This document shows positions 1 through 64,000 of a stretch of 64,000 nt of DNA, piece after piece; within the stretch, counting starts at the first letter, position 1, and each line of letters starts with the position of its first letter. This DNA is from Thermosulfurimonas sp. F29 (lineage in GTDB: Bacteria > Desulfobacterota > Thermodesulfobacteria > Thermodesulfobacteriales > Thermodesulfobacteriaceae), in contig NZ_JAIFYA010000004.1 of NCBI RefSeq assembly GCF_019688735.1, positions 62,001-126,000 of the forward strand, written 5' to 3'. A program made the position numbers and the translations under genes. The notes under the pieces are model-generated. The model saw nothing but the letters and a program-made list of their open reading frames with translations. It did no database searches and was not told the origin of the DNA.

Positions 1-2077
1 TGAAAATCTTGGGAAGTTTCCTCCAGAGGGCAAACCGTTGCAAAATTTCGCGCATTCCTACGGGGTGAACGACAAGGTCGGTACCGTCTATCGCGGTCCC
101 AAAGGTGAAGTCTATGCGAATGCGAGCATCTTCTTCCGCTTCAAGACGCCGATTGCGGTTGGAATAAGCCACATCGTAAGCGCGACGGAACACCTTGGCG
201 AGTTCTTCCAAGGAGCGCAAGCGTCCCCTAGGGGCCTGGCGGGCAAGGGCGAGTACGCCCGGCGTGAAGGCGCCACCCTGCTGGAACTCGATGAGTACCG
301 TTTGACAGGCCTCGCGGAACCCATTCGCAATCCCTTCGCTCATGGTGAGGAGCCACTCCACGGCCTTGATCCGGTCGTAAACGGCCTCATCATAAACGGT
401 GCCGTAAAGAGAGGAGTTGCGTTCGAGCAGGGCGGTGAAGTCGTCCGCTTTTCCCATCTCGATTAGTTTTTCGAGAGTCGTCCTCACCCAGCGCTCGGTG
501 AGTTCCTCAATTGCGGTCCGGCTTAGGGATAACACGGCCTTATCATCATCGTCATCGTCTCCGACAGACAGGTATTCAGGCAAAAAGGGGTTGTCCTTGA
601 GCCCCTTTTTTCGCGGGAGGGCGAGCAAGCCCTGCATGAGGGCTTCCCTCACATCCTCACGCAGACGCTCATTTTCGCGGAGAAGTCGTCCCAGGTGCCA
701 ACCGAGGATCAGAGCGGCTTCCTCGAAAGTGGGGGAGGCATCGCGCTTTTTGAGCTCCTCAAGGAGAGTGGAAAGTCCTTTTTCCACAAAGGAAGCCGCT
801 TCTTTTGCACAGATACCTAAGGTGAAGATGTTCGTCGCATCGCTTCCGACGAGGAAGCCTTGCTTGTCAAGGCGTTCCATGCGGTTGACAAAGTGTCGAA
901 GGTTGCGGGTCGTTTCGAGGAGGTCAATGGATCGAGTGAATGCTGAGCTTACGAACTTTTCGAAGTTGTGCGCTTCATCGAAGATGAGGAAAATTCGGGG
1001 ACGCTCTTCGCGCACATCCCAGAAAACACCGATTAGCTTGCTCAGGCCCTGAAGTTTCTGGAAGTCCTCCTGAGAGAGGTCCTCGCCGCGCTCGATTTTT
1101 TTCTGTACTTCTTCATAAGCGCGCAGGGCTCGCATCAGGGGAGCGAGCACATTGTGGGCAAAGGCATGGTAGTTGGCCACAATGATGCGGGCCTCTTGGA
1201 GGTGGCGAGTGTTTTCCCGAAAGCGGCAGGGCTCCTCGCACTGCGAGCACAGATCGGGCAGGGTGCGCCAGCTTCCGTTCCGATCCTGCGGAGGAGAGAT
1301 GGACACTTCAAATTCCTCAAGCAGGGTCTCAAGGTATTCGACCTCCCTTTTAGGGAAAAGCCGCTTAATTTCGTCGTGCTCCATCACCTCGGCATCGTAA
1401 ATGCGCTCGAGCATCCGCAGAAGACTTTCGGCATCTTCATCGGGCGCGCTTGCTTTAGCATCGTCTTTTTTTGCGTGTTTGGCGTCGGCTTCGAGCAGGG
1501 TTCGAAGGGACTCTATGGCGCGGTGCACCCGCAGACGACAGATATAGTGCGTGCGTCCCACAAGGAGGCCGTAGGAGAGGGTTTCCGGCGTGAGAGACGG
1601 CAAAACCTTTGAAGCGGCTTGAGCCAAAAAGGGAAGGTCCTTTTTCAAAAGCTGGTCCTGAAGGAGCTTGCTTGCGGTTACGATCATCACCCGCTGGATG
1701 TCCGCGCGGGGTGTCGCCAAGGAAACCGCTTCGGTGGGAGCATCTCCGTTCTTCACGAAGTAGTCCTCCAGAGCTTTGTCGAGATCGGTTGCACCGGCCG
1801 CATAGGAGCCCTCCGTGACCACGAACTTGGGTACCGAAGGCAACAGGCCGGCGAGGTAAAGCACAAAAGGCGTAAGGTAAGCATAGGTCTTGCCAAGCCC
1901 GGTCTGCCCTTCGCCGACAACCGTATTTCGTTCGCCGTAAAGGGGCAGGGTGAATACGGAAGCGGCTTTAACCTGCCCCTCGCGCTCGGTGAGTCCGTAT
2001 CGCCGAGCGAGCTCTTTGAAAAACCACTCCACGGCCTGCCTGGGGGTTTCAAAATGCGGCACGGCGGTGTGTTCCAT
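1..2077 (-). CDS. DinG/XPD-family superfamily 2 helicase, N-terminal 692 residues, runs off the left edge
   Basis: An uninterrupted minus-strand frame from an ATG at 2077 to the window edge, with a strong GGAGGTG ribosome site just upstream. Helicase motif I reads GEGQTGLGKT near residue 55 and the Walker B box reads FDEAHNF around residue 340. Four cysteines lie in the DinG/XPD pattern: one in HYICRLR, then CSQCEEPC, followed by the family-typical ARIIVANYHAF. An iron-sulphur cluster is therefore probably retained. Known relatives unwind DNA 5'->3' using ATP. The C-terminal motifs V and VI lie beyond the edge. It diverges from the SPOR gene at 2341, with the ATCGAT triplet between them. A second DinG-family gene in this window (26242-28878) lacks these cysteines. 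Family call is firm; biological role on this element is unknown. Confidence 0.85.
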   Translation of the reverse strand, partial: MEHTAVPHFETPRQAVEWFFKELARRYGLTEREGQVKAASVFTLPLYGERNTVVGEGQTGLGKTYAYLTPFVLYLAGLLPSVPKFVVTEGSYAAGATDLDKALEDYFVKNGDAPTEAVSLATPRADIQRVMIVTASKLLQDQLLKKDLPFLAQAASKVLPSLTPETLSYGLLVGRTHYICRLRVHRAIESLRTLLEADAKHAKKDDAKASAPDEDAESLLRMLERIYDAEVMEHDEIKRLFPKREVEYLETLLEEFEVSISPPQDRNGSWRTLPDLCSQCEEPCRFRENTRHLQEARIIVANYHAFAHNVLAPLMRALRAYEEVQKKIERGEDLSQEDFQKLQGLSKLIGVFWDVREERPRIFLIFDEAHNFEKFVSSAFTRSIDLLETTRNLRHFVNRMERLDKQGFLVGSDATNIFTLGICAKEAASFVEKGLSTLLEELKKRDASPTFEEAALILGWHLGRLLRENERLREDVREALMQGLLALPRKKGLKDNPFLPEYLSVGDDDDDDKAVLSLSRTAIEELTERWVRTTLEKLIEMGKADDFTALLERNSSLYGTVYDEAVYDRIKAVEWLLTMSEGIANGFREACQTVLIEFQQGGAFTPGVLALARQAPRGRLRSLEELAKVFRRAYDVAYSNRNRRLEAEEDARIRIDFTFGTAIDGTDLVVHPVGMREILQRFALWRKLPKIF

Positions 2078-2194
2078 TCCGCACACCTCCATTTCGGTTT
2101 TGAACACCCTTGGAAAAGTAGCGAGCGGCAGGTCCCTGAGAGCGTGTTTGGCGAGCAACGCTCGCCAGATGTTCCTCCCGAAAGGGGAGAACCA

Positions 2195-2250
2195 ATCGAT
2201 AAGTTTTTGCCGAATTTTTATCGATAAGAGTTTTCTCAAAACTTATCGAT
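2195..2250. repeat. ATCGAT palindrome triplet, copy A
   Basis: Three ATCGAT cores at 2195, 2220 and 2245, exactly 25 bp apart. The middle core sits in a longer palindrome (TTATCGATAAG), and the outer cores are extended only on the side facing the middle, so two hairpin-forming inverted repeats share one centre. It lies between the divergent DinG-like and SPOR genes. The same architecture recurs at 19597, 42705 and 61761. Confidence 0.9.
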
Positions 2251-2340
2251 TGAGGCGGGAAACGGGGGAGGAGGAAACGGTCAAATTGGAATGCACTCCG
2301 AAAGGTTGCGGGAAGGTTCCCGACGGGAGGTGAGAGAGCG

Positions 2341-3429
2341 GTGAAGGGCTGTATAGCGGAGCGTTTTCTCAAAATCGGTGTACTGGCCGGGGTGCTGGGA
2401 ATGCTTTGCGCCTGTGCGGCGCCGATGGATCCGGCATTGCAAGCTCGGCTTGATCGCATAGCTTGGCGCCAAGCGGAGCTCGAACGGGTTTGTGTCAAGC
2501 GGGAGGATCTCCGTCGGATGGAAGGGGTGGTGGACAGGCAGGGCTGGCTCATACGCGAGCTGGACCGGAACCTCTTCGCCACTCAGCGCGTGGTGAGCGC
2601 CCTTGAGAAGAGGGTGGACGATCTCGAGGACGACCTGCGACGGATGAAACATTCGGAGTCCTCCGTTAACCCCAAAACCGCGAAGCGCACCGCGGACCTC
2701 CTCGCGGAAGTGGAGCTTCTGCGAGGGATGATCCGGGACCTCAAGAGCGAAGTCCAAGTTCTCAGGGAGAAAACCGCAACCGAACGCCGCACGAGGAAGA
2801 AGCCCGGTCCCTCTCCACAGGAAACACCCCCGAAAGCTTCCTCTGCATCGTTGAAAGACGATCTGGTGACGCAGTTAGCTGAACAGGTATCCTCGTACGG
2901 GGCGAAGGAATCCAGAGCATCCGAACGGAAGATGCTTTCCGCGGGAAAAGCGAAGGACGGCACGAGCGGGAAGGCGGACGACCTCTATGCGGTGCAACTC
3001 GCTTCCTTCAGGCGAAGTCTTCCCGCCCTTCGGTTCTGGGCCAAGCTGCCCGACGCCCTGAGGAAGAAAGCGTTCCTCTACAGAGCGGACGAATACCGCA
3101 CGGTGCGGTGCGGCCCCTTCGAGACGAGGGATGAGGCGGAGCGTTTTCTCGCCCGGGTGCGGGCGGTGGGGTATGAAGCGACCGTGGTGCCCGTGGACAG
3201 GAGAAAGTATGAGGAGCGTCGGTGGCTTCAGGTCGGCATTTTCGGCAAGCGTCATTTGGCCACGAAGTGGACGGAGATCTGGCGCTTGAGGGGGTATGAA
3301 GCGAAGCTCATACCTCTCCAGACTTCGAGCGGTGACTACTGGCGGGTGCTGGTGCATGTGAGCAATGCGGAAGAAGCCGCTCGGATCGAGCGAATGGTCC
3401 CGGGGGCCGTTCCGATCGTGGGAATTTGA
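2341..3429 (+). CDS. SPOR-domain lipoprotein with coiled coil
   Basis: A 362-residue protein from a GTG start preceded by GGGAGGTGAG. The N-terminus has a hydrophobic segment (residues 10-25) ending in LCAC, a lipobox-like site with Cys23 or Cys25 as lipid anchor. A charged heptad-rich region follows (about residues 35-150). The C-terminus holds two SPOR-like units: one around residues 215-285 beginning YAVQLASFRR and one around 295-360 beginning WLQVGIFGKR. SPOR domains bind denuded peptidoglycan in the periplasm. The pair of SPOR units plus lipid anchor suggests an envelope protein tethered between outer membrane and wall, perhaps serving the pilus or transfer apparatus; that link is inference. 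A sigma factor gene follows after 132 bp. Confidence 0.7.
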   Translation: MKGCIAERFLKIGVLAGVLGMLCACAAPMDPALQARLDRIAWRQAELERVCVKREDLRRMEGVVDRQGWLIRELDRNLFATQRVVSALEKRVDDLEDDLRRMKHSESSVNPKTAKRTADLLAEVELLRGMIRDLKSEVQVLREKTATERRTRKKPGPSPQETPPKASSASLKDDLVTQLAEQVSSYGAKESRASERKMLSAGKAKDGTSGKADDLYAVQLASFRRSLPALRFWAKLPDALRKKAFLYRADEYRTVRCGPFETRDEAERFLARVRAVGYEATVVPVDRRKYEERRWLQVGIFGKRHLATKWTEIWRLRGYEAKLIPLQTSSGDYWRVLVHVSNAEEAARIERMVPGAVPIVGI

Positions 3430-3507
3430 GGGAAACGGCCACCGGGCGGCCTCCCTTCAGAGTGTTTCCGTCACTTGGCCGAACGAACGCGGGCCCAAAC
3501 CCTTGAG

Positions 3508-3523
3508 CAGGGCGAAAGCCCTG
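3508..3523 (+). other. GNRA-capped hairpin in the leader of the sigma factor gene
   Basis: CAGGGC-GAAA-GCCCTG is a perfect 6-bp stem with a GAAA tetraloop, about 40 bp upstream of the sigma gene start at 3562. The surrounding 132-bp gap (3430-3561) holds no gene. I compared it mentally with common riboswitch cores and did not recognise one. It may be a leader structure or a chance stem. Confidence 0.4.
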
Positions 3524-3561
3524 AAGCTAATTTGCCCTTCTGACCGGAGAAGAGGGAGCAC

Positions 3562-4524
3562 ATGATCATGTCGGCGATGAGTGAGACCAAAGATGTTAGG
3601 GAAGTACGCCGTCGCACCCATCAGCGCATCGCCTTCATCAGAAGAGGGCTCGCCGAGGCGCGTCGTTTGACGGGAGCACCTGAAGATGTACCGCCGCTCG
3701 TCCTTTTGAGGGAAGCCAGAAGAAAGGGAGGACGCGCGGCGACGGTGGCCAAGCGGGTGCTTTCGCTCGCCTGGCGAGTGGCGCTGGACAACCGGTCGCT
3801 CGCAGCGAGTTACATACGGAAGCGTCTCGAACGCAATTGGGTGGCGCATGATCTGGTGTGGGACGATCTCGAGCAGGTGGCGCTCCTCGCGCTGATGGAA
3901 GCGGCGCTTCATGCGGACCCCGGGAAGGGCACCTTCACCACTATCGCCTGGCACTACCTGCGCCAAAAGTTCGATCGAGAAGTGCTCCGCGCGGGGTTGC
4001 TCCTGAAGTTGCCTCCCCAAGCGCTTGAAAAGCGAAATGGTGCGAACGGATTCGTCCATTGGCTGAAACAAAGATCTCCCGATCTCATTCTCAGGGTGGA
4101 AAATGTGCTGACCGGCCGCGGCATTTTGCGCTTGAGCCAGCCTCTGTACGAAGACGACCAGGCACCTTTTGAGACGGTTTTCACGGGCAATGGCGTTTCC
4201 GGCGGGAACGGAGCAAGCGGTTTCGATTTCGGCAACAACGAAAGCGATGTTTCGGAATTACTTTCCGACCTGCGAAGCGATCCCGAAGAGGAAGCGGCCG
4301 CACGGGAAAAGCGCAGGATAGTGGCGCTTGCGTTGAGGGAATTGCCGCCTCGCTGGCGGGAGGTTATCCTGTTGCGCCTCGAAGGGTGCACCCTCGCCGA
4401 AATAGGACGGAAAATGGGCATCTCCCGGGAGCGGGTGCGTCAGATCGAAAAGCGCGCGGTGCAAAGGATTCGTGCCAAGCTCAGACGCACAGCGGTGCGA
4501 TGTCTTGAACGCCCGAGCGCTTAA
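3562..4524 (+). CDS. Sigma-70 family RNA polymerase sigma factor
   Basis: A 320-residue protein starting at an ATG after GAGGGAG. Region 2 is visible around residues 85-140: DDLEQVALLALMEAA followed by DPGKGTFTTIAWHYLRQKF, the usual helix that binds core polymerase and opens the -10 element. Region 4 at the C-terminus (about residues 255-310) has LPPRWREVILLRL and the helix-turn-helix IGRKMGISRERVRQIEKRA, which reads the -35 element. The middle is variable and Gly/Asn-rich. It probably redirects host polymerase to element promoters. The stop codon overlaps by 4 bp the stop of the convergent VWA gene. A degenerate sigma-like protein is encoded at 35758-36504 and shares the AGKGAF/PGKGTF signature, so the element may have its own transcription programme. 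Confidence 0.88.
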   Translation: MIMSAMSETKDVREVRRRTHQRIAFIRRGLAEARRLTGAPEDVPPLVLLREARRKGGRAATVAKRVLSLAWRVALDNRSLAASYIRKRLERNWVAHDLVWDDLEQVALLALMEAALHADPGKGTFTTIAWHYLRQKFDREVLRAGLLLKLPPQALEKRNGANGFVHWLKQRSPDLILRVENVLTGRGILRLSQPLYEDDQAPFETVFTGNGVSGGNGASGFDFGNNESDVSELLSDLRSDPEEEAAAREKRRIVALALRELPPRWREVILLRLEGCTLAEIGRKMGISRERVRQIEKRAVQRIRAKLRRTAVRCLERPSA

Positions 4525-6833
4525 ACGGAGAGCGTCATCGTCGGACCGCGCCGCATCATTGTTTGTTGCACTCCGCGCAGATCTGCGGGCGAAGGGGGAT
4601 GCTTCGGGTCGCGAAGAACCTTCTCCACGAAAGCGCAGAAAGTGCGTTTCAGAAAGTCCTCCACCTGGCGCAGGTCGCTCCCGGCTATCCGCACATGGAA
4701 TTTCGCCAGGCTTTCCGCGAGGATGGAACGGATGAGATCTCCGGCTGTTTCGTTTGTCTCCTCGGGGAAAAGGTAGGCTCCCACCGTGAGGGTGCGGTTC
4801 TCCTTAATTTCCCCGATAAGGGCCTCGCATTCTTTGGCTACGAACTGGCCATCCGTGACCACGAAGAGAATGAGCGGCCGGTTCTGTTCATAGCACTCCC
4901 GGTAGGCGGAAAACCCCTCATTGGCGAGGGTGCGAATGCGGGCCAGCCTTTCGAGCAACCGTTCCCGCCCTCCCTCCGCGAGGGGCAGAATTAGAGCTTT
5001 CTCACCGTGTCCTTCGAAAGTTGTTCCCGTTGCGTACAGGTTGAAGCGGACGGGTATGCGCTGTTTGGCCAATCCCTCGGCGAACCCCTGGAGGAACGCC
5101 ATGAGCTCCGCACCCTTTTCGAGGGGATAACCGTCCATGGATCCGCTTGCGTCGAGCACCGCATCGACTGTGAAGGGAGGTGGGGCGCCTCCTCCGCGGG
5201 GTGTTTCCACCCTGAAGACTCTGGGATCACGCCGGGATGTCCCCGCGCTTACGGCGCGCACATACCGCCGCACATCGAACCGCCTGCCTCGCTCATCGAA
5301 GTCGTAATCCTCATTCAGGGAGAGCTCGCGTTCGGTTGTGAGAGCTACTCGCCGTCCGGCGACCACTCCGCGCCGGTAAGCTTCCTCTACGGCCTTGTGC
5401 CGTTCTTTGAGCTGATGTGGAGGCATCTTCCCTCGGAGAAAGTAATGTTCCTCCGCAAGCTTTCTCTCATAATGCCTATCTTTCGCCCTCCACCTGAGAA
5501 AAAGATGAGCCTCTCGCGAGGAAGATTGTCTTTCGTCTCGAGCGTCGCTTTCCGCGGCCTCATCGATGATACGCAACCGAGTTTCGTCGAGATCCTGCTC
5601 GAGCGCTTCGAGATCAGCAGATTCATCGGGTTCGGAGGGGAGGGTCTCATCATCGCTCACGAGTGTTCTCTGCGGCGGAGTAGCGCCGTGTGGCTTGAGG
5701 AACGACTCGTCGGATTGTGCGGCTTCGGGGGTGAGCATTCCCTCCGCCTCGAGAAACCGCCTTACCAGCTCATGAACCTCGCGCACATCGTCGCGTTCAA
5801 CCGCTTCGCATACCACCTTGGCGAACCCGAGCGCAAACCTTTCCTCTCTGGAAGAGGGAGTCACTCCCGCGGCCCGGAGCACTTCCACAGGATCATCGGG
5901 CAACTCGCTCCCGATCCGATAGCGGTCTTTTACGGCAACAACGGACAGGGGATAGCCGAGCATTGCCAAGATGAGGCGGCGGCGGTCCCGCTCGGGAAAT
6001 CCGTCCAGATCCTCCACCTTGATCCTTGGGCCAAAGCGCCTGTGAAAAAACTCGATGAGAGCGACGGAATTCTCGATTGCATGGCGCTTTAAGGGGGCGG
6101 CGCACACCACAAAGCGCTTTGCCATGCGCGTCTCGATGCGCCGGTCCTCTACCAGATTGAGAACTCCTCCCTCCGGGAGTGAAAGCAGTTTCTCTATCGC
6201 TTGCGCGGCCTTTTCGTGGGATTTGTCGAGGGCCCGCACGACAGGGAGATAGGTGTAAAGGTAGTGCGCGAGCTCATGGGCGGCCACGGCGAAAGCGCTG
6301 TGGCGTCCGGTGTGCATTTCGGGGGCGAGACGATTCAGGGAGATGAGCATAAACCGCGGCGAAAAAGCGCCCCCGGAAAGCGCGGGAACATCCTCATACC
6401 CGAAACGCACTTCGAGACCCGTTTTCCGCTCGAGGAGGAATCCCAGGGCGCGTACATAACCCTGCAGTTCGCCCGTGCTCACCAGCAATGCGAAGTGAGC
6501 CTTCAGGATGTTGTGTACCGCTTTCGAAGCGCTGGGAAGCTCCCCGCGCTTGTCTGCCGGCACTTCAAGCAATGCTTGAACAATGCTCTCCAGTTTGCGA
6601 AAAACACGCCAAAAACGCGGGGAACTCCTCTGGGTAGCGGCCTTTTGAGCGGAAGCGAAAAGAGCGCGCAAAACGGCATCGAAAAGCACAAAGGATTCGA
6701 AAGAGGAATAATCCACGAATTCGAAGAGTTTTTTGCGCACCATATCGGGGAAGGGTTTTAGCTCATCGGATACGGTTTCAAGGACGGCGAGTGGGTCAGG
6801 GGTAGTGAGGTTTGTGCTAACCATATTCGACAT
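4521..6833 (-). CDS. HExxH metallopeptidase-like and VWA-domain protein
   Basis: A 770-residue protein whose start has GGAGGGAATCGAAT in front of the ATG. The N-terminal half carries AAHELAHYL at about residues 184-192, an HExxH zinc-peptidase-type motif. The C-terminal part has a von Willebrand A fold with the MIDAS sequence DASGSM near residue 565 and FVVTDG further on. The linker is strongly acidic. This combination resembles the predicted metal-dependent peptidase/VWA-like proteins (DUF2201 type, from memory) that pair with MoxR ATPases, and a MoxR gene lies 43 bp upstream on the same strand. The pair is likely an ATP-driven remodelling or metal-insertion machine; its client on this element is unknown. 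Confidence 0.75.
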   Translation of the reverse strand: MSNMVSTNLTTPDPLAVLETVSDELKPFPDMVRKKLFEFVDYSSFESFVLFDAVLRALFASAQKAATQRSSPRFWRVFRKLESIVQALLEVPADKRGELPSASKAVHNILKAHFALLVSTGELQGYVRALGFLLERKTGLEVRFGYEDVPALSGGAFSPRFMLISLNRLAPEMHTGRHSAFAVAAHELAHYLYTYLPVVRALDKSHEKAAQAIEKLLSLPEGGVLNLVEDRRIETRMAKRFVVCAAPLKRHAIENSVALIEFFHRRFGPRIKVEDLDGFPERDRRRLILAMLGYPLSVVAVKDRYRIGSELPDDPVEVLRAAGVTPSSREERFALGFAKVVCEAVERDDVREVHELVRRFLEAEGMLTPEAAQSDESFLKPHGATPPQRTLVSDDETLPSEPDESADLEALEQDLDETRLRIIDEAAESDARDERQSSSREAHLFLRWRAKDRHYERKLAEEHYFLRGKMPPHQLKERHKAVEEAYRRGVVAGRRVALTTERELSLNEDYDFDERGRRFDVRRYVRAVSAGTSRRDPRVFRVETPRGGGAPPPFTVDAVLDASGSMDGYPLEKGAELMAFLQGFAEGLAKQRIPVRFNLYATGTTFEGHGEKALILPLAEGGRERLLERLARIRTLANEGFSAYRECYEQNRPLILFVVTDGQFVAKECEALIGEIKENRTLTVGAYLFPEETNETAGDLIRSILAESLAKFHVRIAGSDLRQVEDFLKRTFCAFVEKVLRDPKHPPSPADLRGVQQTMMRRGPTMTLSV

Positions 6834-6876
6834 ATTCGATTCCCTCCTTTAAGTTTTCGGGGCGCTCAAAATGCGT

Positions 6877-7911
6877 TTAAAATGTGAGATCCGGTCCGCG
6901 CCGGGCGCGTTTTCTGGCGGTTCTCCCGGGGGAGCGTTTTGCATCGCTGGCTCGCGTGACATCGGTTGTATCATGCTTGGACCGTTCATGGCTCGGTTTC
7001 CCGCGGGGAGCTTCCTTGGGTGTTTGGAGTTCGGCGAGCATGGTGAGCATCATCTGGCGCAGGGCCTCCGTTCGTTCGGACCACTCGGGGTTGCCCGCGG
7101 TGCCGCCCGCAAGATAGGGGAAGATGCCCTCAAGGAACTTGCAGATGGCGCTGATGCGCTTCGAGGGGGAAAAGCCCTCGCTTTTGCCGGAGCGCTTCGC
7201 TTCCTCTTCCCAGGTGGCCAGCCCCTGCGCCACGCGCACCAGCATACGGGTGGAGAGTGGAAAGTCGAGATCGCCTTTGGCATACAGTTCCCGGGTGGCC
7301 AGCGCGAAGTCCACTAGGAACTTGGCTTCGTGTTCCTCAAGGCCCCAATCGGCGAGAATTTTTCGTTCTTCCTCCGGGGCGGGGTAGGGGACATGCAGGT
7401 GGATGACGAATCGGTCGAGCAGGGCCTCAGGGAGATCGCTCGTTCCGATCTGGCCGATGTTCGCCGCGGCGACGAACTTGAGGTTGCCCTTAGGGGCCTG
7501 GAGGGTTTCGCCGGTGAGGTGATTGTAAAGCACGAAGTGCTCGTCGTCGTAGTCGTTGATGGCCTCGATGAGGATGTTGAGCTGTTTCGGAGGCATTCGG
7601 TTCACCTCATCGAGGAAGAGAATCACCTTTTCGCCTTCGGCCGCTCCCCGGAAGGCCTGTGCGAGAGGACCGTCCACCCAGCGGGTGGATCCCCCGTCGA
7701 GAAGAAGCACCCCGAGAAAGTCCTCATCGCGCATGGATTCCTTGCAGGTCACCATTCGGATACGCCATCCGTGCTGGCGGGCGAGGTGTCGCACAAGGAA
7801 GGTTTTCCCCGAACCCGGCGGTCCGAAGAGGAGCATCGTTGGTGCCCCGAGGAAGTAAAGCGAAGCATCCCTGAGGATGCTTTCGTTGCGGTACTGCTTG
7901 AGTTCGGCCAT
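6877..7911 (-). CDS. MoxR-type AAA+ ATPase
   Basis: A 344-residue AAA+ protein. Walker A GPPGSGKTF lies at residues 31-39, Walker B reads ILFLDEVNRMPP around 95-106, and the sensor region has FVAAANIGQ followed by LPEALLDRF. These are hallmarks of the MoxR/CbbQ group. The C-terminus is a basic, Ser/Arg-rich tail. It is the upstream partner of the HExxH-VWA gene, with a 43-bp gap, so they very probably form an operon. MoxR proteins act as chaperones that work with VWA partners. The start at 7911 is supported by GGAGGTCGC ahead of the GTT-ATG context. Function call is solid at family level only. Confidence 0.85.
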   Translation of the reverse strand: MAELKQYRNESILRDASLYFLGAPTMLLFGPPGSGKTFLVRHLARQHGWRIRMVTCKESMRDEDFLGVLLLDGGSTRWVDGPLAQAFRGAAEGEKVILFLDEVNRMPPKQLNILIEAINDYDDEHFVLYNHLTGETLQAPKGNLKFVAAANIGQIGTSDLPEALLDRFVIHLHVPYPAPEEERKILADWGLEEHEAKFLVDFALATRELYAKGDLDFPLSTRMLVRVAQGLATWEEEAKRSGKSEGFSPSKRISAICKFLEGIFPYLAGGTAGNPEWSERTEALRQMMLTMLAELQTPKEAPRGKPSHERSKHDTTDVTRASDAKRSPGRTARKRARRGPDLTF

Positions 7912-7998
7912 AACCCGCGACCTCCTCTCTGGGATGCATTTGTTTCTCAGAAGGTAACCCTTTGAAACGGGTGTTCAGGCGGTTTTGTGCTGACTTGC

Positions 7999-8018
7999 GT
8001 ACCCTCATGTACCCTCAT
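7999..8018. repeat. Tandem 10-bp direct repeat
   Basis: GTACCCTCAT occurs twice head to tail in the 124-bp gap between the MoxR gene and the gene at 8036. It could be a binding site for a regulator of the downstream pair on the minus strand. No other structure is obvious in the gap. Confidence 0.55.
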
Positions 8019-8035
8019 TCCGCTCCTTTCGAATC

Positions 8036-9106
8036 CTACGGTGTAGGGCATGGTGCATGGAAGTGGATTCCCGACTCGCGCTCTTCCTCAGGTTTTTGCT
8101 TCTGAGGCGTGAGAATGGGCGAAGGCTCCGGCTGGTCCTTTTCTTCGACCTCGAATTTTATCACTATGCCCGAAAGGTCCGCATAACCCTCGGGTACAGA
8201 CTCATCCGCGGAAAACCCGGCATTCATCCATAGACCGCCCGGGAGCACATCGGGATGACATTTGCGGTCAAACTCGCTGAAAAGCTTGGTCAAGCGGTAG
8301 TGATCTTTAGGGTTCACCCGGGGCCAACCTATGATTGTTTTGGCCCGGTCGAAATCCACACCGAACACCTCGCGATAAAGGGTTTCAAGTGCTTCGCGCT
8401 GATGAAGTGCCTGTTCGAAAATGGGTTCAATGTGAGTTTCCCACCGCAGGGGCACCAGTCGCTTAATGAATTCCTTGCGCCCGGTCTCGGAGAGAATGGC
8501 CACATCCCGCCAGTAGAGAAGCGGCAAACGACACCGCGCGAAGTAGTCCGCCTCAAACTGATTGGGAAAAACCAAGTAGTTCCCCCAAGGGAAGTCTTCT
8601 TCCCACGGGTTGCGGTAGAGAGGAAACATGTATGGTCTGACTTTGTTCTCGCCCGGGCGCTCCTCATTCCACTTGCGGTGGGGTACAACTCGGCTTATGG
8701 CGTCCCCATTAATGAGCACCAAGTGGCGTTCCCTTTCGTTAAAAACGCGTCGAAAGCCCTCAAAAATGGCGGGCATTTGCTCCGTGAGGTACTCAATGGC
8801 TTCCTCCTGGTGATCGCGCTTTTCGAGGTCTAAGTGGCGCAGGTTCAGGTCTTCCTTTCCCCACCACTCGAACACGAAGTGGCGCAATTTGTCCAGCTTG
8901 CTTCCCGCCAGAAACACATCGCCGTCAGCCATGGTGTGTACCAAGAGAGTGGCGAGAACAGCACTCTTGCCTTTTTCGCGCAGGATTTTGGTGTAGAGAG
9001 GGGATTCGAACTTGGCGTATGCAATGGGGCGTACATTGCTTTCGGCGGTGGTGAGGTAAACCTTACCGTCCCTGATGGACACGGCACGGATAATGGTGTA
9101 AGACAT
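8036..9106 (-). CDS. Hypothetical protein upstream of the MoxR-VWA pair
   Basis: A 356-residue protein read from an ATG at 9106 preceded by GGGAGGGATGCG; a longer start at 9145 lacks such a site. I do not recognise the family. It is soluble, with no signal peptide or membrane segment, rich in Trp, Tyr and charged residues (for example FEWWGKED, RNPWEEDFPWGNYLVF). The C-terminal 35 residues are Pro/Glu-rich and look disordered. It lies on the same strand as the MoxR and VWA genes, 124 bp ahead, so it may be the first gene of the same unit. It diverges from the AbiEii toxin gene. Confidence 0.6.
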   Translation of the reverse strand: MSYTIIRAVSIRDGKVYLTTAESNVRPIAYAKFESPLYTKILREKGKSAVLATLLVHTMADGDVFLAGSKLDKLRHFVFEWWGKEDLNLRHLDLEKRDHQEEAIEYLTEQMPAIFEGFRRVFNERERHLVLINGDAISRVVPHRKWNEERPGENKVRPYMFPLYRNPWEEDFPWGNYLVFPNQFEADYFARCRLPLLYWRDVAILSETGRKEFIKRLVPLRWETHIEPIFEQALHQREALETLYREVFGVDFDRAKTIIGWPRVNPKDHYRLTKLFSEFDRKCHPDVLPGGLWMNAGFSADESVPEGYADLSGIVIKFEVEEKDQPEPSPILTPQKQKPEEERESGIHFHAPCPTP

Positions 9107-9233
9107 CGCATCCCTCCCTCCCATCCAGTATTTTGATCCTCGCATGCAAACTCTGTTGAAAAGAATAGCGCTTCACCCGCAACCACACCGGTTTTTGTAA
9201 TGCGAAAGGCATCCTTGTCTTATCGGCGAAAGA

Positions 9234-9255
9234 TTGTTAACATAAGTATTAACAA
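9234..9255. promoter_or_regulatory. Inverted repeat before the AbiEii/AbiEi operon, possible operator
   Basis: TTGTTAA and TTAACAA flank an 8-bp centre, 25 bp upstream of the toxin-antitoxin start. AbiEi-type antitoxins are known to repress their own operons through inverted repeats, so this is a reasonable operator candidate. Binding is inferred. Confidence 0.5.
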
Positions 9256-9280
9256 ACTTACGCCAATAAAGGGAGGAGTG

Positions 9281-10219
9281 ATGGTGATGAGGCGAGGGCA
9301 TGATTCGGAGGGCGTGCAGGTTCGGATTCAAAGGGTGATTTTGTGGGCGCTTGCGGCCAGGGGGTTTTTCTCGCGGTATGTCTTCCATGGTGGATCGTGC
9401 CTCTACTTCTTCTATGAGAATGTGCGCTGGTCGGAGGACCTCGATTTCGTAAAGCATCGGGGTAATCCCGATCATCCGACAAAAGATCTCGCCGCGATAG
9501 AGGAGGCGCTGAGGGAAGCGGTGCGACTAATCCCTGTTTTCATCGAGGAAGTGGAATCCGCTGAAGTCAAGTGCCAGAAAAGGACGGGAGATGTCCTGCG
9601 GTTCATCGTGAAGGTCTCGGTGAGGGGCGAACGACGCAAAACCCGCGTCAATGTCGAGATCGCAGATGTCGCCGCCTACCGCATCATGGTGAAGCCTTTC
9701 GAGCAGGCTCTCATTGCGGTGGAAGATCCCCTCGAGATCCTTGCCGACAAGATGGTGGCGCTTGCGGCCCGGGCACATTCCTGGGGGGAACCTAAAGTAC
9801 GCGATGTACTCGATCTCTACTTCCTGGGAGAAGGCAGGGGACTCCTGCGCCCGGAAACCCTCTCTGAAACCCTTGACATTCTTGTCGAACTCATCGTCCG
9901 CAAACTCAGGGACTATCGCCTGAGCGCGAGCGAATTTCAAAAGGGGACGGAACACCTCAAGAGGTGGCTCGACCGTCCTGAGACCCTTGAGGACCTCCGG
10001 GTAACCTTCATGAGGTATGCGCTTCCGTCGCATCGCGCAGGCGAGCTCGCAATGTATGTCTATTGCGAGCAGACTCTCCGTTTCGCAAAGAAAGCGCTTT
10101 CGGGAGGAGGACTGTTCGAGATCCTGCTCGAGAGGATGCGCACCATGGAAGCTGAATCCAGTAAACACTCGCGGAAGGTATCGTTTTCGCCGGGTTCTGC
10201 GCCCGTTCCTGGGTCCTGA
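9281..10219 (+). CDS. AbiEii-type nucleotidyltransferase toxin
   Basis: About 312 residues from ATG 9281 (ATG 9287 is equally possible; both follow GGGAGGAG). The family signature is clear: FHGGSCLYFFYENVRWSEDL in the N-terminal 45 residues, the GG...R.S.DLDF nucleotidyltransferase core. A later KVRDVLDLYFLG segment matches the conserved D-L-Y region after the catalytic domain. AbiEii toxins add nucleotides to tRNA or other targets and arrest growth during phage infection or plasmid loss. The AbiEi antitoxin gene follows after 35 bp. The toxin-first order is the reverse of the usual AbiEi-AbiEii order. Confidence 0.85.
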   Translation: MVMRRGHDSEGVQVRIQRVILWALAARGFFSRYVFHGGSCLYFFYENVRWSEDLDFVKHRGNPDHPTKDLAAIEEALREAVRLIPVFIEEVESAEVKCQKRTGDVLRFIVKVSVRGERRKTRVNVEIADVAAYRIMVKPFEQALIAVEDPLEILADKMVALAARAHSWGEPKVRDVLDLYFLGEGRGLLRPETLSETLDILVELIVRKLRDYRLSASEFQKGTEHLKRWLDRPETLEDLRVTFMRYALPSHRAGELAMYVYCEQTLRFAKKALSGGGLFEILLERMRTMEAESSKHSRKVSFSPGSAPVPGS

Positions 10220-10254
10220 AAAGAACACCGAAAAAGCGGAGAAACGGAGGAAAG

Positions 10255-10956
10255 ATGCGATACAGGGAATGGATGGAGTTCGAAAAGATCCTCGGCGGCC
10301 GCCGGGTGTTTTCTTTCCGGGATCTCACCACATATTTCGGTGTAACCGGGCGGGCGAACCCGCGATCCCTGCGGGTGATTGCACATCGAGCGGTAAAGGA
10401 TGGAATCCTGTGGCGCCTTTGCAAGGGGTGGTACGCCTTCGCGGACGACCTGCCGGATCCAGAGGAAGCCGCAGTCACCATTGCCTGGCCGGCCTATGTG
10501 AGCATGGAGCGGGCACTCTCTCTTGAGGGTGTTCTTTCGCAGGGAATCCACACCGTCACCATTATGACTCCGCGGGCGTGGCGTTCAAAAAGGTCTTTCA
10601 CGCTCGAGTATCCCGACGGGACGAGATACCCGGTGGAGGTGCGCTTCCTCGGCAAAGCGCCGGCCGATCTCTTCGGCAAGGTGGCCCCGCCCGAAACGGC
10701 TCTTGCGGACCTCCTTTGCGTGCGCGGAGGGATTGAGGGAAGGTGGAGCTACCTGAGACAGATTGCGGGCGATATTTACTGGGATGAGGTGGACCTCGAG
10801 GAGCTCTTCCGGCGTCTCCGCAGTCATCCTTCCGGACGCGGGGGAAGCGTCCTGCACTTTCTGAAAACGCTGAACATCCCCGCAAAGGCGACGGAGAAGC
10901 GAACTTTTCCGTCCGAACGGCACAATCGAACCGCCGGTACTTCGCCATCGTTTTGA
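10255..10956 (+). CDS. AbiEi-type antitoxin / transcriptional repressor
   Basis: A 233-residue protein starting after GGAGGAAAG. The N-terminal 60 residues form a winged helix (FSFRDLTTYFGV ... LWRLCKGWYAFAD), the AbiEi DNA-binding head. The remainder contains WPAYVSMERALS, TIMTPRA and PPETALADLLCV, patterns typical of AbiEi C-terminal domains that neutralise the toxin and assist repression. It is encoded directly behind the AbiEii toxin, and the inverted repeat at 9234 is a plausible target. The last 30 residues after LHFLKTLNIP look like an unstructured extension. Confidence 0.82.
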   Translation: MRYREWMEFEKILGGRRVFSFRDLTTYFGVTGRANPRSLRVIAHRAVKDGILWRLCKGWYAFADDLPDPEEAAVTIAWPAYVSMERALSLEGVLSQGIHTVTIMTPRAWRSKRSFTLEYPDGTRYPVEVRFLGKAPADLFGKVAPPETALADLLCVRGGIEGRWSYLRQIAGDIYWDEVDLEELFRRLRSHPSGRGGSVLHFLKTLNIPAKATEKRTFPSERHNRTAGTSPSF

Positions 10957-11034
10957 CGCATTTGACGCGCCGGGACCCCCGAAAGTTTCTCATGTGCCGT
11001 TTTCTCGCCGTTATTTTTGCGATGAAGAGGAGCG

Positions 11035-12297
11035 ATGCGCCACTTGGACCTCTTTTCGGGCATAGGCGGGTTCGCTCTGGCCGCCCGGTGGGTGTGGGGC
11101 AAGGCCCACCGGGTGCTGGCTTTCGTGGAGATTGATCCCTTCTGCCAAGAGGTTCTGCGAAAACACTTCCCGGGGGTGCCCATCCATGACGACATCCGAA
11201 CCTTTAAGGCAACCCACCTTGTGGGACGGGTTGACCTTCTCACGGGAGGCTGGCCCTGTCAGCCATTCAGTCACGCCGGGAAGCGAAGAGGCAAGGCGGA
11301 TGACCGCTACCTCTGGCCGGAAATGCGCCGCATTATTGAAGAATGTCGGCCCCGCTGGGTTGTTGGTGAAAATGTTGCTGGAATCATCAACCTGGCGCTC
11401 GACGATGTGCTATCTGACTTGGAAGCCCTCGGTTACGAAGCATGGCCGATTGTTGTTCCGGCTTGTGCCGTCAATGCCCCGCACCGGCGAGATCGAGTGT
11501 GGATTGTCGCCTACAATGTGGCGGACTCCGCAGGCTTGGAATGCACACCAAGGGCCGAAGAGCAGGGAACTTTACGAGGAATGCCTCAAAACCGGGAAAA
11601 GCGCCATCACGCTTGTGGATCAGGCGAGGCACTTCTGGCCGACGCCGAGGGGTGGCGGGATGGTGAACGGTCCAAGCCTTGCGGATCTGAGGCGGGGCAA
11701 AGCAAAGGGTCGCCTAGAAGCGGAAGTCATGCTGAGAAGCAAAATGTGGCCGACGCCGACCTGGGCGGATGCGAACAACCGCAAGAGGCATGTGGGAGGC
11801 AATCTTTCTCTGGCCGGGGCGGCCTTTCTCTGGCCGACGCCGAGAGCGCAAGACAGTTACGATCGGTGCAACATGAAAACCATGGAACGGATTTACAATC
11901 AGGGGGGCGATCTTACGCTTTCCCGAAAAGTACGGGTGGAGGCCAAATGGGGCCTTTGGCCAACCCCGACCGGAAGGGACTGGAAGGACGGTTCGAACAC
12001 GACCGTCCCGACGAACTCCCTTCTTGGGCGGGAGGCGGTCTCCCGATGCCATGGCCAGTCACGGAGTGGATTGAAGGCGAAGAAGGAGAGGATCGGGAGG
12101 TTGAGCGTGTCTTTCGTGGAGTGGCTGATGGGGTTCCCCTTGGGCTGGACGGATGTGGAGTAGAGTGCAGGCCGCACCGCAACCGCAGACCGAGGCTTCA
12201 GGCTCTGGGGAATGCCATCGTGCCACAGGTGGCGGCTGTGATATTCGAAGGGATCAAGAAAATCGAGACTGAAACAGCCAAAGGAGGCTTATCGTGA
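11035..12297 (+). CDS. dcm: C5-cytosine DNA methyltransferase
   Basis: A 420-residue enzyme starting after GAGGAGCG. Motif I reads LDLFSGIGGFALA, motif IV GGWPCQPFSHAGKR with the catalytic Cys, motif VI WVVGENVAG, motif VIII HRRDRVWIV, and the C-terminal motif IX-X region QALGNAIVPQVA. These transfer a methyl group from AdoMet to cytosine C5. No restriction gene is adjacent, so it is an orphan or phage/plasmid-protective enzyme. The stretch between motif VIII and X is low-complexity and repeats VADA/LADAE units. Those DNA units read as WPTP in the +1 frame, where a 343-codon frame is open (see next entry). The stop overlaps the GTG start of the CCA enzyme (GTGA). Confidence 0.9.
   Translation: MRHLDLFSGIGGFALAARWVWGKAHRVLAFVEIDPFCQEVLRKHFPGVPIHDDIRTFKATHLVGRVDLLTGGWPCQPFSHAGKRRGKADDRYLWPEMRRIIEECRPRWVVGENVAGIINLALDDVLSDLEALGYEAWPIVVPACAVNAPHRRDRVWIVAYNVADSAGLECTPRAEEQGTLRGMPQNREKRHHACGSGEALLADAEGWRDGERSKPCGSEAGQSKGSPRSGSHAEKQNVADADLGGCEQPQEACGRQSFSGRGGLSLADAESARQLRSVQHENHGTDLQSGGRSYAFPKSTGGGQMGPLANPDRKGLEGRFEHDRPDELPSWAGGGLPMPWPVTEWIEGEEGEDREVERVFRGVADGVPLGLDGCGVECRPHRNRRPRLQALGNAIVPQVAAVIFEGIKKIETETAKGGLS
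11132..12163 (+). CDS. Possible second protein in the +1 frame inside dcm (WPTP-repeat family)
   Basis: A 343-codon frame with no stop, fully inside dcm and shifted by one base. It is normally what one would discard, but its translation has order: WRTP, FWPTP, MWPTPTWAD, LWPTPRAQD and LWPTPTGRDWKDG follow at intervals, and the end is VEWLMGFPLGWTDVE. From memory, proteins with these WPTP units and a VEWLMGFPIGW ending are common database entries beside or over phage-type dcm genes. Either this is real dual coding or a frequent annotation artefact caused by conserved dcm DNA. No good ribosome site precedes the ATG at 11132. Kept at low confidence. Confidence 0.3.
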   Translation: MIPSAKRFCENTSRGCPSMTTSEPLRQPTLWDGLTFSREAGPVSHSVTPGSEEARRMTATSGRKCAALLKNVGPAGLLVKMLLESSTWRSTMCYLTWKPSVTKHGRLLFRLVPSMPRTGEIECGLSPTMWRTPQAWNAHQGPKSRELYEECLKTGKSAITLVDQARHFWPTPRGGGMVNGPSLADLRRGKAKGRLEAEVMLRSKMWPTPTWADANNRKRHVGGNLSLAGAAFLWPTPRAQDSYDRCNMKTMERIYNQGGDLTLSRKVRVEAKWGLWPTPTGRDWKDGSNTTVPTNSLLGREAVSRCHGQSRSGLKAKKERIGRLSVSFVEWLMGFPLGWTDVE

Positions 12298-13502
12298 AAA
12301 TTTTTCTTGTCGGCGGTTATGTGCGGGATCTGTTGCTTGGTCGCAAGCCATCCGATCGCGACTGGCTCGTGGTCGGGGCCACGGAAGAAGAGTTTCTGGC
12401 TAGGTTCCCCGGCGCTCAAAAAGTGGGGGGCCACTTTCCTGTTTTTCTAGTAAACGGCGAGGAATACGCATTCGCCCGCATGGAACGCAAGGTGGCTCTT
12501 GGGCACAGAGGCTTCGAGTTCGAGTTCGGTCCTCATGTCACCCTAGAAGATGACCTGCTACGCCGTGACCTCACCATCAACGCCGTAGCCATGGATCTGG
12601 AGACTGGGGTCATCTTCATGGCCCCCGGCGCTTATGAGGACTTTCGGCTTAAACGGCTTCGTCATGTATCTGAGCACTTCGCGGAGGATCCTCTGCGCGT
12701 GTATCGCGTAGCGAGGTTCGCGGCTCAGTTACCGGACTTTTCGATTGCATCCGAAACCATTGCGCTTATGCGCAAACTGAAGAGAGAACTTCACACTTTG
12801 TCCGCCGAAAGGGTCTTCATGGAGCTAAAGAAAGCCCTGGCCGCTCCAGCTCCGCGCCGGTTCTTTGAAGTGCTTCTCGAAGCTGATGTTCTTGATGTTC
12901 ACTTCCCGGAAGTGCAAGCTCTCGTTGGAGTTCCCGCCGGGAAAAACAAACATAAGGACGAAAAAGACGCATTCGAGCACACCATGAATGTGCTTTCGTA
13001 CCTGAAGGAACCATTGCTCAGGTTCGCCGCTCTTTGCCATGATCTCGGCAAAGCTCTTACCGACCCTGACCTCTGGCCGTCCCATCATGGTCATGACAAA
13101 CTGGGCGAAGGACCTGCTCGGACTCTTTGCGACCGCTTGCGAACCCCTGCAAGGTGGAAGAAAACGGCGCTTATGGCTACCACACTTCACATGAAAGCTC
13201 ATCGTCTTCCTGAGATGCGAGCCGGTAAAGCGGTAAAACTGATCGAGGTGCTTGCCCGTTTCCCGGGTGGGGGTGTGCGCGGTTTTTTAGATCTCTGCGT
13301 GGCTGATGGTATGGATGCTGATGTTGCTGAAAATCTGGTGCAACGGTCTCAAAAAGTTCTGGCCATTCGATTGCCAGAAAGATATCACGGTCTTGGGCCA
13401 AAGTGCGGTGAGATACTTCTCAATCTGCGAGCGCAGGCGTGGAAGCGTTTCGATTTGAAAGGAACTTTAGTAACGACATGGCGAGTTTCATTCACTTTTT
13501 AA
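12294..13502 (+). CDS. cca: CCA tRNA nucleotidyltransferase with HD domain
   Basis: A 402-residue protein from a GTG with AAAGGAGG just ahead. The class II nucleotidyltransferase head is textbook: FLVGGYVRDLLLG, then PSDRDWLVVG, later RRDLTINAVAMD and AEDPLRVYRVARFAA. A C-terminal HD domain has FAALCHDLGKAL and HHGHDKLG. This domain order and length match the E. coli type of CCA-adding enzyme (about 410 residues), which repairs and completes tRNA 3' ends. It is unusual on a mobile element; with AbiEii-type tRNA-directed toxins nearby, tRNA repair after toxin attack is an attractive idea but only inference. It overlaps dcm by 4 bp, so translation is coupled. Confidence 0.85.
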   Translation: MKIFLVGGYVRDLLLGRKPSDRDWLVVGATEEEFLARFPGAQKVGGHFPVFLVNGEEYAFARMERKVALGHRGFEFEFGPHVTLEDDLLRRDLTINAVAMDLETGVIFMAPGAYEDFRLKRLRHVSEHFAEDPLRVYRVARFAAQLPDFSIASETIALMRKLKRELHTLSAERVFMELKKALAAPAPRRFFEVLLEADVLDVHFPEVQALVGVPAGKNKHKDEKDAFEHTMNVLSYLKEPLLRFAALCHDLGKALTDPDLWPSHHGHDKLGEGPARTLCDRLRTPARWKKTALMATTLHMKAHRLPEMRAGKAVKLIEVLARFPGGGVRGFLDLCVADGMDADVAENLVQRSQKVLAIRLPERYHGLGPKCGEILLNLRAQAWKRFDLKGTLVTTWRVSFTF

Positions 13503-13531
13503 ACGAGCTTGAAAGAAAAGGGCAAGTCCGC

Positions 13532-14248
13532 ATGGCTTATCAGAGCGATAATTGTATACTCTTGCACGGTGACTCGCTGGAGATACTACCGCTTTTGCCT
13601 TCCGAAGCATTTGACGCCATAGTAACCGACCCACCCTACGGAGTGAACTATGCGCCTTATGACGACGCCGAAGTGTTTTTCGAGCTCGAAGACGAGTTCC
13701 ATCGCCTTCTGAAAAACTCGGGGTGGTTCGTTTTCTGGTGGTCCACCAAGAAAATGCCGGCGATAGGGCGCATAAAAAGGTTCGACTATGTTTGGATGCT
13801 CTCCGTGGTTTTCGCGCGCACCGTTTCGAGGTGTGTGCTCGGCTGGCGCACCTTCACGCCGGTGCTTGTTTTCTCAAAAGGCAAGCCCACCGTCTTCGCA
13901 AAGCGCCAAGACGCCATCCCCGCGGTGGAACTTCCGCAGTTTTTGGCGGATCCCATCAGGCAGGGAGACTTCAAGCCCACCTACGCTCAAGCCTGCCTGC
14001 TCGAGATGTTCGGCAAGAACGGAGTGGTCTTGGATCCTTTCGCGGGTTTCGGTTCGTTGTTGGTGGCCAATGAAGAGACCAGAATAGCCCGGTTGGTGGT
14101 GGGGATCGAAAAAGACGATAGCAGGGTCGAAAAGGCCCTTGAGATTCTCAAAAAGCGGGATCTCAGCGTTTTGGGTAAGGGTGAATCCGGTTCCGTCGAC
14201 CAAGGACTTGAGTCTTTGCCGCTCTTCGGGGCGCTTCAGCTTCAGTAA
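13532..14248 (+). CDS. DNA methyltransferase of the DPPY (N6-adenine/N4-cytosine) class
   Basis: About 238 residues from ATG 13532, preceded by AAAAGGG; the frame is open from a GTG at 13439, but that part overlaps cca. Motif IV reads VTDPPYGVNYAPY and motif I VVLDPFAGFGSLLV, with the order IV-then-I of the beta class. It binds AdoMet and methylates an exocyclic amine in DNA. The N-terminus LLHGDSLEILPLLP is typical for the start of such enzymes and supports the short start. No cognate nuclease is visible, so it is an orphan modifier, probably part of an anti-restriction set together with dcm. Confidence 0.85.
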   Translation: MAYQSDNCILLHGDSLEILPLLPSEAFDAIVTDPPYGVNYAPYDDAEVFFELEDEFHRLLKNSGWFVFWWSTKKMPAIGRIKRFDYVWMLSVVFARTVSRCVLGWRTFTPVLVFSKGKPTVFAKRQDAIPAVELPQFLADPIRQGDFKPTYAQACLLEMFGKNGVVLDPFAGFGSLLVANEETRIARLVVGIEKDDSRVEKALEILKKRDLSVLGKGESGSVDQGLESLPLFGALQLQ

Positions 14249-14260
14249 AAGTCCGGTCGT

Positions 14261-14287
14261 TTGGGTCTGAGTGTTACTGTGTATAAT
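14261..14287 (+). promoter_or_regulatory. Promoter candidate for the second toxin-antitoxin cassette
   Basis: A consensus -10 box TATAAT at 14282-14287 with TTGGGT 15 bp upstream at 14261. It is placed 46 bp before the first start of the cassette. The -35-like half overlaps the left direct repeat. Confidence 0.45.
14264..14278. repeat. Left 15-bp direct repeat of the AbiEii-like cassette
   Basis: GGTCTGAGTGTTACT; the partner at 15504-15518 differs only by T to C at position 12. The two copies bracket the AT-richer cassette at 14333-15503 almost exactly. This fits a target-site duplication or an excision site. Confidence 0.6.
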
Positions 14288-14332
14288 GGGAACACGAGGT
14301 GTATAAAGACAACAGAAGATGATGTGGAAAGC

Positions 14333-14698
14333 ATGGAAGAAAAACGCCGGCTTGAACAAAGCTGGATAGCATTTTTTTACGAGCCGCAGACACTTAAAGT
14401 TTTATTAGCGTGGGATTGTGACATATCCCCCGAGGAGCTTGTCAAAGCGGTTCGGCGAGGACAATCCCCTTACTTTGAAAGGGCATTACAGAAATTAGGA
14501 TGGTTTTCTCTACTTGCCATCGTTGGTGACATTGCGGTTTTGCATGCCATGTTGAGGCAAAAGGAGAGATTCCTTCGCCGAGTTGCTGATCGCCGCTTAC
14601 GGAGACATTTGAGTGACTATCTGGCGCTCGCTGAACATCTTTTGGGACAGAAAAGCGATGGGAGAGTTGGCAGAAGTAACCGCCATGGTAATGGATAG
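14333..14698 (+). CDS. Small protein encoded before an AbiEii-like toxin, candidate antitoxin
   Basis: About 121 residues from the ATG at 14333; an upstream in-frame ATG at 14261 would add 24 residues but overlaps the promoter and repeat. The protein is helical, with YEPQTLKVLLAWDCD near the start and a basic C-terminus (RRVADRRLRRHLSDY). No family is recognised. It overlaps the following AbiEii-like gene by about 40 bp, as antitoxin-toxin pairs often do. It does not look like AbiEi (no winged-helix head). Base composition is AT-richer than the flanks, which suggests separate acquisition. Confidence 0.6.
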   Translation: MEEKRRLEQSWIAFFYEPQTLKVLLAWDCDISPEELVKAVRRGQSPYFERALQKLGWFSLLAIVGDIAVLHAMLRQKERFLRRVADRRLRRHLSDYLALAEHLLGQKSDGRVGRSNRHGNG

Positions 14699-15503
14699 GC
14701 GTATACAGCAACACATCAAAGCTCTCGGGCAAATCCTCAAAAAAGCTCGAGAGGTGCAACAGCTTTATCCACGAACATTTTTCGTGCTAACTGGTGAAAC
14801 ATTGTTATCGTTTTTCTACTTACATCATCGCTTTTCTCAAGATCCTGATTTTGTAATTTCTGGCGCACCCGAGAGGGAAGAATACCAGATCATTCAAACT
14901 TTTTCGCGAGCTTTGCGCGAAATGGGACGATTAGAAGCAATCGACATAAACCCCGAGTTTGGGCATTACGAATGGGTGTTACATCATCCCACATCCGTCT
15001 CGAAAGTCGAAGTAACGCGCAAATTCAATCGTGAGGAGTTGCCCTGCAAGTGCGTAGAGGGCTTAAAGGTAGAAAGCTTAAAAGGGGCTCTGTTAGGCAA
15101 AGTAGAGGCTTTTATGTGGCGTTCCGATCCGAAGGACTTGGTAGATCTGCTTGTGGCGTATCAACATTACCCGCTTACTGTTATACAAACACTAGAGCAT
15201 GCTCAAACATGGATTTCCGATTTTCGATATATTGATTTTCTGATTCGTTTGGAGAATGCTGAGCTTAATTTGCAAGGTTTGATATTGTGGAATGTTCGAG
15301 AAGAAGAGCTCTTGCATATACGCCATGCTCTTATTGCTCATTTCACAGATCCGCAAGCCCTAATGCGGTTTGCAAGGCAAATCAGTCGCAATATGATCGA
15401 TCCTTCACCGCATCCTCTTGAGCTTATACAGCAAGAATTATCTTCTATTAATGGGGTCGTCAAACAGGCGACATTTTCAGCCTCTAAAACCTTGGAATCG
15501 TGA
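14658..15503 (+). CDS. AbiEii-like nucleotidyltransferase toxin, second copy
   Basis: About 281 residues from ATG 14658; starts at 14685 or 14691 are also possible. The signature FFVLTGETLLSFFYLHHRFS...PDF corresponds to GGTxLxxxYLxHRxSxDLDF, though the first Gly pair is GE and the DLD is DPD. A later KVEAFMWRSDPKDLVDLLV matches the conserved K-E-R-DxxDL region. Changes at the catalytic acidic residues may mean reduced activity. It is preceded by a non-AbiEi small protein. The cassette is AT-rich and bracketed by direct repeats, unlike the first AbiEii pair at 9281-10956, so the two were acquired separately. Confidence 0.7.
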   Translation: MGELAEVTAMVMDRRIQQHIKALGQILKKAREVQQLYPRTFFVLTGETLLSFFYLHHRFSQDPDFVISGAPEREEYQIIQTFSRALREMGRLEAIDINPEFGHYEWVLHHPTSVSKVEVTRKFNREELPCKCVEGLKVESLKGALLGKVEAFMWRSDPKDLVDLLVAYQHYPLTVIQTLEHAQTWISDFRYIDFLIRLENAELNLQGLILWNVREEELLHIRHALIAHFTDPQALMRFARQISRNMIDPSPHPLELIQQELSSINGVVKQATFSASKTLES

Positions 15504-15518
15504 GGTCTGAGTGTCACT
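15504..15518. repeat. Right 15-bp direct repeat of the AbiEii-like cassette
   Basis: GGTCTGAGTGTCACT, one mismatch from the copy at 14264. It begins at the stop codon of the toxin gene. Confidence 0.6.
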
Positions 15519-15550
15519 AAATCACGCCTAGGCATTCCTCCAATCATTGA

Positions 15551-15805
15551 GAACATCTGGAGAGCTGGGGGGTCCGCAGGTGCGAAGCTATCGGAAACTT
15601 AATTTTACATAAGATTTATTATCGGACATCGCGGTCGCATCCAGAGAAACGGAGAAATGTCGAACGCTTGGAGCTTGCTCTGGAATTGACGGAGGTGGCC
15701 CAAGAACTCAAGCGGGCACGGGAAATGGCCCCACAGAAGAAGACAAGACCCGTGCGTCTGGTGCGGACCTTCTTATTGCGCATGATCCGGCGAAGCGGTA
15801 CCTGA
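15551..15805 (+). pseudogene. Probable gene remnant without a start
   Basis: The 326 bp between the toxin cassette and the next gene hold no intact gene. One plus-strand frame is open from 15551 to a stop at 15803-15805 and ends with a protein-like, helical and basic segment (RLELALELTEVAQELKRA, then KKTRPVRLVRTFLLRMIRR). No start codon with a ribosome site precedes that segment. It looks like the tail of a gene cut by an insertion or deletion, perhaps by arrival of the neighbouring cassette. Family not recognised. Confidence 0.3.
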
Positions 15806-15829
15806 GTCTGCCGAACCGCATGTCGATTT

Positions 15830-16822
15830 TCAACGACAAATGGTGCTAGGAAACCCACAACTTTTTAAAGGTTGACCGGATCGGCTTTTGCCTTTCGCCT
15901 GTTGTTCTGGTTGTCTAAAAGTTGTCTTCAAGAATATTCCGTGAAGTTCAGGATGGAGCACAAATTTTAGTCCCAGCTCTTTGCAAACCTCTCTGGCTTC
16001 TTTCTCATCAAAACCACACCAGTAATCAGGTTTTGCAACAACTACACATTGCTTCAAAGACTCAATAATTTTGTCTCTGTAGTTTTCAACGATATATTGA
16101 GCCAAGGGAGTTCCATAGCATCTTCGGTAATACTTTAGATGAACAATGGCCTGCCATCCGACCTTAGCAAGTGCTAAGACAGGAGGATCACCCTCACTCA
16201 AGTAATGTTCAATTTGCTTTTTAAAAGCATGTCTAAAAGATTCCTGAGCAAGTGCCGGTTCAACCCAGTAAACAACAGCATTACCCATTCCTCTCTCCAC
16301 CACCTTTGGATTTTGATAGATGCGCAGGTAGTCCAAACCGCCCGGCAGATCAAACAGATTGTCATATTCCTTCACTTTCTTTCCAAACCTGACTGGAACG
16401 GTTGTGCAGAGATATACCAATCCCTGGGTCTCTCTTTCTAGGATTTTCTTAGCTCTCTCTTCCTTGGTCCTTCGTGCGATTTGTTTTCTTTCTATACTTC
16501 TTCTGCTTCTTTCCTTTTCTCTCCTTAACTCTTCCCTTGTTACGACCTCTACCTCTAGTCCCTCCTTTTTCAGGATTTCGGGAACATTCCCAAAAAATCG
16601 CCATCCCGGTGGAAGAAAAAACAAGTCTGCTTCTTCAAGGAACTCCTCATCCCAATAGGCGGTTTTTAGTTTCTTCAAGACTTCCTCTGGAATTTCTGCA
16701 GACTGCGGAGCAAGCCGGTATCTTGCCTCAAACGGAGGAGGACAATTCCATGGTGTCTCGGCTTCCTGCTCTGGAATGACTTCCTCAGGGCTTACTTCTT
16801 CTATGAGAATTATCTTTTTCAT
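15830..16822 (-). CDS. Hypothetical protein, AT-rich gene
   Basis: A 330-residue protein with AGGAGGTTCTTCCT directly before its ATG, so the start is secure. The family is not recognised. The N-terminal 40 residues are acidic and Pro-rich ([15 protein letters not shown]); residues 90-130 form a highly charged helix (EELRREKERSRRSIERKQ); the rest seems globular with many aromatics. Near the C-terminus KPDYWCGFDEKEAREVCKEL and FVLHPELHGIF stand out. GC content is clearly below the neighbours on either side, hinting at horizontal acquisition. No membrane segment or signal peptide. Confidence 0.6.
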   Translation of the reverse strand: MKKIILIEEVSPEEVIPEQEAETPWNCPPPFEARYRLAPQSAEIPEEVLKKLKTAYWDEEFLEEADLFFLPPGWRFFGNVPEILKKEGLEVEVVTREELRREKERSRRSIERKQIARRTKEERAKKILERETQGLVYLCTTVPVRFGKKVKEYDNLFDLPGGLDYLRIYQNPKVVERGMGNAVVYWVEPALAQESFRHAFKKQIEHYLSEGDPPVLALAKVGWQAIVHLKYYRRCYGTPLAQYIVENYRDKIIESLKQCVVVAKPDYWCGFDEKEAREVCKELGLKFVLHPELHGIFLKTTFRQPEQQAKGKSRSGQPLKSCGFPSTICR

Positions 16823-17021
16823 AGGAAGAACCTCCTCTTTCCGCCTCTGCCGGTAATTCTAACGATACTCCACCGACTACCCAAAGGCTACTCAAGCCAC
16901 AAAAGGAAGAGCCCGGAAAAGTAATCTCTTCTTTGCCGTTTTCCTCTCCTTCTCTTCCAATGATTCTAACAACACACGACTTCCACTCCGAAACCCTTGA
17001 AGAACTCTTTGAAAGCTTCAA
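16785..17021 (-). CDS. Possible small protein coupled to the upstream gene
   Basis: A 78-codon frame starting at a TTG that overlaps the stop of the gene at 17018 (TTGA) and ending inside the start of the 15830 gene. It has a mixed, partly hydrophobic middle ([17 protein letters not shown]). No family seen. If it is not coding, the 195-bp gap 16823-17017 contains only the promoter and ribosome site of the next gene. Confidence 0.22.
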
Positions 17022-17797
17022 AACCGAACCTGGTCAATCTGTCCGGACAGGTGACGGCGATGGCTCTTGTTCCTTTTCGGCTTGCCGTCTTCCTCAATTA
17101 CCGCAAAAATTTCGCTCTCATGTTCGGTCACCACATCATTTATTGCGACCCAAAGGTTGTCGGCCGTGCCCTCCGCAAGCCAGCTACCGTAGTCTTTCTC
17201 CGCAAGCTCAAGTGTTCTCTGAGCGAGTCGGCGGGCCTCTTCATCAGAGAAATTTTCACGATAGTAGTCCGCCACATGAGCCGCAGTCAACCAGTTCGGC
17301 ACCAAGCTGACCAGTTTCCCATTCTTACGGATGACCACCGTCTCAAAACGGGTCCCGTCCGCAAGCTCAAGTTCAAGCGTGCCCGCATCCAGATCGAAAT
17401 CGATAACGGCGACCGTCGCCTTCTCCGCCTTCGATGAGGGAAGAAAGCTTGCAACCCGATTCAAAGGGATCACCTTGCCGCGCTCAATTCTGTAGCCCCA
17501 CTCTTCTCCATCCTCACCACGCTGGTAAAACTCGACGACTTCGCCGGGCTTGATGGTCCTTGCGACGAACTCCGCTAGGAGATCGTCCTCATAAAATTTG
17601 CCGTACGCTTCATCGGGCCGAAAGGCCACATGACCGTCCTCATAGCGCAACTCCTCAAGGTAGTATTGCGCCCACCTCGCCCGATCGGGATGCTCGCGAC
17701 TCACCTCTTCTAAGAACTTGCGCTTTTCCTCCTCGAACTCTTCTTCGCTGAGGTCTGTGGGGTACTCAAAGAGCGTGATCTCGGAGTAATATCCCAT
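17018..17797 (-). CDS. Hypothetical acidic protein
   Basis: A 259-residue protein read from ATG 17797, preceded by GGAGGGAGGAC; upstream in-frame codons lack a ribosome site. It starts [20 protein letters not shown] and is strongly acidic (pI low), rich in Glu and Asp, with [20 protein letters not shown] and a later [19 protein letters not shown]. No signal peptide or membrane helix. The family is not recognised. The gene at 22559-23125 is a similar-sized acidic protein with comparable composition and a similar WE..WASL/WVAI region, but I could not establish homology by eye. Confidence 0.6.
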
Positions 17798-17911
17798 GGC
17801 TCTGTCCTCCCTCCTTTTTTTCGCCTTGCTTTTCGAGCAACAATTTAGCGCACCTTCCCCCTGGAAAGCGAAAAAAAATGCCGCAACATCGGCGCTACTT
17901 TTCCTCCTGCC

Positions 17912-18391
17912 GTGACTTGGCGAGCGCACAAAACCATCACTTTCTCAATGATCTACCTCATCACGCACTCCTTCCCCGCCGCCTTTATTGCCGCGCTGGG
18001 AAGTGTTTTCCCCGACTTCGTCGAGTTCGTGTTCTGGGGCGGGTATGTTCCGCGTTACGCGCATCGCAAGGCGAGCCATTGGCCTTTGCCCTACCTTGTC
18101 CTCGCCGCTCTGACCTTTTACTACACGGCGAACCCATTCGCCTTCGCAATGTCGTGGTTCTCCGTAGGGTGCCTGCTTCACATTGCCGAAGACGCTCTAA
18201 CCGGAAAGGTCCCCCTGCTCTCCCCCCGGCGCCGCTCCTTCGGTGTGCGTCTTTTTCGCACGGGGTCAATGCCGGAAATGATCCTTGCGGTCATCCTTGT
18301 CGCCCTCGCGATCAAAACCCTCTTCGCCACACATTATCGATTCACGACGATGCGCCTCGATGCGCTCCTGCATACGACGGGCTTGCCGTAG
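17912..18391 (+). CDS. YdjM-like membrane-bound metal-dependent hydrolase
   Basis: A 159-residue integral membrane protein from a GTG (MTWRAHK). Several helices are evident. Conserved polar residues fit the YdjM/DUF457 family: MTWRAHK and HSFPA near the start, GSVFPDFVEF, HRKASHW, and SVGCLLHIAEDALTGKVPLL, where His and Asp residues in membrane-embedded loops would bind metal. E. coli YdjM is SOS-regulated; substrate is unknown. The ribosome site for the GTG is weak, so ATG 17948 remains possible. It overlaps no gene and runs toward the ExoVII-like gene. A separate upstream gene diverges on the minus strand. Confidence 0.65.
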   Translation: MTWRAHKTITFSMIYLITHSFPAAFIAALGSVFPDFVEFVFWGGYVPRYAHRKASHWPLPYLVLAALTFYYTANPFAFAMSWFSVGCLLHIAEDALTGKVPLLSPRRRSFGVRLFRTGSMPEMILAVILVALAIKTLFATHYRFTTMRLDALLHTTGLP

Positions 18392-18510
18392 ACAGGTCTC
18401 CTTCTTCCCTTGCAGGATGCGGGGCGGGCGAACTTGGTCGGCGAAGCAGGGTTCGCTATCCTTGGAAAACGGAAACACCGAGCAAAAATTTTCGCCAAAA
18501 GGAGGAAGAA

Positions 18511-19578
18511 ATGAAAATGGCGAAGTTTGCGAGGACATCGGATCCGCTCGAAAAGGATGTGGATCCCCCTTTCGAAAGTGGCTACTACCTTCCCGGCGAC
18601 ATTCTCGAGCGAGTCGCTTCCGCCGGCGCAGGCGGCCTGGTGCGGGTACGGGGGTTCCTTGAGCGGTGCGAGCGGACGAACTACGACTGTTTGGCGTACG
18701 CGCATGGCGATGAGGAAGCGCGAGTCACTCTTACGGGGGAAGCCCTCCGAGAAGCGCCGGAGGGAGCCTATCTCGAGGTGGTGGGTTTCCTCAGAGTATA
18801 CCCTTACGGGAAGGGCGGGGCCCTCTACCCCCGCATAGAGGTGCGCGACTTGCGGGTGCTTGACCCGCCTTCGAGCTCGGAGGAAACCCGGCGTCGGACG
18901 GAACTGTTCGAGCTCGCACGAAACCGGTCCTTCCGCCCTCTCCAGCACATGGTGCGGGAGAGCTTCGAACGACTAGGTGCGCTCACCGTGGGAATAATTC
19001 ACGGCCGGGGCGCTCAAACTCACAGGGATTTCGAGAGCGGATTTTACGCCACGGCCAGAGGGGCGTTTGCGGAGCGTGTGGCCTTCCTTTACCGGGAGGT
19101 TGTGCTCGCCAGCGATGAGGAGCTGGCCCGAGCCATTCGGGAAATGGCCGACCGCGTGGAAGCAATTTTCATCGTGCGCGGGGGCGGCGGCACCGAGGAT
19201 CTTGCCCGGGTCGGCGGATATGCTTCCGCAAAGGCGGCGCTTGAAGCTCGGTGCCCGGTTTATGTAGCTCTGGGGCACTCGCTCGATCGGGGAGTGTCCC
19301 TGCTCGAAAAGGTGTGCGACGGAACATTTCATACGCCGTCGCTTGCCGGCGCCGAGCTGGGACTTGCTGTAGCCAGCCACGAAGAGCGGACGGCGTTCAA
19401 TGAACTTCAGGAGAAAACGCGCCTCCAGCACGGCGAAATAGAATCCCTTAAGGAGGCTCTGAGGCGACTCGAGGTCGACCTCAAGCGCTCTCGACGGCTC
19501 AACCGGGTGCTGGAGATCCTGCTCGCTCTGGGTGCCGTGGTAGCCATCGCGCTTTTCCATTCAGCGCGGATTTTCTGA
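18511..19578 (+). CDS. Exonuclease VII large-subunit-like protein with C-terminal membrane anchor
   Basis: A 355-residue protein from ATG 18511 after AGGAGGAAG. The N-terminal 100 residues look like an OB fold (VRVRGFLERC ... ARVTLTGEA). The central region matches the XseA catalytic domain: IFIVRGGGGTEDL corresponds to RGGGS.EDL, and GHSLDRGVSLLEKVCD...TPSLAGAEL to the GHE.D.TL.D.VAD.RA.TPSAAAE signature. A coiled coil follows (residues 295-330), then a hydrophobic C-terminal helix VLEILLALGAVVAIALF. Genuine XseA is a soluble 400-450 residue protein with an XseB partner; the membrane anchor and absent XseB are unusual. It lies 88 bp upstream of cas6 with ATCGAT triplet B between them. Confidence 0.7.
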   Translation: MKMAKFARTSDPLEKDVDPPFESGYYLPGDILERVASAGAGGLVRVRGFLERCERTNYDCLAYAHGDEEARVTLTGEALREAPEGAYLEVVGFLRVYPYGKGGALYPRIEVRDLRVLDPPSSSEETRRRTELFELARNRSFRPLQHMVRESFERLGALTVGIIHGRGAQTHRDFESGFYATARGAFAERVAFLYREVVLASDEELARAIREMADRVEAIFIVRGGGGTEDLARVGGYASAKAALEARCPVYVALGHSLDRGVSLLEKVCDGTFHTPSLAGAELGLAVASHEERTAFNELQEKTRLQHGEIESLKEALRRLEVDLKRSRRLNRVLEILLALGAVVAIALFHSARIF

Positions 19579-19596
19579 AAGAACATCAGGAGCGCT

Positions 19597-19652
19597 ATCG
19601 ATAAAACTTTGCGTAAGTCTTATCGATAAGGTTTTTCTTAAAACTTATCGAT
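19597..19652. repeat. ATCGAT palindrome triplet, copy B
   Basis: Cores at 19597, 19622 and 19647, again at 25-bp steps, ending 14 bp before the cas6 start. Its third box continues into the AGAGGGGG ribosome site of cas6. A protein bound here would affect cas6 transcription or translation. Confidence 0.9.
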
Positions 19653-19666
19653 AGAGGGGGTCGGAA

Positions 19667-20425
19667 ATGATGGGGCTTGAAGTGCTCACGCGGTTCCAGG
19701 TATGGTTTCCGGCGCGGCTGGTAAGGCGCAGGGAGAAAGGGAAGAATGTGGACCGCCACATTGTGCAGGGCGTGGTGAATCGAAACTTCCTGCCCCCCGA
19801 AGTGTCGGCCTTCCTGCACTCGAGCGGAAACGGTAACGGGCGCACATACCGTCCTTTGGTGGTGAGCGACATCAGATTCCCGCGAGAGGGAGTGGGCACC
19901 CTCGTCTTCGGACTTTTTGCGGACGCTCCGGTCCAGCGGGACATCGAACTCTGGCTCAAGGCGCGGGAAGTGCCCTATCGGCGCTTCGATGTGAGCATGG
20001 AGCTTCTCGCGAAGCGCGATCGGTTCGCCCTGCTCTCTCCTGTCCTTTCGCGTACCGCCGACGGGCGCTATCCTCACCCCGCAAGGGAGAAGGAAGCCTT
20101 TGAAGAGGCGCTTACGGTCAACCTGCGGGGTAAGCTCGTTCGCTACGGCTTCGTCGAGGATGCCCCCCAAGATGTGTGCGTGGAGCTTCTCAAAGGACGC
20201 ATTGCTCGGCGCGATTTCAACGGAAAAGCATACCGGGGGTTCCTGGGCTTTTTGCGCATAAAAGGCGCCTGCGGTTTAGCCGCCATCGCCGCTTATGCGC
20301 TGGGCGTGGGCGTGCGCAACGCACAGGGGTTCGGTATGCCGGCATTGCCTGAGGAACTGAGGAGGTTTCTGGAGCCGCTGGAAATGGCAAGGCGACATAT
20401 ATCAACTTCTTTTATTGCCCTCTAA
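19667..20425 (+). CDS. cas6: Cas6-family CRISPR RNA endoribonuclease
   Basis: A 252-residue RAMP-type protein, start ATG after AGAGGGGGTCGG. The C-terminus carries the glycine-rich loop typical of Cas6, GVGVRNAQGFGMPAL, preceded by FLGFLRIKGACGLAAIAAYA. The N-terminus has QGVVNRNFLPPEVSAFLHSS and RPLVVSDIRFP, matching Cas6's ferredoxin-like first half; NLRGKLVRYGF sits at the middle junction. Cas6 cuts the pre-crRNA at the base of the repeat hairpin and usually keeps the product. The only array in the window (62312-63513) has a CCCT/AGGG stem followed by an 8-nt TTGAGAAG tail, as such cutting would give. It is separate from, and opposite to, the csf operon at 22.5-29.8 kb. Exact Cas6 subgroup is unclear. 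Confidence 0.78.
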   Translation: MMGLEVLTRFQVWFPARLVRRREKGKNVDRHIVQGVVNRNFLPPEVSAFLHSSGNGNGRTYRPLVVSDIRFPREGVGTLVFGLFADAPVQRDIELWLKAREVPYRRFDVSMELLAKRDRFALLSPVLSRTADGRYPHPAREKEAFEEALTVNLRGKLVRYGFVEDAPQDVCVELLKGRIARRDFNGKAYRGFLGFLRIKGACGLAAIAAYALGVGVRNAQGFGMPALPEELRRFLEPLEMARRHISTSFIAL

Positions 20426-20509
20426 GTATAAGGACTTAGCGCAACCAAGAGTGGTACTGCCTTTTCTCATGCTCACCACAAGGAGATCATTTCTGTATTT
20501 CTTTATATT

Positions 20510-20941
20510 TTACTGTCTGTAAACGCAGACTCGATCATAAATTGTCCGTTGCGCACAAGACCCTTCAGAAATATACAAAAGCTGGTCGCTACTTATTTCT
20601 ATGTATCCATTACAATTGACATCAAAATGCACAATAAAACCGGGTAAGCTCCAACTAGAAAAAGCACAACTACCAGTTCTATTAGCAAAACATGTTTTGG
20701 GATTACGCCAGAGTACTGGAGCTTGCCAGACCGCTTTACATTTTCCTTGAATATCAACATTACTTCCTATATAAGAGGGCTGACTCGAAAGAGCATTTTT
20801 TGTGGCGAAGAAAATGCCTGCATCCAGAGTGGCATCAGTTTCCCCCAATGCCCAACAGGAAGGAAGGAAGGAAGGAAGGAAGGAAAATGCCCAAACTAAA
20901 AGAAAAAGTTTAAGCCACTTATCTAGTCTTCGTGTACGCAT
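20510..20941 (-). CDS. Small secreted Cys-rich protein with tetranucleotide repeat in its signal peptide
   Basis: A 143-residue protein with AAGGAGGTTGGT before its ATG. A signal peptide (residues 10-32) ends at a likely cleavage after CWA. The mature start, LGETDATLDAG, closely resembles LGETDARIGGA of the neighbour at 20979, so the two are paralogs at least at the N-terminus. The mature part has eight or so Cys residues, suggesting disulphides. The signal peptide contains FLPSFLPSC encoded by a (TCCT)7 tract; gain or loss of one unit would shift the frame. Gene is AT-rich compared with flanks. Function unknown; perhaps a minor pilus or surface component. Confidence 0.6.
   Translation of the reverse strand: MRTRRLDKWLKLFLLVWAFSFLPSFLPSCWALGETDATLDAGIFFATKNALSSQPSYIGSNVDIQGKCKAVWQAPVLWRNPKTCFANRTGSCAFSSWSLPGFIVHFDVNCNGYIEISSDQLLYISEGSCAQRTIYDRVCVYRQ
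20857..20884. repeat. Simple sequence repeat (AGGA)7, i.e. (TCCT)7 on the coding strand
   Basis: Seven perfect tetranucleotide units within the signal-peptide codons of the gene at 20510-20941. Four-base repeats in coding DNA change the reading frame when slippage alters copy number, the usual basis of phase variation in surface proteins. Confidence 0.9.
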
Positions 20942-20978
20942 ACCAACCTCCTTTATTGTTTTCTATTCGATGGACGAT

Positions 20979-21623
20979 CTAGTTGCCATGAAAGCATACC
21001 CCTTTGCTCGTGACTCCCGTTCCAGATGCATGAGCCGACAGACAGATGGTTTTTGAAGCGCGCGATACTTGCAAATAAATATCATAGGGGCAGGGCCAGC
21101 CTCCACACGCTATATGAGCTATTCGCCCGTTATAATCTCGCCAAGTAGCAGGTTTGTCTAAGTTGTAAGTTGCTTCAAATTGTCCTGATCTTATTCGTAC
21201 TACAACATCATTGCGGTTTTTCTCGAAAGCGAAAGAAGCCCCTGGTGTTCCATAGCAGCCACCCCAACTACAAGAATATGGAACATATAGTGTAATGAAT
21301 TGACCAAACCTCTGCGGATTCGCCACCCCTGGATGGTATGCAGTACCAAGACGCAACCAAAGAATCTGTTCTCCATTAACCATCCAAAGAGAACTTTGGG
21401 AATCACTTCCCCAAGGCCAGAAAGGAGGAGAAAACCAAGAACCCGTATAAATTTTTAGAGCATTGTTGCCACCCGTAGCTAGGCCGCTTCCCTGCGCAAA
21501 TTGTATGCTCGCCCCTCCGATTCTCGCGTCCGTTTCCCCTAATGCGTGGCAGAGGGGAGGGGAAAGATGAGCTAGAAGAAACACCATTAAAAGCACTTTT
21601 GAAACACATTTACGAACACCCAT
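20979..21623 (-). CDS. Secreted protein paralogous to the 20510 product
   Basis: A 214-residue protein starting after GGGAGGTGATCAGTC. A signal peptide (residues 8-27) precedes ALGETDARIGG. The mature part is Trp-, Tyr- and Gly-rich, with CSWGGCYG and CGGWPCPYD, and ends GVCFHGN; it looks like a disulphide-stabilised beta protein. It starts inside the 3' end of the upstream gene (21587-22102) by 37 bp, so the three secreted genes form one operon. Similar to the 20510 product at the mature N-terminus and probably distantly elsewhere. No family recognised. Confidence 0.6.
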   Translation of the reverse strand: MGVRKCVSKVLLMVFLLAHLSPPLCHALGETDARIGGASIQFAQGSGLATGGNNALKIYTGSWFSPPFWPWGSDSQSSLWMVNGEQILWLRLGTAYHPGVANPQRFGQFITLYVPYSCSWGGCYGTPGASFAFEKNRNDVVVRIRSGQFEATYNLDKPATWRDYNGRIAHIACGGWPCPYDIYLQVSRASKTICLSAHASGTGVTSKGVCFHGN

Positions 21624-22102
21624 GACTGATCACCTCCCACGAAAGGTGTCGAGCGATTAAGGGAGGTCAGGTAGGGTTGACCGTCGGCGCCGAGGAGCAT
21701 GACGCAGATGCGGTAATTGGTACCCACCACTTCAACGCGCACATCAATAGCGTTTACAGGGACGGCCCCTGCTCCTGAGGTGTTCACTATGGCGAACCGG
21801 TAGGGTTGCACATACACCTTCGGGGCACCGGCGCCGCAAGTGATGATCGGCACAACGGCGCATCGGTAGTAAAGACTATTGCTCCCCACAGTATAGCGCT
21901 GGACCGAGAAGGGCGAAGTGTTGTCGATCACAAAGGTCGAAGTGACCCGCACGCTAGTGCGAACATCATCGTAATCAGGAGGCACCAAAAGAACAGCCGC
22001 GCACGCCGACGAAAAACGAAACGCAATTACGAAAAGACTCAAAAGAGCGATCATCGTTAGGGCCAGAGGCATTACCAACTTGCCACGCCCCGGCCTACAC
22101 AT
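21587..22102 (-). CDS. Secreted or anchored protein, first gene of the secreted operon
   Basis: About 171 residues from ATG 22102 with GAGGTGGGT upstream. A hydrophobic N-terminal helix (PLALTMIALLSLFVIAF) is followed by a cleavable-looking SSACAA site. The mature domain is Val/Thr-rich and beta-like (VRVTSTFVIDNTSPFSVQRYTV), with few Cys and LNRSTPFVGGDQSW near the end. This composition resembles small periplasmic or pilin-tip beta-sandwich proteins, but I see no diagnostic motif. It overlaps the next gene. Transcribed away from the zinc-ribbon gene at 22303. Confidence 0.55.
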   Translation of the reverse strand: MCRPGRGKLVMPLALTMIALLSLFVIAFRFSSACAAVLLVPPDYDDVRTSVRVTSTFVIDNTSPFSVQRYTVGSNSLYYRCAVVPIITCGAGAPKVYVQPYRFAIVNTSGAGAVPVNAIDVRVEVVGTNYRICVMLLGADGQPYLTSLNRSTPFVGGDQSWVFVNVFQKCF

Positions 22103-22302
22103 ACCCACCTCGATTTTCTCTGGATTTTTCTGGAATTTCCTTCTTTGGAGCTAAAATAGCCTGCGCAAGACCGATGCTCCCGCAAAACCCCAAGAGGGCC
22201 AAAAGGTGTCCCCTACCCTACTCCGCTACTCCGCTCCGCCCCGCTCCGGTTCACCATCCTTCGGGGCTTTCCAAGCGCCGTCGAAGGTGATATGCTTCCA
22301 GC

Positions 22303-22545
22303 ATGGAAGTCGTCGCAAAGCCATCGCACAGAGTCAGAGTGCCTGCACAGCAAAGCTGTCCTTTCTGCGGTGCGCGAGCCGTTTTAAGAACAATCAGGCG
22401 CCGGATCGGGCTTTACCCTCGCGTGATCGCCGAAGAAGAAAAGCGTCTCTACGAATGTCCCGCCTGCGCGCAACAGTTCTGGACCCTCACCCGGAAACTC
22501 GCACCCTCTCTCAAGGTGCGCTCCAAACGAATGCGTCGCAGGTGA
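22303..22545 (+). CDS. Small zinc-ribbon protein
   Basis: An 80-residue basic protein. CPFCGA near residue 19 and CPACAQQFW near residue 52 give two CxxC knuckles, a classical zinc ribbon. The C-terminus is Lys/Arg-rich, suggesting nucleic-acid binding. No strong ribosome site is seen before the ATG, which lowers confidence. It lies convergent to the csf operon, ending 14 bp before the stop of the gene at 22559. Upstream, 22110-22302 is a divergent gap with repetitive CTCCGCT-type sequence. Confidence 0.5.
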   Translation: MEVVAKPSHRVRVPAQQSCPFCGARAVLRTIRRRIGLYPRVIAEEEKRLYECPACAQQFWTLTRKLAPSLKVRSKRMRRR

Positions 22546-22558
22546 GCCCTAAACCTCT

Positions 22559-23125
22559 TTATTGCGGACTCACCCCTAGCCCGGTCTGTTTGGATCTCCC
22601 AGACTCTGGATTGGGCGCCTTTCTGCAAGCGGAAAGCCTCTTGTATGCCAATTCCTCCACTTCGCCCGAATCTACATTCCGCAACATTTTGTCAAGCGAG
22701 AGCTCACTCCACGCTAAACGGTACTTCCCGGCTTTTAACGAAGCCCACGCCGCTTCCCAGATCCGCGCGGCGATACCGGGATCCGCCATGTCCTCTACAG
22801 TATAGCCGTTCTCTTCAAGAAGATTCTCCACCGCATCCGCAAGATCTCGAACAAGGTCCGGGCTAATCTTGACGACCTGAAAGTTTTCAAAGCCGTAAAA
22901 CTCCCAGCTCGCCTGGTCTGGATCGTCCGGCTCCCCGTTCCAGGCAACCCAGAAGGTTCCCTCCACAACTGAACCGTGCGGAACACCCAGAGCCTCTGCG
23001 AACTCATTCATCACGACGGCCCGGGCTTCGGCCTCGTAGTAGTGCTCGCACCCCACGACCTCCTTTTTCCTCCACTCTCCATAGACCGTCACATCTCCTT
23101 GTTCGAGCAGGTCGTAAGTTTTCAT
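22559..23125 (-). CDS. Unrecognised acidic protein, last gene of the type IV-like cas operon
   Basis: A 188-residue protein read from ATG 23125 (GGAGGGCCAAG ahead). Its start overlaps the stop of the previous gene by 4 bp (ATGA), so it is translationally coupled to the cas operon. It is acidic and aromatic-rich (CEHYYEAEARAVVMNEF, FYGFENFQVVKI, RIWEAAWASLKAGKYRLAW). No signal peptide, no membrane helix, no known cas motif. Candidates include a small subunit-like or regulatory protein, but nothing in the sequence proves that. Tail of about 20 residues is basic and Ser-rich. Confidence 0.55.
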   Translation of the reverse strand: MKTYDLLEQGDVTVYGEWRKKEVVGCEHYYEAEARAVVMNEFAEALGVPHGSVVEGTFWVAWNGEPDDPDQASWEFYGFENFQVVKISPDLVRDLADAVENLLEENGYTVEDMADPGIAARIWEAAWASLKAGKYRLAWSELSLDKMLRNVDSGEVEELAYKRLSACRKAPNPESGRSKQTGLGVSPQ

Positions 23126-23685
23126 CTTGGCCCTCCTTTTTCTAAATTCTCCTCCCAATTGTAGCACCGAGCCACCTCGAATCGGGCTACTTCACAAAAA
23201 ATCCGCACGCCGCGAAATCCGCCGTCCTCCACGATCCGTTCCACGCGAAATCCGGCACAGAGCGAATTGCAGGGCAACTCCCCGTACGGACAGATGAGCG
23301 GCACGCAAAACTCCCCCGCGGGGCCCTCGCTCCTCTTCTCAAGCGCCCAGATCACTCCTCTTTCGTCTTTGCGAACCACCCGCTCGGGAACCTCCTCCAC
23401 AGGGCGCCACCTGCGAGAAAGCATCCCCTCCTCGGGGGGCACCCTGCGCTCTCCACGCTTGGCGCACCGGTGACCACTCGGCCCCACAAATCGACCGCAC
23501 TCTGGACACCGAGGATTCTTCTTCGCGAAAGGCCGGGGCTTCCGCGTAAAACCCGTCTCCCTCTTAACTTCCTCTGGAAGCCCTATTCCCTCACGAAGAG
23601 CCCTGCTGAAGGCCTGGAGCATCGCTTCCACATTCAGCTCTCCCCAGTCCACTCCGCTTCCCCCGCGGCCGAACAATGTCAACAT
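23122..23685 (-). CDS. Zinc-finger protein in the type IV-like cas operon, unrecognised
   Basis: About 187 residues from ATG 23685; a TTG at 23721 is an alternative and would overlap csf1. A treble of cysteines, CPECGRFVGPSGHRC around residues 60-75, forms a probable zinc knuckle. Further Cys occur as CVPLICPYGELPCNSLC and CEVARFEVARC. The N-terminus resembles an amphipathic helix (LNVEAMLQAFSRALREGI). It sits between csf1 and the 22559 gene with no intergenic space. I know no csf gene with this layout, so it may be an accessory factor specific to this variant. Confidence 0.5.
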   Translation of the reverse strand: MLTLFGRGGSGVDWGELNVEAMLQAFSRALREGIGLPEEVKRETGFTRKPRPFAKKNPRCPECGRFVGPSGHRCAKRGERRVPPEEGMLSRRWRPVEEVPERVVRKDERGVIWALEKRSEGPAGEFCVPLICPYGELPCNSLCAGFRVERIVEDGGFRGVRIFCEVARFEVARCYNWEENLEKGGPR

Positions 23686-23695
23686 TCGCGCCGTT

Positions 23696-24769
23696 TTACC
23701 CGCCAAGCGCCACCCCCTCAACGCCGACGAATATTCCGGGATCGCTCACCACATACTCACACTCGTTATGCCCCACGATGCGAAGATAGGGCCCCCACAC
23801 CGAACGCGGCAAACGGTGCATCACATTGGTCACCTTGCAGGCCTCCGCGATGCTCACCGGCTCCCCGGGACGCACCATTCGGCCGAGAAGACCGCGACAC
23901 ACCCGCAATTGCATTCGCAAAAAAGGCATTTTCCCGGCAAACACCTCCCTCCACGGGAAACATCGCACGGCCTCCTCGAAGCGCGTCGCCGCGTTCTCCT
24001 GCACCACCACCGGCAGGTAAAACCCCTCCGGTCCCCTGAGGCTCTCCCCGGAAGCGCCACGGAAAGAAAACCCCACCTTCCCCATCCACACCAGCCCGTC
24101 GCTGAGCACCGCGAGCAGAAAGGGCGTCTTCCCTTGGTTGTCGTAGAAGGTGAACCGCACGAACAGCTCATTGCGCCGGCCTCGCACGGCCGGGTCCGCT
24201 CCAGCGAGCACAGCCTCGGGCAATCCCTCCGCGGGAAACTGCAAGGGGTTAACCGCCTTCTTCAAGGCGTGCGCTTGGAGGCAAGCCGGACACACCGCAT
24301 AGTCCGCATCGGCGTGGGCTTTCGGGATCTCCCAGAAAGAGAGAAATGCATCCGAAAAGATCTTCTTGCCCGGGACGAAACACAATGCATCGGACCAGCA
24401 TCCGCAGAGATCGCACACTCCGCTGGCGAGTTTGCTTCGGTGCGTCCACCTCTCAATGAGATGCTCCATGTCGCCTTGAAGTGTTTTTTCTCCAGAAGGT
24501 ATGCGCGTCAGAATTGCCGCCCGCCCTTCATTCTCAACGCAAAGAAGATAGAGCCGAAACGCTCCCCCCGCGACCAGCCGCTCATAAGGACAAAGCGTTG
24601 CGGCGACAAAATCGGTTTTCGCCGTTTTCTCTCGCGCGGGAAAAGCACACTTCGGCGGCCTTCCGCTCTCTTTCGTCACGACACCGCACTCTTCCCGTAC
24701 CGAGGAGGCATAATCCTTAAAGAGACTTAGCTGTTCCCCCCACGCTTCCATGGCCGTCCACCCCTTCAT
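23696..24769 (-). CDS. csf1: Csf1-like (Cas8-like) zinc-finger protein of a type IV CRISPR-Cas system
   Basis: A 357-residue protein whose start follows GAGAGGGAACT; ATG 24751 is an alternative. The middle has CDLCG and, 40 residues on, CPACLQ, a four-Cys zinc site as described for Csf1, the large-subunit-like protein of type IV effectors. The rest is beta-rich (LFVRFTFYDNQGKTPFLLAV). It is longer than typical Csf1 (about 230 residues). The call rests on the zinc finger plus position directly after the Csf2-like gene and DinG. If not Csf1, it is another subunit at that place. Alone, the sequence match is modest. Confidence 0.55.
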   Translation of the reverse strand: MKGWTAMEAWGEQLSLFKDYASSVREECGVVTKESGRPPKCAFPAREKTAKTDFVAATLCPYERLVAGGAFRLYLLCVENEGRAAILTRIPSGEKTLQGDMEHLIERWTHRSKLASGVCDLCGCWSDALCFVPGKKIFSDAFLSFWEIPKAHADADYAVCPACLQAHALKKAVNPLQFPAEGLPEAVLAGADPAVRGRRNELFVRFTFYDNQGKTPFLLAVLSDGLVWMGKVGFSFRGASGESLRGPEGFYLPVVVQENAATRFEEAVRCFPWREVFAGKMPFLRMQLRVCRGLLGRMVRPGEPVSIAEACKVTNVMHRLPRSVWGPYLRIVGHNECEYVVSDPGIFVGVEGVALGG

Positions 24770-24794
24770 TTTTAGTTCCCTCTCGCTTTTCCCC

Positions 24795-26195
24795 TCACTC
24801 CTTTTTCCTAGTGTCGTCGGAACCCCTTTCAGTTTCCTCGGTTCGCTTTTTCAGATTCGCCACCACCGCTCGCGCGGCCTCGACCAGAGAACGGTGCGGT
24901 TCGGTGTTCACCCAGCGAATTGCCTTCTCGGGATCGCTCAGGCTCGCCCGACACCGTTCGTAAGCCTCCCGCAAGACCCGCGCTCCTCCACTTTCATCGG
25001 TCCACACAATTCCGAATCGCCCCTGCAACCCGTTCCACACGAAGTAACCCGCAGGTTCGAAAAACCCGTCGTCCTTTCGCACGGCCAGCTCGAACACCCC
25101 GGCGGTCAAACCGCCGACAAGCGCGTTGCCACCGCCGAATCGGGGATCCCGCCCGAAGGCCTCAAGGGTCATGAGAACAAGCCCCACCTGTTCGGGGAGA
25201 GCGCCCACCACGCGCAACATCCCGTAGAAAGGCATCCCGGGCGGGAGAAACCGACGACTGATGATGTTCGGGGAGAGCGCCCCGTACAGCACCTTGAGAG
25301 CGCCTTTGAGCGACGGATCCACCTCCTTCTCAACCTCGGAAAGCTTCCTGCCCCAGCCGCGCTCGATCAGCTCGCGCACCTCGGGCTCGATACCCTCCCA
25401 GAGTTGAGGCATTTGCCTCAACAGGTCGGTCACCACCCCGCGCAGAATGGCTCCGTTTTTCGTGACCGGGGACGCTCCACCCTCCTCGTCTCCAAAGGTG
25501 AGATCCTCAAAGTCCACAACCTGCTCGATGCTTCGCAGGGCGGGAGGAGCGCTGATGTACCCTTCCACGGCCCGAACCGTCGCCCTCATCCATCCGGCGG
25601 CACCATCACTCAGCAACACCCGCCGCACTCCCTCCCATGACTCTTGATCCGGTTCCAGCGCCAGCACCCGGGTCTCCTGAAGATACGGAAGCACCTGCGT
25701 CCGCACCCGGGAAGCCACCATGGCGTAGCGCTCCCGACCCGTTCCGCCTCCCCAGAGGTCAAGGAAGAGGTCCCGTCCCGCATCGAAGTCACCGACGCAA
25801 GTGTTCACAACAGCGGAATCCCTCCTGGAATTGCTTCCCCTTTTCCCGTCATTTTTTCTCGCATCGCCATCCTTGGCCTCAAGCGGCACCCCTCCCTGGA
25901 AAAGCACCTTCGCCACGAAAAAACCCCGCCGTTCCCGCGGAAGCGCATTCCACACCAGCTCCCCCGCCAGATCGCGAAACCGCCCGCGGAAGGTGCCCGG
26001 AGAAATGGTGGGCGCCAGAATCACCCTGCTCTCTCCCTCATGCCCTTCGTCCTGCACCACCACCGGCAGGTAGTAGATCAGAGTCTCCTTTTTCTCCCTC
26101 TCGGAAGCACCCTCCCGGGGAGGCCGGTAGTTCATGGCCGGCGTCTGGAGGAAGAAAAACCCGCTTATCTCGACATCCATCCTTTGCTCGGACAT
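24795..26195 (-). CDS. csf2: Csf2-like (Cas7) backbone subunit of a type IV CRISPR-Cas system
   Basis: A 466-residue protein from ATG 26195 preceded by AAGGAGGTGGCGT. RAMP-type features: ILAPTISPGTFRGRFRDLAG matches the 'P.lSpnSlRGklRr' strand of Csf2; LWGGGTGRERYAM resembles the F/LGGG element; and LGGG-like FGGGNALVGGLTAG appears late, after LRVVGALPEQVGLVLMTLEAF. Cas7 proteins polymerise along the crRNA spacer. It is longer than typical Csf2 (about 350), with an insertion around residues 115-150 that is hydrophilic. Placed between the DinG and Csf1-like genes, as in type IV-A loci. Confidence 0.65.
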   Translation of the reverse strand: MSEQRMDVEISGFFFLQTPAMNYRPPREGASEREKKETLIYYLPVVVQDEGHEGESRVILAPTISPGTFRGRFRDLAGELVWNALPRERRGFFVAKVLFQGGVPLEAKDGDARKNDGKRGSNSRRDSAVVNTCVGDFDAGRDLFLDLWGGGTGRERYAMVASRVRTQVLPYLQETRVLALEPDQESWEGVRRVLLSDGAAGWMRATVRAVEGYISAPPALRSIEQVVDFEDLTFGDEEGGASPVTKNGAILRGVVTDLLRQMPQLWEGIEPEVRELIERGWGRKLSEVEKEVDPSLKGALKVLYGALSPNIISRRFLPPGMPFYGMLRVVGALPEQVGLVLMTLEAFGRDPRFGGGNALVGGLTAGVFELAVRKDDGFFEPAGYFVWNGLQGRFGIVWTDESGGARVLREAYERCRASLSDPEKAIRWVNTEPHRSLVEAARAVVANLKKRTEETERGSDDTRKKE

Positions 26196-26241
26196 ACGCC
26201 ACCTCCTTCCCTTTTGTTTTTCCGACACCGGGCGCATTTCC

Positions 26242-28878
26242 CTAAAGGGACGAAAACTCCTCGGGAATGCGCCCGTCCTCGTCAAGGGAAAGCGGACGCC
26301 CGCCCAAAGTGAGGAAAAGCAGGGTCCGCCTGACGCCCTTGAGCGATGAGGAATGCACCCGATCGTCCAAAATGGACACCACGCCCCGATCCTCAGCCCT
26401 GCGGCGCAAACGCCCGATGCCCTGCCTCAGGGTGAAAAACATTCGCTCGCCCTGAAGCTGAAAGAGCGCGCCTCTCATCTTTTCGAAAGTCCTTTCAGGA
26501 TCCATACGGTATGCTCCTGTGCGGGCAAGCCAGCTCTCCACCGCCAGGAAGAAGGGGTCGTACGGGAAGAGGTACGGCAACCGGGTCACCACCACGCCCT
26601 GAAGCGCGCGGCCGGGCACATCGAGCCCCTGCCATGCCCAGGATGTCGCGAGCAACAATCCGTTGCCCGCCTCCACGAAGCGGTCCTTCACCTGCCGGTG
26701 AGAAAGCCGCGGGCCGCAGAGATCGAGCTCCCCTTGATCGTTAAATGCGTAAAGCTTGCCGCCGCGGCCCACCGCGAGCACCGTGCGCTCGCCGTCGGGC
26801 GTACGCACACGCAACACTTCGTCGCCCGGTTCCACCGGGGGAAGCAGGCGCAGAAGCTCCCGCAAAACCTTTTCCAGAAAGGCGTAGGAGGTGAAGAGCA
26901 CCAGCACGCCCCCGAGCGGCCTTCCGTCCACCCGCACGCGCAAAAGGCTCTCCACATGACCGGCCACCCGCCGCGCCATCTCCTCCTCACATTGCTCCTT
27001 TTCCTGGGGAGAAAGGCCGGGATCACTTACAAACGACCAGTCAAAGACGCCTTTCTCGGAAACGGGTGGCAGAAACACTCCGACCTTGCGATCGTACGCC
27101 CAGGGCGAGAGAACCGCGATCCCCTGAGCGACGAGGTCGTACTTGGCGCTTCGCAGGAGCCGGGGCAAAGCCATGGTCCGGCTGAGATACCGCGCTTTGT
27201 TCGCGGCCCCGTTGCCGTCGTAAACTACAATGTTCGCTCCCTCTTCGCCTCTCTTTCTGCGGCGAGAACGCCTGCGCCGCGCAAGAACACCCTGCTCATC
27301 GCTTTTTCCGGCCTCTTCGTATTTTTTCACGAATTCGCGGGACGGTTGCTCATAGAGGGTGGCGGAAATGAGCAAGAACTTGGGCTTGACTCCGTGCTGG
27401 ACGGCCCGATCGAGGAAGCGTTGCAAGCGGTTGGCGTAGCGCGACCGACAGATGCTCGGCGCCGCATAAATAGGGGAGAAAGAGGCGTAAGGCGGCGTCT
27501 CGGTATCGCCAGCGAACGCCGACAACGCCAAAAAGTCCTGCGATCCTAAAAGCTTGGCCCGCTCATAAACCTGCCAGAGATTGACGAGCATGTTCCAGCG
27601 TTCCAGCATGTCGTGAAGCAGGTAAAACATCTCCTGCGCATCATCGTCGTCGCCCGGGGAGGTAACGGCCAGCATGCCGGCCACGGAAAGATCCCCTCTG
27701 GATGCGAACAGAAAGTGCAGGTGCGCCATGAGGAGCTTCCAGAGCTCAATGAGCTTCTCCCGGAGCACGCCTTCGAGGTTTCGCAAACGGGGCTCAGCGA
27801 AGGATCCCCGGGCGATGTCCCCTCCCTCGATGAGAACGAGTCTCGTGTCCGGCGTCATGTCGAGGTACTCGCGCCCGAGCCTTTGCACCTCGTCAAGCAT
27901 CTGGCGCAACTGCTCAAAGCGGTCCGAATGAAGAACAGGCGCTATCCCGCGCGCCACCCAGACCGCCCCCTCGGGTTTGCCCTTGCGGAGCACCCGGTCC
28001 ACGACCTTCCGCAACACGCCCAGCAACCGCACCGTCTCCGCTAGGGAAATGCTCCCCCCTTCAAGAGTGAAGAACACCTCCGGGAGGAGATGCGCCTCAT
28101 CCAGGACGATGAACGGATGCGCCGAAGCCAAGAAGGGGTTGCGACTTCTCTCGGGCGCCTGCCCAAGGGAGAAAAGCGAATAATGATTGGTCACCACCAC
28201 TCTGTAGAACTTGTCCCTGAGCTGTCCCCTGAGCGGAGAATCCTGCGCGGCCTCGCGTGCGCGCCGGTAGAACTCGAAGTGTCCGCCGCTTTTATCGCCC
28301 TTCACGGAGGCCGGCGCACACACGGCCGCGGCGGGAATCATACCCCGCACGCGGTCGCGTTCCTCCTCCGGAACGCCGTGCGCTTCGAGCACCGCTTCGA
28401 GAGTGAGATCGAACACCCCCCAGGTTTTGAACTTCACCCTGCGGTCATCGACGGTAACTTCCACCCCCTCCTCGCTGGCTTTGATCCACAGGTCGTAGGG
28501 CGGAAAGAGCTCCCGGGCTTCCTCGCTAAGGGCCTCATAGAACCGCACAAGGCGTATCGGCGAAATGTAGTTGGTCTGCCCGTAAAGGAGTACCGGATCG
28601 CCAAAGACGGCCGCGGCTTTTTTGCGGTCTTCCCCGGTAAGGTGTTCGTGCGGAAATCTGCGCATTTCCTCCACGATCTGAGCCTGAAGCACCCGGGTCG
28701 GTGCGGAAACGATGATGCGGTCCGCCTTCCCCATGCGATAAAGCTCCCATCCCACGGCAAGGTAGGCGCGGGTTTTGCCCGTGCCCGTGCCCGCTTCTAC
28801 CATGGCGAAGTTCCAGTTGGGTTGACGGGTGAGTTCCTCAACAAGCCGCTTCTGCAACGGGTAAAGGTTGACAAACAT
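26242..28878 (-). CDS. csf4: CasDinG (Csf4)-like helicase
   Basis: An 878-residue superfamily 2 helicase with AGGAGGTGGTGC before its ATG. Walker A reads VEAGTGTGKTRAYL near residue 28, the DEAH box FIVLDEAHLLP near 277, motif V LLLATSWAWQGLDVPG near 740, and motif VI RQGIGRLRRRAEDRG near 820. The four Fe-S cysteines of canonical DinG are missing; VCAPASVKGDKSG stands where they would be. CasDinG proteins of type IV-A systems also lack the cluster and are needed for interference with plasmid DNA. Gene neighbours (Csf3-like before, Csf2-like after) agree. Contrast with the Fe-S-bearing DinG at the left edge. Confidence 0.75.
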   Translation of the reverse strand: MFVNLYPLQKRLVEELTRQPNWNFAMVEAGTGTGKTRAYLAVGWELYRMGKADRIIVSAPTRVLQAQIVEEMRRFPHEHLTGEDRKKAAAVFGDPVLLYGQTNYISPIRLVRFYEALSEEARELFPPYDLWIKASEEGVEVTVDDRRVKFKTWGVFDLTLEAVLEAHGVPEEERDRVRGMIPAAAVCAPASVKGDKSGGHFEFYRRAREAAQDSPLRGQLRDKFYRVVVTNHYSLFSLGQAPERSRNPFLASAHPFIVLDEAHLLPEVFFTLEGGSISLAETVRLLGVLRKVVDRVLRKGKPEGAVWVARGIAPVLHSDRFEQLRQMLDEVQRLGREYLDMTPDTRLVLIEGGDIARGSFAEPRLRNLEGVLREKLIELWKLLMAHLHFLFASRGDLSVAGMLAVTSPGDDDDAQEMFYLLHDMLERWNMLVNLWQVYERAKLLGSQDFLALSAFAGDTETPPYASFSPIYAAPSICRSRYANRLQRFLDRAVQHGVKPKFLLISATLYEQPSREFVKKYEEAGKSDEQGVLARRRRSRRRKRGEEGANIVVYDGNGAANKARYLSRTMALPRLLRSAKYDLVAQGIAVLSPWAYDRKVGVFLPPVSEKGVFDWSFVSDPGLSPQEKEQCEEEMARRVAGHVESLLRVRVDGRPLGGVLVLFTSYAFLEKVLRELLRLLPPVEPGDEVLRVRTPDGERTVLAVGRGGKLYAFNDQGELDLCGPRLSHRQVKDRFVEAGNGLLLATSWAWQGLDVPGRALQGVVVTRLPYLFPYDPFFLAVESWLARTGAYRMDPERTFEKMRGALFQLQGERMFFTLRQGIGRLRRRAEDRGVVSILDDRVHSSSLKGVRRTLLFLTLGGRPLSLDEDGRIPEEFSSL

Positions 28879-28896
28879 CGCACCACCTCCTAATGC

Positions 28897-29838
28897 TCAC
28901 TTGCGTTTCGGCGGAATGTCCTTGCCCCTTTCTTCAAGTTGAAGGCACTTCACCGCGGCGTACATGCGGAAGCGCTCGCCCAGCACGGCACCGTTCGGCA
29001 GGTAGCAAAGCTCGCTCCGCGCCCCGTACCAGTACGGGGGAAGCCAGCCCGCCGCATTAACCACGCTACGGGGCTGACCCCATTCCTTTCGCCAGAGACG
29101 CACCGGGTAAGGACGCAACACATAACCGTCTTCCCCCAGCGGCCACCTCGGGGGATGTTCCAGGGGCAGGGCAAGCACATCGAGGAATGCGCCGTAGCCG
29201 AGGCGAGTGAGCTTCCCCAGCGCGCCGACCTCATAGTAGAGAAGGTCCTCAAAGTCCGCGAGCAACTCCTCGTCCGAGCGCCCAAAGCGTCTCTTCAGGC
29301 CCACCACGAACTCGAGTCGCGACACGAACACTCGGTAAGGCACCACAAAGCAAAAATCGCGGTTGACCCCCGACTGCTTGTTCCAGAAGATGTCGGCCCT
29401 CACTCCCCGCGACACCTCTTTAAGAGCCTCCTCCCGCGCCGCGCGGGGCAACACTATGCCCTTCAAAATGACCTCGCTCAGGTTGGGAGAGGTCAGAACC
29501 GCTCCCACCAGCGCCCCGCCCGTCTCCTCCACAACCTCAAGCGCCCGTCCCCTGGAGAGCGCCGGGAGAAAGGCGCCGGTTCCCGTCCCCTCTTTCACCG
29601 CCGCGTCCGCAACGGACGCGGCCACCGGCGAGGAAGCCAGGGGGATGCCGTTGACATCCGTCGCGATGGGGCTCGCCTCAAGCAATTGCTCGAGGTCAAA
29701 CGAACCGGTTTCTTCGTCGTGAAATCGCCGCGCTACCGCCCAGAGCACAGGGGCATCCAGAGTGATAAAAGGATAATTCAGCAGGGGCGGCACCTTGAAC
29801 TCAAGCACCACTCGCGCCCAAAGCACCCCTCTTTTCAT
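28897..29838 (-). CDS. csf3: Csf3-like (Cas5) subunit of a type IV CRISPR-Cas system
   Basis: A 313-residue protein starting at ATG 29838 after GGAGGCGCG; the longer frame to 30183 has no ribosome site. Its start, ARVVLEFKVPPLLNYPFITLDAPVLWAV, recalls the Csf3 opening with 'ITLDALLAYA'. KLTRLGYGAFLDVL is a glycine-bearing RAMP loop. The end, ERFRMYAAVKCLQLEERG, is basic. Cas5 binds the crRNA 5' handle. It is the first gene of the minus-strand operon, 18 bp before DinG, and diverges from the 30041 gene across about 200 bp that must hold the operon promoter. Subunit identity is supported mostly by context. Confidence 0.58.
   Translation of the reverse strand: MKRGVLWARVVLEFKVPPLLNYPFITLDAPVLWAVARRFHDEETGSFDLEQLLEASPIATDVNGIPLASSPVAASVADAAVKEGTGTGAFLPALSRGRALEVVEETGGALVGAVLTSPNLSEVILKGIVLPRAAREEALKEVSRGVRADIFWNKQSGVNRDFCFVVPYRVFVSRLEFVVGLKRRFGRSDEELLADFEDLLYYEVGALGKLTRLGYGAFLDVLALPLEHPPRWPLGEDGYVLRPYPVRLWRKEWGQPRSVVNAAGWLPPYWYGARSELCYLPNGAVLGERFRMYAAVKCLQLEERGKDIPPKRK
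29601..29621. repeat. GCGTCC-type palindrome within csf3
   Basis: CCGCGTCCG-caa-CGGACGCGG, perfect 9-bp arms. It belongs to a set of at least seven GCGTCC/GGACGC palindromes in the window (also 37929, 37983, 51724, 52884, 58913, 59088). Confidence 0.6.
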
Positions 29839-30040
29839 CGCGCCTCCTGAACGCCGTTCTTCCGCAAACCAGTATAGGACAAGGGACCCAAGCGCCCCAA
29901 CCCCGGCAAACCCTTGTCCCCCAAAGGAAAGCGGGGATGTCTTGCACGATCCGGTGGCGGACCTTTTCCGAAAAACAAAAAGGGCCCCCGCCAAGCCTAG
30001 GGCGCTACTTTGGAAGACAAAATACTGAAAGGATAAAAAC

Positions 30041-30901
30041 ATGGGGGGACGCATCATGAAGCAAACGGCCAAATATCGGCGTTGGGCGGAGAAAGCAATG
30101 GGAAACTCCGTATTAACGGACCTAGTGGAACAGGAGCATTTCGCGAAGCTCAAAATGAGGAAGCAACACCGACGCACGGGCATCGGAGCGGCAGGCCCCA
30201 GGGTGGTGGTGGATCTTGAACCGGTTGACTTCCAACCCGTTCCCGAGGAAGAGGAACGGGAACGGAGAGAGGTGCTCGACCTGGTCGCTTTTCCTCTGGC
30301 GAGGGCGACTTTCGAAACCGGCCTCGACGAGCATCCCCTCCGCTTGCGGGGCGGGCGTTTCTATCGGGTGCGAGTTTACTTGGTAAATGAGAAGGGGGAG
30401 CGCCGACCTTTGGTCACCAAAACCATACACATTCCGGGCTCTCCGCAGGAGATCCTTGCGGGGTTCGTAGGGCTCCGCCTTAAGGACGGAAAGCCGGTAC
30501 TCTACCTCGGGTTCGATAAGGGTTCTCCCCTGGCGCGGGCCGTCGCCGTGCAACTCTCTGACAAGGAGCGCGGAGCCATTCTTCGGATCCTACCCGACAT
30601 TCCGCCGCTTGCTCCGAGCGAGGCACGCGCCCTTAAAAACGGCGAGGAGGCTCAGACGGAAACAGCGGAAGCGGGAGCGGAAGTGCGGGAAGCGCACCGC
30701 AATACTCTTGGCGTCTCTGGGGAAGCGATTCCCGGCACAATTGAAGAAACTGCTGCCGGGGAAGAAACGCTTAAAAGCGAGGGGACTGAACCGGAGTGGA
30801 CGCCTAGATCGGACCCCGAAAAGGAAATGCGGACACAACAAAACAGCGCTCCAGAAGAAAATCGCCCCGCAACGCGCTACACGCTCTCTCTAGCGCTTTA
30901 A
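30041..30901 (+). CDS. Hypothetical protein divergent from the csf operon
   Basis: A 286-residue protein beginning at ATG 30041 after GAAAGGATAAAAAC. The N-terminal 50 residues are basic; residues 60-190 look like a folded domain (VDLEPVDFQPVPEEEE, then RFYRVRVYLVNEKGERRPLV and VLYLGFDKGSPLARAV). The last 90 residues are Glu/Thr/Ala-rich and probably disordered. No family recognised and no signal peptide. It faces away from csf3 and converges on the AdoMet-decarboxylase-like gene with a 6-bp gap. Whether it relates to CRISPR function is unknown. Confidence 0.55.
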   Translation: MGGRIMKQTAKYRRWAEKAMGNSVLTDLVEQEHFAKLKMRKQHRRTGIGAAGPRVVVDLEPVDFQPVPEEEERERREVLDLVAFPLARATFETGLDEHPLRLRGGRFYRVRVYLVNEKGERRPLVTKTIHIPGSPQEILAGFVGLRLKDGKPVLYLGFDKGSPLARAVAVQLSDKERGAILRILPDIPPLAPSEARALKNGEEAQTETAEAGAEVREAHRNTLGVSGEAIPGTIEETAAGEETLKSEGTEPEWTPRSDPEKEMRTQQNSAPEENRPATRYTLSLAL

Positions 30902-30907
30902 TCCGCT

Positions 30908-31489
30908 TCAATCCTCCACCCAAGCGCGAGCCTCGAGCTCGTAATGACCCTCTCCGAAAAGGGTGGAGAGCACCCGTTCCATGAGCTCGCGCTCGATCTT
31001 CCGGCAGGAAGACACCTCAAGCCGGAGGAGTCCTCTTTCCGGCCAAGTGCTCGCATTGATGTGACTCTCCATCAGGATGAGCGAGGCCGAGGCCGCAAGG
31101 TATCCCTCCTTCACAGGGAAGGTAACCACGCGCAGGGTTTCGGGAAAAGGGGTAAGCCCCAGCGCCCTGGCTATACGCAAAAGCGCATTCCCCACCTGCC
31201 AAGGGTCCATCTCCGCCGGACGGTAACGCACATTGATGAGAAAGGTCACCCCGCGGTAGGGTACGCTTTCCATGGCGGAACGCTCGTGCAACTCTCTCTC
31301 TCCGAAAAGGTCGACCTCCTCGGCCACGCGCATGGCGACCTCCACGGGATTGCTCCCCGCGCCGGAAGTCTCCCCGCCGGCATTGTCCGCATAGGTATCC
31401 TCAAAGAGATCCTCAAACTCGCCACGACGACCCCTCGAGGCATTCCCCGGTTCTCGCCGGTCCCGACGAGCCGCCGTTTCTTTCGCCAT
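30908..31489 (-). CDS. S-adenosylmethionine decarboxylase-like protein (SpeD family)
   Basis: A 193-residue protein. MESHINASTWPERGLLRLEV matches the SpeD self-processing signature 'ESHi..HTwPE', where cleavage before the Ser makes the pyruvoyl cofactor; the catalytic Cys position is kept in EVSSCRK. SpeD decarboxylates AdoMet to supply aminopropyl groups. The first 60 residues are an Arg/Gly/Glu-rich extension not seen in standard SpeD (about 120-130 residues). It ends a run of minus-strand genes that starts with prepilins and includes a spermidine-synthase-like enzyme. Finding SpeD on a mobile element inside a pilus operon is unusual. The His of the 'SIHTWPE' region is replaced by Ser, which might alter activity. 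Confidence 0.75.
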   Translation of the reverse strand: MAKETAARRDRREPGNASRGRRGEFEDLFEDTYADNAGGETSGAGSNPVEVAMRVAEEVDLFGERELHERSAMESVPYRGVTFLINVRYRPAEMDPWQVGNALLRIARALGLTPFPETLRVVTFPVKEGYLAASASLILMESHINASTWPERGLLRLEVSSCRKIERELMERVLSTLFGEGHYELEARAWVED

Positions 31490-31524
31490 CTCGCACCCTC
31501 CCGGTCAAAAAGGTTTGGGCCTTG

Positions 31525-32343
31525 TTAATCAAAGTAAAGCGCGGTTCCCCTTTCCCTCGAAAGAGAAATCGTGTCCAAGCGGAAGAGCCCCGAGTCGAGC
31601 ACGCGTCTTACCACCCCCAGCGTGACGGCGTTCAACCCGAGACCGACAGCCTTTTCCCAAGCCTCCTCACCGGAAAGATGCACATCCACCTGCTCGCGCT
31701 CACCGCGCTCGCCACGAGCCCGCACGAACCGCTTCTCCTCCTTGCGGTACACCTTGCGCTCCACAAGCGTCCCGTTCCAAGAAAAGGTCCAGCCGCAAAG
31801 CACATAGGCGGACCAGTCCCGATCATCCTCCCGCCCGCTTCCGCCTTCCCCGCGAAGAAGCACATAAACCCTCTTTTCACCGGCCATCACATCCACACCA
31901 AGCCCAAGCCCCCTCACCGCGGCGATGAGAACCTCATCCTCCGCCCGGCGCTCCTTCCCGGAAGACGGGACACCGCCTGAGATCTGGCGCAAGGCCCGTA
32001 TTGCGTCCGCGGCGAGCAGAGCCATCACTTCCTCCTCATCCATCCCCAGAAAAGCCTCAAGCATTTCTCCGAAAAACTCCACATCTTCGCGCGAACTTTT
32101 GGTGAAAAAGCCCGCATAGAAGCGTGAAGGGTCGGTGAAGCCCCCGGGCGTTTCGAGCACCGAGAAGGTGGCCTGCGAGAAGTTGCTTATCACCGAAAAC
32201 GGCTCGTCCGAGCCGAACTCCCGCACCATGCGCGGCAGGCTGTAGTCCACCCATTCCTCAAGAACCCCGTCCACCATGACCGGGTATATCTCCGCATTCC
32301 AGAACCGTAACTGATCCACCAAGAACTCGTCTCCCCGAGCCAC
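31525..32343 (-). CDS. Hypothetical protein between SpeE-like and SpeD-like genes
   Basis: A 272-residue protein with GGAGGTGAGAGAGTGGCTC before the start. No family recognised. Soluble, mixed alpha/beta by appearance: EPFSVISNFSQATFSVLETPG, DPSRFYAGFFTKSSREDVEFF and, later, WSAYVLCGWTFSWNGTLVERKVYRKEE. Aromatic-rich centre and charged surface residues. It sits 35 bp before the SpeD-like gene and 50 bp after the SpeE-like gene, so it is co-transcribed with both and may act on the same amine or be the acceptor. That is inference from position. Confidence 0.55.
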   Translation of the reverse strand: MARGDEFLVDQLRFWNAEIYPVMVDGVLEEWVDYSLPRMVREFGSDEPFSVISNFSQATFSVLETPGGFTDPSRFYAGFFTKSSREDVEFFGEMLEAFLGMDEEEVMALLAADAIRALRQISGGVPSSGKERRAEDEVLIAAVRGLGLGVDVMAGEKRVYVLLRGEGGSGREDDRDWSAYVLCGWTFSWNGTLVERKVYRKEEKRFVRARGERGEREQVDVHLSGEEAWEKAVGLGLNAVTLGVVRRVLDSGLFRLDTISLSRERGTALYFD

Positions 32344-32393
32344 TCTCTCACCTCCCCGGTTTTAACTTCGTTCGCCGCCAACCGCGCTTTTCA

Positions 32394-33449
32394 CTATCCA
32401 TTACCGGCCGTCCCGGAGGCGAACGGCCGCTCCTGCAAAGCTACGGAGCACCCAACCCCGAACCTGCCGGGCTCGCTCACGGCCATTCTGCGCACCCTAA
32501 GGTCGTATCCCACGACGCCCCAGATGGGGATGCGCGCAAGCTCCTCATCAGGCAAAGTGGGAAGTTCGTCGGCGAGAAAGGCGGTAAGCGCCGCAAAACG
32601 CGCGCCCTCCCTTACGAAGGTCCCGGTCGGTTCGGCCGCAAAAACAAACCGTTCGCCGGTCTCCGATGCGTAAATGATTCCCACATCGCCCATGCTCGGC
32701 ATGGGAAGCCTCAAGGGTAAAAGAAGGCCGAACCCCGCCTCCTGCAGGGTGAGCATGACCTTCCGGAAGACATTGGGTGAGTGCCAGACCGAAGTGGCCT
32801 GCACGCTCACTATGCCACCCGGCGCCAGACGCGCCCGCACCATCCGGTAGTGCTCGACGGTGAAGAGCCGGTTCACCTGATCGGAGGGTTCCAGGCTCGG
32901 GTCCGGGTAGTCGAGCACAATGAGATCGAATCTCTCTCCCTTGGAAGCGAGGTAAGCGTGGGCATCGCCCACCTCAACCCTCACTAGGGGATGTCGCAGG
33001 CTTTCTCCGTTCAGGGCACGCATAACCGGGTGCGTGCTTGCGAAAAAGAGCATATACTCGGATATGTCCACCAAGGTGATCCCCGCAAGCGAAATCATTC
33101 CCCTGCGCTCGAGCTCGAGCAGGGTTCGAACACCGAGGCCGTCTCCGCCCCCGCAAACGAGCACCTGAAGCGGACGGTCCTTCGGCTTTGCCCGAACGGG
33201 GCCCTCACCCTGAACCGGCTCCAGCAGAGCGGGTAAACCGAAAAGCGCTTCATGGTAGCGACGCTCATCCAGCGTGGAAAACTGCAACCCGCCGTTTATG
33301 GTCAGGTAGAGATTCCCGTCCGCTCCTCTAAAGAACACATACTCCCCAAGGGGGTCCCGCCAGTAAGCTAGCACCTCCTCAGGGGCATTCCCCCTGAAAG
33401 AAGCGACCGTTCCGCTGAGAATTTCTCTTACCTCGGGAATGAGGGGCAT
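32394..33449 (-). CDS. Spermidine synthase-like aminopropyltransferase
   Basis: A 351-residue enzyme. N-terminus NLYLTINGGLQFSTLDERRY matches the substrate-lid region 'L.iDG..Qf...DE..YHE'. The AdoMet-type fold has VLVCGGGDGLGVRTLLEL, then ITLVDISEYM and FDLIVLDYPDPS. The tail FTVEHYRMVRARLAPGGI and LPMPSMGDVGIIYAS fits the catalytic domain of the transmembrane spermidine synthase group (recalled; that group ends in 'vPsfGdWGF') more than cytosolic SpeE, but no membrane helices are present here. The usual 'DSTDP' is DYPDP. It begins 17 bp after the last prepilin gene, so it is in the pilin operon. Substrate unknown. Confidence 0.72.
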   Translation of the reverse strand: MPLIPEVREILSGTVASFRGNAPEEVLAYWRDPLGEYVFFRGADGNLYLTINGGLQFSTLDERRYHEALFGLPALLEPVQGEGPVRAKPKDRPLQVLVCGGGDGLGVRTLLELERRGMISLAGITLVDISEYMLFFASTHPVMRALNGESLRHPLVRVEVGDAHAYLASKGERFDLIVLDYPDPSLEPSDQVNRLFTVEHYRMVRARLAPGGIVSVQATSVWHSPNVFRKVMLTLQEAGFGLLLPLRLPMPSMGDVGIIYASETGERFVFAAEPTGTFVREGARFAALTAFLADELPTLPDEELARIPIWGVVGYDLRVRRMAVSEPGRFGVGCSVALQERPFASGTAGNG

Positions 33450-33466
33450 GCCTTTCTCCTCCGCGC

Positions 33467-34585
33467 TTACTCATAACTCACATCCCAATAGATAGCCCAG
33501 CGAGCATTCAGCGCATCGTACACCCCTATGCGGCTCTTCGGTAACACCAAGCCGGCCACGGGATAGTTTGGTTGCGGACGAGGTGGGGGGCACCCTACAG
33601 GATTTCCGTTCGCGTCAGCCAAGGGCACAAAGGTGATGGCGTTGCCGAACCCGTCCACCCGGTAGGCGGTTCCAAGTCCCAGGGCACTAAGCACCCTTTG
33701 CATCTCGATCGCTTGGTCGACCGTACAGTAGTTCGGGGAAACCTCCCAAGCGGCGAGGGAAGTGTGGTTCAGGCACCCGCACCCGGATGCAGTATCCTCA
33801 ACGCCGGAACAGAGCCGGGTCGGATTGAGGGAGACCACCTTCCACACCCAGGGCACGACCGCATCATCCCACGACCCGAGCCCTCCGGGAGGGTCGTTTG
33901 CGGAAGTGGCCGCGGTGCCGCACACATTGGCGAGCTCCGCATTGCGCCGCAGGCGCACGAAGGACTGGAGAGCTCTTCCCCATTCGGTGAGCTTTGACCG
34001 CGAAAGCGCTAGGAAGTGACGCACCACATCGTCATAGGTGAAAATCACATGAAACCCACCCGAGGCCCACACCTCAAGGGTGGGTATCCGTCCGTAGTAG
34101 GGAGCGAGGTAGGGTGTGCCTCGCTGATGGCCGTTCGTGACCGCATAGGTCATCAGGCGTCCGAACCCGTCGTAACAGCGCACCTGGAAGTCAGGAGGGG
34201 AACCCCGCACCTCGCATCCCACGGCGGCAAGAGCATTTAAAGCGTCCGCATCGAAGGTGTGGAAGACCAGCACCGTACCCGAGGATCCGGTCACCTCTGG
34301 AGTAAGGGCGAGCACCGAACAGGTGGGGTCTCCCGCCTCGCCCCATCCGTAGCAATTGTCTTCGGCGTACTTCTGGTTCGCGAACATCACCGAGCGGACC
34401 GCCTCGCCGATGGCCTTGATGCGCTCCTGCGTAATTCGGAACCGGCGGTTCCGCTCCTGCGTGTCCACGGCGAGCTTGACGATCGGCACAAGCGCGGCAA
34501 GAAAAAACATTGCGAGCATGATCTCGTAGACCGAAAACCCCAGTCTGCGTTGCTTCTCGTCCTCCGCGCACCGTACCTTCATCAC
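33467..34585 (-). CDS. Type IV prepilin-like protein, large
   Basis: A 372-residue protein. Residues 1-15 are a charged leader, followed by RRLGFSVYEIMLAMFFLAALVPIV: cleavage after Gly would expose Phe with Glu at +5, the pattern for prepilin peptidase substrates. The remaining 330 residues are a large periplasmic domain with Cys pairs (DNCYGWGEAGDPTCSV; ASGCGCLNHTS). The length suits a minor pilin or a PilV-like adhesin of conjugative thin pili. It overlaps the upstream prepilin gene by 4 bp and is followed after 17 bp by the spermidine-synthase-like gene. Confidence 0.7.
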   Translation of the reverse strand: MMKVRCAEDEKQRRLGFSVYEIMLAMFFLAALVPIVKLAVDTQERNRRFRITQERIKAIGEAVRSVMFANQKYAEDNCYGWGEAGDPTCSVLALTPEVTGSSGTVLVFHTFDADALNALAAVGCEVRGSPPDFQVRCYDGFGRLMTYAVTNGHQRGTPYLAPYYGRIPTLEVWASGGFHVIFTYDDVVRHFLALSRSKLTEWGRALQSFVRLRRNAELANVCGTAATSANDPPGGLGSWDDAVVPWVWKVVSLNPTRLCSGVEDTASGCGCLNHTSLAAWEVSPNYCTVDQAIEMQRVLSALGLGTAYRVDGFGNAITFVPLADANGNPVGCPPPRPQPNYPVAGLVLPKSRIGVYDALNARWAIYWDVSYE

Positions 34586-35145
34586 CTGGTCACCACCCCG
34601 TCGACCGCGCAGGGGTCGGCGCCAGTATTGCCGGGTCGCACATAACGCAATCCGGTCCAGTCCGCCTGCGCCACCTGCGTGCGGATCCAGTACCGTCCCA
34701 CCAAAGGAAGCTGACTCACATTAGTGAGCGCAGACGGAGCAAGCGCCCCTCCCTGCGTGAACACCTCGGAAAGGGAACCGGAAGCGTTGGGCAGAAACGC
34801 CCAGTAAAGAGGACTCGAAAGCGAGAAACCCCGCGCCGAAGAACAAAAGGCATCAGTCGGGTACGGGCAGAAGGTGCGTCCGGTGGCATAGCATTCCTGA
34901 CACTTGATCACCAACGCCCGTAACATCTCGCAGACCCTGATCAGAGTGCGTTCCGCCTCCTCCACTACGATGGGACGGCTCTCCGCGGGCATCGGAATCG
35001 GCGTTTCCCTGCGAAAGGCCTCCGCCGCAAGATGCGCCTTGAGCGGGTACCACCGCTGGGACACCGCGAACACGGTGAGGAGCATGGCGCCCACGAGGAG
35101 AAGCAAGACGGTTACAACGAACCCCTTCTCGCGGCGTCTGCGCAT
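34582..35145 (-). CDS. Prepilin-like minor pilin
   Basis: About 187 residues from ATG 35145 (frame open to 35175). The leader MRRRREKG is followed by FVVTVLLLLVGAMLLTVFAV, a hydrophobic prepilin helix lacking Glu at +5, as in PilX/GspK-type minor pilins. The rest has CQECYATGRTFCPYPTDAFC, a Cys-rich loop, and an aromatic C-terminus. It lies 15 bp after the 35191 prepilin gene when the longer start is used and overlaps the next one. Probably exported and processed by the same peptidase. Confidence 0.6.
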   Translation of the reverse strand: MRRRREKGFVVTVLLLLVGAMLLTVFAVSQRWYPLKAHLAAEAFRRETPIPMPAESRPIVVEEAERTLIRVCEMLRALVIKCQECYATGRTFCPYPTDAFCSSARGFSLSSPLYWAFLPNASGSLSEVFTQGGALAPSALTNVSQLPLVGRYWIRTQVAQADWTGLRYVRPGNTGADPCAVDGVVTR

Positions 35146-35190
35146 TTCGTGTTGCCACTCCCTCTCACCGCCCATAACCGCATGCGGTGT

Positions 35191-35655
35191 TTACCGGCAA
35201 GGACGGTCGTTTAACTGGCAAACAAGGCTCGTTCCGCTCTGGAAGACCGCGTCGCAGGGACGCTGAAACTCCGCGGCAAGCGCCGTGCGAGCCTTGGCGC
35301 TGGTGATGGGCGGTGTGGTAATCACCATGGTGTTCGCCGCACACTGGTATTGCCACCCTTTGTTGATCACATCCTGCGGCACATAAGCCTCATTCACATT
35401 CCATCCCCAACCGTTGCCCGCAGGGTACGCATAGTTGGACTGGTAGTAGTTCTCGAGACCCGCCATAATGGCGGAGAACTCCGAGCTGATGGTGCTTTTG
35501 ATCTTCCACGCCTGCACCCGGGGCCACACCACATTGAAAATAATCGCCACAAACGAAGCCACGAGAAAGATCCACACCAGAATGTCGAACACGCTAAACC
35601 CGCAACAACGCTTTCGTCCACGCTTTCGTCCGTCCCTGCACTTTGCGGTCAGCAT
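35191..35655 (-). CDS. Type IV major pilin candidate (PilS-like)
   Basis: A 154-residue protein with GGGGAGGTGTGACCT before its ATG. A basic leader ends RCCG, and FSVFDILVWIFLVASFVAIIFN follows, the N-terminal helix of a type IV pilin with Asp in place of Glu at +5. The globular part has aromatic repeats (YYQSNYAYPAGNGWGWNVNEAY) and C-terminal Cys pairs that would form the D-loop. Size and position at the head of the pilin cluster suggest the major subunit of a conjugative thin pilus. The Glu5-to-Asp change is unusual. Confidence 0.65.
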   Translation of the reverse strand: MLTAKCRDGRKRGRKRCCGFSVFDILVWIFLVASFVAIIFNVVWPRVQAWKIKSTISSEFSAIMAGLENYYQSNYAYPAGNGWGWNVNEAYVPQDVINKGWQYQCAANTMVITTPPITSAKARTALAAEFQRPCDAVFQSGTSLVCQLNDRPCR

Positions 35656-35757
35656 AGGTCACACCTCCCCGAGGAATCGTTTTTTTCTCCGGGAGTTGAA
35701 ACTTAGCCTTCCTCGGGGATGGCTTTTCGAGAAGCCAAACAGTTCGGTCAGGACATC

Positions 35758-36504
35758 TCAGGCCGGCAAAGGTGTTGCGGAAACGGAAACCTTCCTGCGT
35801 TTAGATGCACGGGTGCGGCGATGTGCGGTTTTGCGCAGGCAGACATCCGCGACCACGCTGTCCGCAAAGCGTTCGGCGATAAGCGAAGTAATGCGCTCGG
35901 CTTCCTCGGGAGACGCGTCTCTGGCGGAGGCAATGGTCCGCAGGAGCCAGTCCCGGGAGATGTACTTGCTTAGAAAAGGTATCCGATCGCAGAGATCAGC
36001 AATGAGGTAGTCGCTCGCAAGACGCGAAAATTCGTCCGAAAAGTCAAGGCGGTCATTCGAAAGCCGCCCCCACTCCCAAAGATACACCACTTTTCGACCC
36101 TGCCCGTTGCGAAACCAGAGAATCTCCTCCACCATGGGGAGCAACGCCTCGCATAGACGCCGCTCATAAAGAGAACGGGTTTTCTCGGTAAGGGTGCCTT
36201 TCATCACCTTTTGCTGAAGCCCCCAGGCCGCGCTCCGGAAAGCCCCTTTCCCGGCGTCGAAAGTGCGATAAGCATCCCGTACCGCCTCGAGGTAAACGCG
36301 GAAAAAGAGCCTTTGCTCGGGTCTCGGGGGTCCCTCCGCATGAGCTCGACGCTCCTCCCAGGAAAGTTTTTCGACCTGTTCCTCCGAATACCGATCCGTG
36401 AGTCGATAAAGCCCGAGAATGCGACCGAAGAAACGAAGCAATTGTTCGGTGCGATTGGGACCGGACACCTGCAAAAGAACGGCGGGGTGCGCGCTGGTGT
36501 GCAT
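35758..36504 (-). CDS. Sigma-factor-like protein, degenerate or regulatory
   Basis: A 248-residue protein, start after AGGGAGGGAGTCT. The stretch FFRVYLEAVRDAYRTFDAGKGAFRSAAWGLQQKV closely parallels the region 2 stretch of the 3562 sigma factor (EAALHADPGKGTFTTIAWHYLRQKF). No clear region 4 helix-turn-helix is seen; instead the C-terminus is basic (RRTRASKRRKVSV). It may be a region-2-only regulator, such as an anti- or co-sigma factor, or a decayed sigma factor. It sits 102 bp upstream of the pilin genes on the same strand and diverges from the metallopeptidase gene, so control of pilus genes is an obvious hypothesis. Confidence 0.5.
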   Translation of the reverse strand: MHTSAHPAVLLQVSGPNRTEQLLRFFGRILGLYRLTDRYSEEQVEKLSWEERRAHAEGPPRPEQRLFFRVYLEAVRDAYRTFDAGKGAFRSAAWGLQQKVMKGTLTEKTRSLYERRLCEALLPMVEEILWFRNGQGRKVVYLWEWGRLSNDRLDFSDEFSRLASDYLIADLCDRIPFLSKYISRDWLLRTIASARDASPEEAERITSLIAERFADSVVADVCLRKTAHRRTRASKRRKVSVSATPLPA

Positions 36505-36601
36505 AGACTCCCTCCCTTCGGTGGTATTTTTCGGGGAATAGAACCTCCCCGATGCTTCCCACGGCTATCTTTTTGCAGGGGTCGGATAAGGGAGGTCGCG
36601 T

Positions 36602-37318
36602 ATGCCCGAACCCGAGGGTTACCTCGAGCTGGGTACGGTTTACGGGATTGCGGTCGCCGGAGAGGTGTGGGCCCTCATGCGCGGGGCGGCTTCCTTCGAA
36701 GCAATTACGCGCTCCATGGTCTGGAAGTACCTCATGCTCTTCCGAGAAATGATGCGCCACCACCCTTACCCCGTGTACCGAATAGTCATACGCACGGATG
36801 CTTCCCCCCGGCTCGAAGTGCGAGGTGACGGTCAAGCGGTGGTGTACCTGCCGGAAAAACCAAGCATGCATCACTCCGGCTCGACGGCGGGAACGATAGA
36901 GAGAGTGCGCCCCCTCTTTCACGAACTGGGGCACCTCACGCAATACATCCTCCTCGCCCCTCCTGACGAAAAGAGCGCTTGGCTTTTTGAGGAAAGTTCT
37001 CTCAGGGCCTCCTTCAAGGTCCTTGCCGGCATTCATCGGGAGCGTCACCCGTCGCATCGGTTGCAAACGCCTCCCACCGAACACCGGGCACACCCAAAAC
37101 CGTCAGAACCGCATTCCGATGCGCACACCGACGGCTTCCTCACGACTCTTCGGTTGCCAGATCTCCACGGGCATGCCGCCGACGAAAACGGTTTCTCCGT
37201 CCGAAGCGCTCCACTCGCGCGCCCGCCAGAAAACCGACGCCTCGAAAAACCCCACCTTCCAGAAAAGCTCCGCACCCCAGCACCGGGGACCATCCGGTTC
37301 GAGGTCGGCGTTCCCTGA
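36602..37318 (+). CDS. HExxH-motif protein, probable metallopeptidase, overlapping a convergent gene
   Basis: A 238-residue protein starting at ATG 36602 with GGGAGGTCGCGT upstream. Residues 103-109 read FHELGHL, a zinc-peptidase HExxH motif, placed in a folded-looking region (VYRIVIRTDASPRLEVRGDG before it). The last 72 codons lie antisense to the outer-membrane gene at 37103 (216-bp tail-to-tail overlap) and read as Pro/His/Arg-rich, non-globular sequence, so the original stop was probably lost or the gene truncated. No signal peptide. A third Glu ligand is not obvious. It may process pilins or toxin proteins; unproven. Confidence 0.55.
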   Translation: MPEPEGYLELGTVYGIAVAGEVWALMRGAASFEAITRSMVWKYLMLFREMMRHHPYPVYRIVIRTDASPRLEVRGDGQAVVYLPEKPSMHHSGSTAGTIERVRPLFHELGHLTQYILLAPPDEKSAWLFEESSLRASFKVLAGIHRERHPSHRLQTPPTEHRAHPKPSEPHSDAHTDGFLTTLRLPDLHGHAADENGFSVRSAPLARPPENRRLEKPHLPEKLRTPAPGTIRFEVGVP

Positions 37319-37912
37319 ACCGGGCGCGACCTCTGAAAGCCTCGCTTCGAGGTCGGTATCCCCTTCCCCGTAAAAGACCTCGAAACCCAGCCGCCCGAGC
37401 GAAAAAGCACGCCCCACCACGCGGAAACCTGCGAGCAAGGTGCGCGTGATCCACACTTCCTCATATCCCCCCGGTTCGTCCGAAAGATCGCGGCGCCAAC
37501 GCTCGAACTCCGCTCCGATGAAAGCCGCAAGTCGCATTGCTCCGAGATTCACGCCACGCTCGAGGGAAACTCGGATGCGCCAGCCGCTGTGATCTCCCGT
37601 GCCGGAAACAGGTTGTCCGCTCCAGTATTGTCCGTCGTAGTCGCTTTGTCCGGCATAAGCTTCCCCTCTGAGGTTCAGTCCCAACCCGAAAGGCAACCCT
37701 GTCACCAAATCGGCATAAACGCCTCCGCGCAGGCTCCGTTCGTCCACATCGCCACCTCCCTCCTCCCACCGGACATAGCTCCCGTAAACACCCACGCCGA
37801 ACTCGGAAGCATACGCCGTCTGACTCCAAGCGAATGCGAGGGAGAGAAGAGCAAAAAGGATCGAGCAGGCGATCAAATGATGGAAACCCGAGACCGGCTT
37901 CTCGCTTCGCAT
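37103..37912 (-). CDS. Outer-membrane beta-barrel protein
   Basis: A 269-residue protein. A signal peptide (residues 10-35: LIACSILFALLSLAFAWSQT, then AYA) precedes a mature domain with alternating aromatic and polar strands (VGVYGSYVRWEE, GLGLNLRGEAYAG, WRIRVSLERGV) and a C-terminal Phe in VGVRIGMRF, the classical barrel-insertion signal. About eight strands fit the length. It indicates a diderm host. It may be a pore, adhesin or pilus-linked barrel; no specific family seen. Its 3' end is overlapped by the metallopeptidase-like gene. Two GCGTCC palindromes lie on either side of its start region and downstream gap. Confidence 0.68.
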   Translation of the reverse strand: MRSEKPVSGFHHLIACSILFALLSLAFAWSQTAYASEFGVGVYGSYVRWEEGGGDVDERSLRGGVYADLVTGLPFGLGLNLRGEAYAGQSDYDGQYWSGQPVSGTGDHSGWRIRVSLERGVNLGAMRLAAFIGAEFERWRRDLSDEPGGYEEVWITRTLLAGFRVVGRAFSLGRLGFEVFYGEGDTDLEARLSEVAPGSGNADLEPDGPRCWGAELFWKVGFFEASVFWRAREWSASDGETVFVGGMPVEIWQPKSREEAVGVRIGMRF

Positions 37913-37928
37913 ATCCCCCTCCCCTCTC

Positions 37929-37944
37929 GCGTCCCGAAGGACGC
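37929..37944. repeat. GCGTCC-type palindrome
   Basis: GCGTCC-cgaa-GGACGC just upstream of the outer-membrane protein start, followed on the plus strand by CGTTTTC. Hairpin could terminate plus-strand transcripts or bind a protein. Confidence 0.55.
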
Positions 37945-37982
37945 ATCGTTTTCTCCATACTAGAAGAAGGAAATCCTGTCAA

Positions 37983-38000
37983 GGCGTCCTTGAGGACGCC
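37983..38000. repeat. GCGTCC-type palindrome
   Basis: GGCGTCC-ttga-GGACGCC, perfect 7-bp arms with a tetraloop, in the gap between the PilC-like stop (38031) and the outer-membrane protein start. On the minus-strand transcript it could act as an intercistronic hairpin. Confidence 0.6.
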
Positions 38001-38030
38001 CTAGTGCCTCCTCGTGCATTCCTTTTCCGG

Positions 38031-39008
38031 CTAAAAGAGCTGAAAGAACCGCGTCATGAGGAATGCAAGCGGCGCGAGAGCTACAGCCAGACACACCGCC
38101 ACCCCGATGTAAGCGAAGAGCGGAGCCACTTCGGCCATGGTGCGGCTCTTCATGAGAGATCGTTCGCGGTAAACCTCCTGGAGGTAGCGCCATCCCCGGG
38201 AGTCTTCCCCGCGGGAGAGGTAATCCCGCAGGATGAGAGCCTCAGAGACTCCGAGCAATTCGTAAAAGGAGGAAAGGGCCTGGCCAATGGCCTGGAACCG
38301 GGCCTCCTCGGCCACCGTCTCGAGGATCTCTCGCATACGCCCCTTCTCCTCCGCGGCGAGCAGAGTGAAGATTTCCTGATAAGAAGCGTTGCTTTCGGCG
38401 AGGGAAGCCACCAGCGAGGCAATCCGATACACCGCGAAGTCCAGAGCGCCGACCTTTCTGAAAAGTCCCCAGAGAGAAATCCCGAGCAAAGCGCCCGAAA
38501 CGCCGAGCAACAGGAGGAAGAAGACCGGCGTGGAAGCGCTGAGCCTCAGGTAGAGGTCCACATACCAGGGCCGTCCGGTTTCGTAAAACCCCAGAATCAC
38601 CTCGCGCACCTGACCGGCCATGAAAACCGCCGCCCCGGCCGCGAAAACCATCAGGGTGAAGGGCATGACCAGCGTCGGTATGAGACCGGACACAATGCGC
38701 TTTCTTTCCCGCAGATCGCTCAAAAACCGTTCCACCATTTCCGCGGTGAGAGCGTTACGCTCCTCAATCACCTTGAGGGGACGGTAGACCTTTTCCGAGA
38801 GAAACCCCGCATAATAAAAGGCGTCGCAAAGGGTGTGCCCTCCCCCAATCAAAACAGCCACCTGCGAAAGCATTTCCGCGAGACGCCGCTTGCCCCGACG
38901 GTAGGCCATTTCGGTGGCCTCCTCGAGCACGCGCGCCCCGCGTCGGGTCTTGAGCGCCGAGACCATCAGCTCGAGGGCTATTTCCTCATAGCGGGCGCGG
39001 TTCAGCAT
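38031..39008 (-). CDS. pilC: PilC/GspF-family inner-membrane pilus assembly protein
   Basis: A 325-residue membrane protein. Two GspF-type repeats can be followed: the first with ALKTRRGARVLEEATEMAYRRGKRRLAEML...GHTLCDAFYYAG, then helices (LIPTLVMPFTLMVFAAGAAVFM, FFLLLLGVSGALLGISLWGLF); the second with ASYQEIFTLLAAEEKGRMREI and terminal helices APLFAYIGVAVCLAVALAPLAF. PilC sits in the inner membrane and couples the assembly ATPase to pilin polymerisation. It follows the PilB gene by 9 bp, as usual. Slightly shorter than chromosomal PilC (about 400), like the thin-pilus versions of conjugative plasmids. Confidence 0.78.
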   Translation of the reverse strand: MLNRARYEEIALELMVSALKTRRGARVLEEATEMAYRRGKRRLAEMLSQVAVLIGGGHTLCDAFYYAGFLSEKVYRPLKVIEERNALTAEMVERFLSDLRERKRIVSGLIPTLVMPFTLMVFAAGAAVFMAGQVREVILGFYETGRPWYVDLYLRLSASTPVFFLLLLGVSGALLGISLWGLFRKVGALDFAVYRIASLVASLAESNASYQEIFTLLAAEEKGRMREILETVAEEARFQAIGQALSSFYELLGVSEALILRDYLSRGEDSRGWRYLQEVYRERSLMKSRTMAEVAPLFAYIGVAVCLAVALAPLAFLMTRFFQLF

Positions 39009-39017
39009 GACGGCGGC

Positions 39018-40631
39018 TTAAAGGAGGACCGCAAAGGCACTCCCGAGGTCTATCTCCCCGGCCTCAAGTTTTTTCAAGGCCACATCCACAAAAGAACGGG
39101 CGCAGGCCGCTCTGCGCAAAAGGTGTTCCTCGAACTTGAGGGCGCTTGTGGTCTCGAGCACCAGCTCGCGCTCCTCCTTCTGAAATTCGAGGTACTCATA
39201 GATCACCGTGCGCCCGGCGAACCCGGCGCTCATCACCCGCCCCGTTTCGGGATGAACAATTCGACACTCCGCGCACCCCTCCCGGTTGGGGAAAGCGAGG
39301 GCCCTGCCTTCGAGGTCGCGCAGGCGCTCCCTGTCCATGAAACGCAGGTGGTCTACAAAAACGAGGTCCTCCGCGGTCACCTTGCGCTCCACGGCGCAGT
39401 TCGGACAAACTCGCTTTAAAAGCCGCTGATTCAGAACAAGAATGATGCCGTTCGCTAGGTCCTCGGGAGCGAGCCGATACTGGCGGATGAGAAGGTTCGG
39501 AACCGTCACCACCCGAGAGGCATGAAGCGTGGTGAGCACAAGGTGTCCGGTCTCAACCGCGTAAAGCATGGCTTCGGTGAGCTCGGGATGCTTTCGCCAC
39601 TCACCGACGAAGATCACATCCGGATCCTGCCGCATGAACTCCCGCACATAGTCGAGGAAGTCCACCCGAACGAACTCGTTTTCCTTGCGGAACTCGAACA
39701 CCTGGTGCTGAACGGCGTTCTCCACCTGGTACTCCACCGGGTCCTCCACGGTGAGCACCTTGCGCGTGGAGGGAACAAGAGCGAGCAAAGTGTTCAATGT
39801 GCGACTTTTACCAGAACCCGTGGCCCCGGATACGATCACGAATCCCTCGCGCCGTCCGATCGCCCTGAGGAGCACCTCCACATCTTCCGGCATGAAGCCC
39901 AAAGCCTCGATCGACTCGGGCCCTTTCACGCGCGAGGTCTCCCGGTAGAGGATGCGGATGACCAGGTTCTGGTATCCGTCCACCAGAGATGGAGTGAAGG
40001 CAAGGCGCAGGTCGAGCCCGAGATCGGAAAGCACAATGCGAGCGTCCTGCGTGAGACGCCACTCCTCCACATTCAGGTTGGGAGTGTCCTTTTGAGCCAT
40101 GTTCTTTACGACTTGTTGCAGGACACGCCCCTCGGCAAGGCTCAGGGTTTCCGCCTTGACCATATCGCCGAGAATCCGGTAGCGAAGCTCCACTCCGTAA
40201 TCGCGCACTTCGAAGTGGATATCCGTGGCCCCCATGGCGAGGGCCGCCTTCACAATGCGAATGAAACGACCGACATACCCTTCCTTCTCTTCGCCGCCTC
40301 CCGCGAAAAAGTAGTACGGCACAATGTAGATCTCCGCTCCCGGGAAAACGCGTCTGGCGTCATCGGCCATTTCCGGGTCGAAGATCCCCACCGCTCCGTC
40401 CGAAAACCGCACATACCAGTACGACCGTTCGGCCACGATACCGCTTTTGCGCAAAGGAATCCCGCTTCGCCGACTGATGTACTCGGCCACCTCGGCGTAA
40501 TCCGTCACCTTCTCCACCCGCACCAGCACCTCGAGCGGGGGCGCACCGATGCGAGCGGCTTCCTCCACCACGCGGTCGTAGTCGAGCCCTTTTTCCTCGG
40601 AAAACTCCCTCAGGAGCATCGCAAGGCTCAT
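39018..40631 (-). CDS. pilB: PilB/GspE-family pilus assembly ATPase
   Basis: A 537-residue ATPase from ATG 40631 (AAAGGAGGGTGCGC ahead). Walker A VSGATGSGKSRTLN, Asp box TVEDPVEYQVENAVQHQV, Walker B DPDVIFVGEWRKHPE and His box TTLHASRVVTVP are all present. Two CxxC pairs (CPNC near residue 430 and CAEC near 470) form the zinc site typical of GspE/PilB. The N-terminal domain resembles the GspE/MshE-N fold. It powers pilin polymerisation. One difference: the Walker B 'GE.RD.ET' is GEWRKHPE. Clear orthologous context with PilC behind and the PilP-like gene ahead. Confidence 0.88.
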   Translation of the reverse strand: MSLAMLLREFSEEKGLDYDRVVEEAARIGAPPLEVLVRVEKVTDYAEVAEYISRRSGIPLRKSGIVAERSYWYVRFSDGAVGIFDPEMADDARRVFPGAEIYIVPYYFFAGGGEEKEGYVGRFIRIVKAALAMGATDIHFEVRDYGVELRYRILGDMVKAETLSLAEGRVLQQVVKNMAQKDTPNLNVEEWRLTQDARIVLSDLGLDLRLAFTPSLVDGYQNLVIRILYRETSRVKGPESIEALGFMPEDVEVLLRAIGRREGFVIVSGATGSGKSRTLNTLLALVPSTRKVLTVEDPVEYQVENAVQHQVFEFRKENEFVRVDFLDYVREFMRQDPDVIFVGEWRKHPELTEAMLYAVETGHLVLTTLHASRVVTVPNLLIRQYRLAPEDLANGIILVLNQRLLKRVCPNCAVERKVTAEDLVFVDHLRFMDRERLRDLEGRALAFPNREGCAECRIVHPETGRVMSAGFAGRTVIYEYLEFQKEERELVLETTSALKFEEHLLRRAACARSFVDVALKKLEAGEIDLGSAFAVLL

Positions 40632-40677
40632 GCGCACCCTCCTTTGTCCTTTGCTCCCGACGCCCCGTCTTCCTTCG

Positions 40678-41847
40678 TCACTCCTGAACGACGGACCCCG
40701 CACCCGCAACCGCGGCTGTCGCGGCCACGGTATTTTCCCTGGGAGCCGCTTCAGGCAACGCCAGCACGGCTTTGATCCGCTCCTCTTTGCCGTTCGGAAA
40801 CCGCACCGTAAACCCACCGCGGTCGACCGCAACGACGCGTCCTTCGCCGTAAGGCGCCCCTTCAAAGATGAACGATCCGTCGTCGAGCACCAATGTCACC
40901 TGACCGGCGTCTTCCAGAATGCCCCGTATCACCACCGCCGAAGGCACGCGGTAATGGTGGTTCTCCTCCTTGGTCTTCTTCTGTTTTTTCCCCTTCTCTT
41001 TGTCGCCCACATTGACACCAATGTGGACACGCCCCTCCGCCTCAGAAGAGACCCTTCCCCGCACTTCCTCACGCAACCTGCGCCGCTCCTCGGCAAGCTT
41101 CTCCGCCACTATGCGGTCCACAGCCCGCTCAAGCACCCTGCGCAAGTCCTCGGAGAGAAAGGGATTGGCCCGAAGCAACCTTTCGGCCTCGCTGACTTCC
41201 GGTTGTCTTGCCGATGCGAATGCCGATGCGGATGCGGAAGCGCTAGAGGAAGAAGCACGCCTTCCCCCTTTTTCCCGAAAGGCAACCCCCGCATGCGAAA
41301 GCGGAACCTCTCCTCCCCTTCCCCGCGGAACGATCCCCGAGGAAGCTGATGGACGAAGGGATGTCTTAGTCCCGTTCCCCGTCGTCGCGGAAACGCTTTG
41401 CGCGGACCGATGCGTTATAAGAGACGATGTTTTGGTTTCGGAAGGGAAGCGGACTTTTGCGGAAGAACCAGAAGGCGCCGGAAGAGGCGTATGCTCCCGG
41501 GCAAATTGAGAAGTCGCAGGAGCATGCGTCAGGGTGCGCATTGCCTGCGGGACATTGCTCTTTTCGGAGCCACCCGCTAAAAAGGCGTAAAACGCCCCCC
41601 CAACAACGGAAAGCCCCATGATCCCGGCGAAAAGACCGAGCACCAGCTTTTTTCCACCCGGGAAGGCATCGAGCACTCCAAGAAGGCCCCCGAAACCGGC
41701 TTTCTTCGCGGGAGCGGAATGAGTCTCTTCGACTTCGCCTTCTTCATCGTAAAGTCCCTCATCGGCCTCTTCCGTCTCCTCTTCCTCCTCCGCAACCTCT
41801 CTGAGGAGCTGTTCCTGTTCCACATCCATGAGTTTTTTTTCGCTCAT
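40678..41847 (-). CDS. Single-pass membrane protein with C-terminal PilP-like domain
   Basis: About 389 residues from ATG 41847. The N-terminus is very acidic and cytoplasmic (REVAEEEEETEEADEGLYDEE); one helix follows (KKLVLGLFAGIMGLSVVGGAFYAFL, about residues 75-100); then a Ser/Thr/Ala-rich linker, a coiled coil (VLERAVDRIVAEKLAEERRRLREEV) and a small beta domain at the end (PSAVVIRGILEDAGQVTLVL ... FTVRFPNGKEE). The last resembles the PilP domain of conjugative thin pilus systems or the VirB10/TraB-like secretin link. It heads the pil operon, 46 bp before pilB. Specific function is inferred from order. Confidence 0.5.
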   Translation of the reverse strand: MSEKKLMDVEQEQLLREVAEEEEETEEADEGLYDEEGEVEETHSAPAKKAGFGGLLGVLDAFPGGKKLVLGLFAGIMGLSVVGGAFYAFLAGGSEKSNVPQAMRTLTHAPATSQFAREHTPLPAPSGSSAKVRFPSETKTSSLITHRSAQSVSATTGNGTKTSLRPSASSGIVPRGRGGEVPLSHAGVAFREKGGRRASSSSASASASAFASARQPEVSEAERLLRANPFLSEDLRRVLERAVDRIVAEKLAEERRRLREEVRGRVSSEAEGRVHIGVNVGDKEKGKKQKKTKEENHHYRVPSAVVIRGILEDAGQVTLVLDDGSFIFEGAPYGEGRVVAVDRGGFTVRFPNGKEERIKAVLALPEAAPRENTVAATAAVAGAGSVVQE

Positions 41848-42064
41848 GTCCCCTACCCTCCTCTTGAGAATTCGCAATGCACCTCCTTCCTTCTGGCAAA
41901 CTAGCCCGTCCACAGGAGACATTTTTCCGCGTGATGCGCTTCCGAAACGACTTAAGCGTCAATCCTTTGTATCGCAAGGCGTTTGCGGTCTTGGTGCGCG
42001 GGTGACCGTTCCGCTACAATAAGCACGGACGAACACGAAAAACAAAAAGACGGAGGTGATGGCC

Positions 42065-42700
42065 ATGAGAAAAGCGAGCATGTGGAGAGTATGGGGAATG
42101 GCCCTGGTTGTGATGCTTGCGGCCGCCGGGTGCGTGTCCGTCGGCGTCGGGCGCACCGGTACCAAGGGAGAGATTACGACCGCCAGCCGCGGTTTGCCGG
42201 GTGCGCCCGCGCCGGATTGGCTCCCTGGGGTGCTGAATGTGGCCTTTAGCGTGAGAGGCCCCGGGGAGTACTGGATTGAGGGGCGTTTGCGGACCGATTG
42301 CCACCCGCTTTGCCGGATCATGGTGGGACCCTTCAACAGAGACCTGCAAACATTTGTAGAGCGCTACCGCAGGGCGGGGGTTGCGATAAAAGCCGGACCT
42401 TACAAACGCACCGGCAATCCCCGCTTCATCGAGGCGACCTTTCAATGGAAGGTGCCCCCCGATCTGATCAAGCGCAAGGACGGCGTACTCCATGTGGAGC
42501 TGTTTCAGGTGTGCCCCTTCGACATCTGCGCCGTAAAAGTGCCCGGGGAAGTGGTGGAGTCCTCCACTAGGGGCTATGTGCCGGCCGGAGACCCCTCGGT
42601 GGTGATTTTTCGTAAAAAGACCCCCATGGGCTTCGATTTCAAACCCAAAGGGACACACCCCGACGGCATCGTGAACTGGAAGCTCATCGAGGAGCTTTAG
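42065..42700 (+). CDS. Lipoprotein
   Basis: About 211 residues from ATG 42065 (GGAGG 8 bp ahead; GTG/ATG at 42056-42059 are alternatives). The N-terminal helix MALVVMLAAAGC is a clear lipobox with Cys near residue 23. The rest has no recognised domain: beta-rich, with four conserved-looking Cys (RTDCHPLCRIM and QVCPFDICAV) likely forming disulphides. It could be a T4SS outer-membrane lipoprotein (DotC/DotD or VirB7 analogue), given the T4SS genes that follow on the other strand; only context supports that. ATCGAT triplet C and a strong terminator lie just after its stop. Confidence 0.6.
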   Translation: MRKASMWRVWGMALVVMLAAAGCVSVGVGRTGTKGEITTASRGLPGAPAPDWLPGVLNVAFSVRGPGEYWIEGRLRTDCHPLCRIMVGPFNRDLQTFVERYRRAGVAIKAGPYKRTGNPRFIEATFQWKVPPDLIKRKDGVLHVELFQVCPFDICAVKVPGEVVESSTRGYVPAGDPSVVIFRKKTPMGFDFKPKGTHPDGIVNWKLIEEL

Positions 42701-42704
42701 TCCT

Positions 42705-42760
42705 ATCGATAAGTTTTAGGGCAAAACTTATCGATAAGAGTTTGCTTAAAACTTATCGAT
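42705..42760. repeat. ATCGAT palindrome triplet, copy C
   Basis: Cores at 42705, 42730 and 42755, 25 bp apart. Between the first and second core the arms are perfect for 13 bp (ATCGATAAGTTTT / AAAACTTATCGAT). It lies 4 bp after a stop codon, between two converging genes, so it cannot be a normal promoter operator here. Confidence 0.92.
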
Positions 42761-42773
42761 AAGACACGCAGAG

Positions 42774-42807
42774 GGCAAAGGCCGGGCTGATCGGCCCGGC
42801 CTTTGCC
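42774..42807. terminator. Bidirectional terminator hairpin
   Basis: GGCAAAGGCCGGGC-tgatcg-GCCCGGCCTTTGCC, 14-bp perfect stem, between the plus-strand lipoprotein gene and the minus-strand gene ending at 42841. T-richness is TGTTTCCC on one side only. Confidence 0.75.
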
Positions 42808-42840
42808 TGTTTCCCGCTTCCGCAAACGAGTGAAGCAGAA

Positions 42841-43398
42841 TCAGTACGAAGGAGAGGAACCGGTCCGGACGATAACATGTTCGCCGGGAATGTCGTAGCT
42901 CTGAAACTGCGTTCTGGCTTCGCAAACCTCGCGCACCCGCTCGGTTACCATGCGTCCGTTTTCGTAGACCCGCGTGAGCACCTTGCGACAGGCGCCTACG
43001 CCGCGTCTCGCGCCGGTAGAAGTGTTCGCACCGGCAGGCGACAGAATGTCCTCGGCCACCTGTCCGACGGCGGCTCCGATGAAAGCGGCCAATCCCTTTT
43101 CAAAGTCGCTCGCATCTTTTTTGGTAAGCATCGCCCCAGCGGCCGCGCCCACGGCCGGTCCGATGTGGGCCTGCTTGATCTTGTTGAACAGCTCCTCAAA
43201 GGTCATGGCCGAAGCCGGTTTGGCGCCGCCCACGGCAGTCCCCACCGCGAGCATCGCCCCGGTGAGAGCCGCAATCACGCCGCGCCTCACCCGCCGCAAA
43301 GCTTCCCTGCGAGCCTCATCGGGTGCCTTCCCCTCCCTTTGCATCCGCTCCGCCTCCCTCTCCACCACCCCGTTAAAGGAGATTCTCCCGATGAACAT
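42841..43398 (-). CDS. Glycine-zipper envelope protein
   Basis: About 185 residues from ATG 43398 with AAGGAGGGCGAT. A basic helix (REALRRVRRG) precedes a hydrophobic segment (VIAALTGAMLAVGTAVGG) that may be a signal anchor with ASA processing site. A glycine-zipper follows: HIGPAVGAAAGAMLT and LAAFIGAAVGQVAED. The C-terminus GACRKVLTRVYENGRMVTERVREVCEA has two Cys as in 17-kDa-antigen-like glycine-zipper proteins. Such proteins sit in or under the outer membrane. It shares a strand with and follows the DotI-like gene, so a part in the transfer machinery is likely. Confidence 0.55.
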   Translation of the reverse strand: MFIGRISFNGVVEREAERMQREGKAPDEARREALRRVRRGVIAALTGAMLAVGTAVGGAKPASAMTFEELFNKIKQAHIGPAVGAAAGAMLTKKDASDFEKGLAAFIGAAVGQVAEDILSPAGANTSTGARRGVGACRKVLTRVYENGRMVTERVREVCEARTQFQSYDIPGEHVIVRTGSSPSY

Positions 43399-43471
43399 AT
43401 CGCCCTCCTTTTCCCGCTTTTTTGCTGGAAAGTAGCCTGCCCCTTCCCCTCTCCCCGTAGAAATCCCAGAC

Positions 43472-44140
43472 CTACCCCCCACTACCCACCTGCCTCAGCT
43501 CGACAATGCGCAATCCCCACGGGTTCTCCTCGGTGCGCTCGGTTTTGCGTATGCGGAAGACGAAAGCGCGTACGCTACGGGCCACGCCGACCGGACTGCG
43601 CTCGCTCCACGCAAGCCGTGCCAAAATGAGAAAGTCCCCGGTTTTCTGATCCTTGGTCACCTCAACGGGCGGCACCACTTCAGCCGCAATCACCACACGC
43701 CGCCGCACCATCTCCCGGGCGAGACCCGCCTGAAGTCCCCGCAGAAAAACATTCAGGTACTTCCGATCGAAAAACGGCGCAATCCGCATCGCATACTGTC
43801 GCCAACCCTCCTGCGTCAGAAACTCGTCATAGGAAACCGAAAAAGCCCTCTCCACCGCCTCGCGCACGAAAGCCTTAATCTCCGTCTGATACACCCGATC
43901 GCGATAGCTCGCCACCGGAATGGGGAACCCCGACGGTGAAAGCGCGAAAAGTTGCGGCTTGCGTTCAAGCGTCCAGAGACGCACCAGCCCGACCGCGCCG
44001 ACCATCCCGAGCACCAGAAAGGCCACCCCCACCACCGCCAGCGCCAAGTAAGCACGCCTGAGCGACCGCTCGAGCGAACGCACCACATCGGGTATCACCG
44101 CTTCGGGCCCCCTCAGGTCCACATTCTTCCGCTTAGCCAT
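43472..44140 (-). CDS. DotI/IcmL- or VirB8-like T4SS inner-membrane protein
   Basis: About 222 residues from ATG 44140. A short cytoplasmic basic N-terminus, one membrane helix (LALAVVGVAFLVLGMVGAVGLV, residues 30-52), and a periplasmic domain: LFALSPSGFPIPVASY, then AVERAFSVSYDEFLTQEGW and AMRIAPFFDRKYLNVFLRG. The 'alSPsG.piPv' entry and 'FS.sYDefltqegW' are characteristic of DotI/IcmL (TraM of IncI plasmids), whose fold is VirB8/NTF2-like. It overlaps the DotG/VirB10-like gene by 8 bp. These proteins build the T4SS inner-membrane platform. Confidence 0.65.
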   Translation of the reverse strand: MAKRKNVDLRGPEAVIPDVVRSLERSLRRAYLALAVVGVAFLVLGMVGAVGLVRLWTLERKPQLFALSPSGFPIPVASYRDRVYQTEIKAFVREAVERAFSVSYDEFLTQEGWRQYAMRIAPFFDRKYLNVFLRGLQAGLAREMVRRRVVIAAEVVPPVEVTKDQKTGDFLILARLAWSERSPVGVARSVRAFVFRIRKTERTEENPWGLRIVELRQVGSGG

Positions 44141-45302
44141 TGCCGTTCTCCTCAAGCATGATCCTCACCGGCAACCCCTCATCCACTTCCACCACATAAG
44201 CGGGCTTCTTGCTCAGCTCCCTCTCAGGCAACCCCGAAACCACATCGAAGAAAGTCGCCCCCCCTTCTTTCAAGGCCTCCTTCAGACGATCCTCGGACTT
44301 CTGCTTAACCGTAACCGAACCCCACTCATAGCCGGTCACCGTTTCGGTGTCCTCCCGGCTCGCCCGAAGCCCGGCGGAGAATGCTCTCTCCAAAGCCCTC
44401 ACCAGAAAAAGCGCCCGGTCGTACCGTTTCACCCGCGAGGCGATCCCCTCGACGCCGTCCACTCCGTAGACCCTTCCTCGTACGGGAATAACTTTGCCCG
44501 AAGGCGTGATCAACCGTGTGAGGCGCACAATGGCCCTCATCCGTGCGGGATTGACCGTGGCTTCACCGACCACCACGCTTCCCACGGGTACGCCGGCACA
44601 GTTGTTCGGCTCGATCACTCTGAAACGAAGAAGGCTCTTCTGTCCCTGTATGACCAGAGCATTTTGCATTACCTCGCCCCCGAAAAGACAGTACGGTCTG
44701 AACCGCATTCGCCTGCCGCCGGAGACGATACGCCCGGAACCCCCGCTCGCAATGCGCCTCACGGGAACACCGCTGGAAGCGCTCTTTTCCTTTGTGTTTT
44801 CCTTTGGAAACGGCATTTGCACGGCAAACCCGCCGAAAAGAACCGGCTTGCGCCATTCGACGCGTTGTCCCCGCTCCCAGTACATCCGCCACCAAAACGC
44901 CCGCTCCGCCTGCGCCAACCGCTCCGCGGGACTCATTATCGTCTCTTCTTTCGCCGCTCCCTCCCGGATCGGTATGAGCAATGCCTGCGTCGCTTTCTCC
45001 GCTTTCTTAGTGCCCTCCCCTCCCCCGCGCTTGGCGGTCTCCTTCTCGCCCGCTTGAAGCAGGTTGAGCAACACTCCTTCCTTCTTGAGGAGCTCCTTCT
45101 CCCTCCTTTGTGCCTCGGCAAGCGCAGGACTTTCCGTGTGCGGATTGGGCGCACCCCCCGGCACATCCACCCGCCGGGGCATCGCCACACGCGCTTCACG
45201 CCCCCCATGCAGAAGAAGCGCGAGTACCGCAAGCATTACGCACACCACCAAGCCAATCACCCCGAAAAGCGCAATCTCTCTTTTAAAACGGCCGAGACTC
45301 AT
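44133..45302 (-). CDS. VirB10/DotG-like T4SS core protein
   Basis: A 389-residue protein. One membrane helix near the N-terminus (IALFGVIGLVVCVMLAVLALLL), a Lys/Glu linker (residues 60-180), then the VirB10-type C-terminal domain: LFGGEVMQNALVIQ, VPVGSVVVGEATVNPARM, TPSGKVIPVRGRVYGVDGVEGI. The last matches the conserved 'ipV.g.v.d.dG..Gi' strand pair. VirB10/DotG spans the periplasm and links the inner-membrane ATPases to the outer ring. It overlaps the DotI-like gene by 8 bp and the small 45299 gene by 4 bp. Assignment to the DotG (I-type) side is suggested by the DotI neighbour. Confidence 0.68.
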   Translation of the reverse strand: MSLGRFKREIALFGVIGLVVCVMLAVLALLLHGGREARVAMPRRVDVPGGAPNPHTESPALAEAQRREKELLKKEGVLLNLLQAGEKETAKRGGGEGTKKAEKATQALLIPIREGAAKEETIMSPAERLAQAERAFWWRMYWERGQRVEWRKPVLFGGFAVQMPFPKENTKEKSASSGVPVRRIASGGSGRIVSGGRRMRFRPYCLFGGEVMQNALVIQGQKSLLRFRVIEPNNCAGVPVGSVVVGEATVNPARMRAIVRLTRLITPSGKVIPVRGRVYGVDGVEGIASRVKRYDRALFLVRALERAFSAGLRASREDTETVTGYEWGSVTVKQKSEDRLKEALKEGGATFFDVVSGLPERELSKKPAYVVEVDEGLPVRIMLEENGNG

Positions 45303-45538
45303 GGTCCGTCCTCCGAATGCTTCTCCTTCGAGCCTTTCTCCGAGGTTAGCGCTTCATCTTTCCCCCGCATCGCAACCCGAGCCCGCTCGCTAACCAGCGT
45401 GGTCCCGAGCACCAAGTCCTGATCGTCGAAAAATGCCACTCCACCTGCGGTGCGTTCAATTACCTGTATGATTTCCTTGACTCGATACATTTCCCTAGCG
45501 TAGCGTCTGCGCGACATCCCGCGTAGCCTGCCCGCCAT
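45299..45538 (-). CDS. Small protein in the T4SS operon
   Basis: A 79-residue basic protein. The central KEIIQVIERTAGGVAFFDDQDLVLGTTLV could be a small beta/alpha domain. No signal peptide. It overlaps the VirB10-like gene by 4 bp and follows the lytic transglycosylase stop at 45541 almost without gap, which argues that it is real. Function unknown. Confidence 0.5.
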   Translation of the reverse strand: MAGRLRGMSRRRYAREMYRVKEIIQVIERTAGGVAFFDDQDLVLGTTLVSERARVAMRGKDEALTSEKGSKEKHSEDGP

Positions 45539-45540
45539 CG

Positions 45541-46494
45541 CTAACGCCCCCTGCGCCCGACCCGCCCGGATTCGGTCGCAATGAGGTCAAGCAAACTCGC
45601 TAAACGAGCAAGGTTGCGCTCATGCTCAAGGAACCGCACAAGCACCTCCTCCACATAAGAAAGCCTCCTGCAATGCCTGTCGCCGTGGTACTCGCAAAGC
45701 CCACGCACCAGCCCCTTGCGTTTGATCGAATCAAGCAACACTCCTGTTCCGAAAAGCACATTGTGGTAGGGGCGATAAAGGGTTTCTACCGAAAGCGTCC
45801 GATAGCGCTTCCGCCAGTAGGGGTAGTTCACCTGCATAAGCCCCACCGCTCCCCGGCGCGATGTTGCCGTAGGACAGAAGTCGCTCTCCTTCTCCGCGAC
45901 CGCGAGCACCAGAGCAAGCAAACTTTCCGGACGCTCCACCGGTTTGATCGGCCCCGCATAGGTAAACACCTCCCAAACCGCTCGCACTATGTCCCGGGCC
46001 AGCCGGTCGATCTTGGCCTCTTTGGTCCTTCCTGGAGTCGCCCGCAAACACCGGGCCGGAAGGTATCGGTGCGCAATCACTCCCCGCACATAGCGCACCT
46101 CCGTCTCGAACCGCAAACGATCCGCTTCGCCCTGCGCAAAAACCGCTCCGCAATGAAGAAATAAGCCGCAAAGGACCAGCGCCACGCCTGCAAACAGGGA
46201 CACTACGGTCGGCAACAGGGACGAAAACCGCACAAACACCAACAACAAAACGGCTTTGCGCGATGCTTTGCTTTTTTCAGCGGCGTTCGTCTGACAGGCG
46301 GCGTCCGCCGTTGCTATCGCGTCCTTCGCCGGTGGAAAAAACAGATGCCCGCCGCGAGTATGCCCTCCGCGCGGGCATCTTTGGTTCTTTCGTCCGCACG
46401 GTACCGCGAGCGACCTTCCTGCGCCGCACACGGCCCATCGCCACGGATGCCGCACCCTTCCCGCTCGCCTTTGAAAGTGCGTACTCCTCCACAC
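45541..46494 (-). CDS. Lytic transglycosylase (SLT/VirB1-like)
   Basis: The frame is open for 317 residues, but the real start is probably near 46250, at the signal-anchor (VLLLVFVRFSSLLPTVVSLF), because the first 75 residues are Arg/Gly/Pro-rich and overlap another small gene. The catalytic region reads ALVLAVAEKESDFCPTATS, with catalytic Glu in EKES, then RRGAVGLMQVNYPYW: the SLT-domain E-S and GLMQ motifs. Cys residues (FCPTAT, LCEYHGDRHC) are extra. It cleaves peptidoglycan to let the transfer apparatus pass. Linked with VirB10- and DotI-like genes. Confidence 0.75.
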   Translation of the reverse strand: MWRSTHFQRRAGRVRHPWRWAVCGAGRSLAVPCGRKNQRCPRGGHTRGGHLFFPPAKDAIATADAACQTNAAEKSKASRKAVLLLVFVRFSSLLPTVVSLFAGVALVLCGLFLHCGAVFAQGEADRLRFETEVRYVRGVIAHRYLPARCLRATPGRTKEAKIDRLARDIVRAVWEVFTYAGPIKPVERPESLLALVLAVAEKESDFCPTATSRRGAVGLMQVNYPYWRKRYRTLSVETLYRPYHNVLFGTGVLLDSIKRKGLVRGLCEYHGDRHCRRLSYVEEVLVRFLEHERNLARLASLLDLIATESGRVGRRGR

Positions 46495-46555
46495 GACGGC
46501 GCAAAAAGTAGCAGGCCTTGGCGAGCACGCGCAGCATCCTTTGATCCACCGACAT
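46277..46555 (-). CDS. Small basic protein
   Basis: About 92 residues from ATG 46555 preceded by GATGAGGGAG. Helical N-terminus (VDQRMLRVLAKACYFLRRRVEEYAL), followed by an Arg/Ser-rich tail (RVRRRKVARGTVRTKEPKMP). Its 3' part overlaps the long version of the transglycosylase frame, supporting a shorter start for that gene. Between it and topoisomerase there are 10 bp, so it belongs to the same transcription unit. No family seen; possibly a nucleic-acid-binding protein. Confidence 0.45.
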   Translation of the reverse strand: MSVDQRMLRVLAKACYFLRRRVEEYALSKASGKGAASVAMGRVRRRKVARGTVRTKEPKMPARRAYSRRASVFSTGEGRDSNGGRRLSDERR

Positions 46556-46565
46556 CTCCCTCATC

Positions 46566-48194
46566 TCAGAAAACCGGTGCAAAAGACACTCGGGCCGCGG
46601 TCTCTTTCATTCGTTTTTTGACCTCCGCCGCGGCGGAAACCGGCACATCCAGTTCCTCACGGTCGCCGGCCTTTGCCCGCTTGAGCACCTCGTCCCGATA
46701 AAGCTCCACCGCCGCTTCGGGACGAACCCGTCCGCCGGCCACTTCGTCGAGAACCCGCTCAAGCCTCGAGGAAAAGTCCGCCGAAAGAAACGGATACTCA
46801 TTCCTGACCCACTCGAACACCTCTCGACCGGTCTCGGTGACTTCAACCGTATCATCCCGGGAGATGAGTCCCTGATCGGAGAGCCCCTCCACCGTCCGCA
46901 CATAAGTGGAAGGTTGTCCCACCAAGCGGTCCTCCATCAAGCGGAAGAGCCTCTCCGCAGGGGTCTCCACCCGCCCCTCGAGGTAGACCACATCCCCTAC
47001 CCGGGGGAACCGCAGGTCCTCTCCGGGCACATATCCCCGCCACACCTCCTTAAGAAACCCCTCCCGCCCCGCCTCCGGCCGGAAGCAGGTGAACACCCCC
47101 CGGCCGCCGTCGGCGAATTCCACCTCGGCCACGCACTTCTCGCCTCTGGCCGGACGCATCCTAGAAGCTACGAAACGACCGAGCACATCGCGAAACACCT
47201 CCTTTTCCTCGCCACGAAACTCGTCCAGCTCGGCCGCGCGGGGAATGCGTACCGGACGAATGGCTTCATGCGCCTCGGCCCGCGTTGTGTCACCGGGGTG
47301 GTACTCCCCGGGGTAAAGAGTCTCCACCAAGCGCGCCGCGAATTCCTCGCCGGTCTCGGAATAAGCGGTCGCCCGCGTGCGTATGTAGGAAAGGAACCCC
47401 CGATCGTAAAGCGCTTGAAGGGCCCCCATCACGGCCCGGGCGCCCAGCACTCCAGGATAAGAACGCCGCACCCCTCCGGCAAGCGCCCTTCCGGTGGAGA
47501 GCCCTTTCGGAGGAGCGAGTTCACCGCGGCTCACGGCCACTTGGCGCACTACGCCGTACCCGCGCCCGACAAACCCTTCCACCTTGCCCTTCACCGGCCA
47601 GCCGTACCTCCGGCCGAATCCGAAAGCCACATGTAGCGTCCCGGTGAAGCGAAAATCCCTCGTGCGCGCAAGTTCCTCAGCCAGATCGAGAACCCCCACC
47701 TTGACTCGCCCGAGACTCCTCACCGAGGGAAATTGCTCCCGCACCCTCATCGAAAGCACCCGCCCCAGCCGCCAGTCGAGCACCTTGCGCAGGTAAGCGG
47801 CCAGAAGCAGGTTGCCGTCGAGCGCCCCGTCGCTTTCGAGAAACGCCCGGGCGACTTCCTCCTCCACCAAGGCCCTGAGGCGCACCCGAAAGGCCTTCTC
47901 CGCCACGCCGGGGAAGGCTTCCAGCACGAAGTGCGACATCAGCTCGCCCTCCCGATCGGCGTCAAACGCAAGGTAAACCCGCTCCGCCCGCTTGATGAGC
48001 TCGCCAAGCCGCTCATAAATCTTCCGTCTGAGGTCGATCACCACGAGCCCGGGCACCGGCAAAGTGCTGGTTCGGTCAAAGTCGAATACATGCCCCCTAG
48101 TGGCGAACACATACACGCTTCCCCCGAGCAAACGCCGGGCAAGGGAGCGCATTACCTCCACCTTCCCGGGGCTTTCCACCACCACCAGCTTCAT
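46566..48194 (-). CDS. topA: Type IA DNA topoisomerase
   Basis: A 542-residue enzyme. TOPRIM motif LVVVESPGKVEVMRSL at the start (Glu7) and AFDADREGELMS with the metal-binding Asp-Asp-Glu triad; the active-site Tyr lies in LSYIRTRATAYSET (Tyr in SYIRT). R.EAHEAIRPV is the conserved HEAIRP element. The chromosomal TopA has several C-terminal zinc fingers; none is present here, and the gene stops after a basic helix, as in the shorter plasmid TraE/TopB-like enzymes. It relaxes negative supercoils or resolves intermediates in plasmid replication and transfer. It overlaps the primase stop by 4 bp. Confidence 0.88.
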   Translation of the reverse strand: MKLVVVESPGKVEVMRSLARRLLGGSVYVFATRGHVFDFDRTSTLPVPGLVVIDLRRKIYERLGELIKRAERVYLAFDADREGELMSHFVLEAFPGVAEKAFRVRLRALVEEEVARAFLESDGALDGNLLLAAYLRKVLDWRLGRVLSMRVREQFPSVRSLGRVKVGVLDLAEELARTRDFRFTGTLHVAFGFGRRYGWPVKGKVEGFVGRGYGVVRQVAVSRGELAPPKGLSTGRALAGGVRRSYPGVLGARAVMGALQALYDRGFLSYIRTRATAYSETGEEFAARLVETLYPGEYHPGDTTRAEAHEAIRPVRIPRAAELDEFRGEEKEVFRDVLGRFVASRMRPARGEKCVAEVEFADGGRGVFTCFRPEAGREGFLKEVWRGYVPGEDLRFPRVGDVVYLEGRVETPAERLFRLMEDRLVGQPSTYVRTVEGLSDQGLISRDDTVEVTETGREVFEWVRNEYPFLSADFSSRLERVLDEVAGGRVRPEAAVELYRDEVLKRAKAGDREELDVPVSAAAEVKKRMKETAARVSFAPVF

Positions 48195-50983
48195 AGATCC
48201 TCCCAGAGGGATCGCATCGGGACAGCCTCCTCGGTGTTCCGCTCGGGGTCTTTTACGGAAAACATAGCTTCCTCGCTGAAGTCCTCGGTAGATTCTGTGC
48301 GCGAAAGGTCTTCGCCTTCCGCCGCTTCCTCTTTCAGCCCGAGAAGCATGTTGAGGCGTTTTTCCACAAGAAGGCGCGATGTGACATATATGGTGTCCCC
48401 GCGAACCTTTTTTGAGCGGTAAACCGCCCGGTTGCGGTGGAGAACCTCCCCGATGGCGCTTTTCGGAAGACCTCCCTCCCAGAATCGGGCCACCCGCTCA
48501 TGCACGGCCGTAAGCCGCACCTCCACCGGGTCCTCGGGCGCAACGCCGGGCCACTCTTCCTCAATGACCACCAGCACGGCTTCGAGCACCGCTTGGTCAC
48601 GACCGTACACGATGGGCATGGTCTCCCGAAGGTCTTTCTGGAAGAGCTCATAGATGGATCCGACCTCGTCCTCCGTGAACCCCACATAAGTGAAAATCGC
48701 CTCCATGGCCCGAAAGATCTCCCCCGCCCGCCCGGGACGCTCCGGCACCTGCCGGTAGATCTCCTCCATTTCCGCCGCATCCGTGAGGTAAAGCGCGTAA
48801 AGGCTCCCCCTGAGGGAGCGCCAATCTTCGCTGGTCGCGGTGGGGTCGGGATAGAAGCGGTCGGTCTTCACGAAGGGAATGATTATGCATCGGTCGCGCA
48901 GGTCGAAGTGAAGCTGGCTCGTTGCGGCGAACACCTTCGGCCCGTACAGATCGAAGGATTGAAGCTTGCGCCGACTGCGTTCCACGGAAAGGATGGAGCG
49001 CCGCGCCGTGTCCTGCGTGTAGGAGCCCGCAAGAAAGTTGGCCAGCGCCTCGTATCCCTTGTAACCCAAGAACTCCGCCTGATCCACAATGATCGTCCCT
49101 CGAAAGCCGTCCGCAAAGTCGCCCAACGCCGCCTCCGAAATGCGGTTGTGGAACTGCGCATTGAAGCAAACCCGCATCAGAAACTTGGCCGCGTGCGACT
49201 TGCCGCACTCCTTGTTTCCGTAAAGGAAGAGGAAGGGAATGGCGGGAAAGACCCGATGGAAGTAGGTGAGGAAAACATAACCCACGATGAGGTGGTAGTA
49301 CTCCTCCCTCTCCAGGTAGACATACTTCTTGAGGCAGTCGAGAAGCTCCCGAAAGACCACCCGCGGCGAAGGAGGTACGCGCTCGCCCCGGAGAAGGGCC
49401 CGCACCTCATCCAGCCCCCACTTCTCCTCGAGACTCGGCAACTCGTGAAGCGGCGTGTTGAAGACGAAGACCCGCTCCCTGCCGTTGGGCCCCTCCTCGC
49501 GCCACTCGGGTTTAACCCGGGTGATGCGCCCGCGTTCGCCCTGAAGGTACACATTGAAGACCTCCTTGTGCCCGAGAAAGAGCTTCTCCACCCGAAAGCC
49601 GAGGAAAGCCCGTCCGGCCTGATAGTCGATGGCCGGGTGAATAAAGAAGGTTTCCTTGGGATCGTCGAGGGCGAGGTCCTGCGCCACCTCCCGCAGAACC
49701 GCCACCAGCTCGTCCACCTTGCGGTAACCCTTCGCCTGCGCCACCCTGCGCAGGTAGTCCAAGCGCTCACGGCCGGTGAGCCGGTTGGCCTCCTCAAGCA
49801 CCTCCTCGAGGGGAAGATCCGCCAGCACCGCGTCCTCAGCCCGCTCGGCGGCCTCCTTCACATGCAGGTCGCGCACCCTGGCCTCAGGGGAACATTTCGC
49901 TTCCCTGATGGTTTTTACATACTCGTCGAAACGAAGGACGCGCATATCGGACACCTTCACCTTATCACGAAGGAGCACCTCATCCACATCTTTACCCTCG
50001 GGAAGGTCGCAAACATACACATTCTCACGACCCCACTCGGCAATGAGCTCCTCCGCCCGCTTGAGCACGCCTCCCTGACCGGCGGGATCGGGATCCGGCA
50101 CCAGCACAACCGTGTCCGGGGGACGCCGCGGAAACATGTCTCGGCGCACCTTTGAGGGTATGCCCCCCACGGCGATGGCCTGCTCGCCCTTGAGGCAAAG
50201 GGCCAGCGCATCCCAGGGCCCCTCACAGACCCAAACCGGAGCCTTCCGTTCCGGGTTGTAACGGTCCAGAAATACCGGCAGGACCTTCTCGGAGAAGCGA
50301 ATGTAAAGGTTTTTCACATCGGGTTTGGCCGCCTCCTCGGGGAAAAGCACCCGTCCCCAGAAACCGTAAACCCGCCCCTCATAGACAACCGGTATGAGCA
50401 GGCGCCCCGTGAGGGCGCGGAGCTTTTTCTCCGTCAAACCCACCTTGCCCGCGACCCGGTGCACCTCCTCAAGCGGGAGAAACCCCATCTTGAACCGCAA
50501 AAGGTCCTGCGCCGAGAGCACATAACCCTTCTCCCGGTGAAAGGCCTCCATGATGCGATCGTAGTGCGACTGCGCATAGCTCACCAGCTCCCGCGCAAGC
50601 CGCCAGGCCAAGTCCTCCACGGTGCGGCGCCGAAGGCGCGTTTCCACATCCTCCGGTATCGCAATCCCGTAACGCCGGATCATCTCCCGCACCGCCTCGC
50701 TCAGAGAAGAAATGCCCGAAAAGTGCATGAACACATCGAGGCTCGAGTACGACCGCCCGCAACCGAAACAGTACGCCCCCGTGTCGCCGGCCTTGATCTT
50801 GAATGAGGGGTTACGCTCCTCGTGGAAAGGACACAGGAACTCGTAATAGTTGCCGGACCTGCGCTCGGGCCGCACCCCGAAGGACGACAGCACCTCCATG
50901 ACCGGCACTTGCTCGCGCAGGTACCGGCAAATCGAGGCCAAATCGCTTCCAACGGAAGTCTTGGCCGCGACCGCTTCGCTCAT
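48191..50983 (-). CDS. DnaG-type primase fused to an ATPase (primase-helicase)
   Basis: A 930-residue protein. N-terminal CHC2-type zinc finger (FLCPFHEERNPSFKI...YCFGCG, residues 45-75). TOPRIM region with VWVCEGPWDALAL, then VVLVPDPDPAGQGG around residues 265-330. A C-terminal P-loop reads FLFLYGNKECGKSHAAKF near residue 600, with IIVDQAEFLG as Walker B and later CIIIPF, as in SF3/phage P4-alpha or bacterial 'DUF3987/5906' primase-ATPases. One protein would thus make primers and drive fork opening. Its product can start replication from the DnaA-like origin. Coupled to topA by ATGA overlap. Confidence 0.82.
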   Translation of the reverse strand: MSEAVAAKTSVGSDLASICRYLREQVPVMEVLSSFGVRPERRSGNYYEFLCPFHEERNPSFKIKAGDTGAYCFGCGRSYSSLDVFMHFSGISSLSEAVREMIRRYGIAIPEDVETRLRRRTVEDLAWRLARELVSYAQSHYDRIMEAFHREKGYVLSAQDLLRFKMGFLPLEEVHRVAGKVGLTEKKLRALTGRLLIPVVYEGRVYGFWGRVLFPEEAAKPDVKNLYIRFSEKVLPVFLDRYNPERKAPVWVCEGPWDALALCLKGEQAIAVGGIPSKVRRDMFPRRPPDTVVLVPDPDPAGQGGVLKRAEELIAEWGRENVYVCDLPEGKDVDEVLLRDKVKVSDMRVLRFDEYVKTIREAKCSPEARVRDLHVKEAAERAEDAVLADLPLEEVLEEANRLTGRERLDYLRRVAQAKGYRKVDELVAVLREVAQDLALDDPKETFFIHPAIDYQAGRAFLGFRVEKLFLGHKEVFNVYLQGERGRITRVKPEWREEGPNGRERVFVFNTPLHELPSLEEKWGLDEVRALLRGERVPPSPRVVFRELLDCLKKYVYLEREEYYHLIVGYVFLTYFHRVFPAIPFLFLYGNKECGKSHAAKFLMRVCFNAQFHNRISEAALGDFADGFRGTIIVDQAEFLGYKGYEALANFLAGSYTQDTARRSILSVERSRRKLQSFDLYGPKVFAATSQLHFDLRDRCIIIPFVKTDRFYPDPTATSEDWRSLRGSLYALYLTDAAEMEEIYRQVPERPGRAGEIFRAMEAIFTYVGFTEDEVGSIYELFQKDLRETMPIVYGRDQAVLEAVLVVIEEEWPGVAPEDPVEVRLTAVHERVARFWEGGLPKSAIGEVLHRNRAVYRSKKVRGDTIYVTSRLLVEKRLNMLLGLKEEAAEGEDLSRTESTEDFSEEAMFSVKDPERNTEEAVPMRSLWEDL

Positions 50984-51053
50984 GGCTTACCCCCTCCCTT
51001 CGACGCTCGCATGCTTATCCCCGACTATCCCCGACGCCTCCCCAAGGTAGAGC

Positions 51054-51075
51054 ACATCCCTCCGAAAGGGGATGT
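51054..51075. other. Hairpin between two minus-strand genes
   Basis: ACATCCC and GGGATGT flank a short loop, followed on the plus strand by CTTTT. Placed upstream of the primase gene and after the stop at 51100, so it could trim minus-strand read-through, though no T-run follows on that strand. Confidence 0.3.
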
Positions 51076-51099
51076 CTTTTCGCAGGAAGGCCGGCAAGC

Positions 51100-51780
51100 T
51101 TACGCATCCGAAACGGGCGCGCGGTGCTCCCGCAGGCGTTGCACCCATCCCTCGAGGAACACCCGAAGCCTCTCTTGGGTATAGCGTCCTCGGCGTTCGG
51201 CCTCCCAGAGCATACCGATCAGGGTGCCCAGCATCTCGAGGATCCGGTCGCGCCCCTCCACCAGAACATCCCGATCCTTCTCCCTGCCCGCCTGGAGCAC
51301 GAAAGCATGGAAGGCTTCCCCCAGGCGCCAGATCGCATACTGGGCCGTAGCAAGGTGGAAACCCAGGGTGCGTTGCTGGCTTCGAGCGCGCACCGCCCGC
51401 AGAGTCTCCTGAAAGACATTCCAGCCGAACCGGCTGGCCCGCTCGAGGCGCACCAGATCGCTTTCCGTGAAAAAGATCAGCTCGAGATACACCTCGGGGA
51501 ACACCCGCACGAGAAAAAGCGGGTTGATCCTGAGAAGAAGCTCCACATGCCTCTCCCCCACTATGCCCTTACGAGCGAGCCTCTGGAGATAACGCTCGAT
51601 GCGCTGGTACATCCGCTCGTAACGCTTGGCCTGCTCCCGCACCGCCGCGGTAGTCTCCGTGCCGGATGATACGGCGCACTCACAACCGTCCGTCACATTC
51701 TCCTTCAACACATCCGCCGAAGCGGCGTCCGTTTGGGACGCCGTTTTTTCAGCGACACAGACGGTGCCGGTTTTCTTCAT
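51100..51780 (-). CDS. Hypothetical helical protein
   Basis: About 226 residues from ATG 51780 after GGGAGGACGGATGCG. The first 55 residues are a variable Thr/Ala/Cys-containing tail; residues 60-226 are predicted mostly helical (YERMYQRIERYLQRLARKGI, VYLELIFFTESDLVRLERAS, TAQYAIWRLGEAFHAFVLQAG). No recognised domain. It lies between the 51819 gene (38 bp ahead) and the primase gene, so it is probably a replication or partition accessory. A GCGTCC palindrome with a T-run on the plus strand is embedded in the N-terminal codons at 51724-51742. Confidence 0.5.
   Translation of the reverse strand: MKKTGTVCVAEKTASQTDAASADVLKENVTDGCECAVSSGTETTAAVREQAKRYERMYQRIERYLQRLARKGIVGERHVELLLRINPLFLVRVFPEVYLELIFFTESDLVRLERASRFGWNVFQETLRAVRARSQQRTLGFHLATAQYAIWRLGEAFHAFVLQAGREKDRDVLVEGRDRILEMLGTLIGMLWEAERRGRYTQERLRVFLEGWVQRLREHRAPVSDA
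51724..51742. repeat. GCGTCC-type palindrome with plus-strand T-run
   Basis: GGCGTCC-gtttg-GGACGCC followed by GTTTTTT on the plus strand. It would be a good terminator for antisense transcripts entering the gene from the left, although it is in coding DNA. Confidence 0.55.
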
Positions 51781-51818
51781 CGCATCCGTCCTCCCTGCCA
51801 AATGAGTCGTCCTCAAAT

Positions 51819-52865
51819 TCAAATAAACTCGACAAGCTCGGGTATGGAGTAAGCCAGCGACCGAATACGAGCTATCTCATCCCGGGTGAAGCGCCGAAAA
51901 AGCCCCGGGATCCCATCCGACCACTCCGCCTCCTCGAGGAAGCGATCTATTTTCTCCGCCGTGTCCGCCGAGCCCATCTGCCGCAACCGCTCCTTCAAAC
52001 GCTTAATGCCCCGGCGCAGACGCTCATAGTCCATGCTCCGGTCCACCTCTCCGGCAACTCCGCGCACCGCTTCCTCGGAAAGCACCTCCTGCGCCGCAAG
52101 CTCGTCAAGGCGCTCCTCCGTAATCATGTTCAGGTTGAAGGTCCCATCCTCAGGGCGCTCCCCTCCCCTGCCCTCCGTGAACGGCACAAAAATGGGCCTC
52201 GCGGCGGAAAAGGTGTCGTCCACGAAAGCGCTCCTCCGCGCCTCCGCTTCGCCCCCTTCGGCAAACAAATCGACCTCCGCACCCTCGAGAACATCTCCGC
52301 GAGTCGCTCCTTGGTCGGAAAGAGCGGCGCCCTTGCCGGGTGACCTGCGACCAAGCCCCCTCGCGACGCCCTGCCGGATCCAGCGCGCCACATAAGCGGG
52401 ATTCACGCAATTCAGGTGGTCCAACGCCTGCCAGAGAGCAATGCGGGCCCGCTCACGAGCCGCCTCGGCGAGGTCCTCCTCCTCGCGGGGCAACAGCCGC
52501 TCGAGCAAGGGTTGCCAGCACTCCACGACTAGGTGCTTAAAACTGATGAGCTTGCGAACCTCCTCCTCGAGGTCAGGACACCGCTTCTGACAGAACTCGA
52601 GCATCTGGTCCACAATGGATTTAAAGGGAAGCGACTGCGCCCGGAATCCCCGCGCCTCGAGGAGGGTCAGGAGGTGGTTTTTCTGCTCGATGAAGAGCTG
52701 AGTCAGAGGATACCCCTTTCTTCCCACCAACCGCTTCACCTCTTCGGGGCTGAGCTCCCGCTCGGGGTCCCAGAGAGAGGCGACATCCCCTCCGTCCGCC
52801 TTTCCGTCGTTCAGCGCTTCGTCGACAACCTCATCGGCGAACGAATGATTCACGCTCCACCGCAT
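51819..52865 (-). CDS. Hypothetical protein, possibly sigma-like or replication accessory
   Basis: About 348 residues from ATG 52865 (GGAGG 7 bp ahead). Part resembles a sigma-factor or helical regulator layout: FKHLVVECWQPLLERLLPREEEDLAEAARERARIALWQALDHLNCVNPAYVARWIRQGVARGL, where a variable number of helices precedes a basic turn, and near the C-terminus RRFTRDEIARIRSLAYSIPELVEFI. The middle is acidic and Gly-rich. I cannot confirm a sigma region 2 or 4 by eye. Translated 15 bp from the upstream ParB-like stop, likely one operon. Recorded as hypothetical. Confidence 0.5.
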   Translation of the reverse strand: MRWSVNHSFADEVVDEALNDGKADGGDVASLWDPERELSPEEVKRLVGRKGYPLTQLFIEQKNHLLTLLEARGFRAQSLPFKSIVDQMLEFCQKRCPDLEEEVRKLISFKHLVVECWQPLLERLLPREEEDLAEAARERARIALWQALDHLNCVNPAYVARWIRQGVARGLGRRSPGKGAALSDQGATRGDVLEGAEVDLFAEGGEAEARRSAFVDDTFSAARPIFVPFTEGRGGERPEDGTFNLNMITEERLDELAAQEVLSEEAVRGVAGEVDRSMDYERLRRGIKRLKERLRQMGSADTAEKIDRFLEEAEWSDGIPGLFRRFTRDEIARIRSLAYSIPELVEFI

Positions 52866-52879
52866 CGTTCGCCTCCGCA

Positions 52880-54373
52880 CTAAGCGTCCTGAGCGGACGC
52901 ATGGTTTTCGCTGTGCCTGTCGTTTCCGCCGTTGGGAATGCCGAGACGCCGCCTCAGCCTCTGGTATTCCGTTTGGGCATCTTTGAGGTAATACAGAAGG
53001 TTGTTAATGCTACGCCCCACCTCCTCCACCGCCTGCACCACCATGTCCCTAGGCAACACCTCGAGCATCTCTTCGATGTGCTGTGAAACCCGTGCCACCT
53101 CGGCAAATATCTGCCCGGAGGTGCTTTGCAATTGTTTCACCTGAGCGGAAGCGATCCAAAGAGACTGGAGCAAATCCTTCGCCCGTCCGAGGAAGACCTT
53201 TTTCTTGAACTCCTCAATCTCCTGCCGGGCCTTTTCCTGCGCCTGGCGCTCGATCCTGCTTTTTTCCTCCCTTAGCTGACGGTGCACCTCGTCGCGGACC
53301 TTCCTCTTGATTTCCTCCTCCTGCTTGCGCAGGCGCTCCTCAAGGACCTCTTTCTCCCGCACCAGATCGCGCACCTGGTTAAGCGCCTTCCGCAAACGCT
53401 CCTGAGCGGCGTCGAGCTGACGCTTGAGTTCGTCCACCTCCTCGGCGGCTTGCGCCCTCTCATCCATTTCGTTGAGCCGTCCCTCGAGCTCCCGCACATA
53501 GTTTTCGTACTGCTCAACCTGGTCCTGCAAGTCCTCAATCCTCCGGCGATACTCCTCGATCTGCTCCTGCAACTTTTCCGAGTCCTGAGTCAAACGCTGA
53601 ATCTCGGTGCTCCGACTAATCTCCCGAAGGGTCTTTTCCACTCCCTCCTTCACCTTCTGTGCCTGAGGATTTTCCTCATCTTCACCCTGCGTAATCTCCT
53701 CAAGGAAGGACTCGAGGCGGTCTTCATCGCTTTTCTCGAGAGATCCCAGCACGCAGGCGCAAACGGAGGAAATCACCTCCACTTTCACGATCGGCGGGAG
53801 GTCGTCGAAGAGCATCCGCACTTCGGGCGGCAACTTCTCGATCAGGTTCTCCACTTGGCGCAGTCGCTCCTCGAAGCTGGGCTCGTCCGCCTCGGAGGAG
53901 CCTCCCCCTTCCCTCTCCAAGAGAAGCGCCAGGCGAGCCCTCTCCCGCACCCGGGAAAGTGAGGCGATCTCCGAGGCATCAAGGGGCCGCACATCCAGGT
54001 TCTCCGCAAGGATGGCCAGCATCCGCTCATAGTCGTTCCGAAACTTCCGGATAAAAACCGGGAACTTTTGCCACCCGAGCTCCCGGCAGGCCCGCAAACG
54101 GTTTCGTCCGCAGAGAAGCCAGTAGCCACCGCCTTCCTTTGGCTCCGCCACACCGGCCTGAAGAAGACCCGATTCCCTAATGGACGCCTTGAGCGACTGA
54201 AAAGCGGGCTCCGGCATATCGTGAAAGAACTTCAGGTTGAGCGGGTGCACTTCAATTTCGTCGATGGGTACCCATTCGTAAGCTTCGGGAAAATCCTCCT
54301 CGCCCTCCGGGGACGGCCCGTAATGCGCGAAGGAATAATCCCTTCCTTCCGTGAAAACATCCTGCATCTCCAT
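52880..54373 (-). CDS. ParB-like nuclease/CTP-binding domain fused to a long coiled coil
   Basis: A 497-residue protein, ATG 54373 with GGAGGTGAGGC ahead. N-terminal ParB/Srx fold: WVPIDEIEVHPLNLKF, SLKASIRESGLLQAGVAEP and LLCGRNRLRACRELG; these give the 'GeRR..A...lG' CTP/nucleotide-binding box, with GRNR replacing GERR. From residue 170 a long heptad-rich coiled coil runs to about residue 430 (QEQIEEYRRRIEDLQDQVEQ; EVLEERLRKQEEEIKRKV). This is not the canonical ParB at 58749. It may bind DNA at a distance and link it to membrane or pilus, or act as a nucleoid organiser. A hairpin at 54398-54420 overlaps its leader. Confidence 0.65.
   Translation of the reverse strand: MEMQDVFTEGRDYSFAHYGPSPEGEEDFPEAYEWVPIDEIEVHPLNLKFFHDMPEPAFQSLKASIRESGLLQAGVAEPKEGGGYWLLCGRNRLRACRELGWQKFPVFIRKFRNDYERMLAILAENLDVRPLDASEIASLSRVRERARLALLLEREGGGSSEADEPSFEERLRQVENLIEKLPPEVRMLFDDLPPIVKVEVISSVCACVLGSLEKSDEDRLESFLEEITQGEDEENPQAQKVKEGVEKTLREISRSTEIQRLTQDSEKLQEQIEEYRRRIEDLQDQVEQYENYVRELEGRLNEMDERAQAAEEVDELKRQLDAAQERLRKALNQVRDLVREKEVLEERLRKQEEEIKRKVRDEVHRQLREEKSRIERQAQEKARQEIEEFKKKVFLGRAKDLLQSLWIASAQVKQLQSTSGQIFAEVARVSQHIEEMLEVLPRDMVVQAVEEVGRSINNLLYYLKDAQTEYQRLRRRLGIPNGGNDRHSENHASAQDA
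52884..52900. repeat. GCGTCC-type palindrome
   Basis: GCGTCC-tgagc-GGACGC at the end of the ParB-coiled-coil gene, overlapping its last codons and the leader of the next gene. Confidence 0.5.
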
Positions 54374-54408
54374 GCCTCACCTCCGTGGTGTTTTTTAGCG
54401 GCTCTCCT

Positions 54409-55017
54409 TCAAGGAGCCGCGTTTAGCGCCGTCGGCTTGCATACCTCCTCGAGGGAGAACATCCCGAGGGGTAAAATTCGCTTCTGAAAGCTCCCGGCAG
54501 AAAAACCGAATTCCGGCAGACCCCTTCCGTAAAACCTGCCCCGCTCGAAGGCTTCCCGCAGGGCCTCCTCAAAGGGGTGCGGGCGCTTGGACCGCCCCAC
54601 CACCTTGACGAGCGAGAGCACCTCGTCGCGCGAAAGCACCGCCACCCTGTTCATTTGCAAGAGATCGCGATAGTGAAATTCTCTCCTTCCGCAAAGCCCC
54701 TTCCGCCGTAGCCCCCGCAACCCGATGGAGAGGTGCGGATCCCCCATACGCGCATAACACTTGATCCCCTCCCGAACTTCGCTTCCGAGAGGAACGACTT
54801 CTCGGACGGACTCTTCCGCAATGAGACACAATGCGAGAAAGACCCTCGCCTCCCGCCCGGAGAGCGAATGGAAAACCAGCGGTACCCGTACCGAGCTCGG
54901 CATCGTTTGCGGACGGTACACCTTCCGCTTGCGTTTCCGGCGCACCACTCGAACCGCGTACCCGAGCTCCCGCGCCACCCGCAAGCCTTCCCGCGTGAGA
55001 CGACTTGCTCCGCTCAT
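54409..55017 (-). CDS. Hypothetical basic protein, possible DNA-binding initiator
   Basis: About 202 residues from ATG 55017 after GGGAGGCGAGG. The N-terminus is strongly basic (VVRRKRKRKVYRPQTMP), then VPLVFHSLSGREARVFLALCLIAEE, which looks like the first helices of a winged-helix domain, followed by LSIGLRGLRRKGLCGRREF. This layout occurs in some plasmid replication initiators and helix-turn-helix regulators, but I see no diagnostic Rep motif. It diverges from the PilT-like gene over about 230 bp containing an inverted repeat, and precedes the ParB-coiled-coil gene by 35 bp. Confidence 0.5.
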   Translation of the reverse strand: MSGASRLTREGLRVARELGYAVRVVRRKRKRKVYRPQTMPSSVRVPLVFHSLSGREARVFLALCLIAEESVREVVPLGSEVREGIKCYARMGDPHLSIGLRGLRRKGLCGRREFHYRDLLQMNRVAVLSRDEVLSLVKVVGRSKRPHPFEEALREAFERGRFYGRGLPEFGFSAGSFQKRILPLGMFSLEEVCKPTALNAAP

Positions 55018-55168
55018 CCTCGCCTCCCTAATGATGCCGAACCTCCAAAGCAGGCTAACTTGAAAACCGGAGCGGGACGCCCGCTCCAATCTTTAAAATA
55101 TCCGGTGCGCCTGGAGGAACGAACAGTCTGAAACCCGCTTGGGACAAGGGTTTCACGACTTGAACATT

Positions 55169-55194
55169 CGACGGCGTCCCACGGCTCGCCGTCG
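55169..55194. promoter_or_regulatory. 8-bp inverted repeat in a divergent promoter region
   Basis: CGACGGCG and CGCCGTCG flank a 10-bp centre within the 230-bp divergent gap. It is near the middle of the gap and could be an operator for both directions or a transcript hairpin. No T-run follows. Confidence 0.4.
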
Positions 55195-55247
55195 CAAAGA
55201 AGGAAGCGAAAAAACCGAAAAAAACCAGGGGGTAGTTGTTAGGCGTG

Positions 55248-56351
55248 ATGAGCGGGCTTGAGGAAATTTTTCTCGGCGCGGAGAAGGGTGCGGCTTCGTC
55301 AACGCTGGAAAAATTGCTTTCCGTTTTCGATCGGGGCGCCTCGGACCTGCACCTGGCGCAGGACCAGCCGCCGTACGCCAGGATTGAGGGACGATTGGAA
55401 GCGCTTGGCGATCCTCTCGGAAAGGCGGAGATGGAGGAAGTGGTGAGCAAGCTGATGGGCGAGGACGCGCTTGCGAGCCTCTACGCTTCGCGGGCGGAGG
55501 TGGACCGCACCGCGGAAGTGCGGCGTCCTGATGGGACGCGGCTTCGCTTGCGTTTGAACCTCGCTCTCTATCAGGGACGCCCCTTTCTGGTGGCCCGACG
55601 CCTGAGGGAGGTCGAAGGCGATCCGCGCGGCCTGGGAGTGCCGGAGGAGTTCCTGCGGTTGCTCGAAGCGCCGCACGGTCTCGTGCTCGTGGTGGGCGCC
55701 ACGGGTTCGGGCAAGTCCACCACGCTCGCCCACTCCTTGGCGTACCTTCTGCGGAACCGTCCCAAGCGGGTGATCACCATAGAGGACCCCATTGAGTACC
55801 TTATTCCGCCGGGGAGGGGGCTCATCACCCAGCGCGAGGTGGGCATGGACACCGAGAGCTTCGCTACCGCTCTGAAAGCGGCCATGCGCGAGGATCCCGA
55901 TGTGATCATGGTCGGCGAGATGCGGGATGCGGAAACGGCGCTCGCGGCGCTCGCGGCGGCTGAAACCGGACACCTCGTGCTTACCACGCTTCACGCTCGC
56001 TCCATCACCGAAGCCGCCGACCGCCTGACGGGTATGTTCCCCCCGGAAGCAATGCCCGCGGTGCGCTACCGCTTCAGCCGCACCTTCCTTGGAGGCCTGG
56101 CGCAGACCCTTCCGCGCGACCGAAACGGACGCAGAGTGCTCGCCTGGGAGTTCCTGCGGGTGGAAAATGATGAAGAGCGCGAAGCCCTCCTGCGCCCGGA
56201 CGGCGAAAGCGTCCTGCGGACTCTCATGGCCGAACGAGGCTGGCGCATGGCGGATGTCCTCGCTCGCCTCGTCCGCTCCGGACGCCTCGCCCCTGAGGAG
56301 GCCCTTCGCCACCTGAATTGCCCCTCCGAAAGAGAAGCCCTGTCCTTCTGA
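55248..56351 (+). CDS. PilT/DotB-family secretion ATPase
   Basis: About 367 residues from ATG 55248 (TTG 55236 is possible, 4 bp after AGGGGG). Core motifs are complete: Walker A VVGATGSGKSTTLA, Asp box TIEDPIEYLIPP, Walker B DPDVIMVGEMRDAETA, His box LTTLHARSITEA. The N-terminal domain has DRGASDLHLAQDQPPYARIEG as in PilT ('GASDLHl..g..P..RvdG'). Together with PilB and PilC it suggests pilus retraction; because DotI- and DotG-like genes are present, DotB/TraJ of the IncI-type transfer system is an equal possibility. The C-terminus is shortened relative to PilT. Confidence 0.8.
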   Translation: MSGLEEIFLGAEKGAASSTLEKLLSVFDRGASDLHLAQDQPPYARIEGRLEALGDPLGKAEMEEVVSKLMGEDALASLYASRAEVDRTAEVRRPDGTRLRLRLNLALYQGRPFLVARRLREVEGDPRGLGVPEEFLRLLEAPHGLVLVVGATGSGKSTTLAHSLAYLLRNRPKRVITIEDPIEYLIPPGRGLITQREVGMDTESFATALKAAMREDPDVIMVGEMRDAETALAALAAAETGHLVLTTLHARSITEAADRLTGMFPPEAMPAVRYRFSRTFLGGLAQTLPRDRNGRRVLAWEFLRVENDEEREALLRPDGESVLRTLMAERGWRMADVLARLVRSGRLAPEEALRHLNCPSEREALSF

Positions 56352-56497
56352 CCTTCACCTTTTTCTCGGTACCTTTGATCTTCCTTCTCTCTGATGTCGA
56401 TTGAGAGAGAGTCGAGAGAGAAAGAATAATGTGAGTTTACCTGTCAGGATAAGCGTTCGGTTTGCGGAGAAAAATGCGAGGAGACCGCGAACGCCTC

Positions 56498-56527
56498 TTG
56501 ACATCCGCATTTCGGGTTTGCTATCCT
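56498..56527 (+). promoter_or_regulatory. Promoter for the DnaA-like gene and par operon
   Basis: TTGACA at 56498-56503 and TATCCT at 56522-56527 with 18-bp spacing, 47 bp ahead of the TTG start of the DnaA-like gene. The 220 bp before it also carry a TCTCTC/GAGAGA inverted repeat (56379-56421) of unknown use. Confidence 0.55.
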
Positions 56528-56573
56528 CGAACCACGGGAAGGGGGAGCTTTCGGAAGGAAGGAGGCGAGGGTC

Positions 56574-57929
56574 TTGGGAGAGGAGGTCCGCGTCAACCTG
56601 GGGAGCCTGCACCCCATGCTGATCGGGGCCAAGGTGGAAGTGGAGGACGCCTGCGCGGTGGTGCGGGTGCCGGGTGCCTTCGTGCTGGAAATCCTGCAGG
56701 ATCACCCCGAGGTCTCGACCGGCGTGGAGAGGCTTCTTCGAGCGGAGGGGTACCGAGTGCGAAATGTGGTTTTCCTGCCGGGAGAAGCGGCACCGCCGCC
56801 TCCTCCCGACGACCTCCGCCTTGAAGAGGAGCCTTCTTCCCTCCGGCCCACGGGGAGAGTGTTCACCTTCCGCAACCAAACCCTTCCCGTGGGATACACC
56901 TGGGACCGGTATGTGGTTTCGGAGTTCAACCGGGATGCTTTTGAAGCGGTGGTCGATGTGACCCGCACGGTGGTGAAACGGGGACGCGCCGACCGGCTGA
57001 GCAGTTACACCGTTTACTCCGAGAGCGGCATGGGCAAGACCCACCTCGTCATCGCCGCGGCATGGGAAGCGCTCCTCAGCGGACGCAATGTGGCCTACTT
57101 CCCCGGGGACCGCTTGCGGGCCTTCCTCATCGAAGAGGTGCTCGCCGGGAAAACCCGCCTGAACCGTCTCCTCGACCCCTCGCCGAACATCCATCTGGTC
57201 ATCATCGACGACCTTCAGGCCCTTATGTACCATGTCTCGCGGCGGATGACGGGAGTGCTTTGCAACATGCTTTTCAGCATCATCGATACCTACCTCAATC
57301 GCGGCATACCCGTGCTGGTCACCACCGATACACCCTTCGAACATCCTCTTTACCGAGAGGTGCCCCTCCGGGTGCTCGACCGAATGCGTCTGCGCGGGTT
57401 CTATGAGATCAAGAACCGTCTTGATCCTCCCTTTGTGGATGCCTATCTGGACACGGTTTCCGAAACGGAAGGAGTGATTTTCGAGGAAGACCTGAGGGAG
57501 TTCCTCCGGGAGAACCTGAACATCCGGTTCCGCAATGTGCGCCAAGTGGTTTCCTTCGTGGAGATGCTGGTGGCCCGCGCTTCGAGCAACGCCCGGGAAA
57601 GAACCGTCACCCTCGCGGACGCCCGCAACCTCTGTAGCCACTACAGCGGACAGGACGCTCTGGAGGCGCTTTTCCGTCAAACCCTCGCCTTTCTGGGCCT
57701 TTCCGATGAGGACGGCCGAACCATCCTCGGAAGCCAGCGGGTAAAACGGCGAGACTACAACCGGGCCCTGAACCTTTTCTGTGCGGCAGCGCACCTTCGG
57801 GGACACTCCCTCTCCGAGATCGCCTCTTTCCTCGGCAAGAGCAGGGAAAGCGTGCACGCCCGTGTCCGCAAGGGACGCAATGAGCGTCTCCTTCGTTTTC
57901 TGACCGGTGAAAACCGCGGAGGGGAATGA
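56574..57929 (+). CDS. DnaA-like replication initiator
   Basis: A 451-residue protein from a TTG with AAGGAGGCGAGGG ahead. The AAA+ core has YTVYSESGMGKTHLVIAAAW near residue 148 (GxxGxGKTHL of DnaA), NIHLVIIDDLQAL (Walker B) and a sensor region. The C-terminal domain IV reads ILGSQRVKRRDYNRALNLF... HSLSEIASFLGKSRESVHARVRK, which corresponds to the DnaA helix-turn-helix 'iG..FggRdHsTV'. The N-terminal 90 residues differ from chromosomal DnaA, which has a KH-like domain there. It would bind DnaA-type boxes at a plasmid origin. Plasmid-borne DnaA is rare. ParA follows with overlap-like spacing. Confidence 0.75.
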   Translation: MGEEVRVNLGSLHPMLIGAKVEVEDACAVVRVPGAFVLEILQDHPEVSTGVERLLRAEGYRVRNVVFLPGEAAPPPPPDDLRLEEEPSSLRPTGRVFTFRNQTLPVGYTWDRYVVSEFNRDAFEAVVDVTRTVVKRGRADRLSSYTVYSESGMGKTHLVIAAAWEALLSGRNVAYFPGDRLRAFLIEEVLAGKTRLNRLLDPSPNIHLVIIDDLQALMYHVSRRMTGVLCNMLFSIIDTYLNRGIPVLVTTDTPFEHPLYREVPLRVLDRMRLRGFYEIKNRLDPPFVDAYLDTVSETEGVIFEEDLREFLRENLNIRFRNVRQVVSFVEMLVARASSNARERTVTLADARNLCSHYSGQDALEALFRQTLAFLGLSDEDGRTILGSQRVKRRDYNRALNLFCAAAHLRGHSLSEIASFLGKSRESVHARVRKGRNERLLRFLTGENRGGE

Positions 57930-57936
57930 CGACGCC

Positions 57937-58752
57937 ATGAAAAGCACGCCCGAAATCAGCGACACCGTGATCCTCACCTTCTGCAACAACAAGGGAGGAG
58001 TGGGGAAGACCTCGCTCGCAATCCTTACCGTCCTCTACGCCCTCAAGCGAAATGTAAGGACCCTCCTCATCGACCTCGATCCGCAGGGGAATGCCACCCG
58101 GGCCCTCCTGCCGGATGCGGTGAGCTTCGAGCAGGAGGGATTCTTCGGAATACCTCAGCTCGCCCGGCTGGTACTCGATCGCGTACCCACGGAGGATCTC
58201 ATCCGGGCCTTTCGCGAGAACATCGTGGTCGCCGACGGCATCCCTTTTGTGCCGAACGACATCCGATCGGCCATCATGGAGAAGGAGCTCAATTCCCTCG
58301 AGGCGGTGCTCTTTCTGAGAAAGATGCGCGGGGCCCTTGAGGATTACCGCCTCGTGGTGGTGGACACCCCTCCGCACCTCGGCGGGTTTCTCTGGAGCGC
58401 CCTTTGCGCTTCAACGCATGTGATCATCCCGGTGGACCTGCACTTCTTTTCGTTCTGGGGCCTGCGCAATGTGCTTCAGACCATAGAGGACGCCCGGGCG
58501 GTGAATCCTGAGCTTAAGCTCGCCGGCATACTCATCAACCGCTACCGCAAGCGTCTGCGCAACGCCCACGAGTACCTGGCCCGCTATGAGGAGACCTTCG
58601 GACCGAAGCTCCTCAAAAACCGTATGCCCGACGCCGCGGGCGTGGAGGTTTGCATCAGGCGCAGGGACATCCGGCAATCCTATCTCGGCAAGCTTTATGA
58701 GCGGACCATGCGCGTGTTGCAGGAAATCCTAGAAAGGACGGGCGTGCTATGA
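57937..58752 (+). CDS. parA: ParA-family partition ATPase
   Basis: About 271 residues from ATG 57937 (GTG 57907 is the long alternative). Deviant Walker A: FCNNKGGVGKTSLAIL; Walker A' RTLLIDLDPQGNATR; Walker B region VVVDTPPHLGGFLWSAL. ParA polymerises on DNA and moves ParB-bound plasmids apart. Its N-terminus is short, with no helix-turn-helix, so it belongs to the type Ib-like or chromosomal-like group. The parB start overlaps its stop (ATGA), marking an operon downstream of the DnaA-like gene. Confidence 0.9.
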   Translation: MKSTPEISDTVILTFCNNKGGVGKTSLAILTVLYALKRNVRTLLIDLDPQGNATRALLPDAVSFEQEGFFGIPQLARLVLDRVPTEDLIRAFRENIVVADGIPFVPNDIRSAIMEKELNSLEAVLFLRKMRGALEDYRLVVVDTPPHLGGFLWSALCASTHVIIPVDLHFFSFWGLRNVLQTIEDARAVNPELKLAGILINRYRKRLRNAHEYLARYEETFGPKLLKNRMPDAAGVEVCIRRRDIRQSYLGKLYERTMRVLQEILERTGVL

Positions 58753-60005
58753 GAGACAGGGAAGAAAACCGCGAGAGCCCGGTGGACTTTTTCGACCCGG
58801 AGGACTTGGTGGCGGGAGAAAGCCCGCCTTCGGGGAAGGACTTGGGCGATCCCTTAATGCGGGTGCGGCGGGCGGGTTCGCCGTCGGATCCGGATCCGCG
58901 GGACGAAGATCTGGCGTCCGAAAAGGACGCCGCCCCGAAGAAGACAAAAACAACTTCGAAGGAAACCGTTTCCGGCGCCGGGCACGGTGAGCGGAAACGC
59001 GGGCGCCGCGGGAAAAGGGTAGGGGATGTCATCGAGAGCCTTCTTCGGGCATCCATAGACCTTCCCTCCTTTCTCGTGAAAGGAGAAGCGTCCGTTCCGG
59101 ACGCGCAACGAGGGAAGGGAATGGTGCTCATGGAACTTCCCATCGAAAGCATCGAGGTCAGCGAGCAACCCCGAAAAAAGTTCACCGACATCGAGCGCCT
59201 CGCCGAAAACATCAGGCGGTGCGGCATTCTTCAGCCCGTAGTGGTGGAACGCATTGCTTCGGAAAAAGGCGTTTCCTATCGGTTGCTTGCCGGGGAAAGG
59301 CGCCTGCGAGCGGCCAAGCTCGCCGAGATCGAGACGGTACCGGCGGTGGTGTTCTGCGGTCCTCTTTCTAGGGAGACCCGCACCATACTTCAGTTGGTGG
59401 AGAACCTGCAAAGGGTCGACCTGCGCCCCTCGGAGCTGGGGCGGGGGTTGATCGCGGTGTGCCGACGGGTGGCCGAGTCGCTTCCCGAGGAGGAGGTTCC
59501 GGAAGCGGTCCTGCGGGACGAACGCGAGTTCGCGCGCTGGGCCGAAACCTTGCTTAAGAATGCTCTCGATCGCAGACGAAAACTCTCGCCGGCCGGCGAG
59601 GCCTTCCTTAATGTTCTTCAGGAGGTGGGGCTCACCCCCAAGCAGGGGGTGTATGCGTTTCGGCTAATGCGTTTCCCGGAGTGGGTGCGGGAGCTCGTGG
59701 ATGAGGGGAAGGTGTCCATCAGCAAACTGGAGAACTACCTGCGCTTCCTGGACGATGAAGAGGCTTTGCGAAGAGCGATTCTGGAGAAGAAAGCTTTTCC
59801 TCCCGACGCCAACCGCGCCGCAACGGTTGTCGAGCGTTTAAAGCGCGCGCAATCCGTTTTGCGCCGTTTGACCCGCCGCGGGATGGACCTCGACCTTTCG
59901 TCAAAGGAAGAGAAGCGCCTCATGCGATTGCTCAACGAGCTCGAGTGGCTGGAAAGGGTGCTCGAAAAGGCACTAAAGAAAAAAGAGAAGCGGAAGAAAC
60001 CTTAG
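58749..60005 (+). CDS. parB: ParB-family partition protein
   Basis: A 418-residue protein overlapping parA by 4 bp. A 120-residue basic, low-complexity N-terminal arm precedes the ParB core: PIESIEVSEQPRKKFTDIERL, GILQPVVVERI, the nucleotide box LLAGERRLRAAKLAEI, and RTILQLVENLQRVDLRPSE (the NER..L-P.E helix). Then HTH-like LTPKQGVYAFRLMRFPEWV. It should bind a parS site and load CTP-dependent clamps. Two GCGTCC palindromes (58913 and 59088) lie in the arm-coding region, close enough to act as cis sites; no classical TGTTTCACGTGAAACA was noticed. Confidence 0.88.
   Translation: MRDREENRESPVDFFDPEDLVAGESPPSGKDLGDPLMRVRRAGSPSDPDPRDEDLASEKDAAPKKTKTTSKETVSGAGHGERKRGRRGKRVGDVIESLLRASIDLPSFLVKGEASVPDAQRGKGMVLMELPIESIEVSEQPRKKFTDIERLAENIRRCGILQPVVVERIASEKGVSYRLLAGERRLRAAKLAEIETVPAVVFCGPLSRETRTILQLVENLQRVDLRPSELGRGLIAVCRRVAESLPEEEVPEAVLRDEREFARWAETLLKNALDRRRKLSPAGEAFLNVLQEVGLTPKQGVYAFRLMRFPEWVRELVDEGKVSISKLENYLRFLDDEEALRRAILEKKAFPPDANRAATVVERLKRAQSVLRRLTRRGMDLDLSSKEEKRLMRLLNELEWLERVLEKALKKKEKRKKP
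58913..58931. repeat. GCGTCC-type palindrome in parB
   Basis: GGCGTCC-gaaaa-GGACGCC. One of two in the N-terminal part of parB. Candidate centromere half or chance codon effect. Confidence 0.5.
59088..59104. repeat. GCGTCC-type palindrome in parB
   Basis: GCGTCCG-ttc-CGGACGC, 175 bp from the copy at 58913. Confidence 0.5.
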
Positions 60006-60092
60006 CTTCGGAGCGAAAAAAGAATTCTCTCCCATCGCGAAAGGCGACTCGTCCAAGGGGAATCCAGAACCGCTTACCAAAAAACTAAAAAT

Positions 60093-60156
60093 CCTCCCGT
60101 AAAAAGCAGGGGTTCAGGCGATCCGAGGTTATCTTATCTGGGTAAAAAACGGGAGG
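60093..60156. promoter_or_regulatory. Widely spaced inverted repeat before a small gene
   Basis: CCTCCCGT (60093-60100) and ACGGGAGG (60149-60156) are perfect complements 48 bp apart in the 160-bp gap after parB. The right half ends 9 bp before the start of the 60166 gene and supplies its GGGAGG ribosome site, so pairing in RNA would hide that site. Confidence 0.4.
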
Positions 60157-60165
60157 CAGGCGTCC

Positions 60166-60534
60166 ATGTTGCGTATGCGGAAGGTGTTCGGCCCTGTGGT
60201 GGTGATAAAGGACCGAAATCTGGTGCTCGAGGTGGCCCGCAGGGCCCGGGAGGAGGGTTTCTTTGTGGTGGAGCTCACCAAGTTTGATCTTCCCGCAAGA
60301 GGCGCTTCAGTCGCGGTGGGATTCGCTTCGCTCGCGGTCCGGTCCGGGCATTCCGAAGATGTGCTTGAAGAAAAGGCCCGCCGGTTGGCCGAGGCCCTCA
60401 ACCGCGACTATGAGAATCGAGTCTACCTCGTGAACCGGTCCGCCGAGGAGTATGTGCTTACCGTGAGCCGCACCGCCGAAAACGGCGTTCGCACTTCGCC
60501 CAGAGCGCCACTCGTTACCGCACCAAGTGTTTAA
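60166..60534 (+). CDS. Small protein between parB and parM
   Basis: A 122-residue protein. Mixed alpha/beta look (VFGPVVVIKDRNLVLEVARRAREEG; HSEDVLEEKARRLAEALNRDY). No recognised domain. Its ribosome site GGGAGGC is part of an inverted repeat at 60093/60149 that could sequester it. Conserved context with par genes suggests a copy-number, partition or regulatory role, but nothing in the sequence names it. The 136-bp gap behind it (60535-60670) contains no gene. Confidence 0.5.
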   Translation: MLRMRKVFGPVVVIKDRNLVLEVARRAREEGFFVVELTKFDLPARGASVAVGFASLAVRSGHSEDVLEEKARRLAEALNRDYENRVYLVNRSAEEYVLTVSRTAENGVRTSPRAPLVTAPSV

Positions 60535-60670
60535 GTTTGCGCCGCTCTTCGGCATGGCTCCTTACCATTGGAAGGCGCTAAACGCCTCCTCGGGGTAAGG
60601 GTCATTTTCACTTTGAATACCGGGAAAGGCTTTTGCGATTCCTTCCGCAATACATACGGAGGTGAACACC

Positions 60671-61699
60671 ATGACCGAAAGAAAGGTGAGGCTTGACGAG
60701 GTGCACGCCCTCGGGGTGGACTTCGGGCGCCTTTTTACCAAGGTGGCCACTCCGGTAGGGGTGGACCTTTTCCGTTCCACCGTGCTCCGGGGCGACTTCG
60801 CCTCGCTGGGTATGCGCACGCCGGCCGTCGCCCCGAGGAAAGGCGCGCCGATTTTCTTTCGGTACGAGGGACACGGCTACCTCGTGGGTAGCAACCTCTC
60901 GGACGATTCCCTCCCCCCGATCACCAAGGCGGCCTCCAAGGCCGTGCCGCTCACTCTGGCGGCGGTGTTGAAGGTCTTCCACGACAGGATCGTGGAAAAC
61001 GGCGGCGGCACCATCGATGTGGCCGTGGGGGTGGCGGTGCCTCTTTCGGAGGTGCAGAGCGGAGCCGAAACCATCAGGGAGATGCTCGAGGGCGACTTCT
61101 CTCTCGAGTACATGGAGCATCCCGTACGGGTGCGCATCGTGCGCGTGGCGGTGACCGCCGAAGGGGTGGCCAGCTACTTCGACCGGCTCTACTCGAACGG
61201 ATACATGGATCGGGAGCTCTGGGGACAGACCGTTCTCATCGCGGATCTGGGAAGCAGAACCACCGATGTTGCGCTCATTCGCCCGGGTGCGGTGCTCGAC
61301 TGGGATCGCTCCGTCTCCGTGCCGCAGGGCATCTGGGATGTGCTGGAGATACTTCTGCGGAAACTCTCCCGCAGGCTGGGGATGCTCACGGCGAGCGAAG
61401 CCGCTCGGGTGCGTGAAGCCGTAACCGCGGGACACACCCGGGCCAAGATCAGGGGAGAGGAGGTGAGTTTCGGCGAGGAGCTCGTCGAAGCCCGCAAGCA
61501 GGTTGCTGAGGCCCTGCTTCACGATCTGGAAACCATCGTCAGGGAGGCCTCGCCGGACCGGGTTTTGTTGGCCGGGGGAGGAGTGGACTTTTTCAAGGAG
61601 GAGATACGAGCTGTTTTCGGCGACAGAGCGGAGGTCATCAAGGATCCAATCTTCTCCTGCGCGCGGGGGCTCCTCGTGGTCCTGCGCGCCTCATGCTAA
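60671..61699 (+). CDS. parM: ParM/StbA-like actin-family partition ATPase
   Basis: About 342 residues from ATG 60671 after GGAGGTGAACACC. Actin fold signatures: LGVDFGRLFTKVATPVG (phosphate 1), VLIADLGSRTTDVALI (phosphate 2) and VLLAGGGVDFFKEE (adenosine). IDVAVGVAVPLSE lies between. It would form filaments that push or segregate plasmid copies. Presence of both a ParAB and a ParM protein on one element is notable. No ParR adaptor gene was recognised next to it; the small 60166 gene upstream is a possible candidate. Confidence 0.78.
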   Translation: MTERKVRLDEVHALGVDFGRLFTKVATPVGVDLFRSTVLRGDFASLGMRTPAVAPRKGAPIFFRYEGHGYLVGSNLSDDSLPPITKAASKAVPLTLAAVLKVFHDRIVENGGGTIDVAVGVAVPLSEVQSGAETIREMLEGDFSLEYMEHPVRVRIVRVAVTAEGVASYFDRLYSNGYMDRELWGQTVLIADLGSRTTDVALIRPGAVLDWDRSVSVPQGIWDVLEILLRKLSRRLGMLTASEAARVREAVTAGHTRAKIRGEEVSFGEELVEARKQVAEALLHDLETIVREASPDRVLLAGGGVDFFKEEIRAVFGDRAEVIKDPIFSCARGLLVVLRASC

Positions 61700-61760
61700 C
61701 CGGCCGGTTCCCCCGCGCATCATGCGGTCACACCCCCTCCTCCCTCCCATGCGCGATCCT

Positions 61761-61816
61761 ATCGATAAATTTTACGAAAACTTTTATCGATAAAATTTCT
61801 TTCAAAACTTATCGAT
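61761..61816. repeat. ATCGAT palindrome triplet, copy D
   Basis: Cores at 61761, 61786 and 61811, 25 bp apart, 62 bp after the parM-like stop and about 500 bp ahead of the CRISPR array. The third box and following AGAGGG match copy B upstream of cas6. Confidence 0.92.
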
Positions 61817-61895
61817 AGAGGGCAACGGAAAGGGTGTGGAAGAGTCTAAGGTTTGTTGTGGAACAGTAAGAAGAAATGCGAGTGTTTGTAACCTC

Positions 61896-62240
61896 TTGAC
61901 ATTCGTAGGGTAGCGTGGCGTCCCTGATCCTTTGATCGTCAAACATAAGCGCCGGATTGTGAGCCGCTGGACCCCGTATGGTTTTCATTTAATTCGGGGT
62001 TTAGCGGCTGACCACAGCGAAAGCGATCAACCGCCCCCCGATCCATGAGGACCGGTTCTGCCGGATGAGATGGCTCTGCCTGATAGGACAACCCCGGAAT
62101 GCGTTGATAGCCCGAGGTTTTCAGGGGTTGGAGTAGAGTATGCGGGGAGGGTATAGAGAGGGTAGGGGTTGATCTTTGACAACGGGTGCCGCCGGATACC
62201 CCGGGGATCTTGCAGGATTCGGGGTCCGACGGCGAAACGG
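61896..62240 (+). ncRNA. Structured intergenic region between triplet D and the CRISPR array, possible ncRNA
   Basis: About 400 bp without a gene. A TTGACA at 61896 resembles the -35 of the DnaA-like gene, with CTC before both, but no good -10 follows. Two hairpins share the upper stem ACCCCG/CGGGGT: 61962-61976 with 61995-62009 (15 pairs if G-U is allowed, 18-nt loop) and 62190-62203 with 62220-62234 (inner loop of 3-4 nt). The two G-U pairs form only in plus-strand RNA. GATCAACC near 62027 can pair with GGTTGATC near 62166, and CAACCCC near 62089 with GGGGTTG near 62124. It may be a leader RNA, a copy-control RNA or part of an origin. Confidence 0.35.
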
Positions 62241-62311
62241 GTTGAGCGAAGGGAGTTATGTTGCTCGAGAAGAAAGAAATCTCAAGGGGTTGAAGAGTAC
62301 CCCCTGCATGG

Positions 62312-63513
62312 GTTTGTAGTTCCCCTATAAGGGTTGAGAAGCCGGCGGAACCGGCCAGGATGAACAGTTTCGAGGAGGGTTTGTAGTTCCCCCTATAAGG
62401 GTTGAGAAGTGGTCTTCCCGCACCGGGCGCAGCTCGCCCGGGGTCGTTTGTAGTTCCCCCTATAAGGGTTGAGAAGGAGAGCTATGGGAGTGTACGGAAT
62501 GCTCTCCGCGCTGTTTGTAGTTCCCCCTATAAGGGTTGAGAAGAGGAGGGCGCGCATGGGGCGCACGGCCCGCAAACTTTTGTAGTTCCCCCTATAAGGG
62601 TTGAGAAGCGGACAAAACTTGCGGGCAAAAAGGGGGTGCGATCAGGTTTGTAGTTTCCCTATAAGGGTTGAGAAGGTTTGAAACGGGCGAGCCGGACACG
62701 CTCCCTCCGGGGCCGTTTGTAGTTCCCCCTATAAGGGTTGAGAAGGGGGCGCACCAAGTCACACCGGACACGCCGCCCGGGTAGTTTGTAGTTCCCCCTA
62801 TAAGGGTTGAGAAGAAGACGCCTCCTGCAAGCTCGTCAGTTACTACCCCTTGGTTTGTAGTTCCCCTATAAGGGTTGAGAAAGGGATTTTTTTTGATCGT
62901 CTGGGATTGGGGAGGAGAAGTTTGTAGTTCCCCTATAAGGGTTGAGAAAGGGATTTTTTTTGATCGTCTGGGATTGGGGAGGAGAAGTTTGTAGTTCCCC
63001 TATAAGGGTTGAGAAGTTGGATTTCTCCTGTCTGAGGATCCACAAAGTCTTTCGGTTTGTAGTTCCCCTATAAGGGTTGAGAAGGTTCTGTAAGAAGACG
63101 GGGCATATCCCTTGTTGCCTGAGTTTGTAGTTCCCCTATAAGGGTTGAGAAGCAACCGGGGGCCGGGTGGAAGTTTGGCATCACCTACCGCCTTGTTTGT
63201 AGTTTCCCTATAAGGGTTGAGAAGCATGGCCCGCGGGTGGGCGCGGATCGTTTTTGCGGGTTTGTAGTTTCCCTATAAGGGTTGAGAAGCCTCGACCTCG
63301 CCGGGCGAAAACCCGTGCCGGACTAGGTTTGTAGTTTCCCTATGAGGGTTGAGAAGTGGCCTGAAGCTCCGCTTTTAGTTTTTCTATGGTCTGTTTGTAG
63401 TTTCCCTATAAGGGTTGAGAAGGAACCTAGGGAGGATGGAGATCGAACCGCTAGTTTGTAGTTTCCCTATAAGGGCTGAGAAATCTATCCATCCTGACTT
63501 GTTCGGTTTGTAG
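62312..63513 (+). CRISPR. CRISPR array, 18 repeats plus a partial one
   Basis: Eighteen repeats of 30-31 nt with spacers of 31-42 nt (most 36-38). Consensus: GTTTGTAGTT, a run of C, then TATAAGGGTTGAGAAG. The C-run gives three classes: CCC after TTT (repeats 6 and 14-18), CCCC (1 and 9-13) and CCCCC (2-5, 7, 8; 31 nt). CCCT-ATA-AGGG makes a 4-bp stem, and cutting after AGGG would leave an 8-nt TTGAGAAG tag. Repeat 16 has TATGAGGG, repeat 18 GGCTGAGAAA, and the last copy at 63506 is cut after GTTTGTAG; this decay places the leader on the left. Spacers 62883-62919 and 62950-62986 are identical. No cas gene lies beside it; cas6 and the csf operon are 32-42 kb away. Confidence 0.97.
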
Positions 63514-63940
63514 TAGGAAAAGCGGCAAAAAGCACCCGTTCCGCATCGAACGACTGACGCCACAGGTAATCAGGAGCGAAGCTTTCCGTTAAGTTGCGCA
63601 AAACCGGACGGTGAGCCCGATGCGTGAACCTGCGCCGCACGCGCAGAACCTCGATGACGATGCGGACAATGCCCGCCAGAAAAATCGCCACTCCCGCTGG
63701 AGCCAGAGGTAGGCCGGTGAGGGCCTGGACCAGCACCATCAAACTGAAGATCACCGACAAGATAATGCCCGCTCCGAGAAGGATGATGGCGTCCTCGAAG
63801 GGGATGTCGAGAATGGGCAGGACCGTGGGATAATTTATCCTTCCGTGCGCTCGAAAGCCCCGGCGCACCTCAATCGCCTCGGCTTTGGTTGCACCGGGGC
63901 TCCGCGGCGCGCCGGACTGCGACATGGGGCTCCGTGGCAC
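63485..63940 (-). CDS. Small membrane protein whose C-terminus overlaps the array end
   Basis: A 151-residue protein from GTG 63940 (ATG 63925 is an alternative). Residues 40-95 contain two membrane helices (DAIILLGAGIILSVIFSLMVLVQAL and APAGVAIFLAGIVRIVIEVL), separated by a short loop, followed by a basic His/Arg-rich region. The last 10 codons are formed by the decayed end of the CRISPR array, so either the array grew into the gene or its original tail was lost. Composition resembles small T4SS membrane proteins, but no specific family is recognised. The remaining 60 bp to the right edge show no gene. Confidence 0.5.
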   Translation of the reverse strand: MPRSPMSQSGAPRSPGATKAEAIEVRRGFRAHGRINYPTVLPILDIPFEDAIILLGAGIILSVIFSLMVLVQALTGLPLAPAGVAIFLAGIVRIVIEVLRVRRRFTHRAHRPVLRNLTESFAPDYLWRQSFDAERVLFAAFPTTNRTSQDG

Positions 63941-64000
63941 TTACTGAATGGTGCTCAGACTTTCAGGACCGCTTTCGAGAAAGCCGGGCACCACCGAAGC

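Follow-up and report, generated by a model that had tools for sequence, protein, structure and literature searches.

A SpeD-like and SpeE-like gene pair at the end of a pilus operon on a plasmid-like contig, a candidate aminopropyl-transfer module of mobile elements

Spermidine-synthase-like proteins fused to a membrane part form a widespread family. A fused enzyme of this kind reportedly gave no complementation of a speE deletion. It has been proposed that the membrane-fused family transfers to a substrate distinct from putrescine (PMC11237479, which cites Li et al. 2019). For SpeD, residues S63, H68 and C83 have been named as essential for processing (PMC10407285), and a Thermodesulfobacterium with two SpeE-type enzymes has been shown to produce spermidine and thermospermine (PMC11107197).

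Here, we analysed a 64,000-nucleotide stretch of contig C4 from Thermosulfurimonas sp. F29 (the window, meaning this whole stretch), in which a SpeD-like and a SpeE-like gene follow prepilin-like genes on the minus strand. The genes of the region are:

30908..31489, minus strand, SpeD-like protein with a class 1b AdoMetDC fold, 193 aa (Pfam, alignment, predicted structure)
31525..32343, minus strand, orphan gene orf272, 272 aa (open reading frame without database relatives)
32394..33449, minus strand, SpeE-like aminopropyltransferase without transmembrane part, 351 aa (Pfam, NCBIfam, tree, structure)
33467..34585, minus strand, prepilin-like protein, G/FSVYEIML, E at +5 (sequence motif)
34582..35175, minus strand, prepilin-like protein, G/FVVTVLLLL, no E at +5 (sequence motif)
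35191..35655, minus strand, prepilin-like protein, G/FSVFDILV, D at +5 (motif and weak GspG match, E 0.018)
35758..36504, minus strand, operon gene without assigned function
37103..37912, minus strand, exported protein with N-terminal signal-like segment
38031..39008, minus strand, GspF/PilC-like inner membrane protein
39018..40865, minus strand, GspE/PilB-like assembly ATPase
43472..44155, minus strand, IcmL/DotI-like conjugation protein
44133..45302, minus strand, TrbI/VirB10-like conjugation protein

The order claimed in a sequence-only reading of the window, three prepilin-like genes followed after 17 bp by a SpeE-like gene, an unknown gene and a SpeD-like gene, is borne out, all six reading frames lying on the minus strand at the coordinates listed. 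From the first pilin gene to the SpeD-like gene the intergenic distances are 15, −4, 17, 50 and 35 bp, GGAGG-type ribosome sites lie upstream of the SpeE-like, orf272 and SpeD-like genes, GC3 is uniform across the block (0.70–0.74), and no promoter-like site was found on the minus strand in the block region. The prepilin calls are based on the N-terminal motifs (GFSVFDIL, GFVVTVLL and GFSVYEIM), the weak GspG match and the adjoining GspE and GspF homologues; the real start of the GspE/PilB-like ATPase is probably downstream of the listed TTG. Searches with orf272 gave zero matches in Pfam, PADLOC, PHROGs, plasmids and viral contigs. A plus-strand reading frame with a metalloprotease-like HELGH motif (window 36602–37318) sits in a 598-bp gap of the minus-strand operon. 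Because the genome holds just three SpeD-family and three SpeE-family genes, it is by our own estimate very unlikely that one of each came to lie two genes apart by chance.

Contig C4 (145,269 bases) is plasmid-like and encodes ParB proteins, a primase, a topoisomerase, TrbI/VirB10, IcmL/DotI, a lytic transglycosylase and a VirD4-sized protein; the contig looks like a conjugative plasmid. A further ATPase, which we take from its sequence to be VirB4-like, has a paralogue in a related conjugation element of the same genome (G000:C2, about 494000–560000; VirD4-like copy 56%, VirB4-like 31–34% identical). This C2 element further holds a primase, a topoisomerase, IcmL, TrbI and its own pilus ATPases and pilin, and has neither a SpeD-like nor a SpeE-like gene. 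With the ATPase, VirB4 and TrbI as queries, the search for orthologous pilus/conjugation operons returned remote matches only, save for the C2 element. The runs of about 45 T at both ends of C4 are probably assembly break points. Before the window, C4 carries a second type IV pilus cluster (C4:9573–24082) with a GspE-like ATPase, a secretin-like protein, a major pilin and a PilT-like ATPase, and within the window the minus strand of 24795–30183 encodes the type IV CRISPR effectors Csf2/Cas7, Csf4/DinG and Csf3/Cas5. In the operon itself the assembly ATPase, platform protein, prepilins, IcmL/DotI and TrbI are all encoded on one strand; the TrbI and GspF matches lie below Pfam cut-offs, with position supporting both. 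The pilin operon comes directly after the genes for IcmL/DotI and TrbI and so probably builds a mating pilus.

The SpeE-like protein passes the Pfam cut-off for PF01564 (70 bits). Its best NCBIfam model is PRK03612 (165 bits, under the cut-off of 472), and TIGR00417, the equivalog of ordinary SpeE, is not reached (65.3 bits, cut-off 249.55). The AlphaFold model matches polyamine aminopropyltransferases (1uir, E 6e-20), the catalytic domain begins at about residue 25, and the N-terminal transmembrane half is absent. The residues predicted to bind the donor and to act in catalysis are kept as a full set (Q56, D61, E62, Y65, H66, E67, GGGDG100–104, D128, D162, D180, D183 and Q217). We discarded a methyltransferase identity, since the DxPD, GGGDG and YHE motifs, like the N-terminal sheet domain, are aminopropyltransferase features. 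A defence role was set aside as well: the PADLOC mad2 match (E 4e-14) spans the synthase-like domain only, and no other MADS gene was present among the scanned proteins.

On the predicted acceptor side, the C-terminal segment is changed. The fused-family motif PYHxxVPSFG[DE]WGF (F and W in 83 of 83 proteins, Y in 78, H in 77) reads PLRLPMPSMGDVGI in the window protein; from general knowledge of spermidine synthases, this segment presumably lies near the amine pocket. The tree nests the protein within the membrane-fused clade with starred support; constraining it together with ordinary SpeE is rejected (p-AU 0.017), and constraining it with the phage group is not (p-AU 0.46). The earlier assignment to the transmembrane-spermidine-synthase clade, without membrane helices, agrees with both the nesting and the missing hydrophobic half. 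Both window proteins sit on long branches (3.77 and 3.53) that make their tree positions uncertain, and since fast evolution of this kind may mislead trees, shared residues are the stronger argument. Y181, H200 and M250 are common to the window and phage SpeE-like proteins (M250 being scorable in six of the eight phage proteins), and each occurs in none of the 83 fused proteins; in ordinary SpeE, Y181 and M250 are absent and H200 is found in two of 23. F196 and I129 are likewise common to window and phage proteins, and less informative because ordinary SpeE has them too. The enzyme's descent from membrane-tethered spermidine-synthase-like proteins, together with its altered C-terminal acceptor-side segment, makes an acceptor other than plain putrescine probable.

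The proteins matched at the best 80 of at least 590 genome loci are all membrane fusions with N-terminal hydrophobic segments, mostly of 495–646 aa, a few being cut by contig ends. A SpeD motif gene lies in the fetched flank of 28 of these 80 loci, 24 times on the same strand and within about 4 kb of the synthase. Membrane-less relatives (284–302 aa) occur on viral contigs within virion modules, and a genome of the host's family (L005, G029) has one among the same phage genes; PHROGs offers no spermidine-synthase annotation for these phage genes (L045–L053, L005). The membrane-less SpeE-like gene is accompanied by SpeD on phage contigs L049 and L050, and in six of the eight phages with the SpeE-like gene (L045–L048, L052 and L005) no SpeD was detected. 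The L049/L050 SpeD is the nearest to that of the window (phmmer 5e-16; tree grouping 100/98). In L049, three tiny Lys-rich proteins are followed by SpeD. Single-protein scans gave no matches for the SpeD-like protein or orf272 in plasmids and viral contigs, nor for the SpeE-like protein in viral contigs and annotated phages, and no closer relative was found.

SpeD accompanies SpeE elsewhere too, and two kinds of mobile element carry the pair; the linkage to pilins does not recur. A pilus-type ATPase adjoins the synthase at none of the best 80 of at least 590 loci, as checked by sequence motifs rather than profiles (one pair lies 7–8 kb off, in L083), and there is none in the phages with the nearest pair. 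The sequence-only reading had proposed that the pair aminopropylates something made in the operon, and a pilin or another operon product, such as that of the gene at 31525, might be modified on a protein amine before pilus assembly. The tight 17-bp coupling to the pilin genes at uniform GC3 and the non-polyamine acceptor suggested for the fused family (PMC11237479) fit this idea, but conservation of the block next to pilins was not seen in those 80 best relatives, in the nearest-pair phages or in the C2 element, which has pilus genes of its own and no such pair. We also know of no protein aminopropyltransferase of SpeE-like fold, which counts against it. The sequence-only reading did not mention the change of His68 to Ser in SpeD, the conjugation setting or the further SpeD and SpeE genes of the genome. 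Of its proposal, the pair itself and its origin in the fused group hold up; modification of pilin is possible but unsupported, and we consider it highly improbable.

The SpeD-like protein scores 31 bits against PF02675 (cut-off 25), and its AlphaFold model matches the AdoMetDC structures 2iii and 1vr7 (Foldseek, E about 1e-6), with a core at about residues 80–190 and a low-confidence N-terminal extension (residues 1–79). Aligned to T. maritima SpeD, Ser134 corresponds to Ser55, Glu141 to Glu62, Ser142 to Ser63, Ser147 to His68 and Cys162 to Cys83. The pyruvoyl serine (Ser142) and catalytic cysteine (Cys162) are retained, and the position of His68 is taken by Ser147. Histidine stands there in 35 of 37 compared SpeD proteins, the exceptions being the window protein and L101; the latter (L101:11781–12143), encoded by a Myxococcota MAG close to a membrane-fused synthase, has serine as well. 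Searching 395 genomes of the phylum gave no ortholog of the SpeD-like protein. A motif scan of genomes for SpeD proteins whose residue 68 is Ser or Thr gave two stretches, none confirmed; its alignment included invented variant rows, solely to define the degenerate motif, and it was too narrow, missing L101. A looser pattern found in the 395 genomes the window protein and one chance match only. Because an essential histidine is replaced, the decarboxylase activity of the SpeD-like protein is uncertain, and the protein may be dead.

The chromosome of the same genome separately encodes a SpeD and two SpeE of the ordinary kind. A SpeD paralogue lies directly upstream of speE (G000:C3:381320–381748, L141; also L142–L170) and is present in 36 of 43 genomes searched, mostly of the host's order. 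In 30 aligned loci its Cys83 is Ala throughout and Ser63 is gone in most, with HTWPE kept; it is apparently a conserved, dead AdoMetDC and could have a role like that of the trypanosome prozyme. The window's SpeD-like protein might also be a pseudoenzyme, one that does not process itself and, in the manner of the trypanosomatid prozyme, modulates either the host SpeD or its SpeE partner; the SpeE-like enzyme would then use decarboxylated AdoMet of the host. The change to Ser at a position reported as essential (PMC10407285) would agree with this, as would the precedent of a dead paralogue beside speE in the host order. The window protein, however, keeps Ser142, Cys162, Ser134 and TWPE, whereas the dead paralogue has lost Cys83 and mostly Ser63, and L101, with Ser at 68, keeps Ser63 and Cys83, hinting that the change is tolerated. 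Overall, we regard a pseudoenzyme as a rather unlikely explanation.

The same chromosomal genes bear on a further alternative, that the pair supplies ordinary polyamines, raising the level of spermidine, of thermospermine or of some longer polyamine to serve DNA or translation while the plasmid transfers or a virus grows. Spermidine-making SpeD and SpeE pairs of phages and viruses are documented (PMC9992855), and the three Lys-rich proteins ahead of the L049 SpeD could indicate a DNA-condensation setting. Against this, the chromosome is already equipped with SpeD and two SpeE, the window's SpeE-like protein is not an ordinary SpeE and has a changed acceptor-side segment, and its SpeD-like partner lacks His68; we give polyamine supply a limited chance. 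The related suggestion of long polyamines for DNA at high temperature is weakened by the same chromosomal genes and by the spermidine and thermospermine of Thermodesulfobacterium with two such enzymes (PMC11107197).

The explanation that we favour, with moderate confidence, is an accessory aminopropyl-transfer module of a mobile element, changed on its acceptor side and placed at the tail end of a conjugative pilus operon. With a similar pair in phages and a membrane-bound enzyme family as nearest kin, the two genes look more like cargo of mobile elements than like a component of the pilus; the C2 conjugation element has neither gene, as cargo would predict. In this module the SpeD-like protein would cleave itself at Glu141–Ser142 to yield the pyruvoyl group and make decarboxylated AdoMet, a step rendered doubtful by the loss of His68; if it is inactive, chromosomal SpeD would provide the donor. 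Judging from its catalytic residues and fold, the SpeE-like enzyme would bind decarboxylated AdoMet and hand its aminopropyl group on to an accepting amine. What we infer here is the activity, the acceptor and the gain for the element; gene order, homology, residue sets, missing membrane helices and kinship with the phage pair are observed. More tentatively, phages and the conjugative plasmid might share an aminopropylation system, a fused synthase minus its membrane half, whose target would be a non-polyamine acceptor (a protein, a peptide or another amine) that the element makes or exploits. Being soluble and paired with a SpeD of its own, the mobile-element version should lend itself better to expression and assay than a membrane protein, and phage virion modules and a conjugation operon as locations leave fewer candidate acceptors.

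Among known systems, the PRK03612-type fused proteins found with SpeD in DUF350/DUF4178/PspA operons (PMC11237479) have a catalytic domain about 28–42% identical to that of the window, the same residue set, often SpeD as a neighbour and a presumed non-putrescine acceptor. The window protein differs in being without the transmembrane half, in its altered acceptor-side motif and in its place in a conjugation/pilus operon; no Pfam match to PspA, DUF350 or DUF4178 was present among the scanned window neighbours. With class 1b AdoMetDC (T. maritima SpeD, 1vr7/1tlu) the SpeD-like protein shares the fold, Ser55, Glu62, Ser63, TWPE and Cys83, but it has Ser for His68 and an additional 79-residue N-terminus. 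Virus pairs of SpeD and SpeE (PMC9992855) likewise couple donor and transferase on a mobile element, although there the synthases are of the ordinary kind and have been shown to produce spermidine, unlike the window's. The phage pair of L049/L050 is only about 30% identical, its genes lie 6 kb apart amid virion genes with no orphan gene between them, and its SpeD retains His68; yet its synthase is membrane-less like that of the window, has Y181, H200 and M250 in common with it, and is accompanied by the nearest SpeD.
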